Part shown: piece by piece, positions 1 through 64,000 of the stretch
Layout of the letters: the number at the start of each line of letters is the position of its first letter
Position numbering within the stretch: the stretch's first letter is position 1
Assembly (NCBI GenBank): GCA_030434875.1
Contig: JAUISW010000001.1
Span: 2,367,501 to 2,431,500, forward strand
Direction of reading: 5' to 3'
DNA from: Lachnospiraceae bacterium C1.1
Lineage (GTDB): Bacteria; Bacillota; Clostridia; Lachnospirales; Lachnospiraceae
DNA length: 64,000 bases
Notes under the pieces: generated by a model
The model's input: only the letters and a program-made list of their open reading frames with translations
Databases searched by the model: none
What the model was told of the DNA's origin: nothing
Program-made: the position numbers and the translations under genes

Positions 1-976
1 CAGAGCTTACAATCTCATTTGAAATATCAGTCATAAGCTTTGACAGTATAATTCTATTTATACAAGGTAATATCTCTGTATCTGCTAATGCATCTGCAGT
101 CTGCTTTGATACTCTCTTTTCAAGATGCATTTCATTTTCTACTGTTTCTGCAATAGAAGCATAAGAATCTGCATCATCACTATGAATCCAATCAGAAATC
201 AAGTCACTGCAATATGCCTGTAGTTGAGAATTTTCTGTCATAAAATCAGAAAGTCCATCGAAAACACTATCTGGGAGTGTTCTTCTTCCAGCGGTTAAAA
301 TAATATGAGCAGCCAACTTTCCCAGACTGTGATCCACATCATTGTATCCAGTAATCTGAGAAACCATACCCCAGAACAAATCAGATGCTTCATACTTTAC
401 AAATTCCTGATATAAATAGTTATCAGCAGAATTTAATCCTGCCTTCAGAACAGATTTAATGATTGATAGAGGATCTGTTCTCTGCGACTCTCCAATTGCA
501 GCCATTACAGCAAGTTGCAGTTTTGTAGGAGAATCCAAAGAATCCGCCAACTTAACTACATCATCTCTTCTTGATTTTGCATTTAAGAATTTACGATACT
601 TTTTGACCTGATTGCGCAGAGCAACCGATGATGGTATTCCCATTTCATCCATCCAAATTGCGATAAGATCTGCTCTAAACTCTTCACTATATAACTCAAC
701 ATCAAGAAGCCAGTTATCATCTGGTTTCTCATAATTCATAGAGTTATATATCAAGAAATTCTGGGTAGGTTCATCTACAGCAATCGTCTTCTTAATAGCA
801 AAATTATTATTCCCTGTAAGGCAAAGAACTTTTGCATTATGAAGTTCTAAATCATTAATCTGATCTATGAACTCACCTTCCTCGTCGTACCAAATAATAA
901 TTCTTCTTTTATAGAACTCAGGAAGGACAGCCAAAAAACGCTTATTCAATTCCTGACTAATTGTTTGTAAATCCAT
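1..976 (-). CDS. pglZ: BREX type 1 alkaline-phosphatase-like protein PglZ (N-terminal part, cut by window edge)
   Basis: Partial gene read leftwards off the window; about 325 codons are visible without a stop. The ATG at 976 follows a Shine-Dalgarno AAGGAATG and lies 12 bases after the pglX stop. The protein opens MDLQTISQELNKRF and then has IIIWYDEEGEF, which resembles the start of PglZ proteins, where a WYDxxGEF segment recurs. PglZ is an alkaline-phosphatase-superfamily protein needed for BREX phage exclusion; its metal-binding phosphatase domain would lie in the missing C-terminal part. The position directly after pglX matches the type 1 BREX order brxA-brxB-brxC-pglX-pglZ-brxL. The identification rests on gene order plus the N-terminal segment, so it is strong but not complete. 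Confidence 0.85.
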   Translation of the reverse strand, partial: MDLQTISQELNKRFLAVLPEFYKRRIIIWYDEEGEFIDQINDLELHNAKVLCLTGNNNFAIKKTIAVDEPTQNFLIYNSMNYEKPDDNWLLDVELYSEEFRADLIAIWMDEMGIPSSVALRNQVKKYRKFLNAKSRRDDVVKLADSLDSPTKLQLAVMAAIGESQRTDPLSIIKSVLKAGLNSADNYLYQEFVKYEASDLFWGMVSQITGYNDVDHSLGKLAAHIILTAGRRTLPDSVFDGLSDFMTENSQLQAYCSDLISDWIHSDDADSYASIAETVENEMHLEKRVSKQTADALADTEILPCINRIILSKLMTDISNEIVSS

Positions 977-988
977 GAAATCATTCCT

Positions 989-3900
989 TTACTTTATTTT
1001 CGCCAATACATCCTTAAAGATGTCATAGTTCTTTTTTACACCTTCATCAAGGTCAATAGAGATCATCTGATCGGCAAGATGATGAATTCGCTCCTCATAT
1101 TCGTGAAGCTCTTCATCTTTTTCTTTAAGCATTTTTAACTTTTTATCCAATTTCACCTTATCAGATCCAGAAACACTAAATTGTCTTTGTTCAATTTCGT
1201 CTATTGCTGTTCTATACCTAGACTGAAGTTCATGAACATAATCTGTTCTAATTCGAGCAATAATATCCTCACGATATCTGTGCATATAGATTAAACATTT
1301 AAAACCATTCTTTTTGCCTGAATCAAACAGCCAATATATAGGTCGTTTACCAGCTCCTGATAAAGAGTATATGTCACAAATATCAGTATATAAGTCGTTC
1401 ATGAAATATTCTCTAATTTTATTTTTGGGCGTACCAGAACCTTTTAACGAATCAGCAATATAAGACAAGTTTTCTTCTAAATCTGCTTCCCCAAAAGCGG
1501 CCTTTATAAACTCAATAAATCTTACAACTATATCATCATCAAAATATTCATCATCAGTGATCGGAATTATGTCATCATTATCAACTGAAAACGAACTAGA
1601 TTCTGGAATTGTAGTGTAATTATTTGCACAAATTATTCCAGGTTGTTCCAGTGAATACCTTCCAAACATACAGCCTACAGCATAGACTATAAGGCTTCTA
1701 ATATCTTTCTCTCTGCTAGCCAGTCCACATGACGATTCAAGTGACTTTTCATCTACACTAAAGTCAATCTCGTTTTCTAGACCATAAATATCAATAAACA
1801 GCTCATTTATACGTTCCTCATTTTTTTTCAAACGTACAAATCTGTTTCTACAATCATCATCCCATTTAGCAAATGCGTCAGAAATTTTACCCTTTCCATA
1901 TTCTAAAAGAGGATGTTTCTTAAAGTCGAATGATTGCTCGTGAGAATCCCAATCTTTCTTAGCTATTTCTACGCAATCTTCAACCAATTGATCTATCTCT
2001 GGTTTTCTTTCTCTGTCAAAATAAACCGGTATACGTGCCATATCTCCAACCTGAGTAGAAATAGTCGGGTTTAGTATTTTTATGCATTTCTGGGATATCT
2101 TCGAATTTAAAAATCCCAAAACATATTTAATATTCTGTTCCGCAGGGAAACCGCTCGATCCCTTAACGTCAAACAAAAAACCACCTTCACAATACCTACC
2201 CGAAAATGAAGCACTCGTAATATCAGACCATGTAATACATGGTTTCAGGTAAAATTGAGGATTTCGTATAACAGCACCCGGATATTTTCTCACATCCCTA
2301 CCATTGTATTCCCAGTTTATTACATAGCTTCTATTTCCATACCATCGTCTAAATGCACCACCCTTATTGTACGGAAACCATTTATGAATGCCATCATTTG
2401 TATCATCAAGATTTGTATACCCAAATCCAATCTTTGAATAGTCACATTCAAACCATAATCTTAAAAACAAATCATTTTTAGCTGTCTGCAGTCCTACTTT
2501 AGGTTCAGCAATCGCTTTCAGTGGTTGCGCACTTTCAAATACATTTAACAACTTTTCACTTGCCATAAAGGCAATAGGAAATCCCTCGATTCTATAAAAA
2601 TTGCTCTTATCAAAACTATGGAAATATGGTTTTGTATTGTCTTCTATAGCTTCAAGAACCTTTTTCTTCTGAATTTCCATGCCACCAGTAAATGCAGATA
2701 AATCAAAATATGATCCAACTTTTTGACTATTATCATTGGTGAGAACAAAAGTACAGATTGGAACTGTTGCTTCTTCATACGCAGAATACTCCATCTGAAT
2801 CAAAGTCGATATTCCTTTATTATCAATCAAATGCTTTCTAAGTTTTTCATACGATTTGATATACATCCAAACAAAGGGTGTCATAAATCCAGCATATCCA
2901 TCCGCTGTGGCATACTTCAAGTTTCTATAAATGAATACACTAAATAAATCTGCTGAATAATCTTTATAATTACTAAGCAAATACTGCTTTAAATCCTCAT
3001 TATATTTATTTAGGTATGGCGGATTTGTTGCTACCACTTTATATTTTGCAGCCATTATCTTAGCAACATTAATCAATGGTACTAATTGTTCATCTACCGC
3101 CATTTTTTCCAGACAAATATCATCTTCAATCTCAAGGATTCTCTTATCTATGTTTTCCCAATCTTTGTTTTTTACATCAATTAGCGATCCATAATTCTTT
3201 GCATCTCTAAATTCTAGAATTAAATCATTTATGTCTCTTTCTAAAGAACTATCGCCGGCACAAAAATAATCAATTACATATTTTTCTACATGATTACTCT
3301 CACGAATTGCATATATATGAGGTTGAATCCCCTTATGAAAAAAACGTCTGTCATATTGTCTAGCTTTCATCATTAGTGAAAAATATGCTAGTTGAGCAGC
3401 TCTTCCATCGATATCCAACCCAAAAATATTGTGCTTTAGTATTGCTTCAACTGCTTCACGATCAGAATAACCATATTCACGATAGATTTTCAGGAATACC
3501 TCAAATGCGTATATTGCAAAATGACCTGAACCGATACAAGGATCAAAAAAAGTCAATTCTTCCGGACTTATCTTTGCATCTACTTTCCTGCCTATATTTT
3601 GCCCGATAAAATAATCTAATTCATTGTTAATAGTTGAATTGTTATGTTCTACCCAATATCTACCGATTGAATTATCTATAATATATCTAACAACCCAGTT
3701 TGTAGTAAAAAGCTGAGTTGCCGCAGGAATATCCTGCTTTTTCACTGGTCCCTTATTACTAATATTAACTACTTCTTCATGTTTTTCTGAAATGTAATAT
3801 TGATAAAACCAGCCAATTATTTCTAGTTCTCCTCCTTTGGAAGATACATCAAAATCATTCTCTTCAACATCGCTAATTAATCTATCTATTACGCTACCTT

Positions 3901-4438
3901 CTCTGAGTAAATAATCTGGTAGCAACAATTCTGTATAATCAGCTATTTTCTGAAACATTACAGGCAAGATGGAATTCAAATCGTTACATTGTGCAATTAG
4001 TAAATATTTAAAAAGCTCCTCCTCTTGATTATTCTCTTTCATCTCGTATATTTTGTTTCTGTCAATTCCTTGCAATTCGATATGAAGAGCTTCTGTTAAA
4101 ATTTGTGGTCTAAAGTTATTGTTATCATCAGTAAATACTCGCACATGGCTTGGTAAATATCCATTAACTTCCATAAATCGTAAAGCGACAAAGCGGTTAA
4201 ACCAAGTGTAGGCTACTTCTTCCATCACCTGTTCAAATCCTTCTTCAGCTATTCTTCTGATTAGCGCCTGTCTTTGTTTTCTTTCCGTTGAAGTCAATAA
4301 CGTGCCATTAATGCTTTCAATATTATTATCAGGTACAACACCATCTTCTATACCATACTGTAGTGCCTTTTGAGTAACCTTCTCTACTAATTCACTCCTA
4401 GCCCACACTGCATATTTCTTAATCGCATTCTTATCCAT
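989..4438 (-). CDS. pglX: BREX type 1 adenine-specific DNA methyltransferase PglX
   Basis: A 1149-residue protein of the usual PglX length. Methyltransferase motif I, DPCIGSGHF, is at residues 299-307 and the catalytic motif IV, NPPY, at about 472-475, as expected for an N6-adenine DNA methyltransferase of the Eco57I/PglX type. In BREX this enzyme marks host DNA at a non-palindromic site and is also required for blocking phage replication. The region after the methylase core (about 600-1149) should hold target recognition and BREX-specific domains. The ATG at 4438 has a Shine-Dalgarno AAGGAG 7 bases upstream and is 12 bases downstream of the brxC stop, so the two are one operon. The frame is intact. 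The gene is visibly AT-rich compared with the conjugation genes. Confidence 0.95.
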   Translation of the reverse strand: MDKNAIKKYAVWARSELVEKVTQKALQYGIEDGVVPDNNIESINGTLLTSTERKQRQALIRRIAEEGFEQVMEEVAYTWFNRFVALRFMEVNGYLPSHVRVFTDDNNNFRPQILTEALHIELQGIDRNKIYEMKENNQEEELFKYLLIAQCNDLNSILPVMFQKIADYTELLLPDYLLREGSVIDRLISDVEENDFDVSSKGGELEIIGWFYQYYISEKHEEVVNISNKGPVKKQDIPAATQLFTTNWVVRYIIDNSIGRYWVEHNNSTINNELDYFIGQNIGRKVDAKISPEELTFFDPCIGSGHFAIYAFEVFLKIYREYGYSDREAVEAILKHNIFGLDIDGRAAQLAYFSLMMKARQYDRRFFHKGIQPHIYAIRESNHVEKYVIDYFCAGDSSLERDINDLILEFRDAKNYGSLIDVKNKDWENIDKRILEIEDDICLEKMAVDEQLVPLINVAKIMAAKYKVVATNPPYLNKYNEDLKQYLLSNYKDYSADLFSVFIYRNLKYATADGYAGFMTPFVWMYIKSYEKLRKHLIDNKGISTLIQMEYSAYEEATVPICTFVLTNDNSQKVGSYFDLSAFTGGMEIQKKKVLEAIEDNTKPYFHSFDKSNFYRIEGFPIAFMASEKLLNVFESAQPLKAIAEPKVGLQTAKNDLFLRLWFECDYSKIGFGYTNLDDTNDGIHKWFPYNKGGAFRRWYGNRSYVINWEYNGRDVRKYPGAVIRNPQFYLKPCITWSDITSASFSGRYCEGGFLFDVKGSSGFPAEQNIKYVLGFLNSKISQKCIKILNPTISTQVGDMARIPVYFDRERKPEIDQLVEDCVEIAKKDWDSHEQSFDFKKHPLLEYGKGKISDAFAKWDDDCRNRFVRLKKNEERINELFIDIYGLENEIDFSVDEKSLESSCGLASREKDIRSLIVYAVGCMFGRYSLEQPGIICANNYTTIPESSSFSVDNDDIIPITDDEYFDDDIVVRFIEFIKAAFGEADLEENLSYIADSLKGSGTPKNKIREYFMNDLYTDICDIYSLSGAGKRPIYWLFDSGKKNGFKCLIYMHRYREDIIARIRTDYVHELQSRYRTAIDEIEQRQFSVSGSDKVKLDKKLKMLKEKDEELHEYEERIHHLADQMISIDLDEGVKKNYDIFKDVLAKIK

Positions 4439-4450
4439 GCTACCTTCTCC

Positions 4451-7400
4451 TTAATTTATTTGTATTCCATCACTTCCCTGTAAGTACTGTTTCATCTGCT
4501 TACGGATATTTTCTACATAAGCATCAATATCCTCATCGGATTTAAGCACCTTTGCAGGGAACATCTGCTGTCTTGCAATCTTCTTAATGATTTCCTTCTT
4601 TACAGGAGGCTTTTTTTCACTAGCATCTTCCGGTTTCACTACAGGAACTAGCTTTGGCCTCATAGCTGACTCAATCGCCATAGTCGCTCTGTCTTTTTCT
4701 GCCCACATCGGTACTGACATACCATCAAGAAGCGCCAAACTCTTTTCAGCAGCGATCTGTTCTTTCTTCTGATCAAAGAACTTATCTGCTCTTTCTGAAA
4801 TGAGCTTTGTTTCTTCATTTGCAAAAGCATTCTCATGAATAGCCTCTAAGCACGAACGAACTATTTCAAGAAGATTTTCTCTCTTTTCATCAAGCATTGC
4901 ATCATGAGACTTTTCTACAATACTCTGCAACTCATTCAGTTCTGGTATACGCTTATAGTCATATGCTTTCCCATCTATTACATGCGTGATAAGTCTCATC
5001 TGATTAAGAGCATGCTCTGCTTCCTGATCATGACTGATATAATCCAAATCATTCTTGAGGCTCTCTACAAAGTTTGCTGCATTATCAAATACCGAAACCT
5101 GGGTTTTAAAGAAGCTCTCAACATTCTTCAGGTGATCCTGCATATCATAGAGTGTATCCTCACTTGCTACTACTTTATCTATGAGTGCAATGTTGTCACT
5201 CTTCTGAGAAAGAACATCTCTTACAACTCTTACAGCATCTCGAACTGCTGAATGATCAGGGTACTTATGTCCTTCATATTTTTCACTAAGTTCATTGTAA
5301 TGAGCTTCAAGTTTTTCAAACTCAGTAATGATAAATGCTATAAGACCATCTTCATCTGCAGGTACGTCCATTACATCAAGGAAGTCTCTTAAAAAATCTC
5401 TTGCTTCTTTAACCTTTGCAGGGCTTACAACATGACGTTTTGTAATTTCTGTCTTTCCTACTTCACTCTTCTTACGAAGCATATCTGGTAGCCTAGAATC
5501 AGTCGGCTGAATTGTCATACCACTGTACTTAATAGTTACCTTCTGTTCATAGATAAGAAGTGCAACTACTGCAGCTATATCAATCTCTCTCCAACCACTT
5601 GGAATACCTTGATATCTTGCCTGGATATCTGACATCTTAGTAGTGATATGCTTCATATCCTGCATTTCAAGATATTCTTCAATCTTCTGAGCCGCTCCAC
5701 TGTTAGGATTTGTTCCTGCAATATACTGCTCTGCTCCTGTAAGAATTGAAACAATATCAGAATCATCGTTGGCATTCTTTCCTACAAGTTCAAGATCGTA
5801 ATATACATGAGTAACAAGATACTCAAGAGACTGATCTAATTTACTCTTAGCATCACCACCCTTAATCTCAATATGCTCGCCATCTACATAGAACTCAGCC
5901 GTCTCGATAGCCTTCTTGATTGCATCAAGAGCATCTTTTTCATACTTTGTAGCCTCATCCTGCTGATTACGGATAATATCCTGAACAGACTTAGGAAGCT
6001 GTGCTACATTTCTTGTCTTTACATACTTTCTAATCTTCAGAGCATTCTCAATAAGCTCATAATATTTACCATCTCCAAGAACAACAATTGCCTGCCCCTT
6101 AGAGTTTGTTTGTAATCTAAGCTCATTCTTTTCAGTATCATCTGTTGCGATAGAATAAATCTGTAACTTCATTCCTCCAGTAACAGATCCATTTGCCTGA
6201 CCATCCACATACTGGTCATATGGGAAGTCATAGATCTTATAACGATACTTCTTCTTATCGTAAATATCGCCAAATACAAGATGACCAATTCTTTCGATAA
6301 TCTGAGCAGTATCTACTGATGTATCTTTGATTTCTCTTGCGATATCCTGCTCTTCATCAGTAAGGAAGTTATATGTATTACCAGTTCTACCAATGTAGTT
6401 CTGGCTAAGAAGTCTATCTAAAGATTCTCGAACCTGCTCACGCATCTGAATCTTATCCATGTTGATATTATCAGCCATAAGGATAACGATAGAATCCAAA
6501 GTTGACTTCACATCATTGTCCAGATAACGAATCAAATAAAGGAGTTTTAATACATCAACATCCTGAGGTTTGATACCTCTGTCTTCATCAGCCGCTGTCT
6601 GACATCTTTCGATAACACGACGAATAGCACCGTCCAAAAATGTATGAACAGTGTCGTAGAAAAGATAGAATGGAGCAATGCTGTATTCATCTTTATTTTC
6701 AATTTTCTGTGCAGCTTCCTGAAATCCTGAAAGCATAGATCTCTCACCACCGGATAAGTGCTTACCAGCGTTACCATGCTTACGAATCTCAGAGAATACC
6801 TTCTGCATCAAAATAAACTGATATGGAACAAATGGGAAATTCTTAGAGAAATCCTGGGCTGTTTCATATCCTCTGATATCTAAGAGTGCATCATCCTTAT
6901 TGAACTTAAGTAAGTTTCTAAGCACAGAATCACTTGATTCAAATACTTCTGTAAGTCTCTTATCAGCTTCATCTGTCTTAGACAAAATTCTCTTTTGAAT
7001 AACCTCATCTGCAGATGCAGATGAAAGAGAAAGTCTTGTCTTAAATCTTGCCTGAATACGTGAGAACTCATCCTGACGAGTCTTAATGATCTCATCAAGT
7101 GCTTCCTGGCCAGTACAAACAACCCACACTTTTCCTTCGCACTCACTACCGATTTTTTCTACAAGTGACTGTAAGTTAATAAGATGATCCGTGTTACTTC
7201 CGATGTACTGACCAACCTCATCAATCATGAATAATAAGCGGAAGTTATCCGGCTTTGTATTTACATAATCCTTAATCTCAGATACAAGCTGAGCAATACT
7301 CATTTCTACTGTCTCAGTACCATTGAACCAATTACGAGAAGCTTCTTCGCTCATTCCAAGAACTTGCTGTAATGTTTCAACAATATCATCTTCCCAGAAT

Positions 7401-7999
7401 GCAAAAGCATCTCTGGACTCAAGCCAAGGCTGTCCATTTTTTTCTTCAAATACTCTTCTGAATTCTTCTGTTTTACCTTGTTTATCAATAAACTGTTCAA
7501 GCTTAGCAACCTTAAGATCCTCACCATAGAATCCAAGATAGTTATAAAACATCTTTGCAAATACTCGAAGTACTGCTGTAGCATCTTTATTGATAGACCC
7601 CTCAATATCAATATTGAAAAGGATTGTATCTGTTTCCCCTTTAGTTGCACGGTCAATGAGCATAAATGTAGCTGGATCATCTTCGAACTTACTGCGGAAT
7701 CGCTCTACAGTTCTAATACCATCTACTTCTTTATTCTCTAAGATGTATGAAAGAATCTTCAAGAAGTGAGATTTACCACTTCCAAAGAAACCAGAAATCC
7801 ATACACCAATGTCTGCTGTTTTATCATTAAATGCATCACCATAATTATTAAAGAATGAAATAAAATGCTTCTTCAATTCTTTTGTGATAACATATTCATT
7901 CAATTCCTGCACCAATACATCATTGGCATCCTGATCTACTTTAACGACACCATTAATTTTTCTATCAATGTCGTCCTTAAACATCTGCTGAATCTTCAT
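4451..7999 (-). CDS. brxC: BREX P-loop ATPase BrxC
   Basis: A 1182-residue protein with a Walker A loop GFFGSGKS at residues 70-77, preceded by GVWIS, as in BrxC/PglY proteins, and a Walker B-like segment LLFMIDEVGQYI near residue 250. BrxC is a large ATPase, distantly related to Orc/Cdc6-type AAA proteins, and is an essential core component of BREX. The C-terminal third is rich in charged helices. The ATG at 7999 has a GGAGGG Shine-Dalgarno. It sits 18 bases after brxB and 12 bases before pglX. Several long antisense open frames inside it are coding shadows. No frameshift is seen. Confidence 0.95.
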   Translation of the reverse strand: MKIQQMFKDDIDRKINGVVKVDQDANDVLVQELNEYVITKELKKHFISFFNNYGDAFNDKTADIGVWISGFFGSGKSHFLKILSYILENKEVDGIRTVERFRSKFEDDPATFMLIDRATKGETDTILFNIDIEGSINKDATAVLRVFAKMFYNYLGFYGEDLKVAKLEQFIDKQGKTEEFRRVFEEKNGQPWLESRDAFAFWEDDIVETLQQVLGMSEEASRNWFNGTETVEMSIAQLVSEIKDYVNTKPDNFRLLFMIDEVGQYIGSNTDHLINLQSLVEKIGSECEGKVWVVCTGQEALDEIIKTRQDEFSRIQARFKTRLSLSSASADEVIQKRILSKTDEADKRLTEVFESSDSVLRNLLKFNKDDALLDIRGYETAQDFSKNFPFVPYQFILMQKVFSEIRKHGNAGKHLSGGERSMLSGFQEAAQKIENKDEYSIAPFYLFYDTVHTFLDGAIRRVIERCQTAADEDRGIKPQDVDVLKLLYLIRYLDNDVKSTLDSIVILMADNINMDKIQMREQVRESLDRLLSQNYIGRTGNTYNFLTDEEQDIAREIKDTSVDTAQIIERIGHLVFGDIYDKKKYRYKIYDFPYDQYVDGQANGSVTGGMKLQIYSIATDDTEKNELRLQTNSKGQAIVVLGDGKYYELIENALKIRKYVKTRNVAQLPKSVQDIIRNQQDEATKYEKDALDAIKKAIETAEFYVDGEHIEIKGGDAKSKLDQSLEYLVTHVYYDLELVGKNANDDSDIVSILTGAEQYIAGTNPNSGAAQKIEEYLEMQDMKHITTKMSDIQARYQGIPSGWREIDIAAVVALLIYEQKVTIKYSGMTIQPTDSRLPDMLRKKSEVGKTEITKRHVVSPAKVKEARDFLRDFLDVMDVPADEDGLIAFIITEFEKLEAHYNELSEKYEGHKYPDHSAVRDAVRVVRDVLSQKSDNIALIDKVVASEDTLYDMQDHLKNVESFFKTQVSVFDNAANFVESLKNDLDYISHDQEAEHALNQMRLITHVIDGKAYDYKRIPELNELQSIVEKSHDAMLDEKRENLLEIVRSCLEAIHENAFANEETKLISERADKFFDQKKEQIAAEKSLALLDGMSVPMWAEKDRATMAIESAMRPKLVPVVKPEDASEKKPPVKKEIIKKIARQQMFPAKVLKSDEDIDAYVENIRKQMKQYLQGSDGIQIN

Positions 8000-8017
8000 T
8001 CTATATAACCCTCCAAG

Positions 8018-8575
8018 TTAAATTGCATTAAACGCTCTATAATATCCATTAGGTTCTAACTTATCAAAAAGCCTAAGCTGTCTTCCATTGAAACTACCGG
8101 GATACATAACCAAGATTGGAATGTTTGGTACTTCCGGTTGTATCGCTTCAAGAAGCGCATGAACTCTTGCAAAAGGAAATACTTCCCCGACTCCTGTAAT
8201 AAGAAGTACATCTCCATCCCTCTGCTCTTCTGGTTTAATCTTTTCAACGAAAGCTTTATTATTTGCAAATCTGAGAATCTGATCTTTCAGATACTCTTTG
8301 CCTTTCTTCTCTTCCATTGATGCAGCGCCTTTTGTAATACGCTTGTCATCGCAAATCTCTAAAAATGCTCTATAAAGATTTTTTTCTATTACGTGGCATG
8401 CCAAATCTTGATCAGCTACAAGCTGCTCTGTAAAATATCTAACTGCCATCTCATCTGCAGGATCATAGCAAAAGATATGAATATTCACCTCATTGCTAAG
8501 TCCATTTCCTTTAAGGAAATCTTCTTCCTGAATTCTCGTTTTTAGTTTATCCAGACGTTCTAAAATATCGCTCAT
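8018..8575 (-). CDS. brxB: BREX protein BrxB (DUF1788)
   Basis: A 185-residue protein that begins MSDILERLDKLKTRIQEEDF and ends with the segment ILVMYPGSFNGRQLRLFDKL, a typical DUF1788/BrxB C-terminus. BrxB is a small conserved component of BREX whose biochemical role is not settled. The ATG at 8575 has an AGGAGA Shine-Dalgarno 8 bases upstream. It lies 24 bases after the brxA stop and 18 bases before brxC, consistent with one transcript. The family call rests on both the sequence and the gene order. Confidence 0.93.
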   Translation of the reverse strand: MSDILERLDKLKTRIQEEDFLKGNGLSNEVNIHIFCYDPADEMAVRYFTEQLVADQDLACHVIEKNLYRAFLEICDDKRITKGAASMEEKKGKEYLKDQILRFANNKAFVEKIKPEEQRDGDVLLITGVGEVFPFARVHALLEAIQPEVPNIPILVMYPGSFNGRQLRLFDKLEPNGYYRAFNAI

Positions 8576-8599
8576 GTATCAATCTCCTAGACTCTCTAT

Positions 8600-9205
8600 T
8601 TAGTAAAAACAATTGAATGCTGGCAACGCCACATCATTACCATCCGCTCTTATTGCATTATCTACTTCAGAGCAAATCATAACAGGATTAAGCTTCGTTG
8701 CTCTCGGTCCATCAATATATTCATTCTCTATGAGAATCTTATTGAGTACCTGCTTAATCTTATTTATGGTTGCGTCACTCCAAGCAGCAACTTCATCATC
8801 CTGTTCCTGCAAGCGCATGAAGAAAACGTTTAGATTCATCCTGCTGTAAGATAAATCCTGCTCTCTAAACTTTGCACCAATTACAGTAATCATGAAATCC
8901 CATACGAGACGGTACTGCTTCATCATGGCATAAAGGCAAACCTGTTTTCCAACTTCCATAGGACTGTGTGCTACTGTTTTTATAAGTTCATCATCACCAA
9001 GACATCTCAACCTTCTTAGACATCCTGTTACAGTTCTTTTCAAACTCTTTTCTGTTGGAAACTGAAAAAGGTTATCTTCGATGATTCTCGAAATAATCTC
9101 TTCATCACTGAGATTATCATCCACCAGCAGCCTCGCAACTATTCTTGTTTCATAGAATAGAAACTGTTCTCGTGTAATTGCACCACTGCCTTTATAATCA
9201 CCCAA
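8600..9205 (-). CDS. brxA: BREX protein BrxA (DUF1819)
   Basis: About 200 residues. The N-terminus GAITREQFLFYETRIVARLL matches the conserved opening of DUF1819/BrxA, a small helical DNA-binding protein found at the head of BREX operons. Two starts are possible. A GTG at 9214 has no properly placed ribosome site because it lies inside the AGGTGA motif. A TTG at 9205 has that AGGTGA five bases upstream, so I prefer the TTG. Either start is close to, or overlaps, the end of the HTH gene (stop at 9198), implying translational coupling. Confidence 0.9.
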   Translation of the reverse strand: MGDYKGSGAITREQFLFYETRIVARLLVDDNLSDEEIISRIIEDNLFQFPTEKSLKRTVTGCLRRLRCLGDDELIKTVAHSPMEVGKQVCLYAMMKQYRLVWDFMITVIGAKFREQDLSYSRMNLNVFFMRLQEQDDEVAAWSDATINKIKQVLNKILIENEYIDGPRATKLNPVMICSEVDNAIRADGNDVALPAFNCFY

Positions 9206-9425
9206 GCTCGTCACCTACTTTTTCTTTTTTCTCGTAATGAATCAAATCACCAAAATCGCAATCGAGCTTGTCACAAATTTTTTCCAAAACTAACATTGAT
9301 ACCGGCTCGCCCTTACTCATTTTGGCAATTGTACCGCTGCTGAGTTTTACCTCATTCATCAAATCTGTTTTATTCATGTTGTTGTCGATTAATAATTTCC
9401 ATAATCCGTTATATGAAATACTCAT
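9198..9425 (-). CDS. Small XRE/Cro-type HTH regulator at the head of the BREX operon
   Basis: A 75-residue protein made almost wholly of one helix-turn-helix domain: NGLWKLLIDNNMNKTDLMNE for the first helices, then LSSGTIAKMSKGEPVSM for the recognition region. It resembles the YozG/HTH_26 group of Cro-like regulators. Its 3' end overlaps or abuts the brxA start, so it is the first gene of the defence operon and probably an autoregulator. It is not the larger WYL-type BrxR regulator known from other BREX loci. The likely operator is the dyad at 9443-9463 in its own leader. Confidence 0.75.
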   Translation of the reverse strand: MSISYNGLWKLLIDNNMNKTDLMNEVKLSSGTIAKMSKGEPVSMLVLEKICDKLDCDFGDLIHYEKKEKVGDELG

Positions 9426-9442
9426 ACTTTAATAAACCTTTC

Positions 9443-9520
9443 TGCACATGCAAATTTGGTGCACTTTGTTTCTAAAACGCCACATACAGAAATTATACTA
9501 CGATTATGAAGAATTAACAA
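9443..9520 (-). promoter_or_regulatory. Promoter and putative operator of the BREX operon
   Basis: On the minus strand a -35 box TTGTTA (9520-9515) and a -10 box TATAAT (9497-9492) are separated by exactly 17 bases, upstream of the HTH-brxA start. Between the expected transcription start (about 9485) and the start codon lies an interrupted dyad, TGCAC at 9443-9447 and GTGCA at 9459-9463. The boxes are read directly; the operator role is inferred from position. Confidence 0.6.
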
Positions 9521-9941
9521 TTAAAACATTAAGAAAATCTTCGAGTTTGTAAAGATTCTGTTCACTTACTAACACTCACCTCCAATCTGGTGTTAGACTC
9601 TCTTGTTCCAATCCTGGCAGCCTATAATAACTCTATCAAAAGTAGTGTCCCATTATATGGACTCTCAGGCTAATTTTTCGATTTTTTCTACTCGTCCGCT
9701 CTTCGCGCGACACCATCTTTGATGGTGTTAGGGCGCGTCTTCGCAAAGTGGCGAGCAGTGCTTTTTTGTACAAAAAGCTACTTTCCGCTCGTTGGTGACA
9801 CATCCCCAATCCCCTTGAACAGCCTTACCGGCTGGCTACGCAATTCTTACGAATCGCTATTCTCTTCCGTTGGAATTTTCTTCAGAAATGAAAAAAGATG
9901 GGAACCCATAAGTCTTAAACTTACAGATTCCCCAAAAAGAA
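9521..9941. other. Structured intergenic region after the relaxase; candidate oriT
   Basis: About 420 bases with no convincing gene. It contains a perfect hairpin ACACCATC-TTT-GATGGTGT (9710-9728) nested inside CGCGC (9704-9708) and GCGCG (9733-9737). A GC-rich block with two copies of TCTTCGC follows, then a palindrome GCTTTTTTGTACAAAAAGC (9760-9778), and then TTGGTGACACATCCCCAAT (9792-9810), which has a partial inverted copy near 15.5 kb. Dense nested inverted repeats beside a relaxase gene are typical of transfer origins. On the minus strand the block reads GCGCGCCCTA-like, loosely recalling nic sites of the RSF1010 kind, but I cannot assign the nick. The outer parts are AT-rich and featureless. 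Confidence 0.4.
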
Positions 9942-11375
9942 TTATCGAGTGATATTGTGTTTTTTGACACGTTCCTTCTTCTGCTCTTCATTGCTTTTGA
10001 GGAACTGGTCGATATCGTATTTTGCTCTTTGAATCTCCTGCATATCTTTCTTAACCTGACGATATTCACCGTACAGCTTTTTCTTTTCCGCAAGAATCTC
10101 AGCATACTCCGCACTGAGATCTTTTACCTTTGGTAGCTTCTTCAGATTAAGCTCATCAAAAGCATTCTTCGCCGTCTTATGAAGCAGGATTTCCTGTCTA
10201 TGCTCTTCCAGAAACTTCTTGCTATATCCGCATTTACGATAATCCGCATATACGTCTTTGGTCTTAAAGTAGTCAAAGATATGTTTCTTCAAAATCTGAA
10301 TCTCAGCAAGTCGCTTCTCTTTTTCTTTGATAGAAGCTGATAATTCTGTAAAACGCTCTGTTGCTGTTTTCACATTTTTCTCCAGAGCATCATAGCTTCG
10401 AATGTCATGCTGCTTCAGATATAAAACTGCCTTGGCTACCTGCTTTGTATTAAAGTTCTTGGCAAAGCGGACATAATATTTTCCTTTACCCTGAGCCAGC
10501 TTCTTTTGAATATCGATAAGAAGGTCAAACTCATGATCTTCCTTTTTCCGCTGATAAGTCTTCGGCTGTTTTTCAGCTTTTTCATTATCGTAGAAAGCAT
10601 GCTCCATCTCACCGGCAAGAATCTTCTTAAGGTCATCTTCTGAATAACCATCACCCAGGGAACGTAATCGGATGAAGCGCTTCTGATTTTTTCCCTTTAA
10701 AGAAATATGCTTTCCACGCTTAATCTCGTATCCGGCATCTTCCAGTTTATAAAGCAGCTCATCAAAATCTTTTGCGCTGCCTTCCTTAAGAATCTGATCA
10801 ATTGCATCTCTGATATCATCACGGAAGGATTTCTTCTCAGGATAGGTCGTTCGCTTAATACGCTCACTTGGCTTTTTCTTTTCTATGACAGATAAGCCAT
10901 GCTCCAGGCAGATGATATCCGATAATCTCTGCAAAGCAAGACCAACAAAAAAGAAATCTCTAAACTTATGGGTGCAGTCAAGACTCGTAGAATTAAAGAT
11001 GATGTGATTATGAATATGCGCCTTATCTGTATGAGTCGCTACGATAAAAGCATGATTCCCTTTGGTAAATCGCATAGCGGTTTCATAACCTACCTGATTT
11101 GCTTCCTCCGGTGTGATTTCTCCCGGTTTAAAGGATTGCCTAATCTGATAAGCAATGATATTGCCCCTGGGATGTCTTCCTGTCAGACGCTCATATTCTC
11201 TTTTTGAGAGCATGAATTCTTCATCAACACTCTCAGCCTGGCAGGCGTAGGAACTGATGAATTGACCATTTTCGGTCTTCTCTCCATTCTTGGCATAATC
11301 TGTTCTGTCGCTAAGAGACTTCGCTACGCTTTTACCTTTATTCTGATGCATCGTGATAAGTCTTGTAGCCGCCAT
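9942..11375 (-). CDS. Conjugative relaxase (MobA/VirD2-type mobilization nuclease)
   Basis: A 477-residue relaxase. It should nick one strand at oriT, remain covalently bound to the 5' end and pilot the strand into the recipient. The metal-binding histidine cluster H-T-D-K-A-H-I-H-N-H is at about residues 115-124, and the early segment KGKSVAKSLSDRTDYAKN is a hallmark of the Tn1549/CTn-type relaxases, in which a tyrosine in the first 40 residues is the usual nucleophile. The C-terminal half is a basic coiled coil. The start is the ATG at 11375, nine bases from AGGAGG; an upstream in-frame ATG is too close to the ribosome site. MobC precedes it by 18 bases. Confidence 0.92.
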   Translation of the reverse strand: MAATRLITMHQNKGKSVAKSLSDRTDYAKNGEKTENGQFISSYACQAESVDEEFMLSKREYERLTGRHPRGNIIAYQIRQSFKPGEITPEEANQVGYETAMRFTKGNHAFIVATHTDKAHIHNHIIFNSTSLDCTHKFRDFFFVGLALQRLSDIICLEHGLSVIEKKKPSERIKRTTYPEKKSFRDDIRDAIDQILKEGSAKDFDELLYKLEDAGYEIKRGKHISLKGKNQKRFIRLRSLGDGYSEDDLKKILAGEMEHAFYDNEKAEKQPKTYQRKKEDHEFDLLIDIQKKLAQGKGKYYVRFAKNFNTKQVAKAVLYLKQHDIRSYDALEKNVKTATERFTELSASIKEKEKRLAEIQILKKHIFDYFKTKDVYADYRKCGYSKKFLEEHRQEILLHKTAKNAFDELNLKKLPKVKDLSAEYAEILAEKKKLYGEYRQVKKDMQEIQRAKYDIDQFLKSNEEQKKERVKKHNITR

Positions 11376-11393
11376 GCGCATTCACCTCCTTCC

Positions 11394-11723
11394 CTAAATC
11401 GTAGACAAGCGCTTTAGTATTTCCTTCATCACTTTCCAAAGTTCTTCCTGATGAAATCTGATATCATCGATATCTTCTTTGTAGACACTGCCAGTTTCAT
11501 TTGCTTTCTTTGCATACTGATTCATGTTGGAAGATGTGATGCCAAGAAGCCTTACAGCTTCTTTGACATCACTTAAATCCATCTGGATGAGATAACCATC
11601 AATCGCCATTTTGCGAAGATAAGCACTCTCATTTAAGATGCCGATTTCTTTCTCCCTGTCACGAATCAGTTTAGCTTCCTCAGGAGTTGCAAAGAAATGA
11701 AACTGCTCCGTTCTGTTATTCAT
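11394..11723 (-). CDS. mobC: MobC-family relaxosome accessory protein
   Basis: About 109 residues, beginning MNNRTEQFHFFATPEEAKLI. The pattern is a ribbon-helix-helix-like N-terminus, then a helical part with LLGITSSNMNQYAKKANETG, which is the signature region of bacterial MobC. MobC binds oriT and helps melt it for the relaxase encoded next. The ATG at 11723 is chosen because GGAG lies eight bases upstream and it starts just after the preceding stop (11726). A longer frame to 11747 would overlap the upstream gene and has no ribosome site. Confidence 0.85.
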   Translation of the reverse strand: MNNRTEQFHFFATPEEAKLIRDREKEIGILNESAYLRKMAIDGYLIQMDLSDVKEAVRLLGITSSNMNQYAKKANETGSVYKEDIDDIRFHQEELWKVMKEILKRLSTI

Positions 11724-11725
11724 GA

Positions 11726-12100
11726 TTACATCTCCCTGCAGGGACAAATCACAGGAGTCTTCTTCTCAGGTTCCGGTATTGGAGCCAGCTTCACTTTTTC
11801 CTGCTGCTCTTTTATCTTCTCCATCACAGAAGCCTTGGTATCAGCAATTATATCCTCTTGATCTGCCTTTTCATTGATTTCTGCAAAATCCGGCACAGGA
11901 GCTGCAGGCACATTATTGATAATTCCGTCAAATGAATTATCATTCTGTTCCACCATATCCTCGATACCGCGCATATGATTTCTACTAATGGATGGACCAG
12001 CTCCGACATCCTCTATCGGATCAATGGACTCAGGAATCTGTTCCTCTACTGCATTTCCTGTGACTTCATCCCATTTTCTGATTTTTTTCATCTTTGCCAT
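11726..12100 (-). CDS. Conserved ICE hypothetical protein, acidic and disordered
   Basis: A 124-residue protein starting MAKMKKIRKWDEVTGN, followed by an acidic, proline-rich stretch (ESIDPIEDVGAGPS) with no predicted fold. The ATG at 12100 has AAAGGAG upstream and overlaps the end of topB by 13 bases. It lies between topoisomerase III and MobC, a position where Tn1549-type elements carry small unassigned proteins. I do not recognise a named family. A role as an accessory of the relaxosome or topoisomerase is a guess from position only. Confidence 0.65.
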   Translation of the reverse strand: MAKMKKIRKWDEVTGNAVEEQIPESIDPIEDVGAGPSISRNHMRGIEDMVEQNDNSFDGIINNVPAAPVPDFAEINEKADQEDIIADTKASVMEKIKEQQEKVKLAPIPEPEKKTPVICPCREM

Positions 12101-13974
12101 CTGGACGCTCCTTTCTTCGGATACTTTTTATATTGTTTGTACTGACGAGGTGGAAAGAGTTTATCTGCACCCTTTACCGGCTCATAGGTCTCAATCAGAT
12201 CAACAATCATATCCTTGATTTCCGCCATAAAGTCTTCCGATGCAATATCCTGTTTTTCCACTTCCAGAAGTTTCTGCTCCCATTCAGCTGTCATAGATGC
12301 TGACTGAATCTGTTCCGGCATGACAGTAATAAGAGAAGTTCCCTTTTCTGTTGGAACCAGATACTTTGTTTTCTTACTGCCCTGTCTTTCTACAAAACCG
12401 ATACGAACCAGCTTTTCAATAACACCGGCTCTTGTTGCTGGAGTACCAAGCCCTTTACGCTCTACCTCATCTGGCATATCTTTAGCACCGGCTGATTCCA
12501 TAGCAGAAAGAAGCGAGTCTTCGGTAAATCTTTTCTTAGGAGTTGTCTTTCCTTCCTTTACCTTAGGATCTCTGGCAGGAAGCTCACGACCTTCTGATAA
12601 AAGAGAAGCATCCGCTTCCAGGATTTCCAAAATGCCATGTGAACCACCATCATCTTTTTTACCAGAGTCTGCTTCCTCATCATCCTGCTTTTTCCCAAGA
12701 ATCCAGTCTTCCAATAGATGCCATCCAGGACTTGTGATGCACTTACTCTTTGCCTTAAAAACTTCACCGGCACATTCCACTTCCAATGCATACTCTGTAA
12801 TCTCAGCCGGATCTCCAACAGAAGAAAGAAGCCTTGCGATTACAAGACCAAGAATCTTTTGTTCACCGGATGGGATTTCTGAGTAATCAGCATCCGAAAC
12901 ATTTTCTGTAGGAATAATCGCGTGGTGATCTGATACTTTGCTGCTGTTTAGAACCTGCTTTGTAGAGATAGGAACCATCTTCGTATATCCGTATTTGTCT
13001 TTCATCAGACAGCAAAGACGGGTTGTACTGTCATCCATATCATCTGTCAGATATCTGCTGTCCGTTCTTGGATAAGTAACCAGCTTCTTCTCATATAGAC
13101 TCTGGGTATAGTCGAGAGTCTGCTGAGCGGTAAAGCCATAATACTTATTAGCATCCCTCTGCAGACTTGTAAGGTCATAAAGAAGTGGTGGCTTCTCCTG
13201 CCTGGTGGAAGTCTCCATTTTAGAGATTTTCGCTTTATCAGCTGCATTGATTTTCTCTACAAGTTCCTCTGCCTCCTGCTTAGTCTTAAATCGTTCTGAG
13301 GTAACAACAACACCAGAAAACATCATCTGAACGGTATAGAAGTTCTCAGGCTTAAAGCCCTTGATCTCAGCCTCACGCTCTACAATCATTGCAAGGGTTG
13401 GAGTCATGACACGGCCAACATTTAAAGTCTGACCGTAAACTGTAGAAAAGAATCTTGTAGCATTGATACCTACAAGCCAGTCGGCACGTTCACGACAAAG
13501 TGCAGCTTCATAGAGATCATCATAGTCTACACTTGGTTTCAGATTAGCAAAGCCATCTTTAATTGCTTTATCTTCCATGGATGAAATCCAAAGTCTTTCA
13601 AATGGCTTTTTACACCCTACCTGCTTATAAACAAGACGAAAGATAAGTTCTCCTTCACGCCCTGCATCAGTTGCCTCTACAAGGCTGTCTACATCGGAAC
13701 GCTTCATGAGATCCTTTAAAACCTGATACTGCTTTTTTGTAGAGGCTGTCACCTGATATGAAAATGGCGCAGGGAAAATCGGTAAATCTTCCTTGCGCCA
13801 CTTCTTATATTTCTCATCATAATGTTCCGGATTTGCCAGCTCGATTAGATGTCCTACGCACCAGCTGACAATATAACCATTGCCTTCCATGTAGCCATCT
13901 TTTTTCTGATTTGCTCCAATGACTTTTGCCAAAGATTGAGCAACCGAAGGCTTTTCCGCAATCACTAATTTCAT
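12088..13974 (-). CDS. topB: DNA topoisomerase III (type IA) of the conjugative element
   Basis: A 628-residue type IA topoisomerase. The Toprim domain begins at residue 1 (MKLVIAEKPSVAQSLAK) and carries DAGREGE at 103-109. The catalytic tyrosine is Y301 in the motif YPRTDSRYL. The TGLGTPATRA-like segment near residue 500 (GLGTPATRAGVIEKL) is the usual late motif. It passes single strands through transient nicks and is thought to resolve transfer or replication intermediates of the ICE. The start ATG at 13974 overlaps the preceding stop by four bases. It lacks the long zinc-finger tail of chromosomal TopA, as expected for ICE TopB. Confidence 0.95.
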   Translation of the reverse strand: MKLVIAEKPSVAQSLAKVIGANQKKDGYMEGNGYIVSWCVGHLIELANPEHYDEKYKKWRKEDLPIFPAPFSYQVTASTKKQYQVLKDLMKRSDVDSLVEATDAGREGELIFRLVYKQVGCKKPFERLWISSMEDKAIKDGFANLKPSVDYDDLYEAALCRERADWLVGINATRFFSTVYGQTLNVGRVMTPTLAMIVEREAEIKGFKPENFYTVQMMFSGVVVTSERFKTKQEAEELVEKINAADKAKISKMETSTRQEKPPLLYDLTSLQRDANKYYGFTAQQTLDYTQSLYEKKLVTYPRTDSRYLTDDMDDSTTRLCCLMKDKYGYTKMVPISTKQVLNSSKVSDHHAIIPTENVSDADYSEIPSGEQKILGLVIARLLSSVGDPAEITEYALEVECAGEVFKAKSKCITSPGWHLLEDWILGKKQDDEEADSGKKDDGGSHGILEILEADASLLSEGRELPARDPKVKEGKTTPKKRFTEDSLLSAMESAGAKDMPDEVERKGLGTPATRAGVIEKLVRIGFVERQGSKKTKYLVPTEKGTSLITVMPEQIQSASMTAEWEQKLLEVEKQDIASEDFMAEIKDMIVDLIETYEPVKGADKLFPPRQYKQYKKYPKKGASRWQR

Positions 13975-15329
13975 ATAGCAACTTCCTCCTTCTTCTTTGA
14001 TGTTTTGGCTTTCTTAGGCCTTGCAGCCTTCGCCTTTTCCTTAATCTTTTTGGATACAGATTCTTCTTTTTCTGCATCCTTTACTGCACCTTTCTCAGTT
14101 CCTTCAAGTTCAGGCATAAGCTTTGCTATTTCATCTGCTGCCTTTACAACCTGCGGATGAGCAGCCAGATCAGGAAGGATATCTTTCATCTCCTGCATAT
14201 TTAATCTGTTGCCAACAACCAAGTCATATTCATTAGCAAGAAGCTGATCATCATTAATGACAAAACCGATGGTCTTTACACCATTCATCCTGTCAGACGG
14301 AATCGACTTATAGATGTCTACTGCCTGCTGCAAGGTTAGTTTCTCATGGAATTCACCCATGGAATGAAACTCACCACACTCAGCTACATAGAAACTGATA
14401 GGTTCCTTCTCAGCTGTAAGCTCCTGTACTTTTGCATCAATCTTTGTAATAAGATCAGCTGCTGCCTCACGAATCGTATTCAGTGATTCCTTTAACTCAG
14501 GCATCTCCTTTCCCTGCGACCAGGTTGCAACATATGCAAAGCTGTAATCAGAAGTATCAATGCCATAATGCTGACACACGGTATAGGCAACGCTCTCAGC
14601 TTCCACCTCTTTGCTGTTTTTGGACTGCTTATTATCTTTCTGCGCTTCCAGATTATGAAGCTTGGCATGAGCCATTTCATGAATTGCAGTCTTTACTGTC
14701 TGGATTTCACTCATCCCGTTATTGATAGCAATGCGATTGTCCTCAACGTGAAAATAGCCCTTGGCACCTGACTTGATATCTTCAAATCCGATAGGTACAG
14801 GACTTGCTGCCTTGATTGCTTCAAAGAATGTCTGATATCCTTCCACACTTCCGGTAAGCTCATCTACACCAATGGTAGGAAGTGGCTCGCCCTCTGTCTG
14901 AGAAACATCAAAAGTACTAACTGGCTTAAAAGCAGTCAGGTTGATTTCAACCTTTTCCTTTACAGCTTCGCCATCTTTATCAAGAATGACTTTGCCAGCC
15001 TCATCTAGTTTTTCCTGTTCTTTTTCCAACTTAAAAGGAGCCGGAGCAAGGATACGGATTCCCTTCTCACCCTTCTTTACAAAGCGTCCCATCTTCTTCC
15101 ATCCGGTATAGGATTGAACAAGCGTTGCGTCCGGCTTTTGCATCATAATGAGGATATTGTTATTCACCGAGTAATGCGGAAACTTCGCCATGGTATCCAA
15201 AAGATTTTGAAACTGCTCTGAACCAAAGACATCCTGCACACCTTTTTCCAGCTTTTCTGTAATATCCTTCAGCTCAGTTTTTCGATCTTCGGCTGCTTTC
15301 TTAGGATCATATTCATAGGTTTTACCCAT
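13971..15329 (-). CDS. ArdC/LtrC-like protein: ssDNA-binding domain, HExxH metallopeptidase and YodL-like domain
   Basis: A 452-residue multidomain protein. Residues about 15-110 match the ArdC/DUF1738 N-terminal domain (NNNILIMMQKP, GWKKMGRFVKKGEKGI), which binds single-stranded DNA. A zinc-peptidase helix HEMAH lies at 217-221 with a downstream glutamate-rich EVEAESVAY at about 241. A YodL-type segment (FHSMGEFHEKLTLQQAVDIY) follows near residue 325, and a lysine-rich tail ends the protein. Related proteins in plasmids and ICEs counter host restriction or protect entering DNA; here that is inferred. The ATG at 15329 has GGAGGTGAGGGAG upstream. It overlaps both neighbours. Confidence 0.85.
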   Translation of the reverse strand: MGKTYEYDPKKAAEDRKTELKDITEKLEKGVQDVFGSEQFQNLLDTMAKFPHYSVNNNILIMMQKPDATLVQSYTGWKKMGRFVKKGEKGIRILAPAPFKLEKEQEKLDEAGKVILDKDGEAVKEKVEINLTAFKPVSTFDVSQTEGEPLPTIGVDELTGSVEGYQTFFEAIKAASPVPIGFEDIKSGAKGYFHVEDNRIAINNGMSEIQTVKTAIHEMAHAKLHNLEAQKDNKQSKNSKEVEAESVAYTVCQHYGIDTSDYSFAYVATWSQGKEMPELKESLNTIREAAADLITKIDAKVQELTAEKEPISFYVAECGEFHSMGEFHEKLTLQQAVDIYKSIPSDRMNGVKTIGFVINDDQLLANEYDLVVGNRLNMQEMKDILPDLAAHPQVVKAADEIAKLMPELEGTEKGAVKDAEKEESVSKKIKEKAKAARPKKAKTSKKKEEVAI

Positions 15330-15468
15330 TCTCCCTCACCTCCTTCTTGTACTGATTCAGTTTCCTGGTAAGAGACTTTTCCTTTTCGATTTTTCTACGC
15401 TTCTCATGCTTTGCCTTAAGCTGCTCTAAGCCTTCCACGTAACCTATGTACCTAGATTTTCTTGCCAT
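15322..15468 (-). CDS. Small basic ICE protein (48 aa)
   Basis: A 48-residue, very basic protein beginning MARKSRYIGYVEGLEQLKAK. The ATG at 15468 has AAAGGA about six bases upstream, and the stop overlaps the start of the ArdC-like gene by eight bases, so translation is probably coupled. A longer in-frame reading begins with GTG at 15522 but would run through the structured element at 15504-15530 and lacks a ribosome site. No family is recognised; the composition suggests nucleic-acid binding or a coupling role. Confidence 0.6.
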   Translation of the reverse strand: MARKSRYIGYVEGLEQLKAKHEKRRKIEKEKSLTRKLNQYKKEVRENG

Positions 15469-15480
15469 TATCTGTCCTTT

Positions 15481-15597
15481 CTGCCGTAGGCAGACAGCGA
15501 CCCATTGGGGACGTGTCCTCACGGCACCAATGAATTTGAAATTTATTTCAAATTACCTCCAAAACAAATCAGGGCAGCCCTTATGGACTGCCCCTTA
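15481..15597 (-). promoter_or_regulatory. Structured leader and hairpin between DUF4366 and the small basic gene
   Basis: Reading leftwards, a hairpin GGGCAG...CTGCCC (about 15572-15595) follows the DUF4366 stop with only an interrupted T-run, so it is a weak terminator or processing site. Next comes TTGGTG...CCCCAAT (15530-15504), related to 9792-9810, and then a small perfect hairpin CTGCC-GTA-GGCAG (15481-15493) just before the ribosome site of the 48-residue gene. The hairpins are read directly; function is not known. Confidence 0.4.
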
Positions 15598-15612
15598 GAA
15601 TCAAATATTCAA

Positions 15613-16422
15613 TTACTCATCCTCTTCAGAATCTGGTTCTTCCGATGTATCATCATCTGCTTCAGGAGAATCCTCTTCAGGTTCCTCTGACCCATCCTCA
15701 AGATAATCGTCCTCTTCATCCTCTAAGTAATCTTCATCAGGATCAGGTGATGCCTGTACCTTCTTAGGCTTCTTTTCCTTCAAATACTTAAATCCCATAT
15801 ATCCACCTGCACCGAGGAAAATAATAAGTGCCACAATAGCTGCCGGACCAACAGAAGGTTTCTTCTTTTCTTCTTTTACCTCAGGCTCCGGTGTGGTCTC
15901 AGTCTCTTCAACTGTTTCCTTTGTAGCTTCCTCTTTTTCCGCGCTCTCTAAAGATTCCTGAAGTGCTTTCTGCTCATCCTCATCCATTAACGCCAAGAGA
16001 TCTGCTTCATCTACCATATTCAAGAAATGAACGGTTTCTGTGCCGTTATCATCACGATCTATGATGATATAGAAGTAATTACCTTTCTTGGTAACAACAG
16101 TGATAAACTGCTTGCCACCAGCTTCTACCGAACCATAATCATCTACCAGAGTAAGATTTCCATCCGGTGTAAGAGGCCCCATCTTCTCCTCTTCCTTTTC
16201 CTCTGGCTCTGCAGGCTTTTCTTCACCCTGACAGATAGAAATGTCCTCTTTGCATACAGGGCACTCTTCATTTACGCAGTCCTCTGTGCATTTCGTCTCA
16301 CAGGTACATTCCGCTTCCGGACCTGTATGCGCAAAAGCTGTCATGGGAGTCATCCCAATAAAAAGAGCCATGGCACCAACCACAGCTCCTGTAAGTCGCT
16401 TATTCAATTTAGTAATCTTCAT
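15613..16422 (-). CDS. DUF4366-family surface protein with signal peptide and C-terminal membrane anchor
   Basis: About 269 residues. The start ATG at 16422 has GGAGGA eight bases upstream. A clear signal peptide ([19 protein letters not shown], cut near TAFAHT) is followed by a cysteine-rich segment [11 protein letters not shown]...CPVC, a core domain containing [19 protein letters not shown], an acidic linker, one membrane helix ([20 protein letters not shown]) and a strongly acidic C-tail. DUF4366 proteins are standard passengers of Tn1549-type ICEs next to the transfer channel and are thought to sit on the cell surface. It overlaps the DUF4315 gene by 14 bases. Confidence 0.88.
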
Positions 16423-16726
16423 CCTCTGATTCCTCCTTATTATCATCACTGTCATCATCTCCATAGATGGATGACGTTGCTTCAGTAGTTGTGGGTTCCG
16501 TCTTATTCTCTGCTGTTGGAACAGAAAGCTGTCCGGATGCTGCAAGCTGTAAAAGCTTTGCCACCTCTTCCGGAGAAAGTTTAAGTGCACCAACATCAGA
16601 TAAGATCTGACTGGCCTCTGCTTCCTTTAATTTTGCCTGAGCTGCTTTTAAGCGCTCATTGGCTTCATCTCTACGCTTTTCACAGCGCCTGACTTCTTCA
16701 CGAAGCTTATCTAATTTCTCAAACAT
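16409..16726 (-). CDS. DUF4315-family coiled-coil protein
   Basis: A 105-residue protein from the ATG at 16726, chosen because TAGGAGGAAA sits directly upstream; the longer frame to 16822 runs inside the previous gene. Residues 1-45 form a charged coiled coil ([22 protein letters not shown]). A short [13 protein letters not shown] helix follows, and the tail is acidic and low-complexity. DUF4315 is nearly always found between the NlpC/P60 hydrolase and DUF4366 genes of this ICE class; its role is unknown. Confidence 0.85.
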
Positions 16727-16737
16727 GCCATTTCCTC

Positions 16738-18387
16738 CTAGTTCTTGATTCTTCCAAATGTATAAAAGTGATTTTGCCAATAGTTTGTATTGATGGATGT
16801 GTACTGAATCGGATTGCCGCAATGAATCATCATGCCATTACCAACATAGATTCCTACATGACTGGCTCCTGCCGTATCATAAGTTCCCTGGAAGAAAATA
16901 AGGTCTCCAGGTTTTGCATCTTCTTTTGAAACTCTGGTACAGCAGTTATTGAGAAGTCCATCAGCAGTCTGTCTTCCATAGCTCCATCCATTACCACAAT
17001 GATTGATGACGTAGCTTACAAATCCAGAACAGTCGAAGCTGGTACTTGGACTGCTTCCTCCCCACACATATGGATAGCCAAGATACTTTTCTGCCTCTCG
17101 AATCATATTGGCAAATCTGGTATCTGTAAGAGCTTCCGGTGGGATATCATAGTCCTGATAATCACCTGGATCGGGATTGGAATAAGGATCACCCTCAAAG
17201 AGATAAGCCTTGTTGCCTCTTGTTTCTAACAGAAGTTCATAACGGCTCATCTGATCCTCAGTCAGTCCCATATTTCTTACAACAGAATCCATAGTGTTGT
17301 TGGTAAGAGTTGTCACAAGAACATGCCAATCATACTCAACTTCCACCGTATAAGTGTAGGAATGCGTATTACCTTGCTCATCTGTATAATGACCGGTCCT
17401 GGTTTCTGTCCTGGTTCTCGTCTCAACGACTTCCCTGGTCGTAAGCTTATACTGTGCATTGAAGATTTCCGTAAGCTTGGCTTCCACTTCTGCCTGCGTA
17501 TAATCCTCATACAGTACTGTCAAAAGAGCTGCCAGCTGATAAGGATTATGATTGATTTCAGCCAGATTATAACGGTATTCGTCATAACCAGGATACGTTG
17601 TAGGGATGTTATTTACCTGCGTCTGCAAATCTGACTCCTTACTCTTATAATCCTGCTCTACAGCACGAATGTCATCGTCATCCGCAGTATAAGAAGTAGC
17701 GATTGTAGTATCACTAAAGGAACCAAGCATTCCTCCTGCAAGACCGGCACTGCCGGAAAGCATCAGAATCAGAATTAGAATCACAAGGGCAATAATGATT
17801 ACCAGTGGATTATCCATGATCTTCTCACGAATCCATTCTGCAAATCTGCCAACCAGATCTTCTGCCTTATCGACAAATTTCTTTGAAATGCTTCCAACCT
17901 GGTTAGCTGCTTCCTTCTGTGATTTCTTATAGGCAGCTCTCTGGAATTCCTTTTTCATGTAATTCTTTTGAACTGCCTTTGTGGATGTGGTCTCCTCAGC
18001 GCCCTTTTTGACATCCTTCTGAAGCTTTTTAGAATACCGGCTCTGATGAAGTGTTCTTGCTGTATTTTCAGCAGTCGCTGTAGTCTTATTCAAAGCCTCT
18101 GTACCCACATTCTGATCTTCATTCGTTCTGTCAATCTGACGGTGAACGGATACGTTTTCAGCTACCTCACGGCGAATTTTATGTCGTCCCTGTACCTGAA
18201 GCTTTTTAATCTTTTTCTTTTCTTCTGCAGTAAGCTCCAGGTCCTTTTTCCCATGACGGAACTTCTTTCCATAAGCCTTTTTAGCAGAGGTTTCACTTTT
18301 CAGCTTCTCACCCTGGCTTTTCTTCTGATATCTACCGGAGGCTCTCTTCCGTGGCTTTTCCTTCGAAAACTTCTTATCTTCATTCAT
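16738..18387 (-). CDS. Transfer-associated NlpC/P60 (C40) peptidoglycan hydrolase, CD1108 type
   Basis: A 549-residue membrane-tethered cell-wall hydrolase. Residues 1-180 are basic and cytoplasmic, a single membrane helix spans about 194-213, an extracellular region of about 230 residues follows, and the C-terminal NlpC/P60 domain starts near 425 (YLGYPYVWGG). The catalytic cysteine is C453 in FDCSGF and the histidine is H510 in SHVGIYV. Such enzymes open peptidoglycan locally for the conjugation channel, the role VirB1 plays in Gram-negatives. The ATG at 18387 has AGGAGGAG upstream and abuts the VirB4 stop. Confidence 0.93.
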   Translation of the reverse strand: MNEDKKFSKEKPRKRASGRYQKKSQGEKLKSETSAKKAYGKKFRHGKKDLELTAEEKKKIKKLQVQGRHKIRREVAENVSVHRQIDRTNEDQNVGTEALNKTTATAENTARTLHQSRYSKKLQKDVKKGAEETTSTKAVQKNYMKKEFQRAAYKKSQKEAANQVGSISKKFVDKAEDLVGRFAEWIREKIMDNPLVIIIALVILILILMLSGSAGLAGGMLGSFSDTTIATSYTADDDDIRAVEQDYKSKESDLQTQVNNIPTTYPGYDEYRYNLAEINHNPYQLAALLTVLYEDYTQAEVEAKLTEIFNAQYKLTTREVVETRTRTETRTGHYTDEQGNTHSYTYTVEVEYDWHVLVTTLTNNTMDSVVRNMGLTEDQMSRYELLLETRGNKAYLFEGDPYSNPDPGDYQDYDIPPEALTDTRFANMIREAEKYLGYPYVWGGSSPSTSFDCSGFVSYVINHCGNGWSYGRQTADGLLNNCCTRVSKEDAKPGDLIFFQGTYDTAGASHVGIYVGNGMMIHCGNPIQYTSINTNYWQNHFYTFGRIKN

Positions 18388-20811
18388 TTACATCTCCTCC
18401 TGAGTCTGTGCCACCTCATCAAGCTTGGTGGTCATGATACGATAGAGTTCAAGATCCTTAGGGAAGCGATCCACAAACGGCAAGATAACATTGCCATAAA
18501 ATAAAAGCCCTTCACCTTCTCCCGAATGTGTTACATACGAGAGCTGATGAGGGCTGATATTCAGCTGCTTGGCAAGGATAGCTCGATCTCCTACCGCCTG
18601 ATTCAACATATAGATAAAATCTGAGTTTTCAAAGATATTCTCAACTTCCTTAGAAGCAAGTAAGTCCTTTACGTTCTGGGTGATACCGGTTGGAATACCG
18701 CCCCACTTTCTGAAACGCTTCCAGATTTCTACGGTATAGGCTGCAGTCTGCTCTTCACGAAGAAGAAGGTGCATCTCATCCATGTAGTATCTGGTGGATT
18801 TACCCTGACTTCTATTCTCAGTAACCCTGCCCCAAACCTGATCCTGAACAACAAGCATTCCAATTTTCTTCAGCTGCTTTCCAAGATCTTTGATGTCATA
18901 GCAGACAAGTCTGTTGGTGATATCTACGTTGGTTCTGTGATTAAACACATTCAAAGAACCGGTAACATAGATTTCAAGGGCTGTTGCCACATTCTTTGCT
19001 TCCGGTTCATCCTGCTTCAAGAGTGCATTGTAAAGGTCCTCAAGAAGAGGCATATTTTCAGGCACAGGATTCAGGAAGTACTGCTGATAAATCTGATGAA
19101 TACAACGGTCAATGACAGTCTTTTCAACAGGCTTAAGTCCTTCCTTGCCACCAACAATAAGCTCGCACAAAGACAGAATGAAATCTGCCTTTAAAGCAAT
19201 CGGATTATCATCATCCGAATAGTTCATATTGATATCCATCGGATTGATGTACTGACTGCTGGTAGGGCTAATCTTAATAACCTGACCGCCAAATCTTTTT
19301 ACCAGAGCACTATACTCTGACTCAGGATCTGAGATGATAACATCATCATCCGTAACAAGAAACGCATTTGCGATTTCTCTTTTTGCCGAGAACGATTTAC
19401 CGGCACCAGGTGTACCAAGGATAAGACCGTTAGGATTCTTAAGCTTCTTTCTGTCAACCATAATCAAGTTGTTGGAAAGGGCATTCAGTCCATAATACAA
19501 AGCCTCATCTCCTGCCTGGAATAATTCCTGCGTTGTAAATGGAACAAAAATAGCTGTGGAGCTTGTAGTCATTCCACGCTGAATCTCAATCTCGTTGTAA
19601 GCAAGGGGAAGAGAACTCATAAGTCCCTGCTCCTGCTGGAAATTAAGTCTTACCAGATTGCAGTTATGCTTCTGAGCAATAGAGTTCGCCTGGAACACAT
19701 TGTTCTCAAGCTCCTGCTCTGTCTTTCCGGTATTGAGTACCAGGAATGTCAAAAGAAACATACGCTCATTCTGACTCTGCAATTCCTTTAAGAGTGCTTT
19801 TGCATCCTTACCATAGGTTGCAAGGTCTGATGGAATAATGTCCATATCATAACCGGCTCTTACCGCCTTCTTCTGCTCCTCAATCTTGCTTCGATCAAGT
19901 TCTGTAATGGTATGTTTTACCGTTTTAATCGCCTCAGTCTGATCTACTGACTGCACATGCATGGTTACAATCTGACTGGACTCCATACCAAGGAAATCTG
20001 CAAGCATTCTGTCTGAGATATCAGACGCTGTGATGCTTAAGAAGCTCATGGCTCCATAGAGATTACCCATCTGGAATAATCTGCCGTTTTTGAAATTAAG
20101 TCCTGCAGGTGCAACAAAGTCTTTTACAGAAAGGCCGCTTCCCACAAGCCATTTCCAGTCGAAGAAGAACTTCTCATCATCTCCCATATGAAACTGCTGG
20201 TGAATCAGCTCTAAGCGTTCTGCGCCGTTTAGCGTATTTGCCTGAACACCAAGTCTCTTAAAGTTGTTAAGAAGATCCATCTCGATATGAATAAGTCTCG
20301 GTTTTGCAGCTTTCATAGACTCTGCATGAATTCCAAAAGATAAATACTTGGTCTTGGTTAGACCATTGTTTCCAGCTTCCATCTGACGCTTTAACATGCC
20401 GGTATACTCATCCCTGACTTCATTGAAACCATCGTTCTGATGTGGTATGGCAATGGACTTTTCAAACTTCTCAGCATCCGTAGCCATGTTCATGAAGCTA
20501 AGTTCAAAGTGAACCGAGCTGTCAAAGAAATTTAGGAAGCTGCACCATTCCTCAAAAATCTCTGTCTGATCTTCCTGCTGTGCCAGCTGGTAATTGATAT
20601 CCTGAAACTGAATCGTCTTTGTATAATAATCGCTGCCTATTCTGCAAATGCCATCCTTAAACATCCTGTCAAAAGGAATGCTCTGCTGAGCTGTTCTGGG
20701 AACACCATCATTTTTCTGAGCTTCTTTGATGACGGCTCTTACTCTTTTCTGGTCTGCTTTCGATAACCCTGCCGGCATTACGATGTCTCTTTTTTTCGCT
20801 TTCAGAAACAA
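18388..20811 (-). CDS. VirB4/TraE-type conjugation ATPase
   Basis: An 807-residue ATPase that powers assembly of the type IV secretion channel. The N-terminal half carries the VirB4 interaction domain, the Walker A motif GTPGAGKS is at 466-473 and a Walker B-like segment (YYMDEMHLLL) lies near residue 680. The start is unusual but clear: a TTG at 20811 has a perfect AGGAGG nine bases upstream (20821-20826), whereas the first ATG (20778) has none. As a result the gene overlaps the end of the PrgI gene by about 100 bases in another frame. Confidence 0.95.
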   Translation of the reverse strand: MFLKAKKRDIVMPAGLSKADQKRVRAVIKEAQKNDGVPRTAQQSIPFDRMFKDGICRIGSDYYTKTIQFQDINYQLAQQEDQTEIFEEWCSFLNFFDSSVHFELSFMNMATDAEKFEKSIAIPHQNDGFNEVRDEYTGMLKRQMEAGNNGLTKTKYLSFGIHAESMKAAKPRLIHIEMDLLNNFKRLGVQANTLNGAERLELIHQQFHMGDDEKFFFDWKWLVGSGLSVKDFVAPAGLNFKNGRLFQMGNLYGAMSFLSITASDISDRMLADFLGMESSQIVTMHVQSVDQTEAIKTVKHTITELDRSKIEEQKKAVRAGYDMDIIPSDLATYGKDAKALLKELQSQNERMFLLTFLVLNTGKTEQELENNVFQANSIAQKHNCNLVRLNFQQEQGLMSSLPLAYNEIEIQRGMTTSSTAIFVPFTTQELFQAGDEALYYGLNALSNNLIMVDRKKLKNPNGLILGTPGAGKSFSAKREIANAFLVTDDDVIISDPESEYSALVKRFGGQVIKISPTSSQYINPMDINMNYSDDDNPIALKADFILSLCELIVGGKEGLKPVEKTVIDRCIHQIYQQYFLNPVPENMPLLEDLYNALLKQDEPEAKNVATALEIYVTGSLNVFNHRTNVDITNRLVCYDIKDLGKQLKKIGMLVVQDQVWGRVTENRSQGKSTRYYMDEMHLLLREEQTAAYTVEIWKRFRKWGGIPTGITQNVKDLLASKEVENIFENSDFIYMLNQAVGDRAILAKQLNISPHQLSYVTHSGEGEGLLFYGNVILPFVDRFPKDLELYRIMTTKLDEVAQTQEEM

Positions 20812-21166
20812 TTCTTTCTACCTCCTTCTCTACTTTCTTCTGCCTCATCAGGGCAGCGTAATAATTATCTGTTTTGTAAGGCCTTATCTTCGGCCTGATA
20901 AATGTTGCCTGAATAAAGTGATGCAAGAATACCTCTAACGGCTGTCCGTTCTTTTCATACATTGCAAAGAAAAACAGCGGCATCATTACAATCATCATGC
21001 CCATAGCTGCAAAGGTAGAGTCTCCGATCTTTTTCAAAAGGAAAAAGGTTGGAACACCGATAGCTGCAGCTATTACAAAGCAGATGAGCTGACGCTTGGT
21101 GAGGTTGAATGCCACTTTACTCTTTACCTTCGTGAGATCACGAGGCACCGGAATATAAGATGCCAT
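20708..21166 (-). CDS. PrgI-family conjugation membrane protein
   Basis: A 152-residue protein beginning MASYIPVPRDLTKVKSKVAFNLT, a characteristic PrgI/TcpE-like start. Two membrane helices lie at about 30-48 (LICFVIAAAIGVPTFFLLKK) and 53-70. The tail is basic and cytoplasmic, RHRNAGRVIESRPEK and onwards. PrgI plays the VirB3 part at the inner membrane, next to the VirB4 ATPase, whose gene starts inside its 3' end. The ATG at 21166 follows AAGGAGG. Confidence 0.9.
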   Translation of the reverse strand: MASYIPVPRDLTKVKSKVAFNLTKRQLICFVIAAAIGVPTFFLLKKIGDSTFAAMGMMIVMMPLFFFAMYEKNGQPLEVFLHHFIQATFIRPKIRPYKTDNYYAALMRQKKVEKEVERIVSESEKKRHRNAGRVIESRPEKSKSRHQRSSEK

Positions 21167-21178
21167 TTCTTTTCCTCC

Positions 21179-22045
21179 TTAATGTGCGTGGAATACAGAT
21201 CTTGCAATAGAACCTGTCTTAAACAAGGTGAATGCAAGAAGTAATGTGATACCAAGGACATTCCACAAAGAGCCCATGATATCTGATGAAAATGAAACTG
21301 TCTGAACTAGGGCTGCATAAATTGCTACGCAGACCATGATTAAAAATCCCTGGAAGCCAAGTGCAAAAAGGGATCTCAAATAATTCTGTCCAATCATGCT
21401 CTGCTCTCTATTGCCGAAAGTTGCAAATGGAATCGGAGCAAGGCTGATAGTCAAATAGATTTCTATCATTCGACCATAAACAATAGCCCAGATCAGAATC
21501 GATAAAATCTCAAATAAGAACTTCACTGCAAAGGACTGTAGGAATATGCCAAATAGCGGTCCCACATCCATTGCTTCCAAAGTGCTTTGCATAGTTGCCA
21601 AAGTTGAACCGTCCACTGCGGTACTTCCGGCGATAAGTGATCCTGATTGATTGACCACATGTTGTGCTACGTCAAAGACTGCCATGGTGATATTAAAGGT
21701 ATTTGTAATCAGCGTTACTGCTACAAAGGTCTTGAATACCCACTTGAAAAAGATCCAGGTTTCAAAGTTTGCCAGGTTATTGTGAGCGATGACCAGCTGT
21801 ATCAGTTCATAGCAGGCAATAAACGTAAGGATAATTCCTGCTATGGGTAGAATCACATTCTCCGACAGGTTCCTGATGAGGTTATAAACCGTAGGCTGGA
21901 ACTGATCCGGAGTCTGTGCCACCTGTGCTGTTACTTCTCCAATCTTCTGATTCAAGGTTGAAAATGTAGATGTGAGGTTATCCATAATCCCACCTACCAG
22001 CATGTCTTTGAGCCAATCAGTCAGTTTTTCTAACAAACTTTCCAA
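21179..22045 (-). CDS. VirB6/TrbL-like conjugal transfer channel protein
   Basis: A 288-residue polytopic membrane protein. After an amphipathic N-terminus there are about five to six hydrophobic segments (VILPIAGIILTFIACYELI, FLFEILSILIWAIVYGRMI, LGFQGFLIMVCVAIYAALV, NVLGITLLLAFTLFKTG). The conserved motif IEIYLTISLAPIPFATFGN is typical of the TrbL/VirB6 group in clostridial CTns. It probably forms part of the membrane channel. The start is a TTG at 22045 with AGGAGG six bases upstream, a second non-ATG start in this operon. Confidence 0.88.
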   Translation of the reverse strand: MESLLEKLTDWLKDMLVGGIMDNLTSTFSTLNQKIGEVTAQVAQTPDQFQPTVYNLIRNLSENVILPIAGIILTFIACYELIQLVIAHNNLANFETWIFFKWVFKTFVAVTLITNTFNITMAVFDVAQHVVNQSGSLIAGSTAVDGSTLATMQSTLEAMDVGPLFGIFLQSFAVKFLFEILSILIWAIVYGRMIEIYLTISLAPIPFATFGNREQSMIGQNYLRSLFALGFQGFLIMVCVAIYAALVQTVSFSSDIMGSLWNVLGITLLLAFTLFKTGSIARSVFHAH

Positions 22046-22064
22046 CGATTGCCTCCTTTCTCAG

Positions 22065-22093
22065 GGAAGGGCAGCTTGTTACACTGCCCTTCC
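22065..22093. terminator. Strong hairpin between the Maff2 and VirB6-like genes
   Basis: Perfect ten-base arms GGAAGGGCAG (22065-22074) and CTGCCCTTCC (22084-22093). A T-rich run (TGATTTTTG) follows only on the plus strand, so as a rho-independent terminator it would stop antisense transcription. On the operon strand it is better read as an mRNA-stabilising or attenuating hairpin after the very short Maff2 gene. Confidence 0.55.
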
Positions 22094-22118
22094 TGATTTT
22101 TGTTGGTGATAGGCCGGA

Positions 22119-22331
22119 TTAGAAAAGTCCGGAAAGAAGTGGAACGAGAGTAGTACCGATGAGGGCAACTCCACCACCGGCCATGAGCTGCTTCATGCCC
22201 TGTGACTTAGCTCCAGGGTTGTCATTGCCATATCCCTCCATGAGGTTTACAACACCCCAAATTCCAAGACCTGCACCAAGTGCGATAACGAGTGTCTGAA
22301 GTACGCCTACTGCTGAGTTGAAAAATGCCAT
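22119..22331 (-). CDS. Maff2-family small membrane protein (VirB2 pilin-like)
   Basis: A 70-residue protein with two hydrophobic helices (VLQTLVIALGAGLGIWGVVN and LMAGGGVALIGTTLVPLLSG) around a short polar loop with GYGNDNPGAKSQGMKQ. This is the typical Maff2 sequence of Tn1549-type ICEs. Its size, topology and place beside VirB6, PrgI and VirB4 homologues fit a VirB2-like pilin or channel subunit; that role is inferred. The ATG at 22331 has GGAGGATT upstream. It is set apart from the VirD4 gene by a terminator-like hairpin, which may allow it a different expression level. Confidence 0.88.
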   Translation of the reverse strand: MAFFNSAVGVLQTLVIALGAGLGIWGVVNLMEGYGNDNPGAKSQGMKQLMAGGGVALIGTTLVPLLSGLF

Positions 22332-22604
22332 AATAAAATCCTCCTTGTGATTAAAAAAATTGATTGTTTGTAGTTGCGGGCATTAAAAAAGAGCCATGGC
22401 TGATCAGGCCGTGACTCTCGTTAATTACCCTTGAAAAAAGTTCCATATTCAGTTGTAAGCCGGATGTCTTCTGCAGTGACTTTTCCGGCACAGCGCTGCA
22501 TTAATTAACGCGGAATCTTCCGCTATACTCCTCTTCAGGAGTAAATACGGCGGCAGGTTATGACTCCTGCTTTTCAATCGCCCTTGGGCTACGCCGCATG
22601 ACGG
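22332..22604 (-). promoter_or_regulatory. Intergenic region with terminator-like hairpin between VirD4 and Maff2 genes
   Basis: 273 bases without a gene, in an operon where other neighbours overlap. On the minus strand a hairpin with G-U pairs (22391-22417) is followed by six T residues (22390-22385), which is a rho-independent terminator or attenuator just upstream of the Maff2 ribosome site. Further upstream are several short dyads, for example GCGGAA/TTCCGC around 22510-22525 and GACTCCTG/CAGGAGT-like segments at 22530-22575. A read-through-controlled leader is plausible but unproven. Confidence 0.45.
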
Positions 22605-24383
22605 TTACTTGCTTTCGCTATCTTCAAATACTTCGTATTCATCATTTGGATGAAGGACAAGCTTTCTGTTTAGATACTTCTCAATATCGAACCAGTTCTT
22701 CTTGTCATAATCTGCTGTCAGCGGATAGTTTGGATGTTTTGTCAGGTCATACTTATCTGAGAGAAAAGGTCTCACACCTCTCACCTGCACAATACATTTA
22801 CTGCCATCCATAACAGCAAGCTCATCCATACTCATCAGCTCTTTGCCGAGTTTCTGATAATTCATGTTGTAGGACTCCTGAGAACCCTTAGTATTTCCTG
22901 TGGTGTACATATCAATGGTTTCCTTGCCTAGAATCTCTGTAAGATCCTTAAGCGTTGTCTTCTCTGTTCCACCAAGGAAAATCTGAGAATCCATGTTACC
23001 GATAATGGTATCAGCATTATCTTTGTAGATTGCCTTAAGCTGTGACTTTGCCTGAAGCACTAGGCAGGCACTAATCTCACGGGAGCGGATGGTTGCAACA
23101 AGCTTCTCCAGGTTAGGAATCTGTCCGATATTGGCACACTCATCTACAAGGCACCGTACATGAACCGGAAGCCTTCCACCGTAAACATCATCAGCCTTCT
23201 CACAAAGGAGATTAAACAGCTGCGTATACACCATAGATATTAGGAAATTAAAAGTAGCGTCTGTATCTGACATAATCAGAAACAACGCCGTTTTCTTATC
23301 ACCGATAGTATCCAGTTGTAATTCATCATAAGCTGTAATCTCTCGAAGCTCCTTGATATCGAATGGAGCCAGTCTGGCGCCACAGCTTACAAGGATTGAC
23401 TTTGCTGTCTTTCCAGCTGCTAATTTGTATTTCTTATATTGGCGAACTGCAAAATGATTTGGATCTTTTTCTTCCAGCTCATCAAAGAGCATATCGACTG
23501 CATTTTTGAACTCCTCATCATCTTCTCTGACCTCCATTGCATTGATCATTTCAAGAAGTGTTGTGAAGTTCTGTTCCTCTATCGGAGCCTCATAATGGAT
23601 GTAGCCTATAAGTGCTGAATACAGCAATTTTTCGGCCTTTTCCCAGAATTCATCACCGCCTTTTCCTTCACCTTTAGTATTGGCAATCAGCGTAGTTACA
23701 AGCTTTAGGATATCCTTCTCACTATGAATATAAGCGAAAGGATTGTAATGCATACTCTTGTTGAAGTTGATGGTATTGAAGGTTTTAATTCGATACCCCT
23801 TCTTCAAAAGTGCATTGCCACATTCAAGAACCACGCTTCCCTTTGGATCAGTTACTACAAACGAACAAGGATAATCCTTACTGTCGCACTGCAGCAAGTT
23901 TGGTTTAATAAAAAATCTCGTTTTACCTGAGCCGGAACCACCTACAACCAGAACATTCTTATTTCTTGCGTACTTTGGCTGTGATGGTCTGGAACTTAGT
24001 GTAATCTGCTCCGTTTGGGACAGAATCACATTATTCTTCGGATCGGGATCTTTGAACGGTTCTATGTCGGAGGGCTTCCCCCATCTGGCTGAACCATATT
24101 CTGAGCCATGCCGAAATTTCTTAGCATTCTTTCCCTTCAGATAAACTGCAAGTCGTAGTGCTGCGCCACAGGCTGCACCAATAAGCAAATCAAAGGGATG
24201 TAAGCTAGGAAGCGGATTCGTAAATGCGGTTTGAAATCCGCCTCCAATAATAAGCCCCTGAAGCTTTTCCGAAGCATTCATCCCTTCTGCTATTCTCCAG
24301 GCCTCACCTAAGTTTGTAGCAAACAGGCCTATTGCAACATAAGGGATATTCAGGATAATCTTCTTTTTTAATTTCTGATTCAT
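22605..24383 (-). CDS. VirD4/TraG-type coupling protein
   Basis: A 592-residue type IV coupling ATPase that brings the relaxase-DNA complex to the channel. Two N-terminal membrane helices (about 8-26 and 64-82) precede the Walker A motif GGSGSGKT at 148-155. A Walker B-like segment VRCLVDECANIGQIPNLEKL near residue 410 carries the conserved DEC-NIG pattern of TraG proteins. The ATG at 24383 has AAGGAG upstream and overlaps the PcfB stop by four bases, so the two products are made together, as in pCF10. Confidence 0.95.
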   Translation of the reverse strand: MNQKLKKKIILNIPYVAIGLFATNLGEAWRIAEGMNASEKLQGLIIGGGFQTAFTNPLPSLHPFDLLIGAACGAALRLAVYLKGKNAKKFRHGSEYGSARWGKPSDIEPFKDPDPKNNVILSQTEQITLSSRPSQPKYARNKNVLVVGGSGSGKTRFFIKPNLLQCDSKDYPCSFVVTDPKGSVVLECGNALLKKGYRIKTFNTINFNKSMHYNPFAYIHSEKDILKLVTTLIANTKGEGKGGDEFWEKAEKLLYSALIGYIHYEAPIEEQNFTTLLEMINAMEVREDDEEFKNAVDMLFDELEEKDPNHFAVRQYKKYKLAAGKTAKSILVSCGARLAPFDIKELREITAYDELQLDTIGDKKTALFLIMSDTDATFNFLISMVYTQLFNLLCEKADDVYGGRLPVHVRCLVDECANIGQIPNLEKLVATIRSREISACLVLQAKSQLKAIYKDNADTIIGNMDSQIFLGGTEKTTLKDLTEILGKETIDMYTTGNTKGSQESYNMNYQKLGKELMSMDELAVMDGSKCIVQVRGVRPFLSDKYDLTKHPNYPLTADYDKKNWFDIEKYLNRKLVLHPNDEYEVFEDSESK

Positions 24384-24865
24384 CGTGTCTGCTCCTTCCT
24401 CTTCTCTACTACCTTGCGAGGTATAGAAGCAACCTTTTCCTTAAGTTTCTTAAGCTTACCAAGCACACTCTCCTTTGCACCTTTTTCTTTTCCAAGGGTA
24501 CGTTTGGTATAATCAGCTACCAGATCAGAGATAGCATCTGCATCCTGAGCCTTGAAAAAAATCTTATAAGTACCAGCCTCCTTATCTTTCACCACGGCAT
24601 AATCTACACCGTACTTCCTGGCAAGGCGATTAAACAAATGGATATCTTCACCATCTAGCTCTATCTTCTGAGCACCTTTGCCCTGCTTAATGAGCTTTTT
24701 CACAGGCATCTTACCTGTTTTAACTTTTTCCTTCCCGAAGTACTTTTTATCATGCCTATGACGCAAATAAGCTTTTAGAACATTAAGTAACAACCTGGCT
24801 GTTGGCTTAACACCTTTTTCCACCATGAAATGGAGCGACTTGGCTGAAAGTTCTTCATTAACCAC
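24380..24865 (-). CDS. PcfB-family protein (DUF3801)
   Basis: A 161-residue protein with the DUF3801/PcfB layout: SAKSLHFMVEKGVKPTARLL at the N-terminus, then a basic segment, then IHLFNRLARKYGVDYAVVKD. In the enterococcal plasmid pCF10, PcfB is a soluble partner of the coupling protein in the transfer initiation complex. The start is a GTG at 24865 with GGAGG nine bases upstream. The gene runs directly into the VirD4 homologue. Confidence 0.85.
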   Translation of the reverse strand: MVNEELSAKSLHFMVEKGVKPTARLLLNVLKAYLRHRHDKKYFGKEKVKTGKMPVKKLIKQGKGAQKIELDGEDIHLFNRLARKYGVDYAVVKDKEAGTYKIFFKAQDADAISDLVADYTKRTLGKEKGAKESVLGKLKKLKEKVASIPRKVVEKRKEQTR

Positions 24866-24894
24866 GAATTATCGCCTCCTTCCTGACTAACATC

Positions 24895-25224
24895 CTATAA
24901 GCCAATCACTCCATCTAAGGTTGTAACAATAACCTTGGATTTTCTGGCTATTGCAATATCATCCTTAACTTCCTCATTCTGCTTATTACCACAGATAACA
25001 AGGAATCTGGCTCTACGAAGTAGATCCTCGGACATTTCCTTGAATCTCTTATGAGCTTCCGTATCCTCAGCTGAAAAGATTCCATCAAAAGCAAGAATCG
25101 GACAAAGTGGAAGGTATCCTTCCTTTACCAGTTCCTGACAATATTTCTTGGCATCTTCTTTTGCCACAACCGGATTCTTATTCCATGCTGCAGTAACGTA
25201 AGCTCTCGGTATTGTTCTACTCAT
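24895..25224 (-). CDS. DUF4406/DUF7768-like protein (nucleoside deoxyribosyltransferase-like fold)
   Basis: A 109-residue protein. The order RAYVTAAW at the start, a helix with DAKKYCQELVKEGYLPLCP, then FLVICGN and late DDIAIARKSKVIVTTLD resembles the DUF4406/DUF7768 group, which shares the fold of nucleoside 2-deoxyribosyltransferases. The catalytic function of these short ICE versions is not established. The ATG at 25224 has GGAGGAAA upstream. It lies between a hypothetical gene and pcfB with short gaps, so it belongs to the same transcript. Confidence 0.7.
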   Translation of the reverse strand: MSRTIPRAYVTAAWNKNPVVAKEDAKKYCQELVKEGYLPLCPILAFDGIFSAEDTEAHKRFKEMSEDLLRRARFLVICGNKQNEEVKDDIAIARKSKVIVTTLDGVIGL

Positions 25225-25236
25225 GATATTTCCTCC

Positions 25237-25647
25237 TTAATCAACACGCATTGCAGAAAAGCAGGCATCTCCTGCCTTCAAAGTATCCATCTGTGCCATA
25301 GCAACCTCTAAGAGATCACCAATCTCATCATCAGGAATAGCCTTAAGCACATTCCCTGCTCTTTGAAAAATAAGCACACTGCCAACTAAATACTCTTCAC
25401 CCTCTGCCTTAAAAAGCTTATCTTTGTTGTAAACAGCAATATAATCTGACTGTCCAAGATGAGTTCCTGCCCCACAAGTAGCCATCTGATCAAGGATTTT
25501 CTCTGCTTCCTTCATAGAAATCTGTCTGATTTTGCCGTTGGTTCCAAGAATCACAGCATGAGCATCTGGCCTGGATACATCTGTCTCCGGTACTTTTATT
25601 CCATCCTTGATAGGATCAAGCTGAATATCAATTGTAATCTGTTCCAT
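25237..25647 (-). CDS. Conserved ICE protein of unknown function (136 aa)
   Basis: From the ATG at 25647 (GGAGGA nine bases upstream; an earlier ATG at 25653 is too close) the protein reads MEQITIDIQLDPIKDG. It is a soluble, mildly acidic protein with a YIAVYNKDKLFKAEGEEYLVGS hairpin-like region. I do not recognise its family with certainty. Its fixed place next to the replication initiator in this element class suggests a role in maintenance, but nothing in the sequence proves it. Confidence 0.65.
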   Translation of the reverse strand: MEQITIDIQLDPIKDGIKVPETDVSRPDAHAVILGTNGKIRQISMKEAEKILDQMATCGAGTHLGQSDYIAVYNKDKLFKAEGEEYLVGSVLIFQRAGNVLKAIPDDEIGDLLEVAMAQMDTLKAGDACFSAMRVD

Positions 25648-25659
25648 TGTCATTCCTCC

Positions 25660-26523
25660 TTAGATTTTTCCTGTCGCCATGTCATGTTGGACCAGCGACT
25701 GATAATAGTTGTTAATCGTAATTGGCGCATTATAAAGTGCTGCCACTATGTATTTCTTTACATTGCGAACCTTTGTAGTCTTGTCCTTCATACTGTCCAT
25801 TACAAATTGGATATGGCTGCTATCCAGCTTCATGAATCTGCTTTTCACTACGTTAATTGGCTTTTTATCCCCAGATATAGTGAAAAACTTCTGGTTGCTG
25901 CATAGCACATCCAAGATTATGTCAAAAATCTCATCTATCTCTTCTACTCCATAGGGATAGCGCTCTTTGAGTATCTCTATATCCAGTGACTGGTATAAAT
26001 ATTGTCTGTATAGCTCCCTCTCATCTTCTCTGCTCTTAGATAAGATAAGATTAGTATTACTACACTCAGTATTATTTAACTCAGTATTATTAGGTGGTGA
26101 TTCTCGACATTCCGGGCTGGTGATTTTCACTACACCGGCATGGTGATTTTCACCACTCCGGACTGGTGATTCCTGAAGCAGGATAAAGTTCTTCACATAG
26201 ATCCTGTCAGGTTTACAAAGTCCCTGTTTAACTCTTTCAATAAGTCCGTAACTCTCAAGCTCCTTTAAAAGCTTTAAAGCCTTCTGACTCGCACAATGCA
26301 AATCCTCCTGGATACTGACAAGGGTGTAATAGACATACACTCTGCCCTCTTCATCAATCCAATGATTTTTCTTGGAAAGGGATACCCTATTCAGAAATAA
26401 TCCATACAGAACCTTGGCATCCGTAGAAAGCTTTGCGAACTTTTCATCCTTAAAGAGCACCTGGGGAATCCTATAGAAGGCAAACTGCTCAGACTCTTCC
26501 TCATGAAAATAGCCAAAGTCCAT
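25660..26523 (-). CDS. repA: RepA_N-type replication initiator protein
   Basis: A 287-residue protein whose N-terminus FAFYRIPQVLFKDEKFAKLSTDAKVLYGLFLNR (given here as a family pattern, split by short loops) is the winged-helix RepA_N domain found in replication initiators of Firmicutes plasmids and Tn1549-like ICEs. The C-terminal part after about 170 has a DnaD-like helical segment. It may allow the excised circle to replicate in the donor or recipient. The ATG at 26523 has AAAGAGGTG upstream. In related plasmids the initiator binds iterons within its own gene, but I see no clear iteron array here. Confidence 0.85.
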   Translation of the reverse strand: MDFGYFHEEESEQFAFYRIPQVLFKDEKFAKLSTDAKVLYGLFLNRVSLSKKNHWIDEEGRVYVYYTLVSIQEDLHCASQKALKLLKELESYGLIERVKQGLCKPDRIYVKNFILLQESPVRSGENHHAGVVKITSPECRESPPNNTELNNTECSNTNLILSKSREDERELYRQYLYQSLDIEILKERYPYGVEEIDEIFDIILDVLCSNQKFFTISGDKKPINVVKSRFMKLDSSHIQFVMDSMKDKTTKVRNVKKYIVAALYNAPITINNYYQSLVQHDMATGKI

Positions 26524-26534
26524 ACCACACCTCT

Positions 26535-26747
26535 TTAGGCATTACCTGTAGCAACACTGTTACTTCTGCTGTCAGCAACAAGCTTCTGATAGCAGGGAAA
26601 GCAAAACGTTCTGCCATTACCATAAGGACAAGGATGACTGCAATTGCAAGGTGTAACTGGGCCAAGCTTAGGTGCTACACTGTGAGGCACTCTTGAAATG
26701 CCATTTTTGTCAAAGTTCTTCTGAACTCTCATATATTTCTTACTCAT
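26535..26747 (-). CDS. Small cysteine-rich (zinc-ribbon-like) ICE protein
   Basis: A 70-residue protein with the cysteine/histidine cluster CNCSHPCPYGNGRTFCFPC, which could bind one zinc ion, preceded by a basic N-terminus MSKKYMRVQKNFDKNG. The ATG at 26747 has AAAGGAGAT upstream. It lies 12 bases before repA. No named family is recognised; nucleic-acid binding is a reasonable guess for a basic zinc-ribbon-like protein in this position. Confidence 0.65.
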   Translation of the reverse strand: MSKKYMRVQKNFDKNGISRVPHSVAPKLGPVTPCNCSHPCPYGNGRTFCFPCYQKLVADSRSNSVATGNA

Positions 26748-26771
26748 CTTAGATATCTCCTTTCGCCATTG

Positions 26772-26800
26772 AAAAAGGCCTCCCTAAAAATAGGGAAGCC
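26772..26800 (-). terminator. Rho-independent terminator after the DUF5688 gene
   Basis: On the minus strand the stem GGCTTCCCTA-TTTT-TAGGGAGGCC (26800-26777) is followed by five T residues (26776-26772). It separates the DUF5688 gene from the repA-to-relaxase operon. Confidence 0.8.
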
Positions 26801-26823
26801 TCTCTCTTACTTATTGATGGAAC

Positions 26824-27879
26824 TTATAAAGAAGTCTCATGCTTCTTGGTTGCAGCTTTTGTTGCTGCATCCTTAGCCGGATCTTTCTTTGCAATCTCCT
26901 GTTTCTTTTCTTTTAGATCTCCAAGGACGGAATCTTTATCAACAGCCTCGTGTTCAGCCTCACGCTGACGTTCCTCATACTTATCAGCCAGCTCAAAAAT
27001 ATGATTCTGACTGTCGTAATGATAAACGTGATCTGTAAGCTGATCTGCAGGTTCAACCTGAGTAGCATTGACCTCTTTGACCATGTTTTCCAGCTCTTTG
27101 GCTGTCATCTGGCCATTGTCCTTTACAAGCAACACCTCATGGATACTGCTTGGAAGAACGAAGAAGTCACCGCCCATCTTTTCAGCTGCATCCTCCATGA
27201 AATTCGGATATGCGATAACACCAGCTCCATGGATCTTATCCGGAACTGTAGCAACAAACATTTGCTCATCTTCCGGTGCAACCTCAGGAATCATGCCAGG
27301 TGCAAGCTCACTCATTACTTCAGACATACCTCTTATCTCAGATGGTCTGATTTCAGGTGCATTCTCCATGGCATCAGCACGAAGCTGCTCTTTGGAAATA
27401 CCATACTGATCAAGCAACTGATTAGTAACAAGGATTGTCCCGTTACCGGAATCTGTCTGATCAAGCACAAAGCGATAAACAACCGCCATATCCTCCATTC
27501 TTTCATGAGGTATGCTCTCAAGTAGTTCCGCATTCTTCTCTGCAGAAACCACTTCCATAGAAAGCTTGTTCTTCATCTGCTCATAATCAGAGAGCGACTC
27601 CAGATCCACCTGAGGTGATTCGCGGAATCCTTTCTCCACTGCATCAGCAAAATGCTCTGCAATCTCAGGGATTGGTGTACCATTCTCATAAGCAGCAAAT
27701 GCTTTCTCAACGCTGATGTTCACTCCAATGGAACTGTCCACAGGTCTTACTGTAATAGCATCATAGCTGTCGTTCATCTTATCTACTCTACGAGCAGTAA
27801 GTTCAACATCAGCTCCTCTAACAGCAAGTTCAGCCTTTAAAGCATCCTGGAAACCTTCTTTGAAACGTTCATAATCCAT
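26824..27879 (-). CDS. DUF5688-family ICE protein
   Basis: About 351 residues from the ATG at 27879, chosen for its AAAGGAG site; the longer frame to 28032 would cross a terminator hairpin. It begins MDYERFKEGFQDALKAELA and has the DUF5688 pattern (AVVYRFVLD, NGTILVTNQLLDQYGIS, FFVLPSSIHEVLLV). The C-terminus is a lysine-rich tail. These proteins are frequent passengers of Lachnospiraceae conjugative elements and have no known activity. It has its own terminator and so is probably transcribed alone. Confidence 0.8.
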   Translation of the reverse strand: MDYERFKEGFQDALKAELAVRGADVELTARRVDKMNDSYDAITVRPVDSSIGVNISVEKAFAAYENGTPIPEIAEHFADAVEKGFRESPQVDLESLSDYEQMKNKLSMEVVSAEKNAELLESIPHERMEDMAVVYRFVLDQTDSGNGTILVTNQLLDQYGISKEQLRADAMENAPEIRPSEIRGMSEVMSELAPGMIPEVAPEDEQMFVATVPDKIHGAGVIAYPNFMEDAAEKMGGDFFVLPSSIHEVLLVKDNGQMTAKELENMVKEVNATQVEPADQLTDHVYHYDSQNHIFELADKYEERQREAEHEAVDKDSVLGDLKEKKQEIAKKDPAKDAATKAATKKHETSL

Positions 27880-27951
27880 ATTCAATTTTCTCCTTTTCTT
27901 TGACAGTTTTAATAGAAACACCGACGCGCGCTTTCCGGTTTCGGACAACAA

Positions 27952-27990
27952 AAAAACGCCACACACGACCTTGAGGGTTTGGTCATGTGG
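27952..27990 (-). terminator. Terminator-like hairpin upstream of the DUF5688 gene
   Basis: On the minus strand an imperfect stem CCACATGACC with GGTCGTGTGTGG, then GCG and seven T residues (27957-27951). It lies in the leader of the DUF5688 gene, downstream of the hairpin at 28022-28062, so it could act as an attenuator. Confidence 0.6.
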
Positions 27991-28021
27991 ACGCTTAAAT
28001 CTGCTTCCTATTCTTCTGCAA

Positions 28022-28062
28022 AAGAAAAACAAGTGGGAGGCTTTTGTTTACCTCTCACTTGT
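28022..28062 (-). terminator. Rho-independent terminator after the CD1845-like gene
   Basis: On the minus strand twelve-base arms ACAAGTGAGAGG (28062-28051) and CCTCCCACTTGT (28040-28029), with one G-U pair, are followed by TTTTCTTTT. It ends the short XRE/membrane-protein transcript. Confidence 0.8.
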
Positions 28063-28104
28063 CTATGATAATAATAGCACCGTTAAATCTATAAGAAAAG
28101 TGCT

Positions 28105-28154
28105 AATGTCGGTCGAGACGAGACATAACGAGTCAAAACGAGACAATGTCGGTC
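28105..28154. repeat. Cluster of short direct repeats (GTCTCG/CGAGAC iterons)
   Basis: A 10-base direct repeat AATGTCGGTC occurs at 28105-28114 and 28145-28154. Between them the hexamer CGAGAC or CGAGTC occurs at 28114, 28119, 28129 and 28139, the last three spaced by 10 bases, one helical turn. This pattern is typical of a protein-binding array. It lies just after the 3' end of the CD1845-like gene and before a terminator. Binding partner unknown. Confidence 0.6.
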
Positions 28155-28160
28155 ATACCA

Positions 28161-28472
28161 TTAAATTCTTCCTAAAAGTTCCTTTAATCCAAGTAATCCT
28201 TCCTCTCCCCAAAGAGTTAATGCCTGAGGAATCACTGCAACAACAATACCCACAAGAAGCCCCTGCCATCCAAGAGATATATCTCCATTAATAAATGAGC
28301 AAATGCCCCCAATTACAAAGAACGACCCTATTAATCCACATGCAATATTTGCAAAACCACCAATAAATCCAATAGCAAGCATAATCAAGGTAAGTACCGC
28401 CTGAACTGGCAATAAAGCAATTTTAAGGATAAATCTTAATATCATTCCAATACCATATAATACTGTCATCAT
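28161..28472 (-). CDS. CD1845-like small membrane protein
   Basis: A 103-residue hydrophobic protein with three or more membrane segments (IALLPVQAVLTLIMLAIGFIG, ACGLIGSFFVIGGICSFI, GLLVGIVVAVIPQALTLW). It resembles the CD1845 family of small membrane proteins in C. difficile-type conjugative transposons. The ATG at 28472 overlaps the stop of the XRE gene by four bases, so both are one transcript. The function is unknown. Confidence 0.7.
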   Translation of the reverse strand: MMTVLYGIGMILRFILKIALLPVQAVLTLIMLAIGFIGGFANIACGLIGSFFVIGGICSFINGDISLGWQGLLVGIVVAVIPQALTLWGEEGLLGLKELLGRI

Positions 28473-28753
28473 AGGTTCCCCCTTTCCTTCTCCATCTGTA
28501 CCTTATAAGCAATTAACCGGAGCACATATTCTGGAGCCTGGGTGTTTCCCAGTTCCCAATCCTGTAAAGTTCTATAAGGAATTCCAAGGTATTCTGCAAA
28601 CTCCTTCTTATTCATTCCAGTCTGGTTTCTAATATAAGCAAAGGCGCTTGCATACATTCTTTTCTTCTTGTCCGCATCGGCTTTTTTCTTATCAGTTTGT
28701 TCAACTAATAATCCATTGGCGATACCATCAAGTTTCAAATCTAAATCTGCCAT
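28469..28753 (-). CDS. XRE-family HTH regulator (autoregulated)
   Basis: A 94-residue protein. The helix-turn-helix FAEYLGIPYRTLQDWELGNTQAP lies at about 55-77; the N-terminal 40 residues are charged. The ATG at 28753 has AGGAGGTG upstream, whereas the longer frame would run through the promoter. Two identical palindromes overlap its promoter (see 28769-28825), which points to autoregulation. Co-transcribed with the CD1845-like membrane protein. Confidence 0.82.
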   Translation of the reverse strand: MADLDLKLDGIANGLLVEQTDKKKADADKKKRMYASAFAYIRNQTGMNKKEFAEYLGIPYRTLQDWELGNTQAPEYVLRLIAYKVQMEKERGNL

Positions 28754-28768
28754 AATGCACCTCCTATG

Positions 28769-28825
28769 TACGGTCTCCGTATATCTATCTACTCTCATTA
28801 TATATACGGTCTCCGTATATGTCAA
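28769..28825 (-). promoter_or_regulatory. Promoter with two operator palindromes
   Basis: On the minus strand a consensus -35 TTGACA (28825-28820) and -10 TATAAT (28802-28797) are 17 bases apart. The palindrome TACGG-TCT-CCGTA fills the spacer (28805-28817), and an identical copy lies just past the start of transcription (28769-28781), 36 bases away. A regulator bound at both would block RNA polymerase and could form a loop. Confidence 0.85.
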
Positions 28826-28828
28826 TAC

Positions 28829-28868
28829 AAAAAAACACCCGCAAAGTAGGTGTAATCTGCAATGCGGG
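28829..28868 (-). terminator. Terminator of the 33.7-28.9 kb cargo operon
   Basis: On the minus strand CCCGCA (28868-28863) pairs with TGCGGG (28843-28838), with further small stems in the loop, and is followed by seven T residues (28835-28829). It separates the cargo operon from the XRE promoter immediately downstream. Confidence 0.7.
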
Positions 28869-28902
28869 CATTCCATAGGTTAATACACTATAATGCTACT
28901 TC

Positions 28903-29100
28903 TTACTCTTCCCAAATATCGCAGTCCTCGATATCAGCATCGATATAATCTTCACCAGCAAGCATCAGCGTTTCTCTTCCTGCATTCCAATTTTCGAGCC
29001 ATGAATCATACTCATCCTGAGCATCCTGCTCCGTTTCAAAATCTTCATCAACAAGCTCTGATGAACCATCACTAAAATGAATTTCTAATTTCCATGCCAT
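28903..29100 (-). CDS. Small acidic protein, last gene of the cargo operon
   Basis: A 65-residue, very acidic protein that starts MAWKLEIHFSDGSSELVDED and ends EDYIDADIEDCDIWEE. The ATG at 29100 has GGAGGTATT upstream; the longer frame lacks a ribosome site. It follows the phosphoribosyltransferase gene by 35 bases and is the last gene before the terminator. I do not recognise a family. It could be an inhibitor or DNA-mimic-like protein, or less likely a substrate of the radical SAM enzyme; both are guesses. Confidence 0.6.
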   Translation of the reverse strand: MAWKLEIHFSDGSSELVDEDFETEQDAQDEYDSWLENWNAGRETLMLAGEDYIDADIEDCDIWEE

Positions 29101-29135
29101 AATGAATACCTCCTTAAACAATTGAAAACATACAA

Positions 29136-29636
29136 TCAAAGTTGATTAAACAATCGCATTGTCGTATCTGGTCCCTTATTGCCTTTTTGAGTTTTTACTG
29201 CACTTCCAACAAACGAATTAGTCGAAACCCTTACTGTATAAAGCTTATCATCAAAAAGAGGAACCGCCTTATCATTGATTACACAACTTGCAACTTTTAC
29301 GTCATCATCAATAAGATTAACTATCGTCTTTCCTGTATTTATTACGGAATCAACTAGAATAACATTTTTAGTAGTTGGTCGTTTAAACTCCCCCTGCTTT
29401 GGATCATATACTTCAAATTTGCATCCCAGCTTAAAATAAATACCCTGAGCAAAGAATATTCCACCCCTAAGTAATGCAACAACAGTTGTATCTGCTGGTT
29501 CTAAATCGATATTCTCTGCTAATAGCTCTCCAAGTCGAATATGAGCTTTTGCAAGCTCTGGTCCCGAAATTCCTGAATCCGATTTCGTAATTGCAATTAA
29601 TTCTTCCACTTCTTTAGTTTTATTAAGTTCGAACAA
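29136..29636 (-). CDS. UPRT-like phosphoribosyltransferase
   Basis: About 166 residues, type I phosphoribosyltransferase fold. The PRPP-binding loop VILVDSVINTGKT is at about 92-104, the pyrophosphate loop is ALLRGGIFF near 55, and the C-terminal GPDTTMRL resembles the base-binding end of uracil phosphoribosyltransferases. It should join a nucleobase (or a modified base) to PRPP, or run in reverse. The start is judged to be a TTG at 29636, with AGGAGG eight bases upstream; the GTG at 29645 overlaps that site. It overlaps the kinase-HAD gene by 14 bases. Too divergent and too oddly placed to be a housekeeping Upp. Confidence 0.82.
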   Translation of the reverse strand: MFELNKTKEVEELIAITKSDSGISGPELAKAHIRLGELLAENIDLEPADTTVVALLRGGIFFAQGIYFKLGCKFEVYDPKQGEFKRPTTKNVILVDSVINTGKTIVNLIDDDVKVASCVINDKAVPLFDDKLYTVRVSTNSFVGSAVKTQKGNKGPDTTMRLFNQL

Positions 29637-30681
29637 TTTCAACACCTCCTAAATCCTTTCCCTTTAAGGATCTACTAATTGTTCCGTCTTCTTTAGGGAT
29701 AAGATAACCAACATCCGCTTTTTTTAGCATATAATAATCGTTCATTCCATCCCCGTAGGCTATCACAGTCTTTCCGGCTTCTTGGAGCTTCTTTGTAATA
29801 AAGAATTTTGTTTCAGCCGACATTTCTATTCCAGCAAAAAAAGGAACGCCCAAATAGTCCGATATAAATCTCCATACACGCTCATGACCTGAAGTAAGTA
29901 TGAAGGAATTCTTATTCAAGGCTTTACATACTTTTTCGTTTAGACCAACAGGTAATTCTTTCAAATCATCAAAACTATATGTTTTGAATTCTTCAGCCTG
30001 CCTCCAGGATTGAAATCCTGTATAAAAATTACCATCATATATATGCGTAGTATATCCGAATACTGCATGTGAACTGTCTTCTTTTGTAATCGTCTTGTCT
30101 CCGTCCAAAAGAGTTATTACTTCTGAATCTGAGCAATTTAAGATTTTTTCGGCACAATCTGCTGCTAACCGTTTGCAGCTAAAACCATTTGCAATAGCTT
30201 TTATGAATTCAACAACTTCAGTGATGTCAGTAAAATAATTATCCTTCGGATTGTCTATTACATAAAAATCTTTATTATTCTTATGACAGTAATCACGTAA
30301 GCTTTCAATTTCATTAATTTGCCATTTTTCTATATCATAAGATAAGTACTTCTTGTTCTTATCTGATTCTCTCATTCGCTTTATAAGTACATCTGGTGAA
30401 ATATAAAGGTAAAGAATAACATCGTATAGCTGTCCATCCATATCAGTAAAAGCGACTTTATCGCCAAATGCATAGTGACCATCCATAATGAAGGATTCTA
30501 CACGTAATAGTCTTTTAACTAACTCTTCACGAGCCATTTTTTTCCCATGATCGTCTTCTAAATCAAAAGAAGGACATATTTCACGTAAGAGAACACTGCC
30601 CGACATAACTTCTAGAAAATCTACTTTATCCAAAATATAAGTTTTTCCAGCAGTTGGCATACCATATAATCCGATTCTCAT
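29623..30681 (-). CDS. P-loop nucleotide kinase fused to HAD phosphatase
   Basis: A 352-residue two-domain protein. Residues 1-170 form a P-loop kinase of the deoxynucleoside/thymidylate-kinase type, with Walker A GMPTAGKT at 7-14 and FIMDGHY near 64-70. Residues 185-352 are a HAD hydrolase with all four motifs: DGDKT at 193-197, TS at 263-264, K292 and GDGMND at 310-315, as in phosphoserine-phosphatase-like enzymes. Opposing kinase and phosphatase activities in one chain suggest processing of a nucleoside or nucleotide. The ATG at 30681 has AAGGAG upstream and overlaps the radical SAM stop by four bases. Confidence 0.85.
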   Translation of the reverse strand: MRIGLYGMPTAGKTYILDKVDFLEVMSGSVLLREICPSFDLEDDHGKKMAREELVKRLLRVESFIMDGHYAFGDKVAFTDMDGQLYDVILYLYISPDVLIKRMRESDKNKKYLSYDIEKWQINEIESLRDYCHKNNKDFYVIDNPKDNYFTDITEVVEFIKAIANGFSCKRLAADCAEKILNCSDSEVITLLDGDKTITKEDSSHAVFGYTTHIYDGNFYTGFQSWRQAEEFKTYSFDDLKELPVGLNEKVCKALNKNSFILTSGHERVWRFISDYLGVPFFAGIEMSAETKFFITKKLQEAGKTVIAYGDGMNDYYMLKKADVGYLIPKEDGTISRSLKGKDLGGVEIVRT

Positions 30682-31490
30682 AGCGACTCCTTATAACAAT
30701 AATTTCTGTCAAAATCTAACGATATCTTTTCTAATTCTTCAAATGTCATATCGCTTTTTCCAACAGGAGGTAAGTCAATACAATTACCACAGAAATACAC
30801 ATACCCATTAGCAAAAAAATAGTTATTTGTTCCGGCGCCACACTGTCCACCGTACATTGTACAATCAAGCCCGCCTCTTCTTACTTCTAGTGTCTTTTCA
30901 GCACGTTCTAAAAAATCACGGTATTCTTGCAGAGAGATTCCATATCTACCTATCATTCTCGAAAAGGTCACTCGCACTCCAAATGGCTTGAAAAAGTTTA
31001 TAACCTTATCAGCATTTAACAAACTATCCTCTCCCACAGTCGCATTAAATGTAGGATAATGTCCGGTCACACGTTTGTATTCCGCAACATTGTGCATAGC
31101 CTTGTCAAAAGAGTTACCGCGATTCTTGTCATGTAGTTCCTTATAACCATCTATGGAAAAACCAACATTCACATTATGATTCTCAAGGAATCTCCAATCC
31201 TCATCACTCAAAGGCACCGTTCCGTTGGTAATTGTATAAATACTTATATTAGGATAATTCTCTAGATAAGTAATATACGACTTAAGTTTAGGCCAATCTA
31301 ATAATCCTTCGCCATTTCCTACAAAGCCTATCTTAAAGTTTCCCTTGGCGTAGGCTTTAACATTATCCAAGATCTTAAACACATCCATATCCGCATCATC
31401 CAAGATGCCTTTTTCATGAAAGTGGCAATACTTACATCCCAAATTGCAGCGATTATTGATGGATATACAAATCCTATTAATCATTGCCAT
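30678..31490 (-). CDS. Radical SAM protein with SPASM/twitch-like C-terminus
   Basis: About 270 residues. The iron-sulfur motif CNLGCKYC is at residues 15-22, GNGEGLLDW follows as the glycine-rich SAM-binding segment, and a TITNGT strand lies near 90. The C-terminus has CTMYGGQCGAG and YFCGNC, a cysteine arrangement of the SPASM/twitch kind that can hold an extra cluster. It should generate a 5'-deoxyadenosyl radical to modify a peptide or small molecule; the substrate is unknown. The start could be GTG 31493, ATG 31490 or ATG 31484; all overlap the stop of the upstream gene (31477). Confidence 0.85.
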   Translation of the reverse strand: MAMINRICISINNRCNLGCKYCHFHEKGILDDADMDVFKILDNVKAYAKGNFKIGFVGNGEGLLDWPKLKSYITYLENYPNISIYTITNGTVPLSDEDWRFLENHNVNVGFSIDGYKELHDKNRGNSFDKAMHNVAEYKRVTGHYPTFNATVGEDSLLNADKVINFFKPFGVRVTFSRMIGRYGISLQEYRDFLERAEKTLEVRRGGLDCTMYGGQCGAGTNNYFFANGYVYFCGNCIDLPPVGKSDMTFEELEKISLDFDRNYCYKESL

Positions 31491-32754
31491 CACTCTCTTT
31501 CAACATACTAATAAGTTCTTCATTACCCCTATCGTAGGCGTAATCCAAAGCAGTCTTTTTATCCTTGAAAGACATTATATTTTTATCAGCTCCATGTTCC
31601 AAAAGATACTTCAAGATTGAAGCATCCTCCTTGTGAAAAACCGCCTTCATCAGTGCCGTAAAACCATTCTTCATATCCTGCTGGTTAATATAAGCACCAT
31701 TTTCTACAAGCAGCTTCACAAGATTCAAATGCCCATGCCATGTAGCAATCATTAATGGCATATTGAAGGGATTTGTCTCACTCTGAGAAGGCTCATTTAC
31801 ATTAGCTCCATTTTGGATTAATAACTTTGCAAAATTCTCTGCGTCTCTTCCATTTTGCATTTGCATAACATGCGATAATGGTGGCAAATAATGTTTTTTG
31901 TTATCTACCGCATTAACATCTATTCGATCTAGCGAAAGCAGGTACTTTACCATTTCTTCATCCTTATTAACTAATGCCTGTATTAATGGCGTATATCCTG
32001 ATCTAGAATCAATAGCGTTTACATTTATGCTTTTTCCTTTCTTCTCCAAAAGATTTTTTGCAGAATCTAAGTCGCGTTTCAAAACAGCCACAAAAAATCT
32101 TTGCGAAAGTGCATCATTATAACCATCCTTCTCGCTAAAGATCTTACTATATTGATTTGATCCGATTATTCTCAGATTAGTTAATCCTTTCGTATTCTTA
32201 AGAATGAAGTCTTTATCATTAGTCAAAAGATAAACTGAATTTGAAATATCTTTCTCCGCCAGTTTTATCGCTATATCCAAGATTTTATCATCGTTACTTC
32301 CATCAATATCAGAATCTGTGTGAATATCCAACTTTTCAGTCTTTTTCTTTCCGATAATATCTTCACACAAAGAAGCATTTCTGCGTTCCTTTTCTTTTCC
32401 ATGATCCTTTTGATAATTTATCTCTTCAATAACCGGGATTGGAATATACACCTGGTCACAGTCTTTAAGTAGAACTCCTAACATTTCAGGACGATTCAAC
32501 AAAATGTTGGTATCAACAACCACAATATTTTTAGATTTTACATCTATAAGCTCATTAAAATTGATATTTGTAATCTGCGCCAGTTTTACTAACACTTCAA
32601 AACTTGGTGCCTGAGAACCATTTTCAATAAAACTTAATGTTGTTCTGCTGATTCCTAGTTCCTTTGCAAATGCCTCTTGCTTAATATCTGCATTATTACG
32701 GTATTCTATAATTTTTTGTCCTAAATCTATAAGTCTCTGATCCGGTGTACTCAT
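31477..32754 (-). CDS. HTH-PIN ribonuclease-ankyrin repeat fusion protein
   Basis: About 425 residues in three parts. An XRE helix-turn-helix lies at about 10-65 (FAKELGISRTTLSFIENG). A PIN nuclease domain spans about 76-200 with a full acidic set: VVVDTN at about 79, EEIN near 111, the DDK-D region near 157 and TNDKDF at about 178. Then five ankyrin repeats run from 215 to the end (for example GYTPLIQALVNKDEE, LMIATWHGHLNLVKLL, ALMKAVFHKEDASIL). It may sense a ligand or protein through the repeats, bind DNA and cut RNA. The ATG at 32754 has GGAGG seven bases upstream. Confidence 0.88.
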   Translation of the reverse strand: MSTPDQRLIDLGQKIIEYRNNADIKQEAFAKELGISRTTLSFIENGSQAPSFEVLVKLAQITNINFNELIDVKSKNIVVVDTNILLNRPEMLGVLLKDCDQVYIPIPVIEEINYQKDHGKEKERRNASLCEDIIGKKKTEKLDIHTDSDIDGSNDDKILDIAIKLAEKDISNSVYLLTNDKDFILKNTKGLTNLRIIGSNQYSKIFSEKDGYNDALSQRFFVAVLKRDLDSAKNLLEKKGKSINVNAIDSRSGYTPLIQALVNKDEEMVKYLLSLDRIDVNAVDNKKHYLPPLSHVMQMQNGRDAENFAKLLIQNGANVNEPSQSETNPFNMPLMIATWHGHLNLVKLLVENGAYINQQDMKNGFTALMKAVFHKEDASILKYLLEHGADKNIMSFKDKKTALDYAYDRGNEELISMLKESDGND

Positions 32755-32780
32755 ATCCAATCCTCCATACTTTTGACAGA

Positions 32781-33077
32781 TTAAAATTCTGGTGTAACGG
32801 TTACCTCTTCATCAAGTACCTCATTCATCTTTTCAACAAGTACCTGTTCTGCATCCTTAGCCTGTTCAGCTGTTACTTTCTTCTTTTTAAAGTGCTTAAT
32901 TGCCTTGGCGCCCAAGTATAAGCAGCCAGCTCCGACAACAATCACCCCATCAATGATTAACTGCTCTTTTCTGCCTTCCTGAAAAGAATGATCTTTTACA
33001 ATCTGAAGGTACTTTTCTGGTCCTCCAAATTCCTTTGCGGTGTGTGCAAGATTTGCATAATCCCAATCCTTAGCCAT
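32781..33077 (-). CDS. Small single-pass membrane protein of the cargo operon
   Basis: A 98-residue protein with one membrane segment (LIIDGVIVVGAGCLYLGAKA, about 39-58) between a soluble N-terminus (MAKDWDYANLAHTAKEFGG) and a basic then acidic C-tail. The ATG at 33077 has GGAGGAAC upstream, 13 bases after the exonuclease stop. No family is recognised. In a defence setting such proteins can be membrane effectors or anchors, but that is only inference. Confidence 0.65.
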   Translation of the reverse strand: MAKDWDYANLAHTAKEFGGPEKYLQIVKDHSFQEGRKEQLIIDGVIVVGAGCLYLGAKAIKHFKKKKVTAEQAKDAEQVLVEKMNEVLDEEVTVTPEF

Positions 33078-33090
33078 TGTACGTTCCTCC

Positions 33091-33741
33091 TTATGCTAAC
33101 TGTAAGTTTTTAAATAAATCGCCCATTGTAAAGCAAAGTGAATCGCTGCTTTCACTGTGAGCATTTTCAAAGTAACTATTAAGTTTTAATTCTGGCTCCA
33201 ACATCATTTTGGCAAATAGTTTTGCTGTATTTTCTGCATCAACTAATCCATCATGTTCGTGACCCTCCTGGATAATATCTGCAGCAATAAGAGCTTCTGA
33301 TAATCTGAAGATTCTTTCTTCTTCTAATCTTTCTGAAAACATCTTCTGACAATCAATCCAAGTGGCTAATATAGATTCAAGTCTTTCATCTTCAATCAGC
33401 TTTGCCTCAGCCTCTTTCTGAATCTGCTTAAGATCGTTGTCACTCCAGGATACAACAAAAGCATCTTCCGGAATCCAAGCTATAAATGCTTTCATTGCTT
33501 CTCTCATTGTTGGCGCACTTTTCAAATCTTTTGAAGTAATTCCAGTGAGATTAGTAATAAACCAATCCAATGATCCAAACTCTGGTCTTACATATGTATT
33601 GAATTCATCAACCACTTCGTACTTTTCATTTAAAAGCACTGCACCGATTTGGATGGTTTCGTTCGCTCCATGAAATTCCTTTTTTCTGTTTGAATAAGGT
33701 ACTTTACACATTTCAAGATCAACAACTACATATTGGTTCAT
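33091..33741 (-). CDS. DEDDh 3'-5' exonuclease (DnaQ/RNase T family)
   Basis: A 216-residue exonuclease. Exo I is VVDLEM (residues 6-11), Exo II lies around VVSWSDNDLKQIQ (about 95-107) and Exo III is HEHDGLVDAENTAKLF (about 160-175), giving the D-E-D-D-h acidic/histidine set. It should trim DNA or RNA 3' ends. It is the first gene of the cargo operon; the ATG at 33741 has AGAGGAG upstream. It is not fused to a polymerase and is clearly not the replicative PolC proofreading domain. Confidence 0.88.
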   Translation of the reverse strand: MNQYVVVDLEMCKVPYSNRKKEFHGANETIQIGAVLLNEKYEVVDEFNTYVRPEFGSLDWFITNLTGITSKDLKSAPTMREAMKAFIAWIPEDAFVVSWSDNDLKQIQKEAEAKLIEDERLESILATWIDCQKMFSERLEEERIFRLSEALIAADIIQEGHEHDGLVDAENTAKLFAKMMLEPELKLNSYFENAHSESSDSLCFTMGDLFKNLQLA

Positions 33742-33791
33742 ATAATCATCTCCTCTTAATCTGATTTATAAGTGCGCTCCTTATGTTTTAT

Positions 33792-33860
33792 ATTTTAACA
33801 TCACTGTGCTATAAGTAAATAGCTATGTTTAATTTGTTTAACATTCTTTACACTGTTTAA
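33792..33860 (-). promoter_or_regulatory. Promoter of the cargo operon with upstream TGTTTAA repeats
   Basis: On the minus strand -35 TTTACT (33819-33814) and -10 TAAAAT (33797-33792) are 16 bases apart, about 50 bases from the exonuclease start. Directly upstream are three copies of TGTTTAA, read on the plus strand at 33826, 33835 and 33854. The first two are 9 bases apart, which may mark a regulator site. The boxes are moderate matches. Confidence 0.5.
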
Positions 33861-33873
33861 AATCCTAACATAA

Positions 33874-33903
33874 GAAAACCGGTAGGCTTTTACCCCTACC
33901 GGT
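33874..33903 (-). terminator. Rho-independent terminator after the XRE repressor gene
   Basis: On the minus strand perfect nine-base arms ACCGGTAGG (33903-33895) and CCTACCGGT (33886-33878) are followed by TTTTC. It isolates the XRE gene from the cargo operon. Confidence 0.85.
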
Positions 33904-33925
33904 CCATAAAGCTAATTATTTAGTT

Positions 33926-34261
33926 TTAAAGCAATCCTTCAACCTTACGCTTTATTACCCAATAAACATCTTCAACTTCTCGATCAGATAGTTTTTCGAG
34001 TAACTTAAGGAAAGAACTATACTTAGCAGTTAATCTCTGCTCGTCTCCTGCTTCTGTAAATTCAACAAAGAGCAATTCTCTCACATCTACATTATAAATA
34101 CGAGAAAACTGAGCAAGCTCATCTGCAGATATACTTCTCTTACCTGCTTCCATCTCACTAATCGCTCTCTTTGCAACATTCATAAGATTAGCAGCCTCAT
34201 CCTGGGATAATCCTTTCTTCACACGTGCTTCTTTAAGCTTTTTACCCGTAAATTCAGACAT
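33926..34261 (-). CDS. XRE-family repressor at the right end of the element
   Basis: A 111-residue protein. A classical HTH lies at residues 5-60 (LKEARVKKGLSQDEAANLMNVAKRAISEMEAGKRSI, split by turns), and a C-terminal helical segment of about 45 residues could mediate dimerisation. The ATG at 34261 follows AAGGAGG. It has its own terminator and its leader contains two palindromic operators, so it is autoregulated. A position at the outer edge of an ICE suits an element-state repressor, but control of the cargo operon is equally possible. Confidence 0.82.
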   Translation of the reverse strand: MSEFTGKKLKEARVKKGLSQDEAANLMNVAKRAISEMEAGKRSISADELAQFSRIYNVDVRELLFVEFTEAGDEQRLTAKYSSFLKLLEKLSDREVEDVYWVIKRKVEGLL

Positions 34262-34429
34262 TTTTAACCTCCTTCAAAGTTCCGATTTTCGGAACAAACA
34301 TCAAAATGGTCCATTTTTCGTGTTACGATTTTCGGAACAAATGCTCCGAAATTTTGTCGAATGTAGTCAGCAAAAAATGTATGAAGTACTCCGGCAGCTT
34401 AATTGAATTTTATCTTTGTGTAAAAAAAT
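34262..34429. promoter_or_regulatory. XRE operators and probable element-chromosome junction
   Basis: The palindrome GTTCCGA-TTT-TCGGAAC is at 34279-34295 and a near copy GTTACGATTTTCGGAAC at 34322-34338; a third half-site CTCCGAA lies near 34344. These flank where the XRE promoter should be and are likely its operators. The rest to 34429 is AT-rich with no gene. Since conjugation-type genes end here and housekeeping ppdK begins, the right end of the ICE probably lies in this stretch. I cannot define the attachment core because the other end is outside the window. Confidence 0.5.
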
Positions 34430-34456
34430 ATAGGGTGTCTAAAGTAGACACCCTAT
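34425..34456 (-). terminator. Terminator of ppdK
   Basis: On the minus strand the stem GGGTGTCT and AGACACCC (about 34435-34454) with a short loop is followed by TATATTTTTTT. It lies about 130 bases past the ppdK stop. The bases between hold no gene. Confidence 0.8.
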
Positions 34457-34583
34457 ACTAGGAATAGCTTGATTACAAGCTTTTCGGGAAATCTGAACCC
34501 GTTTTTCTTATGATAAATCTTTGAAGATTGTCTCATAAAATCCTTCGAGATTTCAAAAGTTCCCAAAAAACAACTGGTCTCGC

Positions 34584-37235
34584 TTACTGACGTGACTCGG
34601 CGATAGCTGCCTGTGCTGCTGCAAGTCTTGCAACAGGTACACGGAAAGGTGAGCATGAAACATAGTCAAGACCAATCTTGTGGCAGAACTCTACAGATGA
34701 AGGATCTCCGCCATGCTCTCCACAGATACCAACGTGAAGATTCTTGTTTACAGGCTTACCAAGCTTAATAGCTGTCTCCATGAGCTTGCCGACACCGGTC
34801 TGGTCAAGCTTTGCAAAAGGATCATTCTCGAAAATCTTTGCATCATAGTAAGCATCAAGGAACTTACCTGCATCATCACGAGAGAAACCAAATGTCATCT
34901 GAGTAAGGTCGTTAGTACCGAAGCAGAAGAAGTCAGCTTCTGTTGCGATTTCGTCAGCAGTAAGTGCTGCACGAGGAATCTCGATCATTGTTCCAACTTC
35001 ATACTCAAGCTTTACGCCTGCTGCTGCAATTTCAGCATCTGCTGTCTCAACAACAAACTTCTTAACGTACTTAAGCTCCTTAACCTCGCATGTAAGAGGG
35101 ATCATGATCTCAGGCTTTACGTTCCAGTCAGAATGCTCTTTCTGGACTTCGATAGCTGCACGGATAACAGCCTTTGTCTGCATCTTAGCTATTTCAGGAT
35201 ATGTAACAGCAAGACGGCATCCTCTGTGACCCATCATAGGGTTGAATTCGTGAAGACCGGAGATAATAGCCTTGATGTCCTCAACGCTCTTGCCCTGAGC
35301 TTCAGCAAGCTTCTTGATATCCTCTTCCTCTGTAGGAACGAACTCATGAAGAGGCGGATCAAGGAATCTGATAGTAACAGGATTGCCCTCAAGTGCCTCA
35401 TAGAGAGCCTTGAAGTCTTTCTGCTGATAAGGAAGGATTTTCTCAAGAGCTGCTTCTCTCTCTTCAACTGTATCTGCACAGATCATCTCACGGAATGCAG
35501 CAATTCTGTCCTCTTCAAAGAACATGTGCTCTGTACGGCAAAGGCCAATACCCTCAGCACCAAGCTCACGGGCTTTCTTTGCATCTGCCGGAGTATCTGC
35601 ATTTGTACGAACCTTAAGCTTTCTGTATTTATCAGCCCATGACATGATACGTCCGAACTCGCCTGCGATCTTAGCATCAACTGTAGGGATAACACCATCA
35701 TAAATGTTACCTGTTGTACCATCGATTGAGATGAAATCTCCCTCGTGGAATTCTTTTCCACCAAGGGTGAACTTTTTATTCTCCTCGTCCATAACGATAT
35801 CACCGCAGCCTGATACACAGCACTCACCCATACCACGGGCAACAACTGCTGCATGGCTTGTCATACCACCACGGACTGTAAGGATACCCTGTGCGGATTT
35901 CATACCGGTGATATCTTCCGGTGAAGTCTCAAGACGGACAAGAACAACCTTCTCGCCTCTTGCTGCCCATTCAACTGCATCATCAGCTGTGAATACAACC
36001 TTACCGCATGCAGCACCCGGTGAAGCGCCAAGTCCCTTGCCCATAGGTGTAGCAGCCTTGATAGCCTTTGCATCAAACTGAGGATGAAGAAGTGTGTCAA
36101 GATTTCTGGGATCGATCATTGCTACAGCTTCTTCTTCTGTTCTCATGCCTTCATCAACAAGGTCACATGCGATCTTGAGAGCGGCCTGAGCTGTTCTCTT
36201 ACCATTTCTGGTCTGAAGCATGTAGAGCTTACCGTGCTCAACAGTGAACTCCATGTCCTGCATGTCTCTATAATGTTTCTCAAGTGTGGAACATACATCC
36301 TTGAACTGCTTGAAAGCTTCAGGGAATTTCTGCTCCATCTCTGAGATGTGCATAGGTGTACGTACACCGGCAACAACGTCCTCACCCTGGGCATTTGTAA
36401 GAAATTCTCCGAAAAGACCTTTCTCTCCTGTTGCAGGATCACGTGTGAATGCAACACCTGTACCACAGTCATCACCCATGTTACCGAATGCCATTGACTG
36501 AACGTTTACTGCAGTTCCCCATGAATAAGGGATGTCATTGTCACGACGGTAAACATTTGCTCTCGGATTATCCCATGAACGAAATACAGCCTTTATAGCT
36601 CCATAGAGCTGTTCCTTGGGATCATCAGGGAAGTCCTTGCCGATCTTTGCCTTGTACTCAGCTTTAAACTGATTTGCAAGTTCCTTGAGGTCATCAGCAT
36701 TAAGCTCAACGTCCTGCTTAACACCACGTGCCTCTTTCATTTTATCAATAAGTTCCTCGAAATACTTCTTGCCGACTTCCATAACTACATCAGAATACAT
36801 CTGGATGAATCTTCTGTAGCAATCCCAAGCCCATCTCGGATTACCGGACTGCTCAGCTATTGTATTAACAACTTCTTCATTAAGACCGAGGTTAAGAATT
36901 GTATCCATCATACCAGGCATTGAAGCTCTGGCACCGGAACGTACAGATACGAGAAGCGGATTTTTCTTGTCTCCGAACTTCTTGCCTGTTATGCCTTCAA
37001 GTTTTACGATGTGCTCTTCGATCTGGCCCATGATCTCATCATTGATCTCACGTCCATCTTCATAATACTGAGTACATGCCTCTGTTGTGATAGTAAAGCC
37101 CTGAGGTACAGGGAATCCCTCTCCTGAACCATCAAGCTTGATGTTTGACATTTCTGCAAGATTTGCACCCTTACCACCAAGGAGCTCTCTCATGTTAGCG
37201 TTACCTTCGGTAAACAAATAAACCCATTTACGCAT
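34584..37235 (-). CDS. ppdK: Pyruvate, phosphate dikinase
   Basis: An 883-residue enzyme interconverting pyruvate, ATP and phosphate with phosphoenolpyruvate, AMP and pyrophosphate. The ATP-grasp part starts with FTEGNANMRELLGGKGANLAEM (split pattern), the phosphohistidine is in GGMTSHAAVVARG at about 455, and the C-terminal PEP/pyruvate barrel contains GLCRTEHMFF, GICGEHGGD and CSPFRVPVARLAAAQ. The length matches the PPDK family. It serves PP-dependent glycolysis or gluconeogenesis in clostridia. The ATG at 37235 has GGAGGAAAG upstream; a single-gene unit with its own promoter and terminator. It marks the return to chromosomal genes. Confidence 0.98.
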   Translation of the reverse strand: MRKWVYLFTEGNANMRELLGGKGANLAEMSNIKLDGSGEGFPVPQGFTITTEACTQYYEDGREINDEIMGQIEEHIVKLEGITGKKFGDKKNPLLVSVRSGARASMPGMMDTILNLGLNEEVVNTIAEQSGNPRWAWDCYRRFIQMYSDVVMEVGKKYFEELIDKMKEARGVKQDVELNADDLKELANQFKAEYKAKIGKDFPDDPKEQLYGAIKAVFRSWDNPRANVYRRDNDIPYSWGTAVNVQSMAFGNMGDDCGTGVAFTRDPATGEKGLFGEFLTNAQGEDVVAGVRTPMHISEMEQKFPEAFKQFKDVCSTLEKHYRDMQDMEFTVEHGKLYMLQTRNGKRTAQAALKIACDLVDEGMRTEEEAVAMIDPRNLDTLLHPQFDAKAIKAATPMGKGLGASPGAACGKVVFTADDAVEWAARGEKVVLVRLETSPEDITGMKSAQGILTVRGGMTSHAAVVARGMGECCVSGCGDIVMDEENKKFTLGGKEFHEGDFISIDGTTGNIYDGVIPTVDAKIAGEFGRIMSWADKYRKLKVRTNADTPADAKKARELGAEGIGLCRTEHMFFEEDRIAAFREMICADTVEEREAALEKILPYQQKDFKALYEALEGNPVTIRFLDPPLHEFVPTEEEDIKKLAEAQGKSVEDIKAIISGLHEFNPMMGHRGCRLAVTYPEIAKMQTKAVIRAAIEVQKEHSDWNVKPEIMIPLTCEVKELKYVKKFVVETADAEIAAAGVKLEYEVGTMIEIPRAALTADEIATEADFFCFGTNDLTQMTFGFSRDDAGKFLDAYYDAKIFENDPFAKLDQTGVGKLMETAIKLGKPVNKNLHVGICGEHGGDPSSVEFCHKIGLDYVSCSPFRVPVARLAAAQAAIAESRQ

Positions 37236-37613
37236 TTTCTTTCCTCCAAAATTTTAAATGCTGTGGTGATGATTTTAATTATTCAAGCATTCAAATATTT
37301 TCCCGTCTTCTCAATCTTGGAACATTGAATTTCATATTGAACAATTTTTGTTATTTTCGACCCACGAATAGTATTGTATCACAACAAAACTATCTTAACA
37401 ATTCAAAAATTATCGACTTTATGCCATTTTTTTGGGTAAATTGCCATATTTTTGCTTTTGTTAATCATTTAACATCATCTTGTGGTACAATAAGAATACT
37501 AACGTCTTTTTTCAAATGTCATAAAATCAAATATAATATATAATATAGAAGAAATACACTGAACCTATCCGGTCCGGGATAATATTCCGGGCTTTAATGA
37601 ACGAGGTAAACAA
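37236..37613. promoter_or_regulatory. Divergent promoter region between ppdK and the PBP gene
   Basis: 378 bases without a gene. For ppdK, on the minus strand, -35 TTGTTA (37401-37396) and -10 TACAAT (37378-37373) are 17 bases apart, leaving a leader of about 130 bases. For the PBP gene, on the plus strand, an extended -10 TGGTACAAT ends near 37491, followed by a leader of about 110 bases with a small GC-rich stem CCGG...CCGG near 37575-37590. The middle is A/T-rich. Confidence 0.6.
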
Positions 37614-40268
37614 ATGAATTATTCCAAATCAGGTGCTCGAAAACGCTTAAATCGTGTCAACTCGATCATGCCGGGATTTTCACATATGCTTACGGTATTC
37701 GTGGCTCATGTATCGGTTATTGCAGTAATTGCTGCCGTAGTCGTTTCAACCGCTGCTGTATTCGGCGTTTTCAAAGGTGTCATCGCATCATCCCCCGAAA
37801 TTAACGACAGTGATATACGTCCGGTCGGCTACTCTTCCGTTATATATGATTCGGAAGGTAACCAGACCACAAAACTTGTTGCTGCTGATTCAAACCGTAT
37901 ATATATGACCATAGATAAGATTCCTCTGGATCTTCAGCATGCTTTTGTCGCGATCGAGGATGAACGCTTCTATACTCATAACGGTATTGACCTTAAAGGT
38001 ATTGTAAGGGCTGCCATCACAGGAATAACCAGCAGGGATTTTTCCCAGGGTGCAAGTACAATTACTCAGCAGCTTATCAAAAACAACGTATTCACCAGTT
38101 GGACCAGCGAATCTTCTTTTGCTGAGAAACTCAAGCGAAAGATCCAGGAACAGTTTCTTGCCGTTGAACTCGAGAAGCAGGACGGAGTTACTAAAGACAC
38201 GATTTTGGAGCTCTATCTCAACACCATAAATCTCGGACAGAACACACTTGGAGTTCAGGCTGCATCTCTCAGATATTTTAATAAAAACGTATCCGAACTT
38301 AATCTGTCCGAATGTGCCGTAATTGCAGGAATCACACAGAATCCTTCAAAATACAATCCCATATCTCATCCTGACAATAATGCAGTCAGAAGAGAAAAGG
38401 TTCTTACGAATATGCTCGATCAGGGCTATATAACCCAGTCAGCCTACGAAGAAGCCATGGAGGACGATGTTTATTCAAGGATTCAGGTTGTAAATGCCAA
38501 AGCAGAATCCAATAGCGTTAACAGCTATTTTGTTGACGCGCTGACCAACCAGATCCTTTCTGATATGGTGGAAAAGCTTGGGTACACAGAAACACAGGCT
38601 TATAATCAGCTCTACTCCGGAGGTCTCTCCATATATACAACACAGGATCCGGAAATACAGGGAACCGTGGATGAGATCACTCAAAACGAAGAGAATTACC
38701 CTTCCGGAACAAAATATCTATTGGACTACAGTCTTACGGTATCCGATTCCGAAGGTGAATATCACAATTATTCCTCCGAAATGATGCAGGATTGGTTTGC
38801 AGATAACGGCTACAGCTCAAAACGTCTCTTCTCTTCAGAAGAGGAAGCTGAGGCAGCAAGCGAAGCCTACAAAGATTCAATACTTTCCGAGGGTTACACC
38901 TTCGTTTCTGAGAGCTTCTCTACAGCCCCGCAGCCTCAGATATCGCTTTCGATAATCGATCAGAAAACAGGTGAAGTAAAGGCAATTGTCGGTGGACGCG
39001 GAAAAAAGGATGCATCACTTACCCTTAACAGAGCTACAGATACTACCAGACAGCCGGGTTCTACCTTTAAGGTTGTTTCAACCTATGCCCCTGCCTTTGA
39101 TTCTGCCGGACTTACGCTTGCTTCCACAGAAGTCGATGAGCCTTTCAGCTACTCAAACGGTCGTCCTGTTTCAAACTGGTACTCGGGCTATAAGGGTCTC
39201 TGTACATTGCGATATGGTATAGAACAGTCTTTGAATATCATTGCGGTTAAAACACTTACAAAGATCACACCTGAGCTCGGATTTAAGTATCTCCAGGATA
39301 TGGGATTTACAACTTTGGTCGAAAGCCGCACAAACTCAAGCGGGCAGGTATTCTCAGATGTAACCCAGACACTCGCACTCGGCGGTATAACAGACGGTGT
39401 TAAAAATATAGAGCTTAATGCCGCTTACGCTTCGATAGCAAACGGTGGTATATATTGTAAGCCACGTTTCTATACCAAGATAATCGATCACGACGGAAAC
39501 GTACTTATAAATAACAGCATAGAATCAAAAAGGGTGTTAAAAGCTACTACAGCTTATCTCCTAACATCTGCAATGCAGGACGTTATCACTCAGGGAACCG
39601 GTAAATTCGTTAATTTCGATGGAATGTCAATTGCCGGAAAAACCGGTACTACTTCTGATAATAAAGACGTATGGTTCGCCGGATATTCCCCCTACTATTG
39701 CTGTACAACCTGGGCAGGCTATGACAACAATGTTCAGCTTTCAACCTCAGATGAACAGCATCTTGCCAAAACAATGTGGAAACTTTCCATGAAAGCGATC
39801 CATGAAAATCTGGAAAATAAAGATTTTACAAAACCGGACGGAATAGTTGAAAAGGTCGTATGTAAAAAATCCGGAAAGCTTGCTGTTGACGGACTTTGTA
39901 CCGTCGATGGCAGTGCTTATAAAGAAATATTTGATAAAGATAATTGTCCTACAGAAACCTGTACTATGCATGTTTCCGGATATGTATGTGCTGAAACCGG
40001 ACTTCGTGCAAATGATACATGTCCTTATAAGACAATGGGTGTATATATCCAGTCAGAAGACGGAGGCGGAACAGAATACTGTCCTCACAATGTTGCCAAT
40101 GGTTACATGACTATAATGCCTGATATGTCAGCTCTCTATCCCAATGCAGTAACTCCTGCCACGGGAACGGACAGCACCGGTGATTCTACGACAAGCAATG
40201 GCTCTACAGGTAATACAACTACAAATAGTACTGCTACAACCCACGCAACATCAGCCAGCGGTCAATAA
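37614..40268 (+). CDS. Class A penicillin-binding protein (PBP1A type)
   Basis: An 884-residue bifunctional peptidoglycan synthase. One membrane helix at about 25-52 is followed by a GT51 glycosyltransferase domain (AFVAIEDERFYTHNGID with its catalytic glutamate, then GASTITQQL). A transpeptidase domain follows with STFK as the SxxK serine motif, SLN as SxN and KTGTT as the KTG motif. The C-terminus is a threonine/serine/glycine-rich low-complexity tail. The ATG at 37614 follows GAGGTAAACA. It builds cell wall; the tail is probably extracellular and wall-embedded. Confidence 0.95.
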   Translation: MNYSKSGARKRLNRVNSIMPGFSHMLTVFVAHVSVIAVIAAVVVSTAAVFGVFKGVIASSPEINDSDIRPVGYSSVIYDSEGNQTTKLVAADSNRIYMTIDKIPLDLQHAFVAIEDERFYTHNGIDLKGIVRAAITGITSRDFSQGASTITQQLIKNNVFTSWTSESSFAEKLKRKIQEQFLAVELEKQDGVTKDTILELYLNTINLGQNTLGVQAASLRYFNKNVSELNLSECAVIAGITQNPSKYNPISHPDNNAVRREKVLTNMLDQGYITQSAYEEAMEDDVYSRIQVVNAKAESNSVNSYFVDALTNQILSDMVEKLGYTETQAYNQLYSGGLSIYTTQDPEIQGTVDEITQNEENYPSGTKYLLDYSLTVSDSEGEYHNYSSEMMQDWFADNGYSSKRLFSSEEEAEAASEAYKDSILSEGYTFVSESFSTAPQPQISLSIIDQKTGEVKAIVGGRGKKDASLTLNRATDTTRQPGSTFKVVSTYAPAFDSAGLTLASTEVDEPFSYSNGRPVSNWYSGYKGLCTLRYGIEQSLNIIAVKTLTKITPELGFKYLQDMGFTTLVESRTNSSGQVFSDVTQTLALGGITDGVKNIELNAAYASIANGGIYCKPRFYTKIIDHDGNVLINNSIESKRVLKATTAYLLTSAMQDVITQGTGKFVNFDGMSIAGKTGTTSDNKDVWFAGYSPYYCCTTWAGYDNNVQLSTSDEQHLAKTMWKLSMKAIHENLENKDFTKPDGIVEKVVCKKSGKLAVDGLCTVDGSAYKEIFDKDNCPTETCTMHVSGYVCAETGLRANDTCPYKTMGVYIQSEDGGGTEYCPHNVANGYMTIMPDMSALYPNAVTPATGTDSTGDSTTSNGSTGNTTTNSTATTHATSASGQ

Positions 40269-40276
40269 GAACATAT

Positions 40277-40311
40277 AAAAATGAGCGTATCATAGTGATA
40301 TGCTCATTTTT
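40277..40311. terminator. Bidirectional terminator after the PBP gene
   Basis: Arms AAAAATGAGC (40277-40286) and GCTCATTTTT (40302-40311) with an inner TATCA/TGATA stem. The A and T flanks let it work on both strands, between the convergent PBP and aroD genes. Confidence 0.85.
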
Positions 40312-40351
40312 CGTATAATAAATAATATATTATAGGTTCCTAAACGCGAAA

Positions 40352-40384
40352 TGCAGGAACACACATTTACTGCGCGTTCCTGCA
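40352..40384 (-). terminator. Hairpin downstream of aroD
   Basis: Nine-base arms TGCAGGAAC and GTTCCTGCA around a 15-base loop. Only ATTTC follows on the minus strand, so it is a weak terminator by itself; the bidirectional hairpin at 40277-40311 would back it up. Confidence 0.6.
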
Positions 40385-40403
40385 AATATAATCAAAAGAT
40401 ATT

Positions 40404-41165
40404 TTACATTGCTCCATGTATAAGGTTCAAAACTGTATCAAGTCCTTCAGCGTCCATCTGTCCCGGAGCTGAAACCTTTCCTACTGCACCGAATGTTGCT
40501 GCAGAACCAAAACACTCACCACAGAGTCTGGAGATCAGACCTGTTCCTGCCATTGACATTGTGATTATCGGTCTGTCTGCGATATTTGTTGCAAATTCTT
40601 CCGTGGCGCTGAGAAGTGTAAGAACATCTTTTTTAGACTTAGGCATAACAGCAATCTTAGGGATATCTGCACCAAGTTCCTGCATCTTCTTAAGTCTTCC
40701 TACAAGATCATCCTTATCCGGTGTTTTATTGAAATCGTGATTTGAAGCAATAACCTTCACACCGTGCTCATGAGCACCATCAATGATCTTTTTAACGATA
40801 TCATCTCCTGTAAATGCCTCTACATCAACCATATCTACATAACCTGAAGCTGCTGCAGTAATATTAAGTCCTGCATATTCATCAGGATCTATTGCTTTCT
40901 CTCCACCCTCTTTTGAAGTCCTGAAAGTAAAGAGAATCGGAGTATCCCCAAGAGTCTCTCTGAGCTTCTTAGATGTCTCTAATACCTTGTCAGGATCAAA
41001 AATATCATCATACCAGTCAACTCGCCACTCAACGATATCGAATCTTACACCCTTAAAAGATTCTGCTGCTGATAATATCTCTTCTCTTGTCTTTCCAACG
41101 ATAGGAACAATTATCTTCGGTATACCTTCACCGATAACTACATTTCTTACTTTAACAGTATTCAT
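40404..41165 (-). CDS. aroD: Type I 3-dehydroquinate dehydratase
   Basis: A 253-residue enzyme that dehydrates 3-dehydroquinate to 3-dehydroshikimate through a Schiff base. The catalytic histidine is in IASNHDFNKTP (about 143) and the Schiff-base lysine in KIAVMPKSKKDV (about 170). The C-terminus FGAVGKVSAPGQM is the usual substrate loop. The ATG at 41165 has AAAAGGAA upstream. Here it sits with a YdiB-like dehydrogenase and a transporter instead of the biosynthetic aro genes, so I read it as part of quinate or shikimate catabolism. Confidence 0.96.
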   Translation of the reverse strand: MNTVKVRNVVIGEGIPKIIVPIVGKTREEILSAAESFKGVRFDIVEWRVDWYDDIFDPDKVLETSKKLRETLGDTPILFTFRTSKEGGEKAIDPDEYAGLNITAAASGYVDMVDVEAFTGDDIVKKIIDGAHEHGVKVIASNHDFNKTPDKDDLVGRLKKMQELGADIPKIAVMPKSKKDVLTLLSATEEFATNIADRPIITMSMAGTGLISRLCGECFGSAATFGAVGKVSAPGQMDAEGLDTVLNLIHGAM

Positions 41166-41194
41166 GGCAAATTCCTTTTCTAAAAAAACATCTT

Positions 41195-41228
41195 AACCCC
41201 CGCCTGTATTTTATCCCTGACGGGGGTT
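41195..41228 (-). terminator. Hairpin between the MFS and aroD genes
   Basis: Perfect eight-base GC-rich arms AACCCCCG (41195-41202) and CGGGGGTT (41221-41228). On the minus strand it is followed by AAGATG and then seven T residues. It may reduce read-through from the transporter gene into aroD. Confidence 0.6.
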
Positions 41229-41253
41229 ATGACTATGTCCGCTAGTTTAAAGC

Positions 41254-42459
41254 TTAGTTATTAGCTTCTACCATCTTAGTATATCTTAAGTTTACAAAAA
41301 GTCCAAGAAGGACACCAACAGCTGTAAGAACAATGTTCATTACCATAACACCTGAAGGTGTCATTGCTGAAGCTGCTGTAAGAATCGTGTAATTGCAAAG
41401 TGATGAAGCAATCATAACAAGTGCAGTTACAGTACCCTTGATCTTAGGGAAGAGCATATTGCAGACAGATGTTGCAATCTGAAGAAGTCCGCCGGCTCCT
41501 GCCCATCCGATAACGAAAGCTGCAACTTTGCAAACGCCTTCGCTTGGACTGATAAGTACAAATATAAGTGTTGCAAGACAGATTACAGGATATGCAACGA
41601 TAAAACGAACATCCTTTATCTTTCTTGTAAGTGCTGCTGTTACAATAAGTGCAAGCATTGTTCCGATGGAATAATATGTCTGCATTATTGAAGGATCTTC
41701 CCAGCCAACATTTGTCTTTGCATAGTTCTGTGCACAGTTAAGCCAAAGCTGGAAAGTACCTGTACATGTAAAGCCGATAAGGATCATTGCAATTGACTCA
41801 AATGAGAAATGAGTATGCTTTAAGCTGTCAATAAGTCCCTCTTTCTTCTCACCCTTTGCTGCATCCGAATCCGGAAGAGGAAGGATAAGAATAAGTACGA
41901 GAAGTACTACATAAGCGATTCCGCATACATAGAAAAGGTTATTGTAGCTTACAAGTCCTGCTGCATTTGTTGCAACTGCCATTCCAAGGAAAAATGGGAG
42001 AAGCATCTGTGAAATAGCAATAAAGAACTTGATCCCCATTGTTGCAACACCGGGAGCATCACTGATGATCTCAGCAACTGCAGGGTAAATTCCTGTATCA
42101 AGGAATGAATTGGCAATACCACCGATTATCGCACATGCATAAGCGATCTGATATCCACCGTTGGCTCCTGCATTAAATGCAAACGCAAGACCAATAAGGT
42201 AAATGGCATAAGATGCCCCACCGATAACAACTGAAATACGACGTCCAAGCTTATCCGAAAGAGGTCCGGCAAAAGGAAGTGCAATAAGTCTTCCAAGACC
42301 AAGTGCAGCCGATATAGCTGTTATAGCCATTGCCTCAACTCCCCAGCTTGCAGCAAGTGCTTCCTTGATAACTGACTGTCCTAAAATTGAGCAGCCTACG
42401 CCGTGTACAAAATAATTCAAATAAAGGATAAAAGCTGCGGGAAAATATTTCTTGTTCAT
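41254..42459 (-). CDS. MFS transporter, YdiM/YdiN type (putative quinate/shikimate uptake)
   Basis: A 401-residue, 12-helix major facilitator. The start NKKYFPAAFILYLNYFVHGVG (as a pattern), the GPLSDKLGRR loop after helix 2 and the NSFLDTGIYP motif in helix 4-5 strongly resemble E. coli YdiN/YdiM, whose genes also lie beside ydiB and aroD. The ATG at 42459 has AAAAGGAG upstream and it follows the dehydrogenase gene by 42 bases. Substrate is inferred from context: quinate, shikimate or a related cyclohexane acid. Confidence 0.85.
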   Translation of the reverse strand: MNKKYFPAAFILYLNYFVHGVGCSILGQSVIKEALAASWGVEAMAITAISAALGLGRLIALPFAGPLSDKLGRRISVVIGGASYAIYLIGLAFAFNAGANGGYQIAYACAIIGGIANSFLDTGIYPAVAEIISDAPGVATMGIKFFIAISQMLLPFFLGMAVATNAAGLVSYNNLFYVCGIAYVVLLVLILILPLPDSDAAKGEKKEGLIDSLKHTHFSFESIAMILIGFTCTGTFQLWLNCAQNYAKTNVGWEDPSIMQTYYSIGTMLALIVTAALTRKIKDVRFIVAYPVICLATLIFVLISPSEGVCKVAAFVIGWAGAGGLLQIATSVCNMLFPKIKGTVTALVMIASSLCNYTILTAASAMTPSGVMVMNIVLTAVGVLLGLFVNLRYTKMVEANN

Positions 42460-42501
42460 TAATAAAACTCCTTTTTGATTAAATAGTGATCTTTCTGATC
42501 A

Positions 42502-43380
42502 TCAATCCTCGTAGCTGATGTTCAAAACTTCCTTCATGTGCTCGATAGGCATATCCTTGCCTGTCCAAAGCTTGAATGCTGCTGCACCCTGGAAAAGCAT
42601 CATGCCAAAACCGTTCATTCTCTTACATCCGACTTCTTCAGCCATCTCTAAGAATCTTGTCTTTGCAGGAGAATATACTGTATCTGTTACGATAAGATCA
42701 GGACGAAGGAAAGAAGTATCCGGAAGCCATGTCTGACCTTCAAGAGGTTTCATACCTACGCCTGTTGCATTTGCAAGAAGGTAAGAAGACTCGATTTCTC
42801 TTCTGAGTGTCTCTTTATCATCAAGATCATAAAGTGTTGCATGGCAGTCAGTCTTTGTATTGATCTTCTCAACTGTCTTTTCTGCATTCTCCCAGAAGCT
42901 GTCGTGAATATTGAAAATAGATATTTCCTTTACACCGTCAAGAGCTGCCTGGATCTCAATAGCAGTAGCTGCACCGCCGGCACCTGCGATAGTCATCTTC
43001 TTTCCAATAACATCGATATTGTAATCTTTAAGAGACTGCATATAACCGATACCGTCAGTGATATGACCTGTAAGTACACCATTTTCATTTGTTATAGTGT
43101 TTACTGCTCCGCAAAGCTCTGCTGCAGGTGAAAGTTTATCAAGATACTTGCCTACAACTGTCTTGTTCGGCATGGATACATTGGAACCAACGAGCTTAAG
43201 GGCTCTTATTCCTTTTACAGCATCCTCTAAAGTGCTGTTGTCTACTTCAAATGCAAGATATGCATAATCAAGCCCTAAATAAGCAAATGCCTCATTATGC
43301 ATTGCCGGTGAGCTGGAATGACGAATGGGATAAGCCATAAGTCCGATTAACTCCGTGTGTCCTGTGATACGTTCTGCCAT
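42502..43380 (-). CDS. aroE: Quinate/shikimate dehydrogenase (AroE superfamily, YdiB-like)
   Basis: A 292-residue protein. The opening ELIGLMAYPIRHSSSPAMHN and the middle GSNVSMPNKTVVGKYLDKL follow E. coli YdiB more closely than biosynthetic AroE, including MPNK carrying the substrate lysine. The Rossmann motif is GAGGAATA at about 130. The C-terminal segment reads GFGMMLFQGAAAFKLWTGKD. YdiB-type enzymes oxidise both quinate and shikimate with NAD or NADP. First gene of the aroE-MFS-aroD operon; the ATG at 43380 has GGAACA and GGAGGAG upstream. Confidence 0.93.
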   Translation of the reverse strand: MAERITGHTELIGLMAYPIRHSSSPAMHNEAFAYLGLDYAYLAFEVDNSTLEDAVKGIRALKLVGSNVSMPNKTVVGKYLDKLSPAAELCGAVNTITNENGVLTGHITDGIGYMQSLKDYNIDVIGKKMTIAGAGGAATAIEIQAALDGVKEISIFNIHDSFWENAEKTVEKINTKTDCHATLYDLDDKETLRREIESSYLLANATGVGMKPLEGQTWLPDTSFLRPDLIVTDTVYSPAKTRFLEMAEEVGCKRMNGFGMMLFQGAAAFKLWTGKDMPIEHMKEVLNISYED

Positions 43381-43723
43381 TGTTCCTTAAACTCCTCCTT
43401 CAGTAAATCTGCTTAACTCTGAATGCTGCTCTGCATGCCCGCCATGAAAACAGCTCCTATTGTTTACAATCGAATCGTGAAATCTTTAACGTCATTTTTT
43501 TCACAATCCTTTTTATGTATCCAATTTTATGAGTTTGTCTATTTTTTATCAATGACTAAAATGAACTATAATTAGTGCATTTAAACTATCAATCACTCTG
43601 ATATAATTAAAATAAAAGAATCAATAGTATCAAAAAACTATAGTTTCCTAAACATTGACAAAAGTTTGGTATTCCTTACAATATCTATACGAATACACTT
43701 ATAACGATCAGGAGAAATCAGAA
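43381..43723. promoter_or_regulatory. Divergent control region between the aroE-like operon and LysR gene
   Basis: 343 bases. A LysR-gene promoter reads TTGACA (43655-43660), 16 bases, TACAAT (43677-43682). For the aroE operon on the minus strand, TTGATA (43592-43587) and TATAGT (43570-43565) are 16 bases apart. Between them is the perfect palindrome AAACTATAGTTT (43635-43646), with related ACTAT/ATAGT half-sites nearby, a fair candidate for LysR binding. Bases 43381-43540 hold nothing recognisable. Confidence 0.55.
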
Positions 43724-44611
43724 ATGACCTTAAATCAGCTTTTATTTTTTAAGGAAGCAGCAATGCATCAGCATTTTAACCGTGCAGCAGAAGCACTTAA
43801 TATATCAGAGCCCTCTCTTTCGCGCTCCATAAGCAGCCTGGAGCACGAGCTTGGAGTAATACTTTTTGAAAAAAAGGGACGTAATGTAGTCCTTACTTCA
43901 ACCGGCTCAGTATTTCTCGAGCACGCCAATAAAATACTTGAAGACATCGAGCTTGCAAAGGATAAAATGCGTGAATATGCTTCAGGCGGTGGACACATCA
44001 ATATTGCCTATGTCGCACCACTTTCAAAAAAATTTATACCGGAAACAGTAAGGTCATTCCTGAATGATAAGCAGAATCGAAATGTAATTTTTAACTTCTC
44101 TCAGAATGCGTCTGTAGATAATATTGCAGGCTTAAAAAAAGGAATCTTTGATATAGCCTTCGGCTCATATATAGAAGGTGAAAAAAATATAAATTTTATC
44201 CCTGTCCTCGAGCAGGAAATGGTCGTTATAATGCCGGTCAACCATCCGCTTGCCGGTGCAGAGACCTTTGATATCTCTGCATTTAATGACTATCCTCTTC
44301 TAAGCTATGACTCCAGTTCAGGACTCGGAAAACGTACAAGAAAATTTTTTCGCACATACGACCTGCATCCAAACGTCATCTGTGAATCTCCTGACGAAGA
44401 AGGAATAGCAGCACTTGTGGCTGAAGGCTTTGGAATCGCACTTGTGGTTGACGTAAATGCCATACACAGGGCTGATATAGTCGTAAAAAAAATTTCCAAC
44501 GGTATCAGCGTTATCCATACCGTTTACATGTGCTATCTAAAGGAAAGATACCATATACCGGTCGTACAGCGATTAATTAAATTTATCGAAAATAAAAATA
44601 ATACGGATTGA
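43724..44611 (+). CDS. LysR-family transcriptional regulator
   Basis: A 295-residue regulator. The winged HTH is at 1-60 (LLFFKEAAMHQHFNRAAEAL, then SEPSLSRSISSLEHELG), and the effector-binding domain covers about 90-290. The start is the ATG at 43724 with AGGAGA upstream; an earlier TTG at 43655 is the -35 box of the promoter. It is divergent from the aroE-MFS-aroD operon and followed by the reductase gene, so it probably responds to quinate, shikimate or a product and controls both. Confidence 0.93.
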   Translation: MTLNQLLFFKEAAMHQHFNRAAEALNISEPSLSRSISSLEHELGVILFEKKGRNVVLTSTGSVFLEHANKILEDIELAKDKMREYASGGGHINIAYVAPLSKKFIPETVRSFLNDKQNRNVIFNFSQNASVDNIAGLKKGIFDIAFGSYIEGEKNINFIPVLEQEMVVIMPVNHPLAGAETFDISAFNDYPLLSYDSSSGLGKRTRKFFRTYDLHPNVICESPDEEGIAALVAEGFGIALVVDVNAIHRADIVVKKISNGISVIHTVYMCYLKERYHIPVVQRLIKFIENKNNTD

Positions 44612-44635
44612 CAAAAAAATGTATACATGATAAAT
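44608..44635 (+). promoter_or_regulatory. Promoter of the OYE-type reductase gene
   Basis: TTGACA at 44608-44613 overlaps the LysR stop codon; ATAAAT follows after a 16-base spacer (44630-44635). It suggests the reductase can be expressed separately from LysR. Confidence 0.5.
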
Positions 44636-44702
44636 TCAGAATATCATAGTGCCCGCTATGAATTTCAGCTCCATGATTTTTTTATGAACAGGAGCAATCT
44701 AA

Positions 44703-46706
44703 ATGAAAAATAAATACAAGCATATTTTTGAGCCATTCACTGTTAAACGCATGACCTTAAAGAATCGTATCTGCATGAATCCAATGGGTACGAACTATGG
44801 TGAGCAGACAGGTGAAATGAGCTTTCTTCACATTCATTACTATGAGCAGCGTGCCAAAGGCGGCACAGGTCTTCTCACAGTTGAGAATGTCAGTGTTGAC
44901 GATCCCATGGGTTCAAACGGAACAACTCAGTTAAGACTCGATAAGGATAACTATATCCCGAGACTTTTTAAGCTGTGTGAAACTGTACATAAGCATGGTG
45001 CATGCATCTCGATCCAGCTTAACCACGCCGGAGCATCTGCAAAACAGGAGCGTATCGGTGCACAGCCTGTATCTGCTTCAAACATCCCTTCAAAGACAGG
45101 CGGAGAGATTCCCCGTCCTCTTGAAAAAGAAGAAATCTACGCTATTGTTAAGAAATTCGGTGAAGCTGCAAAGCGTGCCCAGACTTCAGGTTTTGATGCA
45201 GTTGAGATCCACGCAGGTCATTCTTACCTTATAAGCCAGTTCCTTTCACCTATTACAAACAAGAGAACTGACGAATTCGGCGGAAGCCCTGAGAACCGTG
45301 CGCGTCTTGCAAAACTTATTATCGAAGAAGTAAGAAAGCAGGTAGGTCCTTTCTTCCCTATTTTCGTTCGTGTAAGTGCTGATGAGTTCCTTGAGGGCGG
45401 AAACACACTCGATGACTGCCTTGATTATCTGCAGTATTTCGAGAAAGAAGTCGATGTATTCGACGTTTCCTGCGCACTGAACGATTCCGTTCATTACCAG
45501 ATCGATGCAAATTACATGCCTGACGGCTGGAGATCATACATGGCCAAGGCTGTAAAAGAAAGATACAACAAGCCTTGTATAACAATGGGTAACATCAGAG
45601 ATCCCCAGGTTGCTGAGGATATTCTTGCCCGCGGTGATGCAGATCTTATCGGTATGGGACGTGGACTTATAGCTGACCCTGACTGGGTAAATAAGGTTGA
45701 ATGGGGTCACGAAGACGATATCCGTAAGTGCATCTCCTGTAACGTTGGATGTGCAGGCCACAGAATTGGTCTCAACCAGCCTATCAGATGTACTGTAAAT
45801 CCTGCTGTAAACAGTGGTGAGGATTATGCCAAAGATAAAGTTAAAAAGCCTTGTAATGTAGTTGTTATAGGTGCAGGTACTGCAGGTCTTGAGGCTGCAT
45901 GTACAGCTGCTGAAGTCGGCTGCACAACCATCCTTATAGAGAAAACCAACCAGCTCGGCGGACTTGCTTCGATCATTTCAAAGATTCCCGATAAGGCTCG
46001 TTTGGCAGATTTCCCCAAGTACCTTATCAACAGAGCCTCCAAGCTTAGAAACCTCTTTATCTTAAAGAATACCGAGCCGACTATGGAACTCGTTCAGAGC
46101 TTTAACCCTGATATCATCGTTAACTCAACCGGTTCCACTCCTACTCTTCCTCCGATCAAAGGTCTCCTTGATCGTGTAGATAAGGAAGGCACAAAGGTTG
46201 CAACTGTCCTTAAGATGATCGAAAGAATGAACAGCTATCCCGAAAAGATGGACGGTAAAAAGGTCGTTGTTGTCGGCGGTGGTGCCGTTGGACTCGATGT
46301 AATGGAATTCTTCACAGAAAAAGGTGCCGATGTTACCATTATCGAAATGCTTCCTGCTATCGGAAATGGTCTTGATCCTATCACAAAGTGTGATACCAAT
46401 ACCAAGATGAAGAAGTACAACGTAACCCAGATGACAAATACAGCCCTTCAGGAAGTTTGCGATGACAAATTTATCGTTAAAAATCCTCAGGGTGAGATCG
46501 TTGATGTACCTTTTGACTATGGTTTCATGTGCCTCGGCATGAGAGCTAATAATCCTGTTCTTCAGGATCTTGAGAACACCTTCGCAGATACAAATGTTGA
46601 AATCTACAATATCGGCGATTCGAGACGTGCTCGTCGTATCATCGAGGGTACAGAGGAAGGACGTAATATTATCGAAGTTCTTAAGAAGCATGATTTTCTT
46701 GACTGA
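44703..46706 (+). CDS. Old-Yellow-Enzyme/2,4-dienoyl-CoA reductase-family flavoenzyme
   Basis: A 667-residue oxidoreductase of the FadH/enoate reductase/BaiCD type. An FMN-binding TIM barrel (1-370; AAKRAQTSGFDAVEIHAGHSYL as a pattern, MGRGLIADPDW) is followed by the iron-sulfur cysteines CISCNVGCAG plus a later C. FAD and NAD(P)H Rossmann domains follow (VVIGAGTAGLEAA and VVVVGGGAVGLDV). It would reduce an activated C=C bond. In this cluster a substrate derived from 3-dehydroshikimate, which is an enone, is plausible but unproven. The ATG at 44703 follows AGGAG. Confidence 0.92.
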   Translation: MKNKYKHIFEPFTVKRMTLKNRICMNPMGTNYGEQTGEMSFLHIHYYEQRAKGGTGLLTVENVSVDDPMGSNGTTQLRLDKDNYIPRLFKLCETVHKHGACISIQLNHAGASAKQERIGAQPVSASNIPSKTGGEIPRPLEKEEIYAIVKKFGEAAKRAQTSGFDAVEIHAGHSYLISQFLSPITNKRTDEFGGSPENRARLAKLIIEEVRKQVGPFFPIFVRVSADEFLEGGNTLDDCLDYLQYFEKEVDVFDVSCALNDSVHYQIDANYMPDGWRSYMAKAVKERYNKPCITMGNIRDPQVAEDILARGDADLIGMGRGLIADPDWVNKVEWGHEDDIRKCISCNVGCAGHRIGLNQPIRCTVNPAVNSGEDYAKDKVKKPCNVVVIGAGTAGLEAACTAAEVGCTTILIEKTNQLGGLASIISKIPDKARLADFPKYLINRASKLRNLFILKNTEPTMELVQSFNPDIIVNSTGSTPTLPPIKGLLDRVDKEGTKVATVLKMIERMNSYPEKMDGKKVVVVGGGAVGLDVMEFFTEKGADVTIIEMLPAIGNGLDPITKCDTNTKMKKYNVTQMTNTALQEVCDDKFIVKNPQGEIVDVPFDYGFMCLGMRANNPVLQDLENTFADTNVEIYNIGDSRRARRIIEGTEEGRNIIEVLKKHDFLD

Positions 46707-46742
46707 ACAAAGACTTAATGATCAACCTTTTTAAGGCATCGT

Positions 46743-46800
46743 GAAGAAAGCTTTTTGGTATGCAAAAGATTTACAGCATTCCAAAAAGCTTCTTAATTTT
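46743..46800 (+). terminator. Long terminator hairpin after the reductase gene
   Basis: Arms AAGAAAGCTTTTTGGTATGC and GCATTCCAAAAAGCTTCTT pair with one bulge and one mismatch, followed by AATTTTTG on the plus strand. Confidence 0.85.
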
Positions 46801-46886
46801 TGGGCTTATCTATTTTCATTTCTATTCACTGATTGACGAAAACTCCCTATCCAATTATACTAACTTATCGAAAGGATTAATTTAAC

Positions 46887-47366
46887 ATGCGATTATTTAA
46901 GATTAAAAATACAAAAAGTTTTATGTCTCATCTTTTCCTCAAGGACACTTTTGATGAGTTAAATCTAATTAATGCAAGCATAAAAACTTTCTGCACATAT
47001 AACATTGATGGAAAATTCGAACGTAATTTTTTTAAGAATGATGAGAATTCTGAAGTAAATAACGATAGGATATATTGTAAATGGTCAGAATTAAAACGAA
47101 CTGCGACCAACCTTATAAAAGGTCATAATACTCCTCTGTTTATGAAATTTATTTTCTCATCAGACTTAAGTATAATTGGAGAAGATCTGAACGACGATAC
47201 AGTGGAATCACTGACTCTGACTGTAAAATTTTATGAGAATGGTCTGACACTCACATCTGCAGTTAATCGAAAAAATTTTTCCCTGGATAAAAGCATAGAT
47301 GCAGCATGGGACAAAAAAACAGAGGAGCTGCTCATCGCAGCCTCTCTGAATTTTGATGAAGAATAA
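46887..47366 (+). CDS. DUF5721-like protein
   Basis: A 159-residue protein opening MRLFKIKNTKSFMSHLFLKD and TFDELNLINASIKTFCTYNI, a pattern I associate with DUF5721, a family found almost only in Lachnospiraceae and usually placed near the S1 protein gene. No catalytic motif is visible. The ATG at 46887 has AAAGGATT upstream. Convergent with the S1-domain gene, with only three bases between the stops, so the two transcripts may overlap. Confidence 0.7.
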   Translation: MRLFKIKNTKSFMSHLFLKDTFDELNLINASIKTFCTYNIDGKFERNFFKNDENSEVNNDRIYCKWSELKRTATNLIKGHNTPLFMKFIFSSDLSIIGEDLNDDTVESLTLTVKFYENGLTLTSAVNRKNFSLDKSIDAAWDKKTEELLIAASLNFDEE

Positions 47367-47369
47367 ATA

Positions 47370-48089
47370 TTAAAGTTTGATATTCTTAAGTAAATCTCCA
47401 AGTGAAGTTGTTACAGCCTCAGTCTTTGGAAGCTCAAATTTTTCCTCCTCAGGTTCAACAGCTTCATTAAGAGCCTTTATGGAAAGCGAGATCTTTCCGT
47501 CTTTTATTCCTATTACCTTTACCTTGACTTCCTGATCAGGCTTAAGTGCTTCCTTCGGATGTCCGATCCTCTTCTCTGAGATCTGTGAAATATGAACGAG
47601 ACCACTGATCCCATCACCAAGATCAATAAATGCTCCATAGGGCTGAAGACTTTCTACTTTACCTTCACATACCATTCCTGTCTGGATCTTTGAAAGCTTC
47701 TCCTCATGTTCTTTCTGCTTTGCTTCCTTAAGTATTGCCTTAGCTGAAAGTACAAGGCGTTTTTTATGAGAATCTGCTGTGATAACTCTTACATCAAGTT
47801 CTTTTCCGAGCCATTCATCAAGATTTTCAACGAATTCAAGTGAAATCTGAGATGCAGGAATAAAACCTCTTATATTTTCTACATATGCAATAAGACCACC
47901 GTTTACCATTCCGCCTATCTTAACGCGGATAGTCTCCTTGCTGTCAAGCAGCTCTTTCATATGCTGCCAGGCCATATTATCTTCAGCCTGCTCCTCATTC
48001 TCAACCTTACCGGTCATTACGTCGCCCTCGTCAAGCTTCTTAAATGATGCTTCGAGCTCCTCCTTGTAATCATCCATTGTTTCTGCCAT
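47370..48089 (-). CDS. S1 RNA-binding domain protein
   Basis: A 239-residue protein with two S1 domains at about 52-115 (IGGMVNGGLIAYVENIRGFIPASQ pattern) and 133-205 (GMVCEGKVESLQPYGAFIDLG, GLVHISQIS). Short S1 proteins of this type in Firmicutes are related to ribosomal protein S1/YugI-like translation or RNA-stability factors. The N-terminal 50 residues are acidic. The ATG at 48089 has GAGGAGAG upstream. A single-gene unit. Confidence 0.9.
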   Translation of the reverse strand: MAETMDDYKEELEASFKKLDEGDVMTGKVENEEQAEDNMAWQHMKELLDSKETIRVKIGGMVNGGLIAYVENIRGFIPASQISLEFVENLDEWLGKELDVRVITADSHKKRLVLSAKAILKEAKQKEHEEKLSKIQTGMVCEGKVESLQPYGAFIDLGDGISGLVHISQISEKRIGHPKEALKPDQEVKVKVIGIKDGKISLSIKALNEAVEPEEEKFELPKTEAVTTSLGDLLKNIKL

Positions 48090-48143
48090 TTTTACTCTCC
48101 TCTTTTTATTATAAATTTAATAAATTACAAATTTTACAACCTG

Positions 48144-49523
48144 TCAGGCTCCCAGCAGGAAATACACAGCCAAGGAACTTATCAAAAATACCATCGAAGT
48201 CGAAGTGATGAATATACGCATCCAAACGCCTGAATTCTGCCTGTTAAGACCAATAAACAAAGCATTCGGCACTAAAAGATATGCTATATACCTGAAATCC
48301 TGTGAACTGAAATTAGGAATGCTCAAACAAAGATTCAGGAAAAAAGCTATAGCTGTCAAATATAGAATACTCCAAAAAACGCGTATTTGCAAAGACATTG
48401 TAGTTTTTTTTGAAAATGTTACCCTAAAAACAGATATTATAGTCAGAAGCATCAGTAATGCTCCGGATATGAATAGTATCCAGGCCGCATATATAATAAA
48501 ACGGTTTGCATCTGCAAAATTAAATTCACCGGTAAGAGACGTCTTGAGCCCTGCAAGAATGATATTATATTCATCAAAACTGTCTCCGTTTTTTATCATT
48601 GCTGCAAATGGAGTATTCGTATAAAGATCCGTAAATCTCGACAATACACTGCCATATATAAGTTCCTCTCCTACCTTAGGTGTATAATTGAGAGGAACAC
48701 CAAATAAAAGCAGATTTCTCATCGGGAAAAACATTCCTATCGGAACAGATATAAATGCAAAAACTAGATATTGTCTCAAGTATTTGAAGAATTTCTTTTT
48801 TCCTCCAACGAACCAGTTAATAATAAAGATCCAGGCAAGCGCCGGCGCAACTAAAACACCCGAAAGTTTTGTCATCATCGAAAGTCCCATGCACAGGGCT
48901 GTTTTGATGATATCAGGCCAGCTATTCTTATTCTCCCATTTAAGAGCGTAATAACAAGTCATTATCATCAAAAGAGTGCAAAGGGTGTCATTATTGACCG
49001 AACCTGACAAGAGAATATATAACGGATGAAGCGCCGTCAATGCAAATGCTATCTCCAGTGACCTTCCCTCAAGCCTCATCAGCTTGAATATCCTGAGTGC
49101 AAATATTGCCAGTATCAGACAATATATCAGCGTAAGAACCTGTATATTTTCTGTGGCAGCAGTATATCCAAAGCCTATCATGGTATTAATTTTAAGCCAG
49201 ATTGCCGCCGTTATGTGATGAAATGCCGGCTGAAAAAAGCCCCATTTTTTTCTCGGATCAAAGTCAGGCAGCGACCAGTGATCAAAAAACCATTCTATAT
49301 AAGCTGCCTGCCCGATACCTTTTCCATTTTCAAAACCAATGACGTCATGCTGACGTTCCCAGGTCGGCGTATACGCTATATAAAAAGCATGAATTGCGAT
49401 CGATGTGATAAGAGTAACAATTAATGAACCACTGACATTAATCTTTTTTTTGCGCAAAAAAAATAGGAATAGCACCACCGCAAGAAATAAAACAACAATT
49501 ATTCCGATTTCCCTGCGCATCAT
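48144..49523 (-). CDS. GT-C type membrane glycosyltransferase (GT39/PMT-like)
   Basis: A 459-residue polytopic membrane protein with about ten to twelve helices. The first extracellular loop after helix 2 has acidic residues (QHDVIGFENGKG) and is followed by a second loop WFFDHWSLPDFDPRKKW (pattern), then FQPAFHHITAAIWLK, as in lipid-phospho-sugar glycosyltransferases of the GT-C fold. It would transfer a sugar from a polyprenyl carrier outside the membrane; acceptor unknown. The ATG at 49523 follows AAAGGGG. It lies in a region with polysaccharide genes further right. Confidence 0.8.
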   Translation of the reverse strand: MMRREIGIIVVLFLAVVLFLFFLRKKKINVSGSLIVTLITSIAIHAFYIAYTPTWERQHDVIGFENGKGIGQAAYIEWFFDHWSLPDFDPRKKWGFFQPAFHHITAAIWLKINTMIGFGYTAATENIQVLTLIYCLILAIFALRIFKLMRLEGRSLEIAFALTALHPLYILLSGSVNNDTLCTLLMIMTCYYALKWENKNSWPDIIKTALCMGLSMMTKLSGVLVAPALAWIFIINWFVGGKKKFFKYLRQYLVFAFISVPIGMFFPMRNLLLFGVPLNYTPKVGEELIYGSVLSRFTDLYTNTPFAAMIKNGDSFDEYNIILAGLKTSLTGEFNFADANRFIIYAAWILFISGALLMLLTIISVFRVTFSKKTTMSLQIRVFWSILYLTAIAFFLNLCLSIPNFSSQDFRYIAYLLVPNALFIGLNRQNSGVWMRIFITSTSMVFLISSLAVYFLLGA

Positions 49524-49643
49524 GGCACTATTCCCCTTTAAAGCCGCTATGGCTCTCCCTTTCAGCTTTCATTAATATAATAAATATATCAATTTTAAGC
49601 TTCATGGTCAAGCCATAGAGAACATAGATTCACACAGATCCTG

Positions 49644-50813
49644 TTAATTTCCGCTGCTTGCGACTGTCTGTGAGGAATCATCATACCAGTAAAGAAGCTG
49701 GCCAACAACATTGCTGTAACTGACTGCACCTTCAGGTATCCCGTTGATCACAAGATTTGTATCAATAAAATTCTGTGTAGTCTTTTTAACCGCTGCTGTC
49801 GAAATTACAGCATTGCTTTCAACCTTTTCCTCTGTTTCCTCAGTCATAAATACATTATCAGACTTAACAAGTGAAGATATAGAAACATGTGATTTATAGA
49901 GTTCTGTATTATCACCGCATGCTTCCTTAAAATCATTATTGATATAGTTTAAGACGCTTAAGTATCCACTGTATTGGAAAAACTTATCATCTGAATTTAT
50001 GCAGGCGATATAGGCTATAAAATTCGCTTCATCCTCCTTCATAAAGCCCTTGGTGTGTGCAAGTTCATGACATACAGTAGAAGGGAAATTCACAGTGGTC
50101 ATGATCGCATTATAATTGGCTTCCATCGTGAACGGAAAATAATAACCCCTCATAGACTGCTGGCACATAAACTCCGAAAGCAGAAGTTTTTTTGGAAATG
50201 AATAAACTCCGGAAAATTCTGTCCACTCAGTTGATAAAGCCTGCATAGACTCAATCGCCTCTTCATTAAGATTTCCATTGTAAACAGGATTTCCATCTTC
50301 ATCCCTGTCAATTTCCTTTGCAAGCTGATTAGCCTGCGTTACTATAAAATCTCTCGTCGCTGCAAGCTCTTCAAAACCATACTTTCTAAAACTTATATCT
50401 GATAAGTACTCTTCTTCAAGTCCACTGCTGTGATAAAGAATAAAGCAGCTTTCTGTCATAACAAATGAAACTACCAGAGCTATCATAACTGTTACCCTAA
50501 GAAAAGCAGCGCAAAATCTTTCCCTTACCTTTAATAATTTAAAGATGATTTTCAGGAATATGCAGATAAACGACAATGCTGACAGCAGGACTGCCAGTCC
50601 AAGCAGAAGTTCTCCGAGTGAAAAAGGAAAGATATTTGAAAATACAGCCATGAATGACTGCCAAAATGGAAAAATATATTTTTTATGCCAGTCTGCGAAA
50701 TCATCAGAGATCCAGGCAAGCAAATTTAATATCAATGTTAATGTTAAAAGCGAAAAAGCAATCGCCAAATATTTTTTATGCAACTTTATCATTTTAGTCA
50801 TAGGCATCACCAT
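49644..50813 (-). CDS. DUF3810-family membrane-bound metallopeptidase-like protein
   Basis: A 389-residue protein with three N-terminal membrane helices (about 14-35, 65-93 and 104-128) and an extracellular domain carrying the zinc motif HELAH at 249-253 in a VCHELAHTKGF context, with a downstream EDEANF supplying a third ligand. This is the DUF3810 arrangement. A function in cell-envelope proteolysis is likely but no substrate is known. Several in-frame starts exist (50813, 50807, 50801); the last has the best ribosome site (GGTG). The C-terminal 50 residues are low-complexity. Confidence 0.82.
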   Translation of the reverse strand: MVMPMTKMIKLHKKYLAIAFSLLTLTLILNLLAWISDDFADWHKKYIFPFWQSFMAVFSNIFPFSLGELLLGLAVLLSALSFICIFLKIIFKLLKVRERFCAAFLRVTVMIALVVSFVMTESCFILYHSSGLEEEYLSDISFRKYGFEELAATRDFIVTQANQLAKEIDRDEDGNPVYNGNLNEEAIESMQALSTEWTEFSGVYSFPKKLLLSEFMCQQSMRGYYFPFTMEANYNAIMTTVNFPSTVCHELAHTKGFMKEDEANFIAYIACINSDDKFFQYSGYLSVLNYINNDFKEACGDNTELYKSHVSISSLVKSDNVFMTEETEEKVESNAVISTAAVKKTTQNFIDTNLVINGIPEGAVSYSNVVGQLLYWYDDSSQTVASSGN

Positions 50814-51042
50814 ATTTTCTAGCAGATTGTGAGTGTATAAACTTAAGTACAGTTAAATTTTACCAATTATCTATGTGATTCCTATGACTATTTGTAACTA
50901 TTTTATAAACTTTGTGTAACAAGCATTCAAAAATTCTGTGTTTATTTCTTGAAAAGAAAGACACAATTCAAATAATATGCTAAATTTAATCTATCTGATT
51001 TTATAAAAGATACATATTATTGATAATTTTGGAGGTATTATT

Positions 51043-51510
51043 ATGATTCGCCGCGCAGAAATAAGAGATATAGAAGGCTTGAAAAGACTGCTTCTTCAGG
51101 TCAATAACGTGCACAACGCCGGGAGACCGGACATCTTCAGAAAAGACTGTATGAAGTATAATGATGAAGAATTGAAGGAAATATTAACAGATGATGAACG
51201 CCCTATTTTCGTATCAGTCGATAATGATGAATATATCCAGGGATACTGCTTTTGTATAGTTGAGGATCATCATGGTGATAATAATCTGGTTGATATGAAA
51301 ACGCTTTATATCGATGATCTATGTGTAGATGAAAATATACGAGGCAAACATATCGGTAAAAATATTTTTGAATTTGTAAAAGATTACGCAAAGAAAGAGG
51401 GATTTTATAATCTCACACTCAATGTATGGGCATTAAACGACAGTGCACATAAATTCTATGATTCTATGGGAATGCATATTCTCAAATACGGTATGGAATC
51501 TATATTATAA
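51043..51510 (+). CDS. GNAT-family N-acetyltransferase
   Basis: A 155-residue acetyltransferase. The acetyl-CoA loop is the segment VDENIRGKHIGKNIFEF (about 105-121), preceded by the strand TLYIDDLCV and followed by LTLNVWALNDSAHKFYDSMG, the usual motif B. The substrate, a small amine or a protein N-terminus, cannot be told. The ATG at 51043 has GGAGG seven bases upstream. Monocistronic, ending at a terminator shared with the convergent STAS gene. Confidence 0.93.
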   Translation: MIRRAEIRDIEGLKRLLLQVNNVHNAGRPDIFRKDCMKYNDEELKEILTDDERPIFVSVDNDEYIQGYCFCIVEDHHGDNNLVDMKTLYIDDLCVDENIRGKHIGKNIFEFVKDYAKKEGFYNLTLNVWALNDSAHKFYDSMGMHILKYGMESIL

Positions 51511-51514
51511 ATAT

Positions 51515-51554
51515 AAAAAAGGTGACAGCTTAAGTTTAATCCTAAGCTGTCACC
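51515..51554. terminator. Shared terminator between GNAT and STAS-kinase genes
   Basis: Perfect twelve-base arms GGTGACAGCTTA (51521-51532) and TAAGCTGTCACC (51543-51554). Six A residues precede it on the plus strand, giving a T-run for the minus-strand transcript. Confidence 0.9.
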
Positions 51555-51557
51555 CGA

Positions 51558-51584
51558 GAATATCAAATCCGCCATTTGATATTC
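51558..51584 (-). repeat. Perfect inverted repeat covering the STAS-kinase stop codon
   Basis: GAATATCAAAT (51558-51568) and ATTTGATATTC (51574-51584) with a five-base loop. It lies within the last codons and stop of the STAS-kinase gene, just before the terminator, making a double hairpin at the mRNA 3' end. Confidence 0.7.
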
Positions 51585-52753
51585 AAGGAGTCAATTTTTT
51601 CAGTAAGTTCTATGATATAATTTTTTGAAATTTCAATCTGCTTTTTACCCATCTCAGTATCTGATAATCGTCTTAAACAACGCCTCAATATCCTTACCTG
51701 ACCAATAAGTTTAATCTTATCGGATGCGTCCTCTATTTCCGACTGAGATGCATCGGCAAGGAATCGTTTCAGACTTCCATTATAAACGCGTTCTGAAAGC
51801 TCGAATGGCAATCCGAGAAAATCCTTAGACACTTCATGATCAAGCTCATTAAAACCAATAAACGCATTATAAATAGATGCAAATTCAAAAATCGGATTTC
51901 CTGTGCAGAGTGTATCCATGTCTATGAGCATTGGCTCACCCTCGACAACCATAACATTTTTTGTATGATAATCACCATGAAGAAGATTGTCATCATCAGA
52001 TATTTTTTCAACAAGGTTTCTCAGTTTTTTCCAGGTTTTATTTGGAAACTGACCCTCCAGGAAACCTACCCAACTAAGCGCCCTCTTCTTCATATTAGGA
52101 ATATCATCATCCTTAAGGCTTATAGAATGAATTTTTTTCAAAAGATCCACAAACATATCAATGTATTTTTCAACATTGTCAGGATCCTCGGAAATAATAG
52201 CAGATAATGACTTTGATTCCAATAACTCAAATACAGAACCGTATCCCTCACCAACTCTGACAACATCATAAGATATCGCCGTAGGTACCCCAAGTACAAA
52301 GGCTTTTTTTGCGAGCTTTCTCTCTCTTTTTATATCATTTAAAGCCTCGGGATTATTATAAACCTTTACAATCGTATCTCCGTTTATTCGGTAGACATTT
52401 CCGTTTGAACCTGAGCCTATTATTTCACAACCTGTTACATCAATGGTTCTGTATGCTTTTTCAACTTCCATGATCTCATCAAATCCTGTCATTGAAAAAA
52501 TCTCATATACTTCTGAACTTACATTGATAACTTTGATCTTGCCGCGTTTTTTTTGCAATCTCAATAATATTCTTAGTCCGGCACTCGATATATATTTCAG
52601 ATCCTTCATATCAATAATTATCTTGCCACACGGATATTCTTCACAGATATCATTTAATTCCTTTTCAATTTCTGCAGCATTGTCTGTGTTCACCCTATCA
52701 CAGAAAGTGATATTGACCATTTGGTTTACGGATTTCGCACTAAGATTTGCCAT
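51563..52753 (-). CDS. STAS domain fused to aminoglycoside-phosphotransferase-like kinase
   Basis: A 396-residue fusion. Residues 1-100 are a STAS (anti-sigma antagonist) domain with the phosphorylatable serine in KYISSAGLRILL at about 57. Residues 110-390 are an APH/choline-kinase-like domain: IGSGSNGNVYRI as the glycine loop, IVKVY with the ATP lysine, HGDYHTKN as the catalytic HxDxxxxN (about 282-289) and LIDMDTL as the metal DxD. It resembles a family first noted in Fibrobacter (TIGR02172-like). Substrate unknown. The ATG at 52753 has GGGGGTG upstream. Confidence 0.87.
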   Translation of the reverse strand: MANLSAKSVNQMVNITFCDRVNTDNAAEIEKELNDICEEYPCGKIIIDMKDLKYISSAGLRILLRLQKKRGKIKVINVSSEVYEIFSMTGFDEIMEVEKAYRTIDVTGCEIIGSGSNGNVYRINGDTIVKVYNNPEALNDIKRERKLAKKAFVLGVPTAISYDVVRVGEGYGSVFELLESKSLSAIISEDPDNVEKYIDMFVDLLKKIHSISLKDDDIPNMKKRALSWVGFLEGQFPNKTWKKLRNLVEKISDDDNLLHGDYHTKNVMVVEGEPMLIDMDTLCTGNPIFEFASIYNAFIGFNELDHEVSKDFLGLPFELSERVYNGSLKRFLADASQSEIEDASDKIKLIGQVRILRRCLRRLSDTEMGKKQIEISKNYIIELTEKIDSLNIKWRI

Positions 52754-52838
52754 AATTCACCCCCATAAATTAAGCTAACCTCATTATTTTAACTAAATTA
52801 TTTAGATTCCGTATTAAAAAAATCATCAGATATATCTG

Positions 52839-53810
52839 TTATTTATCAGACTTGTCTTTATTCAGTTTTGATATTTCATAGTCTGTATTTCGAACATGTT
52901 TCTGAACATCTTCGAGAATTTTACGGTTTGAAGCAACCGTATCAGCCATAATCCCCATTAACCAGGTAATAAAACCGAGCATAAGCAAGGTACTGGCAAG
53001 GATCAAACTCTGTACGTGACCCATAGCATCATGCATTGCCATAAAAACCAGGAAACGTATTCCAAGCACCATGCCGATAGAAAATGGTACCATTCCAATT
53101 ATCATGAAAGATGTAAGAGGTCTGTACATAACATAACTCCTGAGAATTGTTATAATAGACTTCTTAATATAACCTGTCATGCTGCTGAAAAGTCTGCTTG
53201 GTCTGAGCTCACGATTTGTCCTGATAGGAACAGATGTCATTGGTATTCTGTTTCTGCCTGCCTGTACAATAGTTTCCAGCGTATATGTATATGCATTTGT
53301 AACATTAAGCTGCATTGCAGCTTCTCTGCTGTATGCTCTGAAACCTGATGGTGCATCCGGTATATCTGTGCCGCTTGCCTTCTGAACAACCCAACTGCCA
53401 AGATGCTGCAGCTTCTTTTTAATAGGACTGAAATCCTTCGTATCATCAATAGGTCTCGCACCTATTACAATATCTGATTCCCCATTAATTATTGGCCTGA
53501 CTATTGTTTCAATATCCTCTCCGCAATACTGATCATCCGCATCCGTATTAACAATTATATCTGCACCATTCCTTAAGCAGGCATCTATTCCTGCCATAAA
53601 TCCCTTGGCCAGGCCTCGATTCTGCTTAAAATTAACGACATAATTAACGCCCCATTCTTTCGCCACTTCAACAGTATTATCCTTGGAACCGTCATTGATT
53701 ATAAGGTACTCAATTTCATCTATCCCATCAATATGTTTAGGCAGATCGTCCAGCGCAATTTTTAATGTTTCCGCTTCATTATAGCAAGGTATCTGTATAA
53801 TAAGTTTCAA
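52839..53810 (-). CDS. GT2 glycosyltransferase (DPM1/undecaprenyl-phosphate sugar type) with two C-terminal membrane helices
   Basis: A 323-residue protein. The start is judged to be a TTG at 53810 with GGAGA eight bases upstream, giving KLIIQIPCYNEAETL, the usual GT2 N-terminus; the longer frame from ATG 53858 adds 16 residues of no family character. The DxD metal site is NTDADDQY near 90. Two membrane helices lie near 215-280. It would load a sugar on a polyprenyl phosphate for envelope polysaccharide or glycan modification. It precedes two Wzz-like genes on the same strand. Confidence 0.88.
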   Translation of the reverse strand: MKLIIQIPCYNEAETLKIALDDLPKHIDGIDEIEYLIINDGSKDNTVEVAKEWGVNYVVNFKQNRGLAKGFMAGIDACLRNGADIIVNTDADDQYCGEDIETIVRPIINGESDIVIGARPIDDTKDFSPIKKKLQHLGSWVVQKASGTDIPDAPSGFRAYSREAAMQLNVTNAYTYTLETIVQAGRNRIPMTSVPIRTNRELRPSRLFSSMTGYIKKSIITILRSYVMYRPLTSFMIIGMVPFSIGMVLGIRFLVFMAMHDAMGHVQSLILASTLLMLGFITWLMGIMADTVASNRKILEDVQKHVRNTDYEISKLNKDKSDK

Positions 53811-53899
53811 TTTAATTTCTCCATAATATGAATCAATGTCATTAAGCTTAGCTATCATAACGATTTCTATAAACTTAATAACATTGTCTTCAAAAAATT

Positions 53900-55189
53900 T
53901 TAGATATTTATAATGCCCGCAACCTTCTTTTTCCAGTCAGAAGCCATTGCAATGACATTTTTTATTTCTCTGTATCTTGTTTTCTCTGTCTCTGAAAGAA
54001 TGATCACCGCATCAGCCTCTGTAAGAACTCTGCATTCATCCAGATTCTCCCTGTCTCCACTGATAGTTTTGATCTCATAATTTTTAGAAAGGGACCCAAC
54101 GATCTCATCAAATCTGGCTGCATTTTTCTCATTCCTTTTACCGATCAGAACATATTTCCGAAAATCCGGATAGAAAGTTCCTATCTTGTAAGAGAACATA
54201 TCCATTGACTTAGAGGCAGGAAAAGCAAAGATCTTAAACTTTCTCTCTATTTCTGCTGAAGAAAGCACAAAATCACCATATATCAGATAAAGGCTTATTC
54301 CCATTACTGTTATGATCAAACCAAAGATAATTCCCTCTATAAATCCCTTAACAATATCTTTTTTTGTCGCCGGCTCTGAAGTCTCATGAATTACCTTTTC
54401 TTCATCAGGCTTTGAAAGATTATTAATATTATTATTATAATTAATTATATTCTGCTTAAGGCTGTTAACTTCGTTTTTCTTATTTGTCTGTGTCGTTATC
54501 AGATCATTATCCAGAACAGAACTAAGGTTTTCATTCTGAATTGATATCATATGAGCTGTCTGATTCGCACTCGTACTATCATAATATTCAAGGATCCTCT
54601 CCTTTATCATCGAAGCGACCTTGTCAGCATTTTCTTCATCCTTGTGCTTTAATGTAACATTGATTATACATGTATTTGTATCTGGAGCTGTCGCACAGGC
54701 CTCTCTAAGATAGCCTTCCTTGATCCCAAGCTCCTCAGATACATCTGTCCAGCCGCTTCCGTTCACTATGAACTGATTATAATAATTTGTAAGTGAGTTT
54801 CTGACATTCTGATCCGTTATAGCCGCACCATTTCCACTGACGATCTGCACCTGAAATGTAGCTCTTACCTCTCTGTAGGGATCTATACTCATCAGAATAG
54901 AATTATTAATATAATCATTCTTCACTTCCAGCTGGCTTTCAACATCTGAGATCATCGTGGAATACTTGTCGAGCATAAGATTATATCTCTCAAGCTTTTC
55001 CGCATATTCCTCTTCAGAGATCATGCTTTTCCCTTCCTCATAATTGGAAGTCACCTTAACATGACGGGCTGCACGTACGGTAAAGATCAATGTAATTATG
55101 AGAGTACAGATTAAAAGTAATTTCTTATGAGCGATTATTCTTAAGGCAATTTCCCTTAAGTTTGTATTTGCCTCATAATTATCCGGCAT
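53900..55189 (-). CDS. Wzz-type polysaccharide co-polymerase with degenerate kinase-like C-terminus
   Basis: A 429-residue membrane protein. A first helix at about 25-42, an extracellular coiled-coil region with YRVxATFQV-like strands (about 60-260) and a second helix at 285-305 form the Wzz chain-length-determinant topology. The cytoplasmic end (320-429) looks like a BY-kinase fold, with late ADAVIILSETEKTR, but no Walker A loop is present. So it may bind without catalysis. The ATG at 55189 has GGAGGATA upstream. Forms a pair with the next gene. Confidence 0.82.
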   Translation of the reverse strand: MPDNYEANTNLREIALRIIAHKKLLLICTLIITLIFTVRAARHVKVTSNYEEGKSMISEEEYAEKLERYNLMLDKYSTMISDVESQLEVKNDYINNSILMSIDPYREVRATFQVQIVSGNGAAITDQNVRNSLTNYYNQFIVNGSGWTDVSEELGIKEGYLREACATAPDTNTCIINVTLKHKDEENADKVASMIKERILEYYDSTSANQTAHMISIQNENLSSVLDNDLITTQTNKKNEVNSLKQNIINYNNNINNLSKPDEEKVIHETSEPATKKDIVKGFIEGIIFGLIITVMGISLYLIYGDFVLSSAEIERKFKIFAFPASKSMDMFSYKIGTFYPDFRKYVLIGKRNEKNAARFDEIVGSLSKNYEIKTISGDRENLDECRVLTEADAVIILSETEKTRYREIKNVIAMASDWKKKVAGIINI

Positions 55190-55240
55190 TAATAATATCC
55201 TCCATCTGATATTCAGATTACAAGTGCCTTAAGCTCAGTT

Positions 55241-56776
55241 TTACTGAACTACAGTACCAATAACCTGAGTATTTCTTTCAGCAATAAATCTCATTTCCTC
55301 ATCAATCTCAAAGTTAGATGATTTATCAATGTTTTCAATAACGATAACTACATCCGCATTGGAAATGCTTATGATCATATCCGGATCATATTTTATCTTT
55401 ACACCTGATGAAATCTCAATTCCGCTGCCATCCATTTCATTCTTAAGTGCATTTATAAAAGCGTCATTTGAACCATTAAAGTTTTCACTGGATGCAACGA
55501 ATACCTTTGTGATCTCTTTTTTCTCAGATAATGTCTCTATTTCAGCCTTGAATATCTTTGCAAGCTCATCACAGCTGTAAAAATGAGTCGTTCTGTATCT
55601 AAGCTTTCTGAAAAATGCGCTGAGGCCTTTTTTAGGAGCATTTCCTGATCCTAATGCATAGGTCTTGATTCCGTACTTATCCTCCATGGCATATACAGAA
55701 AGAAGCTTTGATGAAAGAATATAAGCAAGAAGCCAGTAACCGCCTGCAAGGAAAATTCCAAGAAGAGCACCTATAGCAATAAATTTCTTACTGATAGGAT
55801 TAACCTTTGTCTCCTCTTTCACCTCTTCAGTTTCGAGTTCTGCAGCCTTGGTGTCCGCCATGAGGGTCTCAAGCTCCTCATCAGACTTAGCCTCTGCATA
55901 ATCAACCTCCGCAGAGCTCAGTTCCTTCTCAAGAGTTGTTATATTTGTTTCAACTGTTTTGATGTAATTCAGGGCATCATTCTTCGAATTAACTATTCCG
56001 TTGTCAACACCTGTTGTAACCGTTGTATTAAGAAGAGTTATCGTATAGGGTGTGGTAATGTCATTAAGACCCTCGCCTATACCCTCAATACGACGTTTAA
56101 CGTACTCAGCTATAGAATCACAGTATTTTTCATCGGGACCCTTTATTGATACATAAAGAATAGCACTGCTTGTAATATTCTCATCCATACTCTCATTAGT
56201 GGAAAGATATACATTCGTTCCGGAAGGAAAATAATCATATGCACTGATAAGCTCTCTTACATAGGCAGAATCAACTTTTAGATATTCTCCGGCCGCTGTG
56301 TAAAGTTCATCATTTGCCAGTCTTGACTCATAGCTCTTAACTATAAGCTGCAGATTTTCCTGCTGCTGAGCGGAATTTGTTATATTCCCGGAAACTGTGC
56401 TGAGTTTATACTGAAGAGTCTCGGTTACAACAGCAGAGCTGTCCAAATTCATAAGAACGGACTTGCTCAGATAGTTTTCTTTTCCCTTAATTATCTGCTT
56501 ATAAAGAGCTACTCTATGCGCTATATTATCAAGCTCTTCCATTTTTTCCGCATCTGATGCGGTTTCCTCAAGAGCAAGCAATGCGCTCTCGGTCTTTTCC
56601 GATTTAGTCTTGTTAGCACTTTCCTGAGCTGAAATTGCCTTATAGGCACCAACTCCCCCAAGCAATATTGCAAATATGAGCATTGATGCCACTATACTCT
56701 TCCAATGCTCACAGCAATACAGTATGAGATCATTCAGTCTTAATTCGACTTCATTATCTTCGAAATCTCGATTCAT
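55241..56776 (-). CDS. Second Wzz-type polysaccharide co-polymerase with degenerate kinase-like C-terminus
   Basis: A 511-residue protein of the same plan as its downstream neighbour: helix at about 32-50, long extracellular helical region to 320, helix at about 335-355, then a cytoplasmic domain with VFVASSENFNGSNDAF at the place where BY-kinases have their Walker A loop, and late ADVVIVIENIDKS. The essential lysine-serine/threonine of Walker A is missing. It probably pairs with the next protein in controlling exopolysaccharide export or chain length. The ATG at 56776 follows GGAGGAAAA. Confidence 0.8.
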   Translation of the reverse strand: MNRDFEDNEVELRLNDLILYCCEHWKSIVASMLIFAILLGGVGAYKAISAQESANKTKSEKTESALLALEETASDAEKMEELDNIAHRVALYKQIIKGKENYLSKSVLMNLDSSAVVTETLQYKLSTVSGNITNSAQQQENLQLIVKSYESRLANDELYTAAGEYLKVDSAYVRELISAYDYFPSGTNVYLSTNESMDENITSSAILYVSIKGPDEKYCDSIAEYVKRRIEGIGEGLNDITTPYTITLLNTTVTTGVDNGIVNSKNDALNYIKTVETNITTLEKELSSAEVDYAEAKSDEELETLMADTKAAELETEEVKEETKVNPISKKFIAIGALLGIFLAGGYWLLAYILSSKLLSVYAMEDKYGIKTYALGSGNAPKKGLSAFFRKLRYRTTHFYSCDELAKIFKAEIETLSEKKEITKVFVASSENFNGSNDAFINALKNEMDGSGIEISSGVKIKYDPDMIISISNADVVIVIENIDKSSNFEIDEEMRFIAERNTQVIGTVVQ

Positions 56777-56860
56777 GAATCTTTTCCTCCAAACTTTAAT
56801 AAAAATCTATTTTCCCTGTTTTCCCGGCTGACCTGTCAAACTGTCAGCACTCAATACCAA

Positions 56861-57745
56861 TCATCTGCGCGGATGAGTCAGATCATAAACTCTCTTAAGC
56901 CTTGTCTGAACCAGATCTGCATATACCTGTGTAGTGGATATATCCGAATGTCCAAGCATCTCCTGTACCGAGTGCAGATCTGCACCATTTTCTACCAGAT
57001 GAGCCGCAAAAGAATGCCTAAGAGTATGAGGTGTTATCTCCGCCTCTATTCCTGCCTTTTTTGCGTAATACTTTATAAGTTTCCAAAAGCCCTGTCTTGA
57101 CATGGCTACACCGGAGCAGTTTACAAATAAAGTCTTTTCATTAGCATCCCTGACCATAACATCCCTTGATCCTGACAGATATGCTGCGAGTGCATTCTGT
57201 GCCTCAGATCCGAACGGTATTACACGATCCCTGTTTGCATCATGACAGTCTATATATCCCATTCCAAGATTAACATCTGTAACATTCAGTGATATAAGCT
57301 CGCTCACCCTCATTCCGGTAGCATATAAGAGCTCGAGCATAGCCCTGTCCCTTATTTCCTTCGGACTGTCTCCCTTTGGAGCCTCCAGAAGCCTTATAAC
57401 CTCATCCTGTGTCATTATTGTAGGAATCTTTTTCTCTATTTTGGGTGCCCTTAAATTCTCGGCAGGCGAATAATTTATAGCACCTTCTTTAACAAGGTAG
57501 TGGAAAAACGCCTTGACCGATGCAATATTACGGGAAACCGTCGCCGCAGTGAAATTCTTGTTTTCCAGATCAAGCACAAACAATGAAAGATCCGTCTCTG
57601 TGATCTTGGACACATCCTCTATTCCTTTAACTGAAAAATAAACAATAAGTTTTGTAAGATCTCTCTTATATGAAAGCTCAGTATTTACTGAAGCCTTTTT
57701 TATATCATGTAGGTAAGTTATGAACTCGCTGAGCAGTTCTTCCAT
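56861..57745 (-). CDS. xerD: Site-specific tyrosine recombinase XerD
   Basis: A 294-residue recombinase, exactly the XerD length. An N-terminal SAM-like domain (1-100) is followed by the catalytic domain with R in ATGMRVSEL, HTLRHSFAAHL giving H-x-x-R, H in LGHSDISTTQVY and the nucleophile tyrosine in that same motif. It resolves chromosome dimers at dif. The start ATG at 57745 has GAGAGGGTGA upstream; the longer frame overlaps a terminator. It lies 23 kb inside chromosomal DNA and is not the ICE integrase. Confidence 0.93.
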   Translation of the reverse strand: MEELLSEFITYLHDIKKASVNTELSYKRDLTKLIVYFSVKGIEDVSKITETDLSLFVLDLENKNFTAATVSRNIASVKAFFHYLVKEGAINYSPAENLRAPKIEKKIPTIMTQDEVIRLLEAPKGDSPKEIRDRAMLELLYATGMRVSELISLNVTDVNLGMGYIDCHDANRDRVIPFGSEAQNALAAYLSGSRDVMVRDANEKTLFVNCSGVAMSRQGFWKLIKYYAKKAGIEAEITPHTLRHSFAAHLVENGADLHSVQEMLGHSDISTTQVYADLVQTRLKRVYDLTHPRR

Positions 57746-57775
57746 AAAATTCACCCTCTCCAATTTACTGCAAGT

Positions 57776-57803
57776 CAAAAAACGCGCACCTCCCCAAGTG
57801 CGC
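57776..57803 (-). terminator. Terminator upstream of xerD
   Basis: On the minus strand GCGCAC-TTGGGGAG-GTGCGC (57803-57784) is followed by a T-run (57783-57776). It would end transcription from the Nudix gene before xerD. Bases 57804-58007 hold no gene, only an eight-base inverted repeat CACAAGAT/ATCTTGTG at 57893 and 57931. Confidence 0.8.
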
Positions 57804-58007
57804 CACTATAGACATTATAATGGCTGTGAGAGTGAAAATCAAATGCATTTTTAGCTCTAAAAGAGGCTTTGAAGCCCTGTTTTTAAGAAAATCACAAGAT
57901 ATCGAACACTGCTTTAATCCGTTTCGCAACATCTTGTGCCGTAAAAAATTGCATTTTTTTAATTTATGTCAAGCGATTACGTAAACAAACCCTACCTGAT
58001 ATCTCTT

Positions 58008-58553
58008 TTATTCTTTATTATCGGAAATAAATGCAATATAACTCATTATTGCCGCTATAGTCTTTGAATCCTGTATCTCCGCTTTGAATATCTTTTCCTT
58101 AAGTTCCTCAGGACTGAATTCCCTGATCTCTATAAATTCATCCTCATCGAGATGCTGCTCAGTCTTTTCAAGTCTGTCTGCAATATATATCTCAATCTTC
58201 TCATTACAATATGCTATCGCTGTATCGACAGTTATAAGATGACGCATCCTTCCAGCCCTGTATCCAGTCTCTTCTTCAAGTTCCCTTGCCGCAGCAGCCT
58301 CAAAATCCTCATCGCCGTCTCTTTTCCCCGCCGGGATCTCAGTTGTGATCCTGTCAAAAGCAGGTCTGTACTGACTCACCATTATTATCTTCCCCTCGTC
58401 AGTCACCGCCACTACTGCCGCCGCACCATTGTGCAGCATTATATCATATTCTTCTACCGCACCATTTGGGAGTTCATAGGTATCAACACAGTAATCAAGA
58501 ATATTAGACTTTCTGAGTTCCGTTCTTTTAAGAAGCTTAAATTTTTTTAACAA
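58008..58553 (-). CDS. Nudix hydrolase, ADP-ribose pyrophosphatase type
   Basis: A 181-residue enzyme. The Nudix box reads GKRDGDEDFEAAAARELEEETGY (pattern; residues about 76-98), with RELEEETG as its core, preceded by MVSQYRPAFDRITTEIPAG, typical of the NudF/ADP-ribose pyrophosphatase group. It would hydrolyse ADP-ribose or a similar nucleotide sugar to AMP and sugar phosphate. The start is a TTG at 58553 with GGAGG upstream. Divergent from coaX. Confidence 0.93.
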   Translation of the reverse strand: MLKKFKLLKRTELRKSNILDYCVDTYELPNGAVEEYDIMLHNGAAAVVAVTDEGKIIMVSQYRPAFDRITTEIPAGKRDGDEDFEAAAARELEEETGYRAGRMRHLITVDTAIAYCNEKIEIYIADRLEKTEQHLDEDEFIEIREFSPEELKEKIFKAEIQDSKTIAAIMSYIAFISDNKE

Positions 58554-58718
58554 AACAACTTCCTCCGATATTGTTTTTTTTACCTCTCTATGTTAGGCTT
58601 TTATAGGCTGTTATATCATAACACAAATAGCAGCAAAGTTATATATTTTGACAACTTTATTGCAGGAGCCTGCATTTAAGTCACCAAAACATATGCATTA
58701 TTACGGAGAGAAAAAAAA

Positions 58719-59492
58719 ATGATACTTGCAATAGATATGGGAAACACAAATATAGAAGTCGGATGTATCGACGGAGACAATATCGTCTTCACCGAACGTC
58801 TGTCTACCGATAACAGAAAGACAGAAATGGAATATGCCGTACTTTTAAAAACAGCTTTCGAACTTCACAACTGTGATCTTAAATCGGTCACCGGAGGGAT
58901 CATTTCATCAGTAGTGCCGCCTCTGACCCACATTATCAAGCAGGCTGTCCGTATGCTTTTTCATTTTTCGCCTATGGTTGTTGGAGCCGGGATCAAAACA
59001 GGCTTAAATATAAAAATGGATAACCCTGCAATGGTCGGTGCGGATCTCGTAGTTGACTCCGTTGCCGGCATGTATGAATACGGTGCTCCGCTTATAATCA
59101 TCGATATGGGTACCGCGACCACCATAACCGCTCTTGACAAAAGCAGCAGTTACATAGGAGGTGTTATCATCCCGGGCCTCAGGGTTTCACTTGAATCACT
59201 CGTAAGTCAGACCTCTCAGCTTCCAAGAGTATCCCTCGGCACTCCCAAAAAATGCATTGGGAAAAATACCGTAGACTGCATGAAGAGCGGACTTATATAC
59301 GGAGAAGCAGCCCGAATAGACGGTATGATCGACCGATTCTTTGAGGAACTTGGATGTGAAACAAAGATCGTTGCGACAGGCGGACTTTCAAAGATCATCA
59401 TACCAAATTGTCATCATGATATAATACTCGACAGCGATCTGATGCTTAAGGGCTTAAAACATATCTACGAAAAAAATGTCAGGGCTAAATAA
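58719..59492 (+). CDS. coaX: Type III pantothenate kinase
   Basis: A 257-residue CoaX. The phosphate loop is DMGNTNIEVG at residues 5-14, the second motif IIDMGTATTI is at about 127, and GGVIIPGLRVS follows near 147; these are ASKHA-fold signatures. It phosphorylates pantothenate in the first step of coenzyme A synthesis. The ATG at 58719 has GGAGAG upstream. The length is typical for the family. Confidence 0.96.
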   Translation: MILAIDMGNTNIEVGCIDGDNIVFTERLSTDNRKTEMEYAVLLKTAFELHNCDLKSVTGGIISSVVPPLTHIIKQAVRMLFHFSPMVVGAGIKTGLNIKMDNPAMVGADLVVDSVAGMYEYGAPLIIIDMGTATTITALDKSSSYIGGVIIPGLRVSLESLVSQTSQLPRVSLGTPKKCIGKNTVDCMKSGLIYGEAARIDGMIDRFFEELGCETKIVATGGLSKIIIPNCHHDIILDSDLMLKGLKHIYEKNVRAK

Positions 59493-59503
59493 ACCCTGAC
59501 ATT
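59471..59503. terminator. Bidirectional terminator between coaX and the PHP gene
   Basis: Ten-base arms AATGTCAGGG (59475-59484) and CCCTGACATT (59494-59503). A and T runs flank it on both sides. The coaX stop codon lies in the loop. Confidence 0.85.
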
Positions 59504-59507
59504 TTCA

Positions 59508-60299
59508 TTATCTTCCTGTTTTCAAGAAAAGCTCCTTTTTCTTGAGCTCGAGCTTTCTTTTACGCTTTTTCATAAGCGCTCCGAAATTATTGTAACACCA
59601 GAATGATTTTTCCACAAAATAGTGGAATTTTCCCATCTTCTCCCTCACCGTATGATGATATAATTCTCCTCCGCATGAAATTCCTTTTGCACCAGACTTA
59701 AAATAATCTATAAGCTCAGATTCTTTTTTTATGCCATCCGGTATCTCCGTCCAGGCAAGTCCCACGCAATCAAGCCGGTGAGCATCTGAGCCGCCGGTGC
59801 CAGGCTTCCTGTAAACATTTGATATCATTCTCGCTTCAGCATTACTCTCTTCATCTTCACATGCATTAAAGGCCTCAACGAAATCAAATTTGATCATCGT
59901 CGAAACCTTATGAGCCCTTTTATTATTAGAATAACTCATATATCTTGAACCGCAGGGATGTGCCGGTCCAAGTATCCCGCCATACCTGTGGACTATCCCT
60001 ATGAGCATCTCTACAGGCATGCCTCTCATTTCGAGTATTCTGAATTTTATAGACTCCGGAACAATCACTATAATATGACCTGCGTCAATAGTATCATATT
60101 CAATACCCTTAAAAACAACAAAGTCATCATAATGTCCCATCATATGCTTTTTATAATATCTGTAGCCGTTATATGTGTCATGGTCTGTAACCACCATGCC
60201 TCCAAATCCCAGAGTCCTGAGTTTACCGACATATTCTTCCAGGGACACTTTCGCGTCCGGCGATCCCTCCCTAGTATGACAATGCATGTCTATTTTCAA
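59508..60299 (-). CDS. PHP-domain phosphoesterase
   Basis: A 263-residue protein with the PHP metal motifs: DMHCHT at 4-9, VVTDHDTY near 37, GPAHPCGS near 114 and GGSDAHRLD near 173. This matches stand-alone PHP phosphatases of the TrpH/YciV kind, which cleave nucleoside bisphosphates or short RNA. The start is a TTG at 60299 with GGAGG upstream. It is 19 bases after the response regulator gene and likely in one transcript with it. Confidence 0.9.
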   Translation of the reverse strand: MKIDMHCHTREGSPDAKVSLEEYVGKLRTLGFGGMVVTDHDTYNGYRYYKKHMMGHYDDFVVFKGIEYDTIDAGHIIVIVPESIKFRILEMRGMPVEMLIGIVHRYGGILGPAHPCGSRYMSYSNNKRAHKVSTMIKFDFVEAFNACEDEESNAEARMISNVYRKPGTGGSDAHRLDCVGLAWTEIPDGIKKESELIDYFKSGAKGISCGGELYHHTVREKMGKFHYFVEKSFWCYNNFGALMKKRKRKLELKKKELFLKTGR

Positions 60300-60318
60300 G
60301 TTATCGCCTCCGTATCGC

Positions 60319-61050
60319 TTAAACCATCGATTCGTCTATCTTTTGAATAAGTTCATTCTTCTTTACAGGCTTTACAAGAAATCCCTTGGGATGCTGAACC
60401 AACGCACTCATTACCATGTCCTTCTCGGAGTTACCGGTAAGGAAAATCACAGGTATACTTCTTCCATTCTCCATAAAACGGATCTTCTGTAAAGTCTGTG
60501 GTCCATCCAGTTCCGGCATAAAGCAGTCCAGCAAAATACAGTCCGGAACCATCTTTTCTATAAATTTAATTGCCTGGGCGCCCGATTTCACACAGGTTAC
60601 GCGGAAACGATCCTCCAGATAACTTTTCATGAGCCTTAAAGCAACAACATCATCGTCCACTACAAGGATCATTTTAGGTCTTCCCATAGCAGCTATAAGT
60701 CGTTCAACAACCTTTCTGAGCTGCTCTGCCTTCATATCAGGCGGTCCTACATAGTCAGGATCAACCTTTATATTCTCATGAAATACCTTCTGTTCCTCTG
60801 CATTTGCCAGCAGCACGCACGGAATATCTTTGTATCGAATATCCTCTTTCAGATCCATTATCTGAAAAATACTCTGACGATTCACTCCTTCAGCGTGAAT
60901 AATGATACAGTCAGGTATATATCCTCTGAGTGTCTTTAAAATATCCGTGCCGGACAAAAGTGCACTCTTAATATCATAAAGCCCTTCAAATGCTCTCTCT
61001 AATTTTCTAAGCTTTTCCAAATTAGATGAAATGATAACAACTTTATTCAC
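60319..61050 (-). CDS. Response regulator with one degenerate and one active receiver domain
   Basis: A 243-residue protein without an output domain. The first receiver (1-120) has lost the phosphoacceptor context, showing IIIHAEG where the aspartate should be. The second (127-243) is intact: acidic pocket VVDDDVV, phosphoacceptor D in LLDCFMPELDG and lysine in LVKPVKK. It is probably a phosphorelay partner of the hybrid histidine kinase upstream. The start is a GTG at 61050 with GGGGGAAG upstream. Confidence 0.88.
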   Translation of the reverse strand: MNKVVIISSNLEKLRKLERAFEGLYDIKSALLSGTDILKTLRGYIPDCIIIHAEGVNRQSIFQIMDLKEDIRYKDIPCVLLANAEEQKVFHENIKVDPDYVGPPDMKAEQLRKVVERLIAAMGRPKMILVVDDDVVALRLMKSYLEDRFRVTCVKSGAQAIKFIEKMVPDCILLDCFMPELDGPQTLQKIRFMENGRSIPVIFLTGNSEKDMVMSALVQHPKGFLVKPVKKNELIQKIDESMV

Positions 61051-61110
61051 GGTCTTCCCCCTATGTATATTCTTACTAACTATATCTTAACACATATAAA
61101 TTCAAAATGT

Positions 61111-64000
61111 TCACTCAATATCGTTCAAAATTTCATGCACAGTATCTGCTGCTGCATCATAATCAAAATCATCAAGCTGCTTTGAAACCTTGTTTAAGGC
61201 ATCTATGACCTTCTGCATATCGAGAGAGATCTCTCCTTCCTTTCTTGGCTTTTTTTCGGTGCAGCGGTCATAGGCTTCTTTTGCCGATTCATAGACCTCA
61301 TCGTTAAGATTTTTAAGCAATTCCTGTTCTGCAAGAATTTCATCCAACTTTTCTTCTTTTGCGAAATCTTCCATTCTCTTTGACTGGTCTGAGAGCTTCA
61401 TTGCACCGATATATCTTGCCGAACTCTTCATTGCATGTACTGATATCCTGTAATTCTTTATATCTCTTTCCTCAAGCTGCTTTACGCACATTCCAAAGAA
61501 ATCCTGTTCTACAAAGGCCTCTAAAAGTCCAAGATATGTCTTGATATCCCCATTGGTATTTTCAAGTCCAAGATCGATATCTATGCCCTTAAGAGTATTC
61601 TTAAGGATTTCCATCTTTTCATTCTTATCTTCACTTTCGTTATCGTCCTTATTGTTAAAGTCCTCCGGAACTTTCTCTTTTTTATCCTCCGGAACCCATT
61701 TATCCAGGATCTGCGCCATCCTTTTAAGTTCTATCGGCTTTGTCATGAAATCATTCATGCCTGCAGCAAAAAATCCTTTTTCAACGCCTTTGATCGCATT
61801 TGCTGTAAGAGCCACTATCGGAACCTCTTTGCTGCGCTCCAGACTATCCCTGCTTCTTATCTCAGTCGTTGTCTCGATACCATCCATGACCGGCATCATG
61901 TGATCCATAAAAATAATATCAAGGTCCGGATTCTTTTCAAATATTGCGATCGCCTCACGCCCCGAGAGAGCTGTATCGACCGTCGCCCCGTATTCCTTTA
62001 ACAGTGCCTTTGCCACATCCAGATTAACCTTATTATCATCAACAACAAGAAAATGTGCCGAAGGACAGATAAAAGGAACCACAAACTTATCTTCATTTGA
62101 ATGATCGTCAAAGCCATATTTGAAATTACAGGTCTGCTCTGAATTTCTGGTCTGCGGCAGCCAGAAAGAAAATACAGAGCCTTTTCCATATTCACTCTCT
62201 ACTTTTATCTCTCCGCCCATCAGATTAAGAAGATTTCTGCATACGGCAAGTCCGAGTCCCGTGCCCGTTATTCCACGGTTTTTCTTTGTATCTACCTGCG
62301 TAAATGCCACAAAAAGTTTTTTCAGATCCTCGTCCTTAATACCAATCCCCGTATCTCTGACAGTAACCTTGAGTTTGCCCTTATCTTCACCATCCTCCCA
62401 GGAAACATGAAATTCAATCTCTCCGACGTCTGTATATTTAGAAGAATTATTAAGTATGTTTATCATGATCTGCCTTATTCTTGTCACATCACCAAATAAG
62501 GATTCCGGAACATTATCATCGACAGTCACAATAAAATCTATCGGTTTTTCAGATATTTTCATTGCGCTTACAGATGTAACATCATGCAAAAGCGATGAAA
62601 CCGAGTATTTATCTTCAATAATCTCAAACTTACCGGACTCTATCTTAGAGAAATCAAGTATCTCATTTACTATCGAAACAAGATTATTTGATGCCTGCCT
62701 GATATCCGCCGCATATTTCTTTGTCTGACTGCTTATACCGTCTTCTGCAAGAATAAGCTCTGAAAATCCTTTTATGGCATTCATGGGAGTCCTTATCTCA
62801 TGTGACATGGATGAAAGGAAATTTGACTTTGCTGCAGATGCCTTGTTTGCAATATCTCTTAAAAGATAGTTCTCTATGATCTTATTAAGTTCTACCAGAA
62901 GGTCTATTTCTTCCCTGATCCACTGTTTATCCTTCTGTCCGTGCATACAGGTCATAAATCCCCATATAGTATCTTCATTTCTGATCACTGCATAAAGAAT
63001 CGGATTATCCGGCTTTGCCATTGCCTGCATTCCTTCAGAAAACATTCCGATATTGGTCTTATCGATTATCACAAAATCCTCTTCGCCTATTAGATCCGAA
63101 AGTGCCTCCATGTCAGAATGCTCCACGAAAAACTTCTGTCCATAGATCTTTTCAAAATATTCAGGTCTCAGGTTGACCTCATAAATACAATCCAATATCT
63201 CCTGGGAGCTTGTAGAATCTCTGTTGCTTATATTTAAATATTCAATTCCAAACTGGGTACATATTCTTTCAAGCACCAGCTGTATAGCGCTGTTTATATC
63301 CTTTGAACGCTCCATCAGATTAAATGTAAAGGTTACTATATCATCTGTGTAGCCATTATCCTGCTTTTGTGCTTCAGAATTATCATCAATGGCAAAACGT
63401 TCCTCATCGGGCATTGCATTAAAAAGCTGAGTAAAAGAATGAAAATAGTGAAGCTCGAATTTAAGGTCAAATTCACTTCCTATGTCTAAGATGATCTTTG
63501 TCACATTTTTTTTCATATCCTCAGTATATTTCTGAGCTGCCTCAGCTTCCATAGGATTGACACTGAATATAAAAGAGGAATATCCAACCCTTATCTTTAG
63601 GTTCTCTCTACTGGTCATTTTCCTTATAAGAGTTGCTATCCTTGCTATTACTGCTTCTGCAAAAACAGCTCCAAGCTTGGTTCCGACCTCATTTATATTC
63701 AATATCCTTAGATAGAAAAGATTTATGACCGAATCCTCCTGTCCTGCACCAGATACTCCATCAAGCATACGGATACCTACAGACCAGGTCAGGAAATTAG
63801 TAGTTTTATCGCGCCTTGCTCTCTCAAGCAAAGCCTGCTCCTCCTGCTTTTCAGTAGTTACATCGAGAATTCTCCCAAGGAGTCTGATGGGTCTCTCCAT
63901 TTCATCATACTGGATCTGACCGCCTATCGAGATCCATACATATCTACCCTTTATAAAGGCTCTTACATAAATAGGACCTGTCAGTTTTCCCTCTATAAAA
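61111..64000 (-). CDS. Hybrid histidine kinase, partial (PAS, degenerate GGDEF, GAF-like, HisKA, HATPase, REC, Hpt)
   Basis: The frame continues through the right edge, so the true start lies outside; an internal ATG at 63900 is not the start. Domains in order: PAS (about 64000-63840), a diguanylate-cyclase-like domain whose GGDEF site reads RVGYSSF, a GAF-like region, HisKA with FLSSMSHEIRTPMN, HATPase with GTGLGLAVCRNLL, a receiver with VVDDNKVN and IIFMDHMMPVMDG, and a C-terminal Hpt with HAMKSSAR. It is a multistep phosphorelay sensor for the downstream response regulator. The degenerate GGDEF probably does not make c-di-GMP. Confidence 0.92.
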   Translation of the reverse strand, partial: FIEGKLTGPIYVRAFIKGRYVWISIGGQIQYDEMERPIRLLGRILDVTTEKQEEQALLERARRDKTTNFLTWSVGIRMLDGVSGAGQEDSVINLFYLRILNINEVGTKLGAVFAEAVIARIATLIRKMTSRENLKIRVGYSSFIFSVNPMEAEAAQKYTEDMKKNVTKIILDIGSEFDLKFELHYFHSFTQLFNAMPDEERFAIDDNSEAQKQDNGYTDDIVTFTFNLMERSKDINSAIQLVLERICTQFGIEYLNISNRDSTSSQEILDCIYEVNLRPEYFEKIYGQKFFVEHSDMEALSDLIGEEDFVIIDKTNIGMFSEGMQAMAKPDNPILYAVIRNEDTIWGFMTCMHGQKDKQWIREEIDLLVELNKIIENYLLRDIANKASAAKSNFLSSMSHEIRTPMNAIKGFSELILAEDGISSQTKKYAADIRQASNNLVSIVNEILDFSKIESGKFEIIEDKYSVSSLLHDVTSVSAMKISEKPIDFIVTVDDNVPESLFGDVTRIRQIMINILNNSSKYTDVGEIEFHVSWEDGEDKGKLKVTVRDTGIGIKDEDLKKLFVAFTQVDTKKNRGITGTGLGLAVCRNLLNLMGGEIKVESEYGKGSVFSFWLPQTRNSEQTCNFKYGFDDHSNEDKFVVPFICPSAHFLVVDDNKVNLDVAKALLKEYGATVDTALSGREAIAIFEKNPDLDIIFMDHMMPVMDGIETTTEIRSRDSLERSKEVPIVALTANAIKGVEKGFFAAGMNDFMTKPIELKRMAQILDKWVPEDKKEKVPEDFNNKDDNESEDKNEKMEILKNTLKGIDIDLGLENTNGDIKTYLGLLEAFVEQDFFGMCVKQLEERDIKNYRISVHAMKSSARYIGAMKLSDQSKRMEDFAKEEKLDEILAEQELLKNLNDEVYESAKEAYDRCTEKKPRKEGEISLDMQKVIDALNKVSKQLDDFDYDAAADTVHEILNDIE

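Follow-up and report, generated by a model that had tools for sequence, protein, structure and literature searches.

A conserved four-gene module of a predicted RNase, a radical SAM enzyme and nucleotide-type enzymes in anaerobic bacteria that may be an unrecognized immune or exclusion system

CBASS and Thoeris are nucleotide-signal systems, and viperin products and cyclic nucleotides are known antiviral or signal nucleotides. Anantharaman and others are said to have predicted, in 2012, nucleoside-metabolite pathways beside Ter genes. PIN nucleases also serve in defense: in the consulted sections of the DefensePredictor report (PMC13092281), systems DS-3 and DS-5 need a PIN nuclease for phage protection. 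For radical SAM enzymes, the consulted sections of PMC6231123 define the motifs of SPASM (seven cysteines with CX2CX5CX3C) and Twitch (CX9-15GX4C) domains, and state that Twitch enzymes also work on small molecules, e.g., GTP in MoaA.

Here, we describe a locus of Lachnospiraceae bacterium C1.1 whose conserved genes may represent an unrecognized immune or exclusion system with no named counterpart found. No PADLOC (2.0.0, 2023) or NCBIfam system model matches the four-gene set defined below. The comparison with PADLOC models, proposed earlier as a check, returned matches to parts only, namely HTH and ankyrin models (including the candidates PDC-M69A and PDC-M72A), DEDDh and PDC-S48 for the exonuclease, the pVip core and, weakly, PRTase_III-A (0.04). 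The set is likewise not described in the portion of the open-access literature searched (preprints excluded), nor in the consulted sections of PMC7641849, PMC10853773, PMC7159879, PMC13092281 and PMC6231123. The first-pass annotation had known of no named defense system of such make-up, and PADLOC, NCBIfam and the open-access literature, so far as covered, name none.

The window, i.e., the whole stretch of DNA analyzed, comprises 64,000 nucleotides. A conjugative element with a relaxase, T4SS and BREX carries the operon at its ppdK end, in line with the earlier description of an integrative and conjugative element bearing BREX. The seven open reading frames, all of the minus strand, lie where the earlier reading had placed them; the gaps between them are 13, 26 and 35 bases and the overlaps 8, 4 and 14 bases. 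Pfam concurs with the domains assigned earlier. The first gene (33741-33091) encodes a DEDDh exonuclease (RNase_T, 3.9e-15), and the second (33077-32781) a small protein with one hydrophobic segment recognized by eye and only sub-threshold matches in Pfam, PADLOC, NCBIfam and PHROG. They are followed by a gene with an ATG start for an HTH-PIN-ankyrin protein (HPA; 32754-31477; HTH_3, PIN_4 and Ank), a radical SAM gene (31484-30678; 268 aa; Radical_SAM, 1.3e-16 in Pfam), a gene for joined NMP-kinase-like and SerB-like HAD domains (kinase-HAD; 30681-29623) and a UPRT-like phosphoribosyltransferase gene (PRTase; 29636-29136; 166 aa), whose TTG start was picked from homology and an upstream AGGAGG. 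The last gene (29100-28903) encodes an acidic protein of 65 aa with no Pfam, PADLOC or NCBIfam family and one PHROG match (0.017).

Upstream of the operon, and last before ppdK, is a separate minus-strand HTH gene (33926..34261; HTH_3, 9e-14 in Pfam), whose protein is identical in loci L021 and L022. A terminator-like site 3' of this gene (33905-33876, minus strand) and a hairpin with a T run 3' of the acidic protein gene (28853-28835, minus strand), the latter corresponding to the terminator reported earlier, make a single transcript of all seven genes plausible; eight terminator-like sites were observed in the region and 3.5 were expected. The promoter proposed in the first-pass annotation fared less evenly: the minus-strand site TTTACT-16-TAAAAT (33819-33792; 9/12, with TG preceding the second hexamer) is retained, by eye, in L023 despite a broken exonuclease gene there, but sites of this kind are not more frequent than in shuffled sequence (22 observed, 24.0 expected). 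Upstream of it, three minus-strand TTAAACA repeats (33826..33860) are a candidate operator.

A genome search for the four overlapping central genes, suggested in the earlier reading, recovered them as a block from kinase-HAD, radical SAM and HPA anchors. The kinase-HAD search gave 23 distinct loci, including that of the window, which is near-identical to L021 and L022; L026 and L043 are close. The PRTase gene is 3' of kinase-HAD in 23/23 loci, the radical SAM gene is 5' of it in 21/23 (L024 has none), and HPA is upstream of the enzymes in 21/23; apart from L025, which could not be judged for HPA, every locus but the decayed L035 has it. The radical SAM search identified 4 of 391 genomes (the window's own, L028, L023 and the new L067), all with HPA upstream, and the HPA search 6 of 397 (the window's own, L028, L048, L029 and the new L074 and L076), all with radical SAM and kinase-HAD genes downstream. 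PRTase matched only in the window's own genome among 398 genomes of the phylum, and kinase-HAD and PRTase were not found in G850, where the contig stops just after the radical SAM gene. In two genomes, L074 and L076, kinase, HAD and PRTase are fused into one polypeptide, and among the relatives listed for the L076 fusion, 112 of 120 measure 530-547 aa. Three further candidate fusions (P0277, P0308 and P0293), in which HPA, radical SAM or recombinase pieces are joined to kinase-HAD, were rejected as apparent deletions or chimeras. Carriers of the set are anaerobic bacteria, including the isolates [Eubacterium] infirmum NCTC12940 and Pseudobutyrivibrio sp. MD2005.

The remaining three genes are local accessories. 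Besides the window, the exonuclease gene occurs among the clustered loci only in L021 and L022; in L023 the search gave no match, and a broken remnant is legible by eye. The acidic protein is likewise restricted to L021 and L022. The small membrane protein is present in these two loci, as a 46-residue fragment in L023 and as a weak relative in L048 (1.5e-5), only alongside the window's class of HPA. The "self-contained seven-gene operon" of the first-pass annotation was therefore too broad, and a seven-gene conserved system is rejected: the conserved system consists of HPA, a Twitch-type radical SAM enzyme, kinase-HAD and PRTase only.

The surroundings of the module vary. It was found on four IMG/VR contigs (predicted viral fragments), and no viral contig with the fused form was confirmed; neither kinase-HAD nor the L076 fusion was found in plasmid and phage collections. 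L048 adjoins AbiLi-like, AbiO/Nhi-like, MazG-like and mad2-like genes, and PADLOC matched 4 of 10 chosen neighbor proteins (three in L048, one in L034), a count that has no background rate. The flanks of L023, L024 and L036 look ordinary by eye, and Pfam gave no backing for two tested neighbors in L043/L046 that had been guessed to be tail genes.

HPA is a predicted RNase effector and DNA-binding regulator. Its HTH (about 11-75; HTH_3, 1.3e-15), PIN (about 77-215; PIN_4, 1.9e-13) and ankyrin (about 216-425; Ank, 1.2e-27) parts have median pair identities of 23%, 29% and 42%, respectively, the ankyrin part being best conserved. In 18/20 tabulated loci, one HPA copy or more retains the PIN acidic residues (D81, E111, D155 and D180). 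In L026 and L043, the first HPA lacks them and a second PIN-ankyrin gene has them; L029 apparently has no intact PIN copy. The PIN piece matched no PDB sequence.

HPA also appears to have a history of its own. Between the window and L022, DNA identity is 74-80% in hpa, where synonymous sites are saturated, and 98.8-99.6% in exonuclease and 98-99.6% in radical SAM windows (dS 0.033 and 0.045, respectively). Pair identities of radical SAM and kinase-HAD correlate closely (Spearman 0.83) and those of radical SAM and HPA hardly (0.06); PRTase correlates moderately with the other enzymes (0.38 and 0.49) and at 0.27 with HPA. HPA class is nevertheless partly linked to the enzyme tree (6 changes; 6 or fewer in only 144 of 5000 label shuffles). 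HPA is the exchangeable part of the set and, in the best reading, would be its specificity part, swapped between elements while the enzymes stay.

Matching DNA sites accompany two of the HPA classes. GTTGC words precede HPA in group A loci, and TGTGCA-type words precede it in L030, L033, L037 and L045. These words were picked by eye from the sequences first tested; the group A array recurs in 3/3 loci found later (L067, L074 and L076). The promoter of a NERD-type nuclease gene bears the array of its own class in 7/7 NERD loci of class A (L028, L034, L044, L046 and L076) or class B (L030 and L045), and HPA of these two classes therefore probably commands a small regulon. The NERD-type gene promoter of class C L043 has neither array. 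The window's HPA class has no significant promoter array and no NERD gene: GTTAA/TTAAC words are not enriched upstream in the window (P 0.33), and for GTTAA words P is 0.11 in L023 and 0.012 or 0.078 in L048, depending on the stretch chosen. A conserved stretch 3' of PRTase in several loci, considered as a peptide gene, is actually an array of sites that precedes the following gene. The kinase-HAD/PRTase fusion, the promoter arrays of HPA classes and the exchangeability of HPA are absent from the first-pass annotation.

By its motifs, the radical SAM enzyme is of the Twitch type, with one putative auxiliary cluster. The CxxxCxxC motif common to the superfamily is present in 21/21 sequences and CX9-15GX4C in 20/21 by pattern (L027 missed); C208, C215, C232, C235 and C263 are invariant across 14 aligned sequences. 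The protein shares the radical SAM core and CX9-15GX4C with Twitch/SPASM enzymes (MoaA, BtrN, anSME and SkfB) but differs in that the second SPASM motif, the full CX2CX5CX3C, is found in 0/21 sequences. It begins directly at the core, leaving no N-terminal stretch to serve as an RRE, and no conserved short open reading frame was recognized by eye in the 600-700 base flanks scanned. A SPASM peptide maturase is rejected on the missing second motif, and classic peptide maturation on this and on the lack of a conserved short open reading frame recognized by eye in those flanks. By sequence, the closest solved cores belong to enzymes that modify peptides or proteins, namely anSME (4k36), 5wgg (which we take to be CteB-type) and YydG.

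The other two enzymes point to nucleotide chemistry. In kinase-HAD, residues 1-166 are NMP-kinase-like and residues 185-352 SerB-like; in Pfam, AAA_17/18 are under the cut-off and the HAD model Hydrolase_3 is barely over, and PDB sequences gave partial weak matches with no full-length relative. Model comparison found an NMP (adenylate) kinase fold with a P-loop, like that of the adenylate kinase OdinAK, a fold like that of SerB phosphatase with HAD motifs, and a UPRT fold for PRTase, whose model is poor at 144-155. Pfam Pribosyltran is under the cut-off for PRTase (2.2e-5), as is UPRTase (24.1, cut-off 27); among seven fused or joined relatives, five exceed the UPRTase cut-off (30.7-34.0) and two do not (25.4 and 25.3). 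Compared with uracil phosphoribosyltransferase, PRTase is shorter, its window member is under the Pfam cut-off, and it is fused to kinase-HAD in other genomes. Its identification as UPRT by sequence alone, an idea formed by eye, did not survive a profile test against the UPRT and PRTases encoded by the same genome. With models similar to adenylate kinase, SerB and UPRT, the enzymes have a pyrimidine-type (uracil-type) nucleotide as their likely substrate, and the predicted folds agree with the earlier placement of these enzymes in nucleotide metabolism. That they make a signal is our inference.

We consider the chances even that the core is a mobile module that acts in immunity or exclusion through an RNase and is governed by the product of the enzymes. 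Judging by their folds, PRTase, kinase, HAD and radical SAM enzyme would produce, alter or turn over a uracil-type nucleotide. The state of the HPA ankyrin repeats would depend on this product, or on its disappearance once a phage or rival element seizes the cell, and the released PIN domain, with its conserved catalytic residues, would cut RNA, halting growth or the invader. Given the matching sites of two HPA classes (not the window's), HPA may bind the arrays of its own promoter and, where present, that of the neighboring NERD-type nuclease gene; with HPA at both promoters, we propose that one event frees HPA and the NERD-type gene. For an integrated element, the most likely role would be to protect against phages or to keep out competing elements. 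A more specific version, which we advance tentatively, is new immune signaling of mobile elements: the enzymes might make a novel modified pyrimidine nucleotide through which the RNase is kept in check or set free; the RNase might repress its own operon and a second nuclease gene and pass between elements as a sensor-effector allele that brings its DNA sites along.

Rather doubtful is an addiction module that stabilizes the mobile element without a specific anti-phage role; in it, HPA would be an RNase toxin that regulates its own synthesis, and the enzymes would be the source of a small-molecule or protein-modification antidote. HTH, PIN and promoter arrays recall, by analogy, autoregulated toxin-antitoxin operons, HPA classes resemble alleles that can be exchanged and that have sites of their own, and the carriers are mobile. 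Candidate arrays as in type II toxin-antitoxin autoregulation are seen in two HPA classes, none being significant in the window's. However, the core has no antitoxin-like partner gene and the conserved set no second small protein; three enzymes would be an expensive antidote, L048 sits among defense-like genes, and the regulon includes the NERD-type gene.

It is improbable that HPA itself is the target of the radical SAM enzyme (modified, e.g., at an ankyrin residue), with kinase-HAD and PRTase acting on the same protein or supplying a group, in a protein-modification switch instead of a nucleotide signal. The closest solved relatives do modify peptides or proteins, the ankyrin part is the best conserved of HPA, and HPA is the sole other protein retained with the enzymes. 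Against this, Twitch enzymes, as the consulted sections of PMC6231123 have it, act on small molecules as well. The NMP-kinase and UPRT folds indicate nucleotides.

Radical SAM, PRTase, kinase and HAD genes are generally known from natural-product and salvage clusters; a cluster for a peptide or nucleoside natural product, or ordinary uracil salvage beside an unrelated regulator, is nonetheless very improbable here, given scanned flanks with no conserved short open reading frame recognized by eye, a conserved set with no transporter, a genome that already encodes its own UPRT (264.8 bits, L051) and HPA in all judgeable loci except the decayed L035. RNA repair, in which PIN would cut RNA and kinase-phosphatase heal the ends, is hardly credible. 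T4 Pnkp is a kinase followed by a HAD phosphatase in one chain, an order that kinase-HAD shares; among the matches listed for the kinase-HAD model there is no Pnkp kinase fold.

The core was also compared with known systems. With DS-3 and DS-5 it shares a PIN nuclease; those are one- or two-protein systems that, in the consulted sections of PMC13092281, have no HTH-ankyrin protein and no nucleotide-enzyme set. PRTase and HAD recall the nucleoside pathways predicted beside Ter genes, but no Ter-named model is among the PADLOC matches, and PRTase_2 reaches 13.6 bits against a cut-off of 28.8. CBASS and Thoeris are alike in the proposed logic only, a small nucleotide-type molecule controlling an effector; the core differs in its enzymes, and no cyclase, TIR or known sensor was found in it. 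Prokaryotic viperins (pVips) with kinases likewise combine a radical SAM enzyme and an adjacent nucleotide kinase in defense-like surroundings, and PADLOC pVip models match the radical SAM core (1.4e-12). A viperin identity is rejected (NCBIfam viperin model, 37.2 bits against a cut-off of 180), and in contrast to pVips this set has auxiliary-cluster cysteines, PRTase, HAD and an RNase partner. The catalytic residues, the site arrays at two promoters and the exchangeable HPA make the module directly testable. If the proposal is true, bacterial conflict would gain a new chemistry, in which radical SAM and uracil-type nucleotide enzymes are coupled to an RNase and gene switch, and a modified pyrimidine, if found, would be a further signal or antiviral nucleotide beside viperin products and cyclic nucleotides.

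The four central genes of the operon, encoding the HTH-PIN-ankyrin protein (HPA), a radical SAM protein, a kinase-HAD protein and a phosphoribosyltransferase (PRTase), form a conserved set. A kinase-HAD scan of one genome per species yielded 17 loci (contig stretches with relatives, designated L), a search of IMG/VR four, and a whole-genome search one further locus (L048, genome G375), giving 23 distinct kinase-HAD loci with the window included. Duplicate records (L038, L050, L063, L068; L039, L049; L065; L070, L075) were left out, and not every one of the 23 loci counts as independent, since the window, L021 and L022 form a near-identical trio and L026 is close to L043. PRTase follows kinase-HAD in all 23 loci, radical SAM precedes it in 21 (missing in L024 and L035), and HPA lies upstream in 21; L035 is without HPA, and the L025 contig begins within the cassette, which leaves HPA presence there not judgeable. 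L024, where a shortened HPA abuts kinase-HAD, and L035, where the start of kinase-HAD is unmatched, look decayed.

Searches anchored on other members of the set gave the same picture. The radical SAM protein (E up to 1e-20, 391 genomes of the window's class) had four matches, in the window's genome, L028, L023 and the new L067 (genome G850), two of them outside the window's family and all four with HPA upstream. HPA (E up to 1e-25, 397 genomes of the window's family) had six, in the window's genome, L028, L048, L029 and the new L074 and L076, each followed by radical SAM and kinase-HAD. The first-pass annotation had described a self-contained operon of seven genes. All seven ORFs agreed in strand, gaps and overlaps when re-read, and the four core genes stay together, but the exonuclease, membrane and acidic genes are mostly absent elsewhere: beyond the window, the exonuclease occurs only in L021 and L022, with a broken copy in L023, and the acidic gene only in L021 and L022. 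The membrane gene tracks the window's HPA class: it is present in L021 and L022, as a fragment in L023 and as a weak relative in L048. At 2610-3053 of L067, the HPA-radical SAM pair lies behind a gene end that by eye resembles the small subunit of ribonucleotide reductase.

In L074 (genome G1370) and L076 (genome G1270), which are without a separate PRTase gene, a single ORF of 547 or 540 aa, respectively, spans the kinase-HAD profile (1.2e-92 and 1.3e-90), followed by that of PRTase (8.7e-49 and 4e-45). A search with the fused L076 protein returned 624 relatives, and 112 of the 120 listed were 530-547 aa long. These fusions argue strongly for a shared pathway of kinase, HAD and PRTase. Three database proteins (P0277, P0308 and P0293) begin like HPA, radical SAM or a recombinase and continue as the remaining kinase-HAD-PRTase; these were read as population deletions or assembly chimeras.

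Pfam assigned RNase_T to the exonuclease, HTH_3, PIN_4 and ankyrin to HPA, and Radical_SAM to the radical SAM protein; the P-loop and HAD matches of the 352-aa kinase-HAD protein were both weak, as was the PRTase match. The proposed operon promoter scored at chance level by itself, but its sequence is conserved in L023, despite the broken exonuclease (remnant read by eye) 3' of it. The operon lies at the end of an element encoding a relaxase, a T4SS coupling protein, TraG-type proteins and RepA_N. The BREX system previously placed in this element was indeed found, with pglZ (truncated at the edge of the window), pglX, brxC, brxB and brxA at 2-9214 on the operon's strand. ppdK lies next to the operon, its junction with the element being at 34262-34583, and likewise immediately precedes the element or cassette in L022 and L023, which suggests a common insertion place.

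The cassette is rare and scattered: kinase-HAD occurred in 4 of 392 searched genomes from the window's order, including the window's own, and PRTase in 1 of 398 genomes of the phylum, the window's own. Carriers include the conjugative element of the window and four IMG/VR contigs, with a phage capsid gene in L044 and serine recombinases in L045 and L046 (Pfam); plasmid and isolate phage collections contained no match. The L048 cassette lies beside AbiLi-like, AbiO/Nhi-like, MazG-like and mad2-like genes, the MazG-like gene (4679-4999) preceding the membrane gene and cassette. Four of ten chosen neighbours matched in PADLOC (three in L048, one in L034).

HPA is the exchangeable component. Among 18 loci (L021, L024, L025, L027 and L035 being excluded as a duplicate allele or incomplete, and the HTH-bearing copy used where HPA had more than one), median pair identity was 71.6% for radical SAM, 65.7% for PRTase, 59.1% for kinase-HAD and 30.6% for HPA. 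Spearman correlations of pair identities were 0.83 (radical SAM/kinase-HAD), 0.49 (kinase-HAD/PRTase) and 0.38 (radical SAM/PRTase) among the enzymes, and 0.06, 0.07 and 0.27 for HPA versus radical SAM, kinase-HAD and PRTase. Mapped on the enzyme tree, the HPA classes (A, B+C, D) require at least 6 switches versus a minimum of 2; label shuffles gave a mean of 8.6 changes, and 6 or fewer in only 144 of 5000, so HPA class is partly bound to the tree, yet repeatedly replaced. Sister loci differing in class are L037/L046 (support 1.00), L032/L033 (0.98), L044/L045 (0.95) and L028/L030 (0.75). From the window to L022, a single gene, hpa, has been exchanged: its DNA identity is 74-80%, versus 98.8-99.6% in exonuclease stretches and 98-99.6% in radical SAM stretches; the mosaic also reaches kinase-HAD and PRTase (dS 0.36 each). 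The acidic quartet of PIN is present in at least one HPA copy at 18 of 20 tabulated loci, the exceptions being L027, where the contig end cuts HPA, and L029, with a degenerate first and a truncated second copy. L026 and L043 divide predicted regulator and nuclease between two genes, each with ankyrin repeats: the first copy retains HTH and ankyrin and has lost PIN acids, and the second lacks HTH and retains PIN plus ankyrin.

HPA classes have their own promoter words, which were chosen by eye in the same pre-HPA sequences in which they were tested. In class A (HTH group 1: L024, L028, L031, L032, L034, L036, L044, L046), the 200 bases 5' of HPA hold 2-6 GTTGC/GCAAC words versus 0.14-0.64 in shuffles (P <0.01 in seven of eight loci; 0.066 in L031, which additionally has three TGTGCA-type words, P 0.019). 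Spacing is 20-30-20 (+/- one base) in L034, L036, L044 and L046, and an inverted word lies 32-33 bases past the last copy in seven of the eight. Arrays recur in the later-found L067 (21-30-20-32), L074 and L076 (20-30-20-33 each), assigned to class A by eye. Class B (L030, L033, L037, L045) has 2-9 overlapping TGTGCA-type words (P <=0.008). By HTH, class B groups with class C (L026, L029, L043), except for L045, which stands alone; before HPA, class C contains neither word.

A predicted nuclease gene of NERD type lies 3' of the cassette in eight loci (L043-L046, L027, L028, L030, L034), and was recognised by its N-terminus in L076; both members tested by Pfam were NERD. Short conserved genes stand behind it in several loci, and in viral contigs it is near serine recombinases. 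The 300 bases after PRTase, 5' of this gene where present, had no role in word choice. With the gene, class A loci (L028, L034, L044, L046, L076) carry 8-12 GTTGC/GCAAC words there (expectation about 1), and those of class B (L030, L045) carry 7 and 9 TGTGCA/TGCACA words with at most one GTTGC/GCAAC (P 0.002 each); the array is that of the locus's own HPA class in all seven. Class C L043 has neither word at this promoter. B words follow PRTase in L027, whose contig is missing the HPA start, and A words in L025, whose contig does not reach HPA. In L036, an A array (9558-9900) with spacings like those before HPA (30-20-30-20, then 33) precedes a non-NERD-type gene, whose product starts lipoprotein-like by eye. 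Of the other class A loci without the NERD-type gene, L024, L031 and L032 have no words after PRTase and L074 has two (P 0.034). None occur in L033 and L037 of class B or in class D, except that L023 has two of the B type (P 0.008). The window's class D has an array neither before HPA nor after PRTase. From the class-matched arrays at both promoters, HPA probably controls its own operon plus the neighbouring nuclease-type gene.

We read the cassette as a mobile, RNase-based module with a putative role in defence, as immunity or exclusion. HPA would bind DNA and cut RNA, and a predicted pyrimidine-type nucleotide product would control it. What the analysis shows directly is the conserved gene set, its fusion, the enzyme folds, the conserved residues, the exchange of HPA and, in classes other than the window's, class-matched arrays at two promoters; the product and its hold over HPA, like RNA cutting, DNA binding and defence, are inferred from these. 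Searches of open-access full texts turned up no description of this gene set. The window's class D differs from the NERD-type loci in that its accessory nuclease is the exonuclease inside the operon, not a separate 3' gene.
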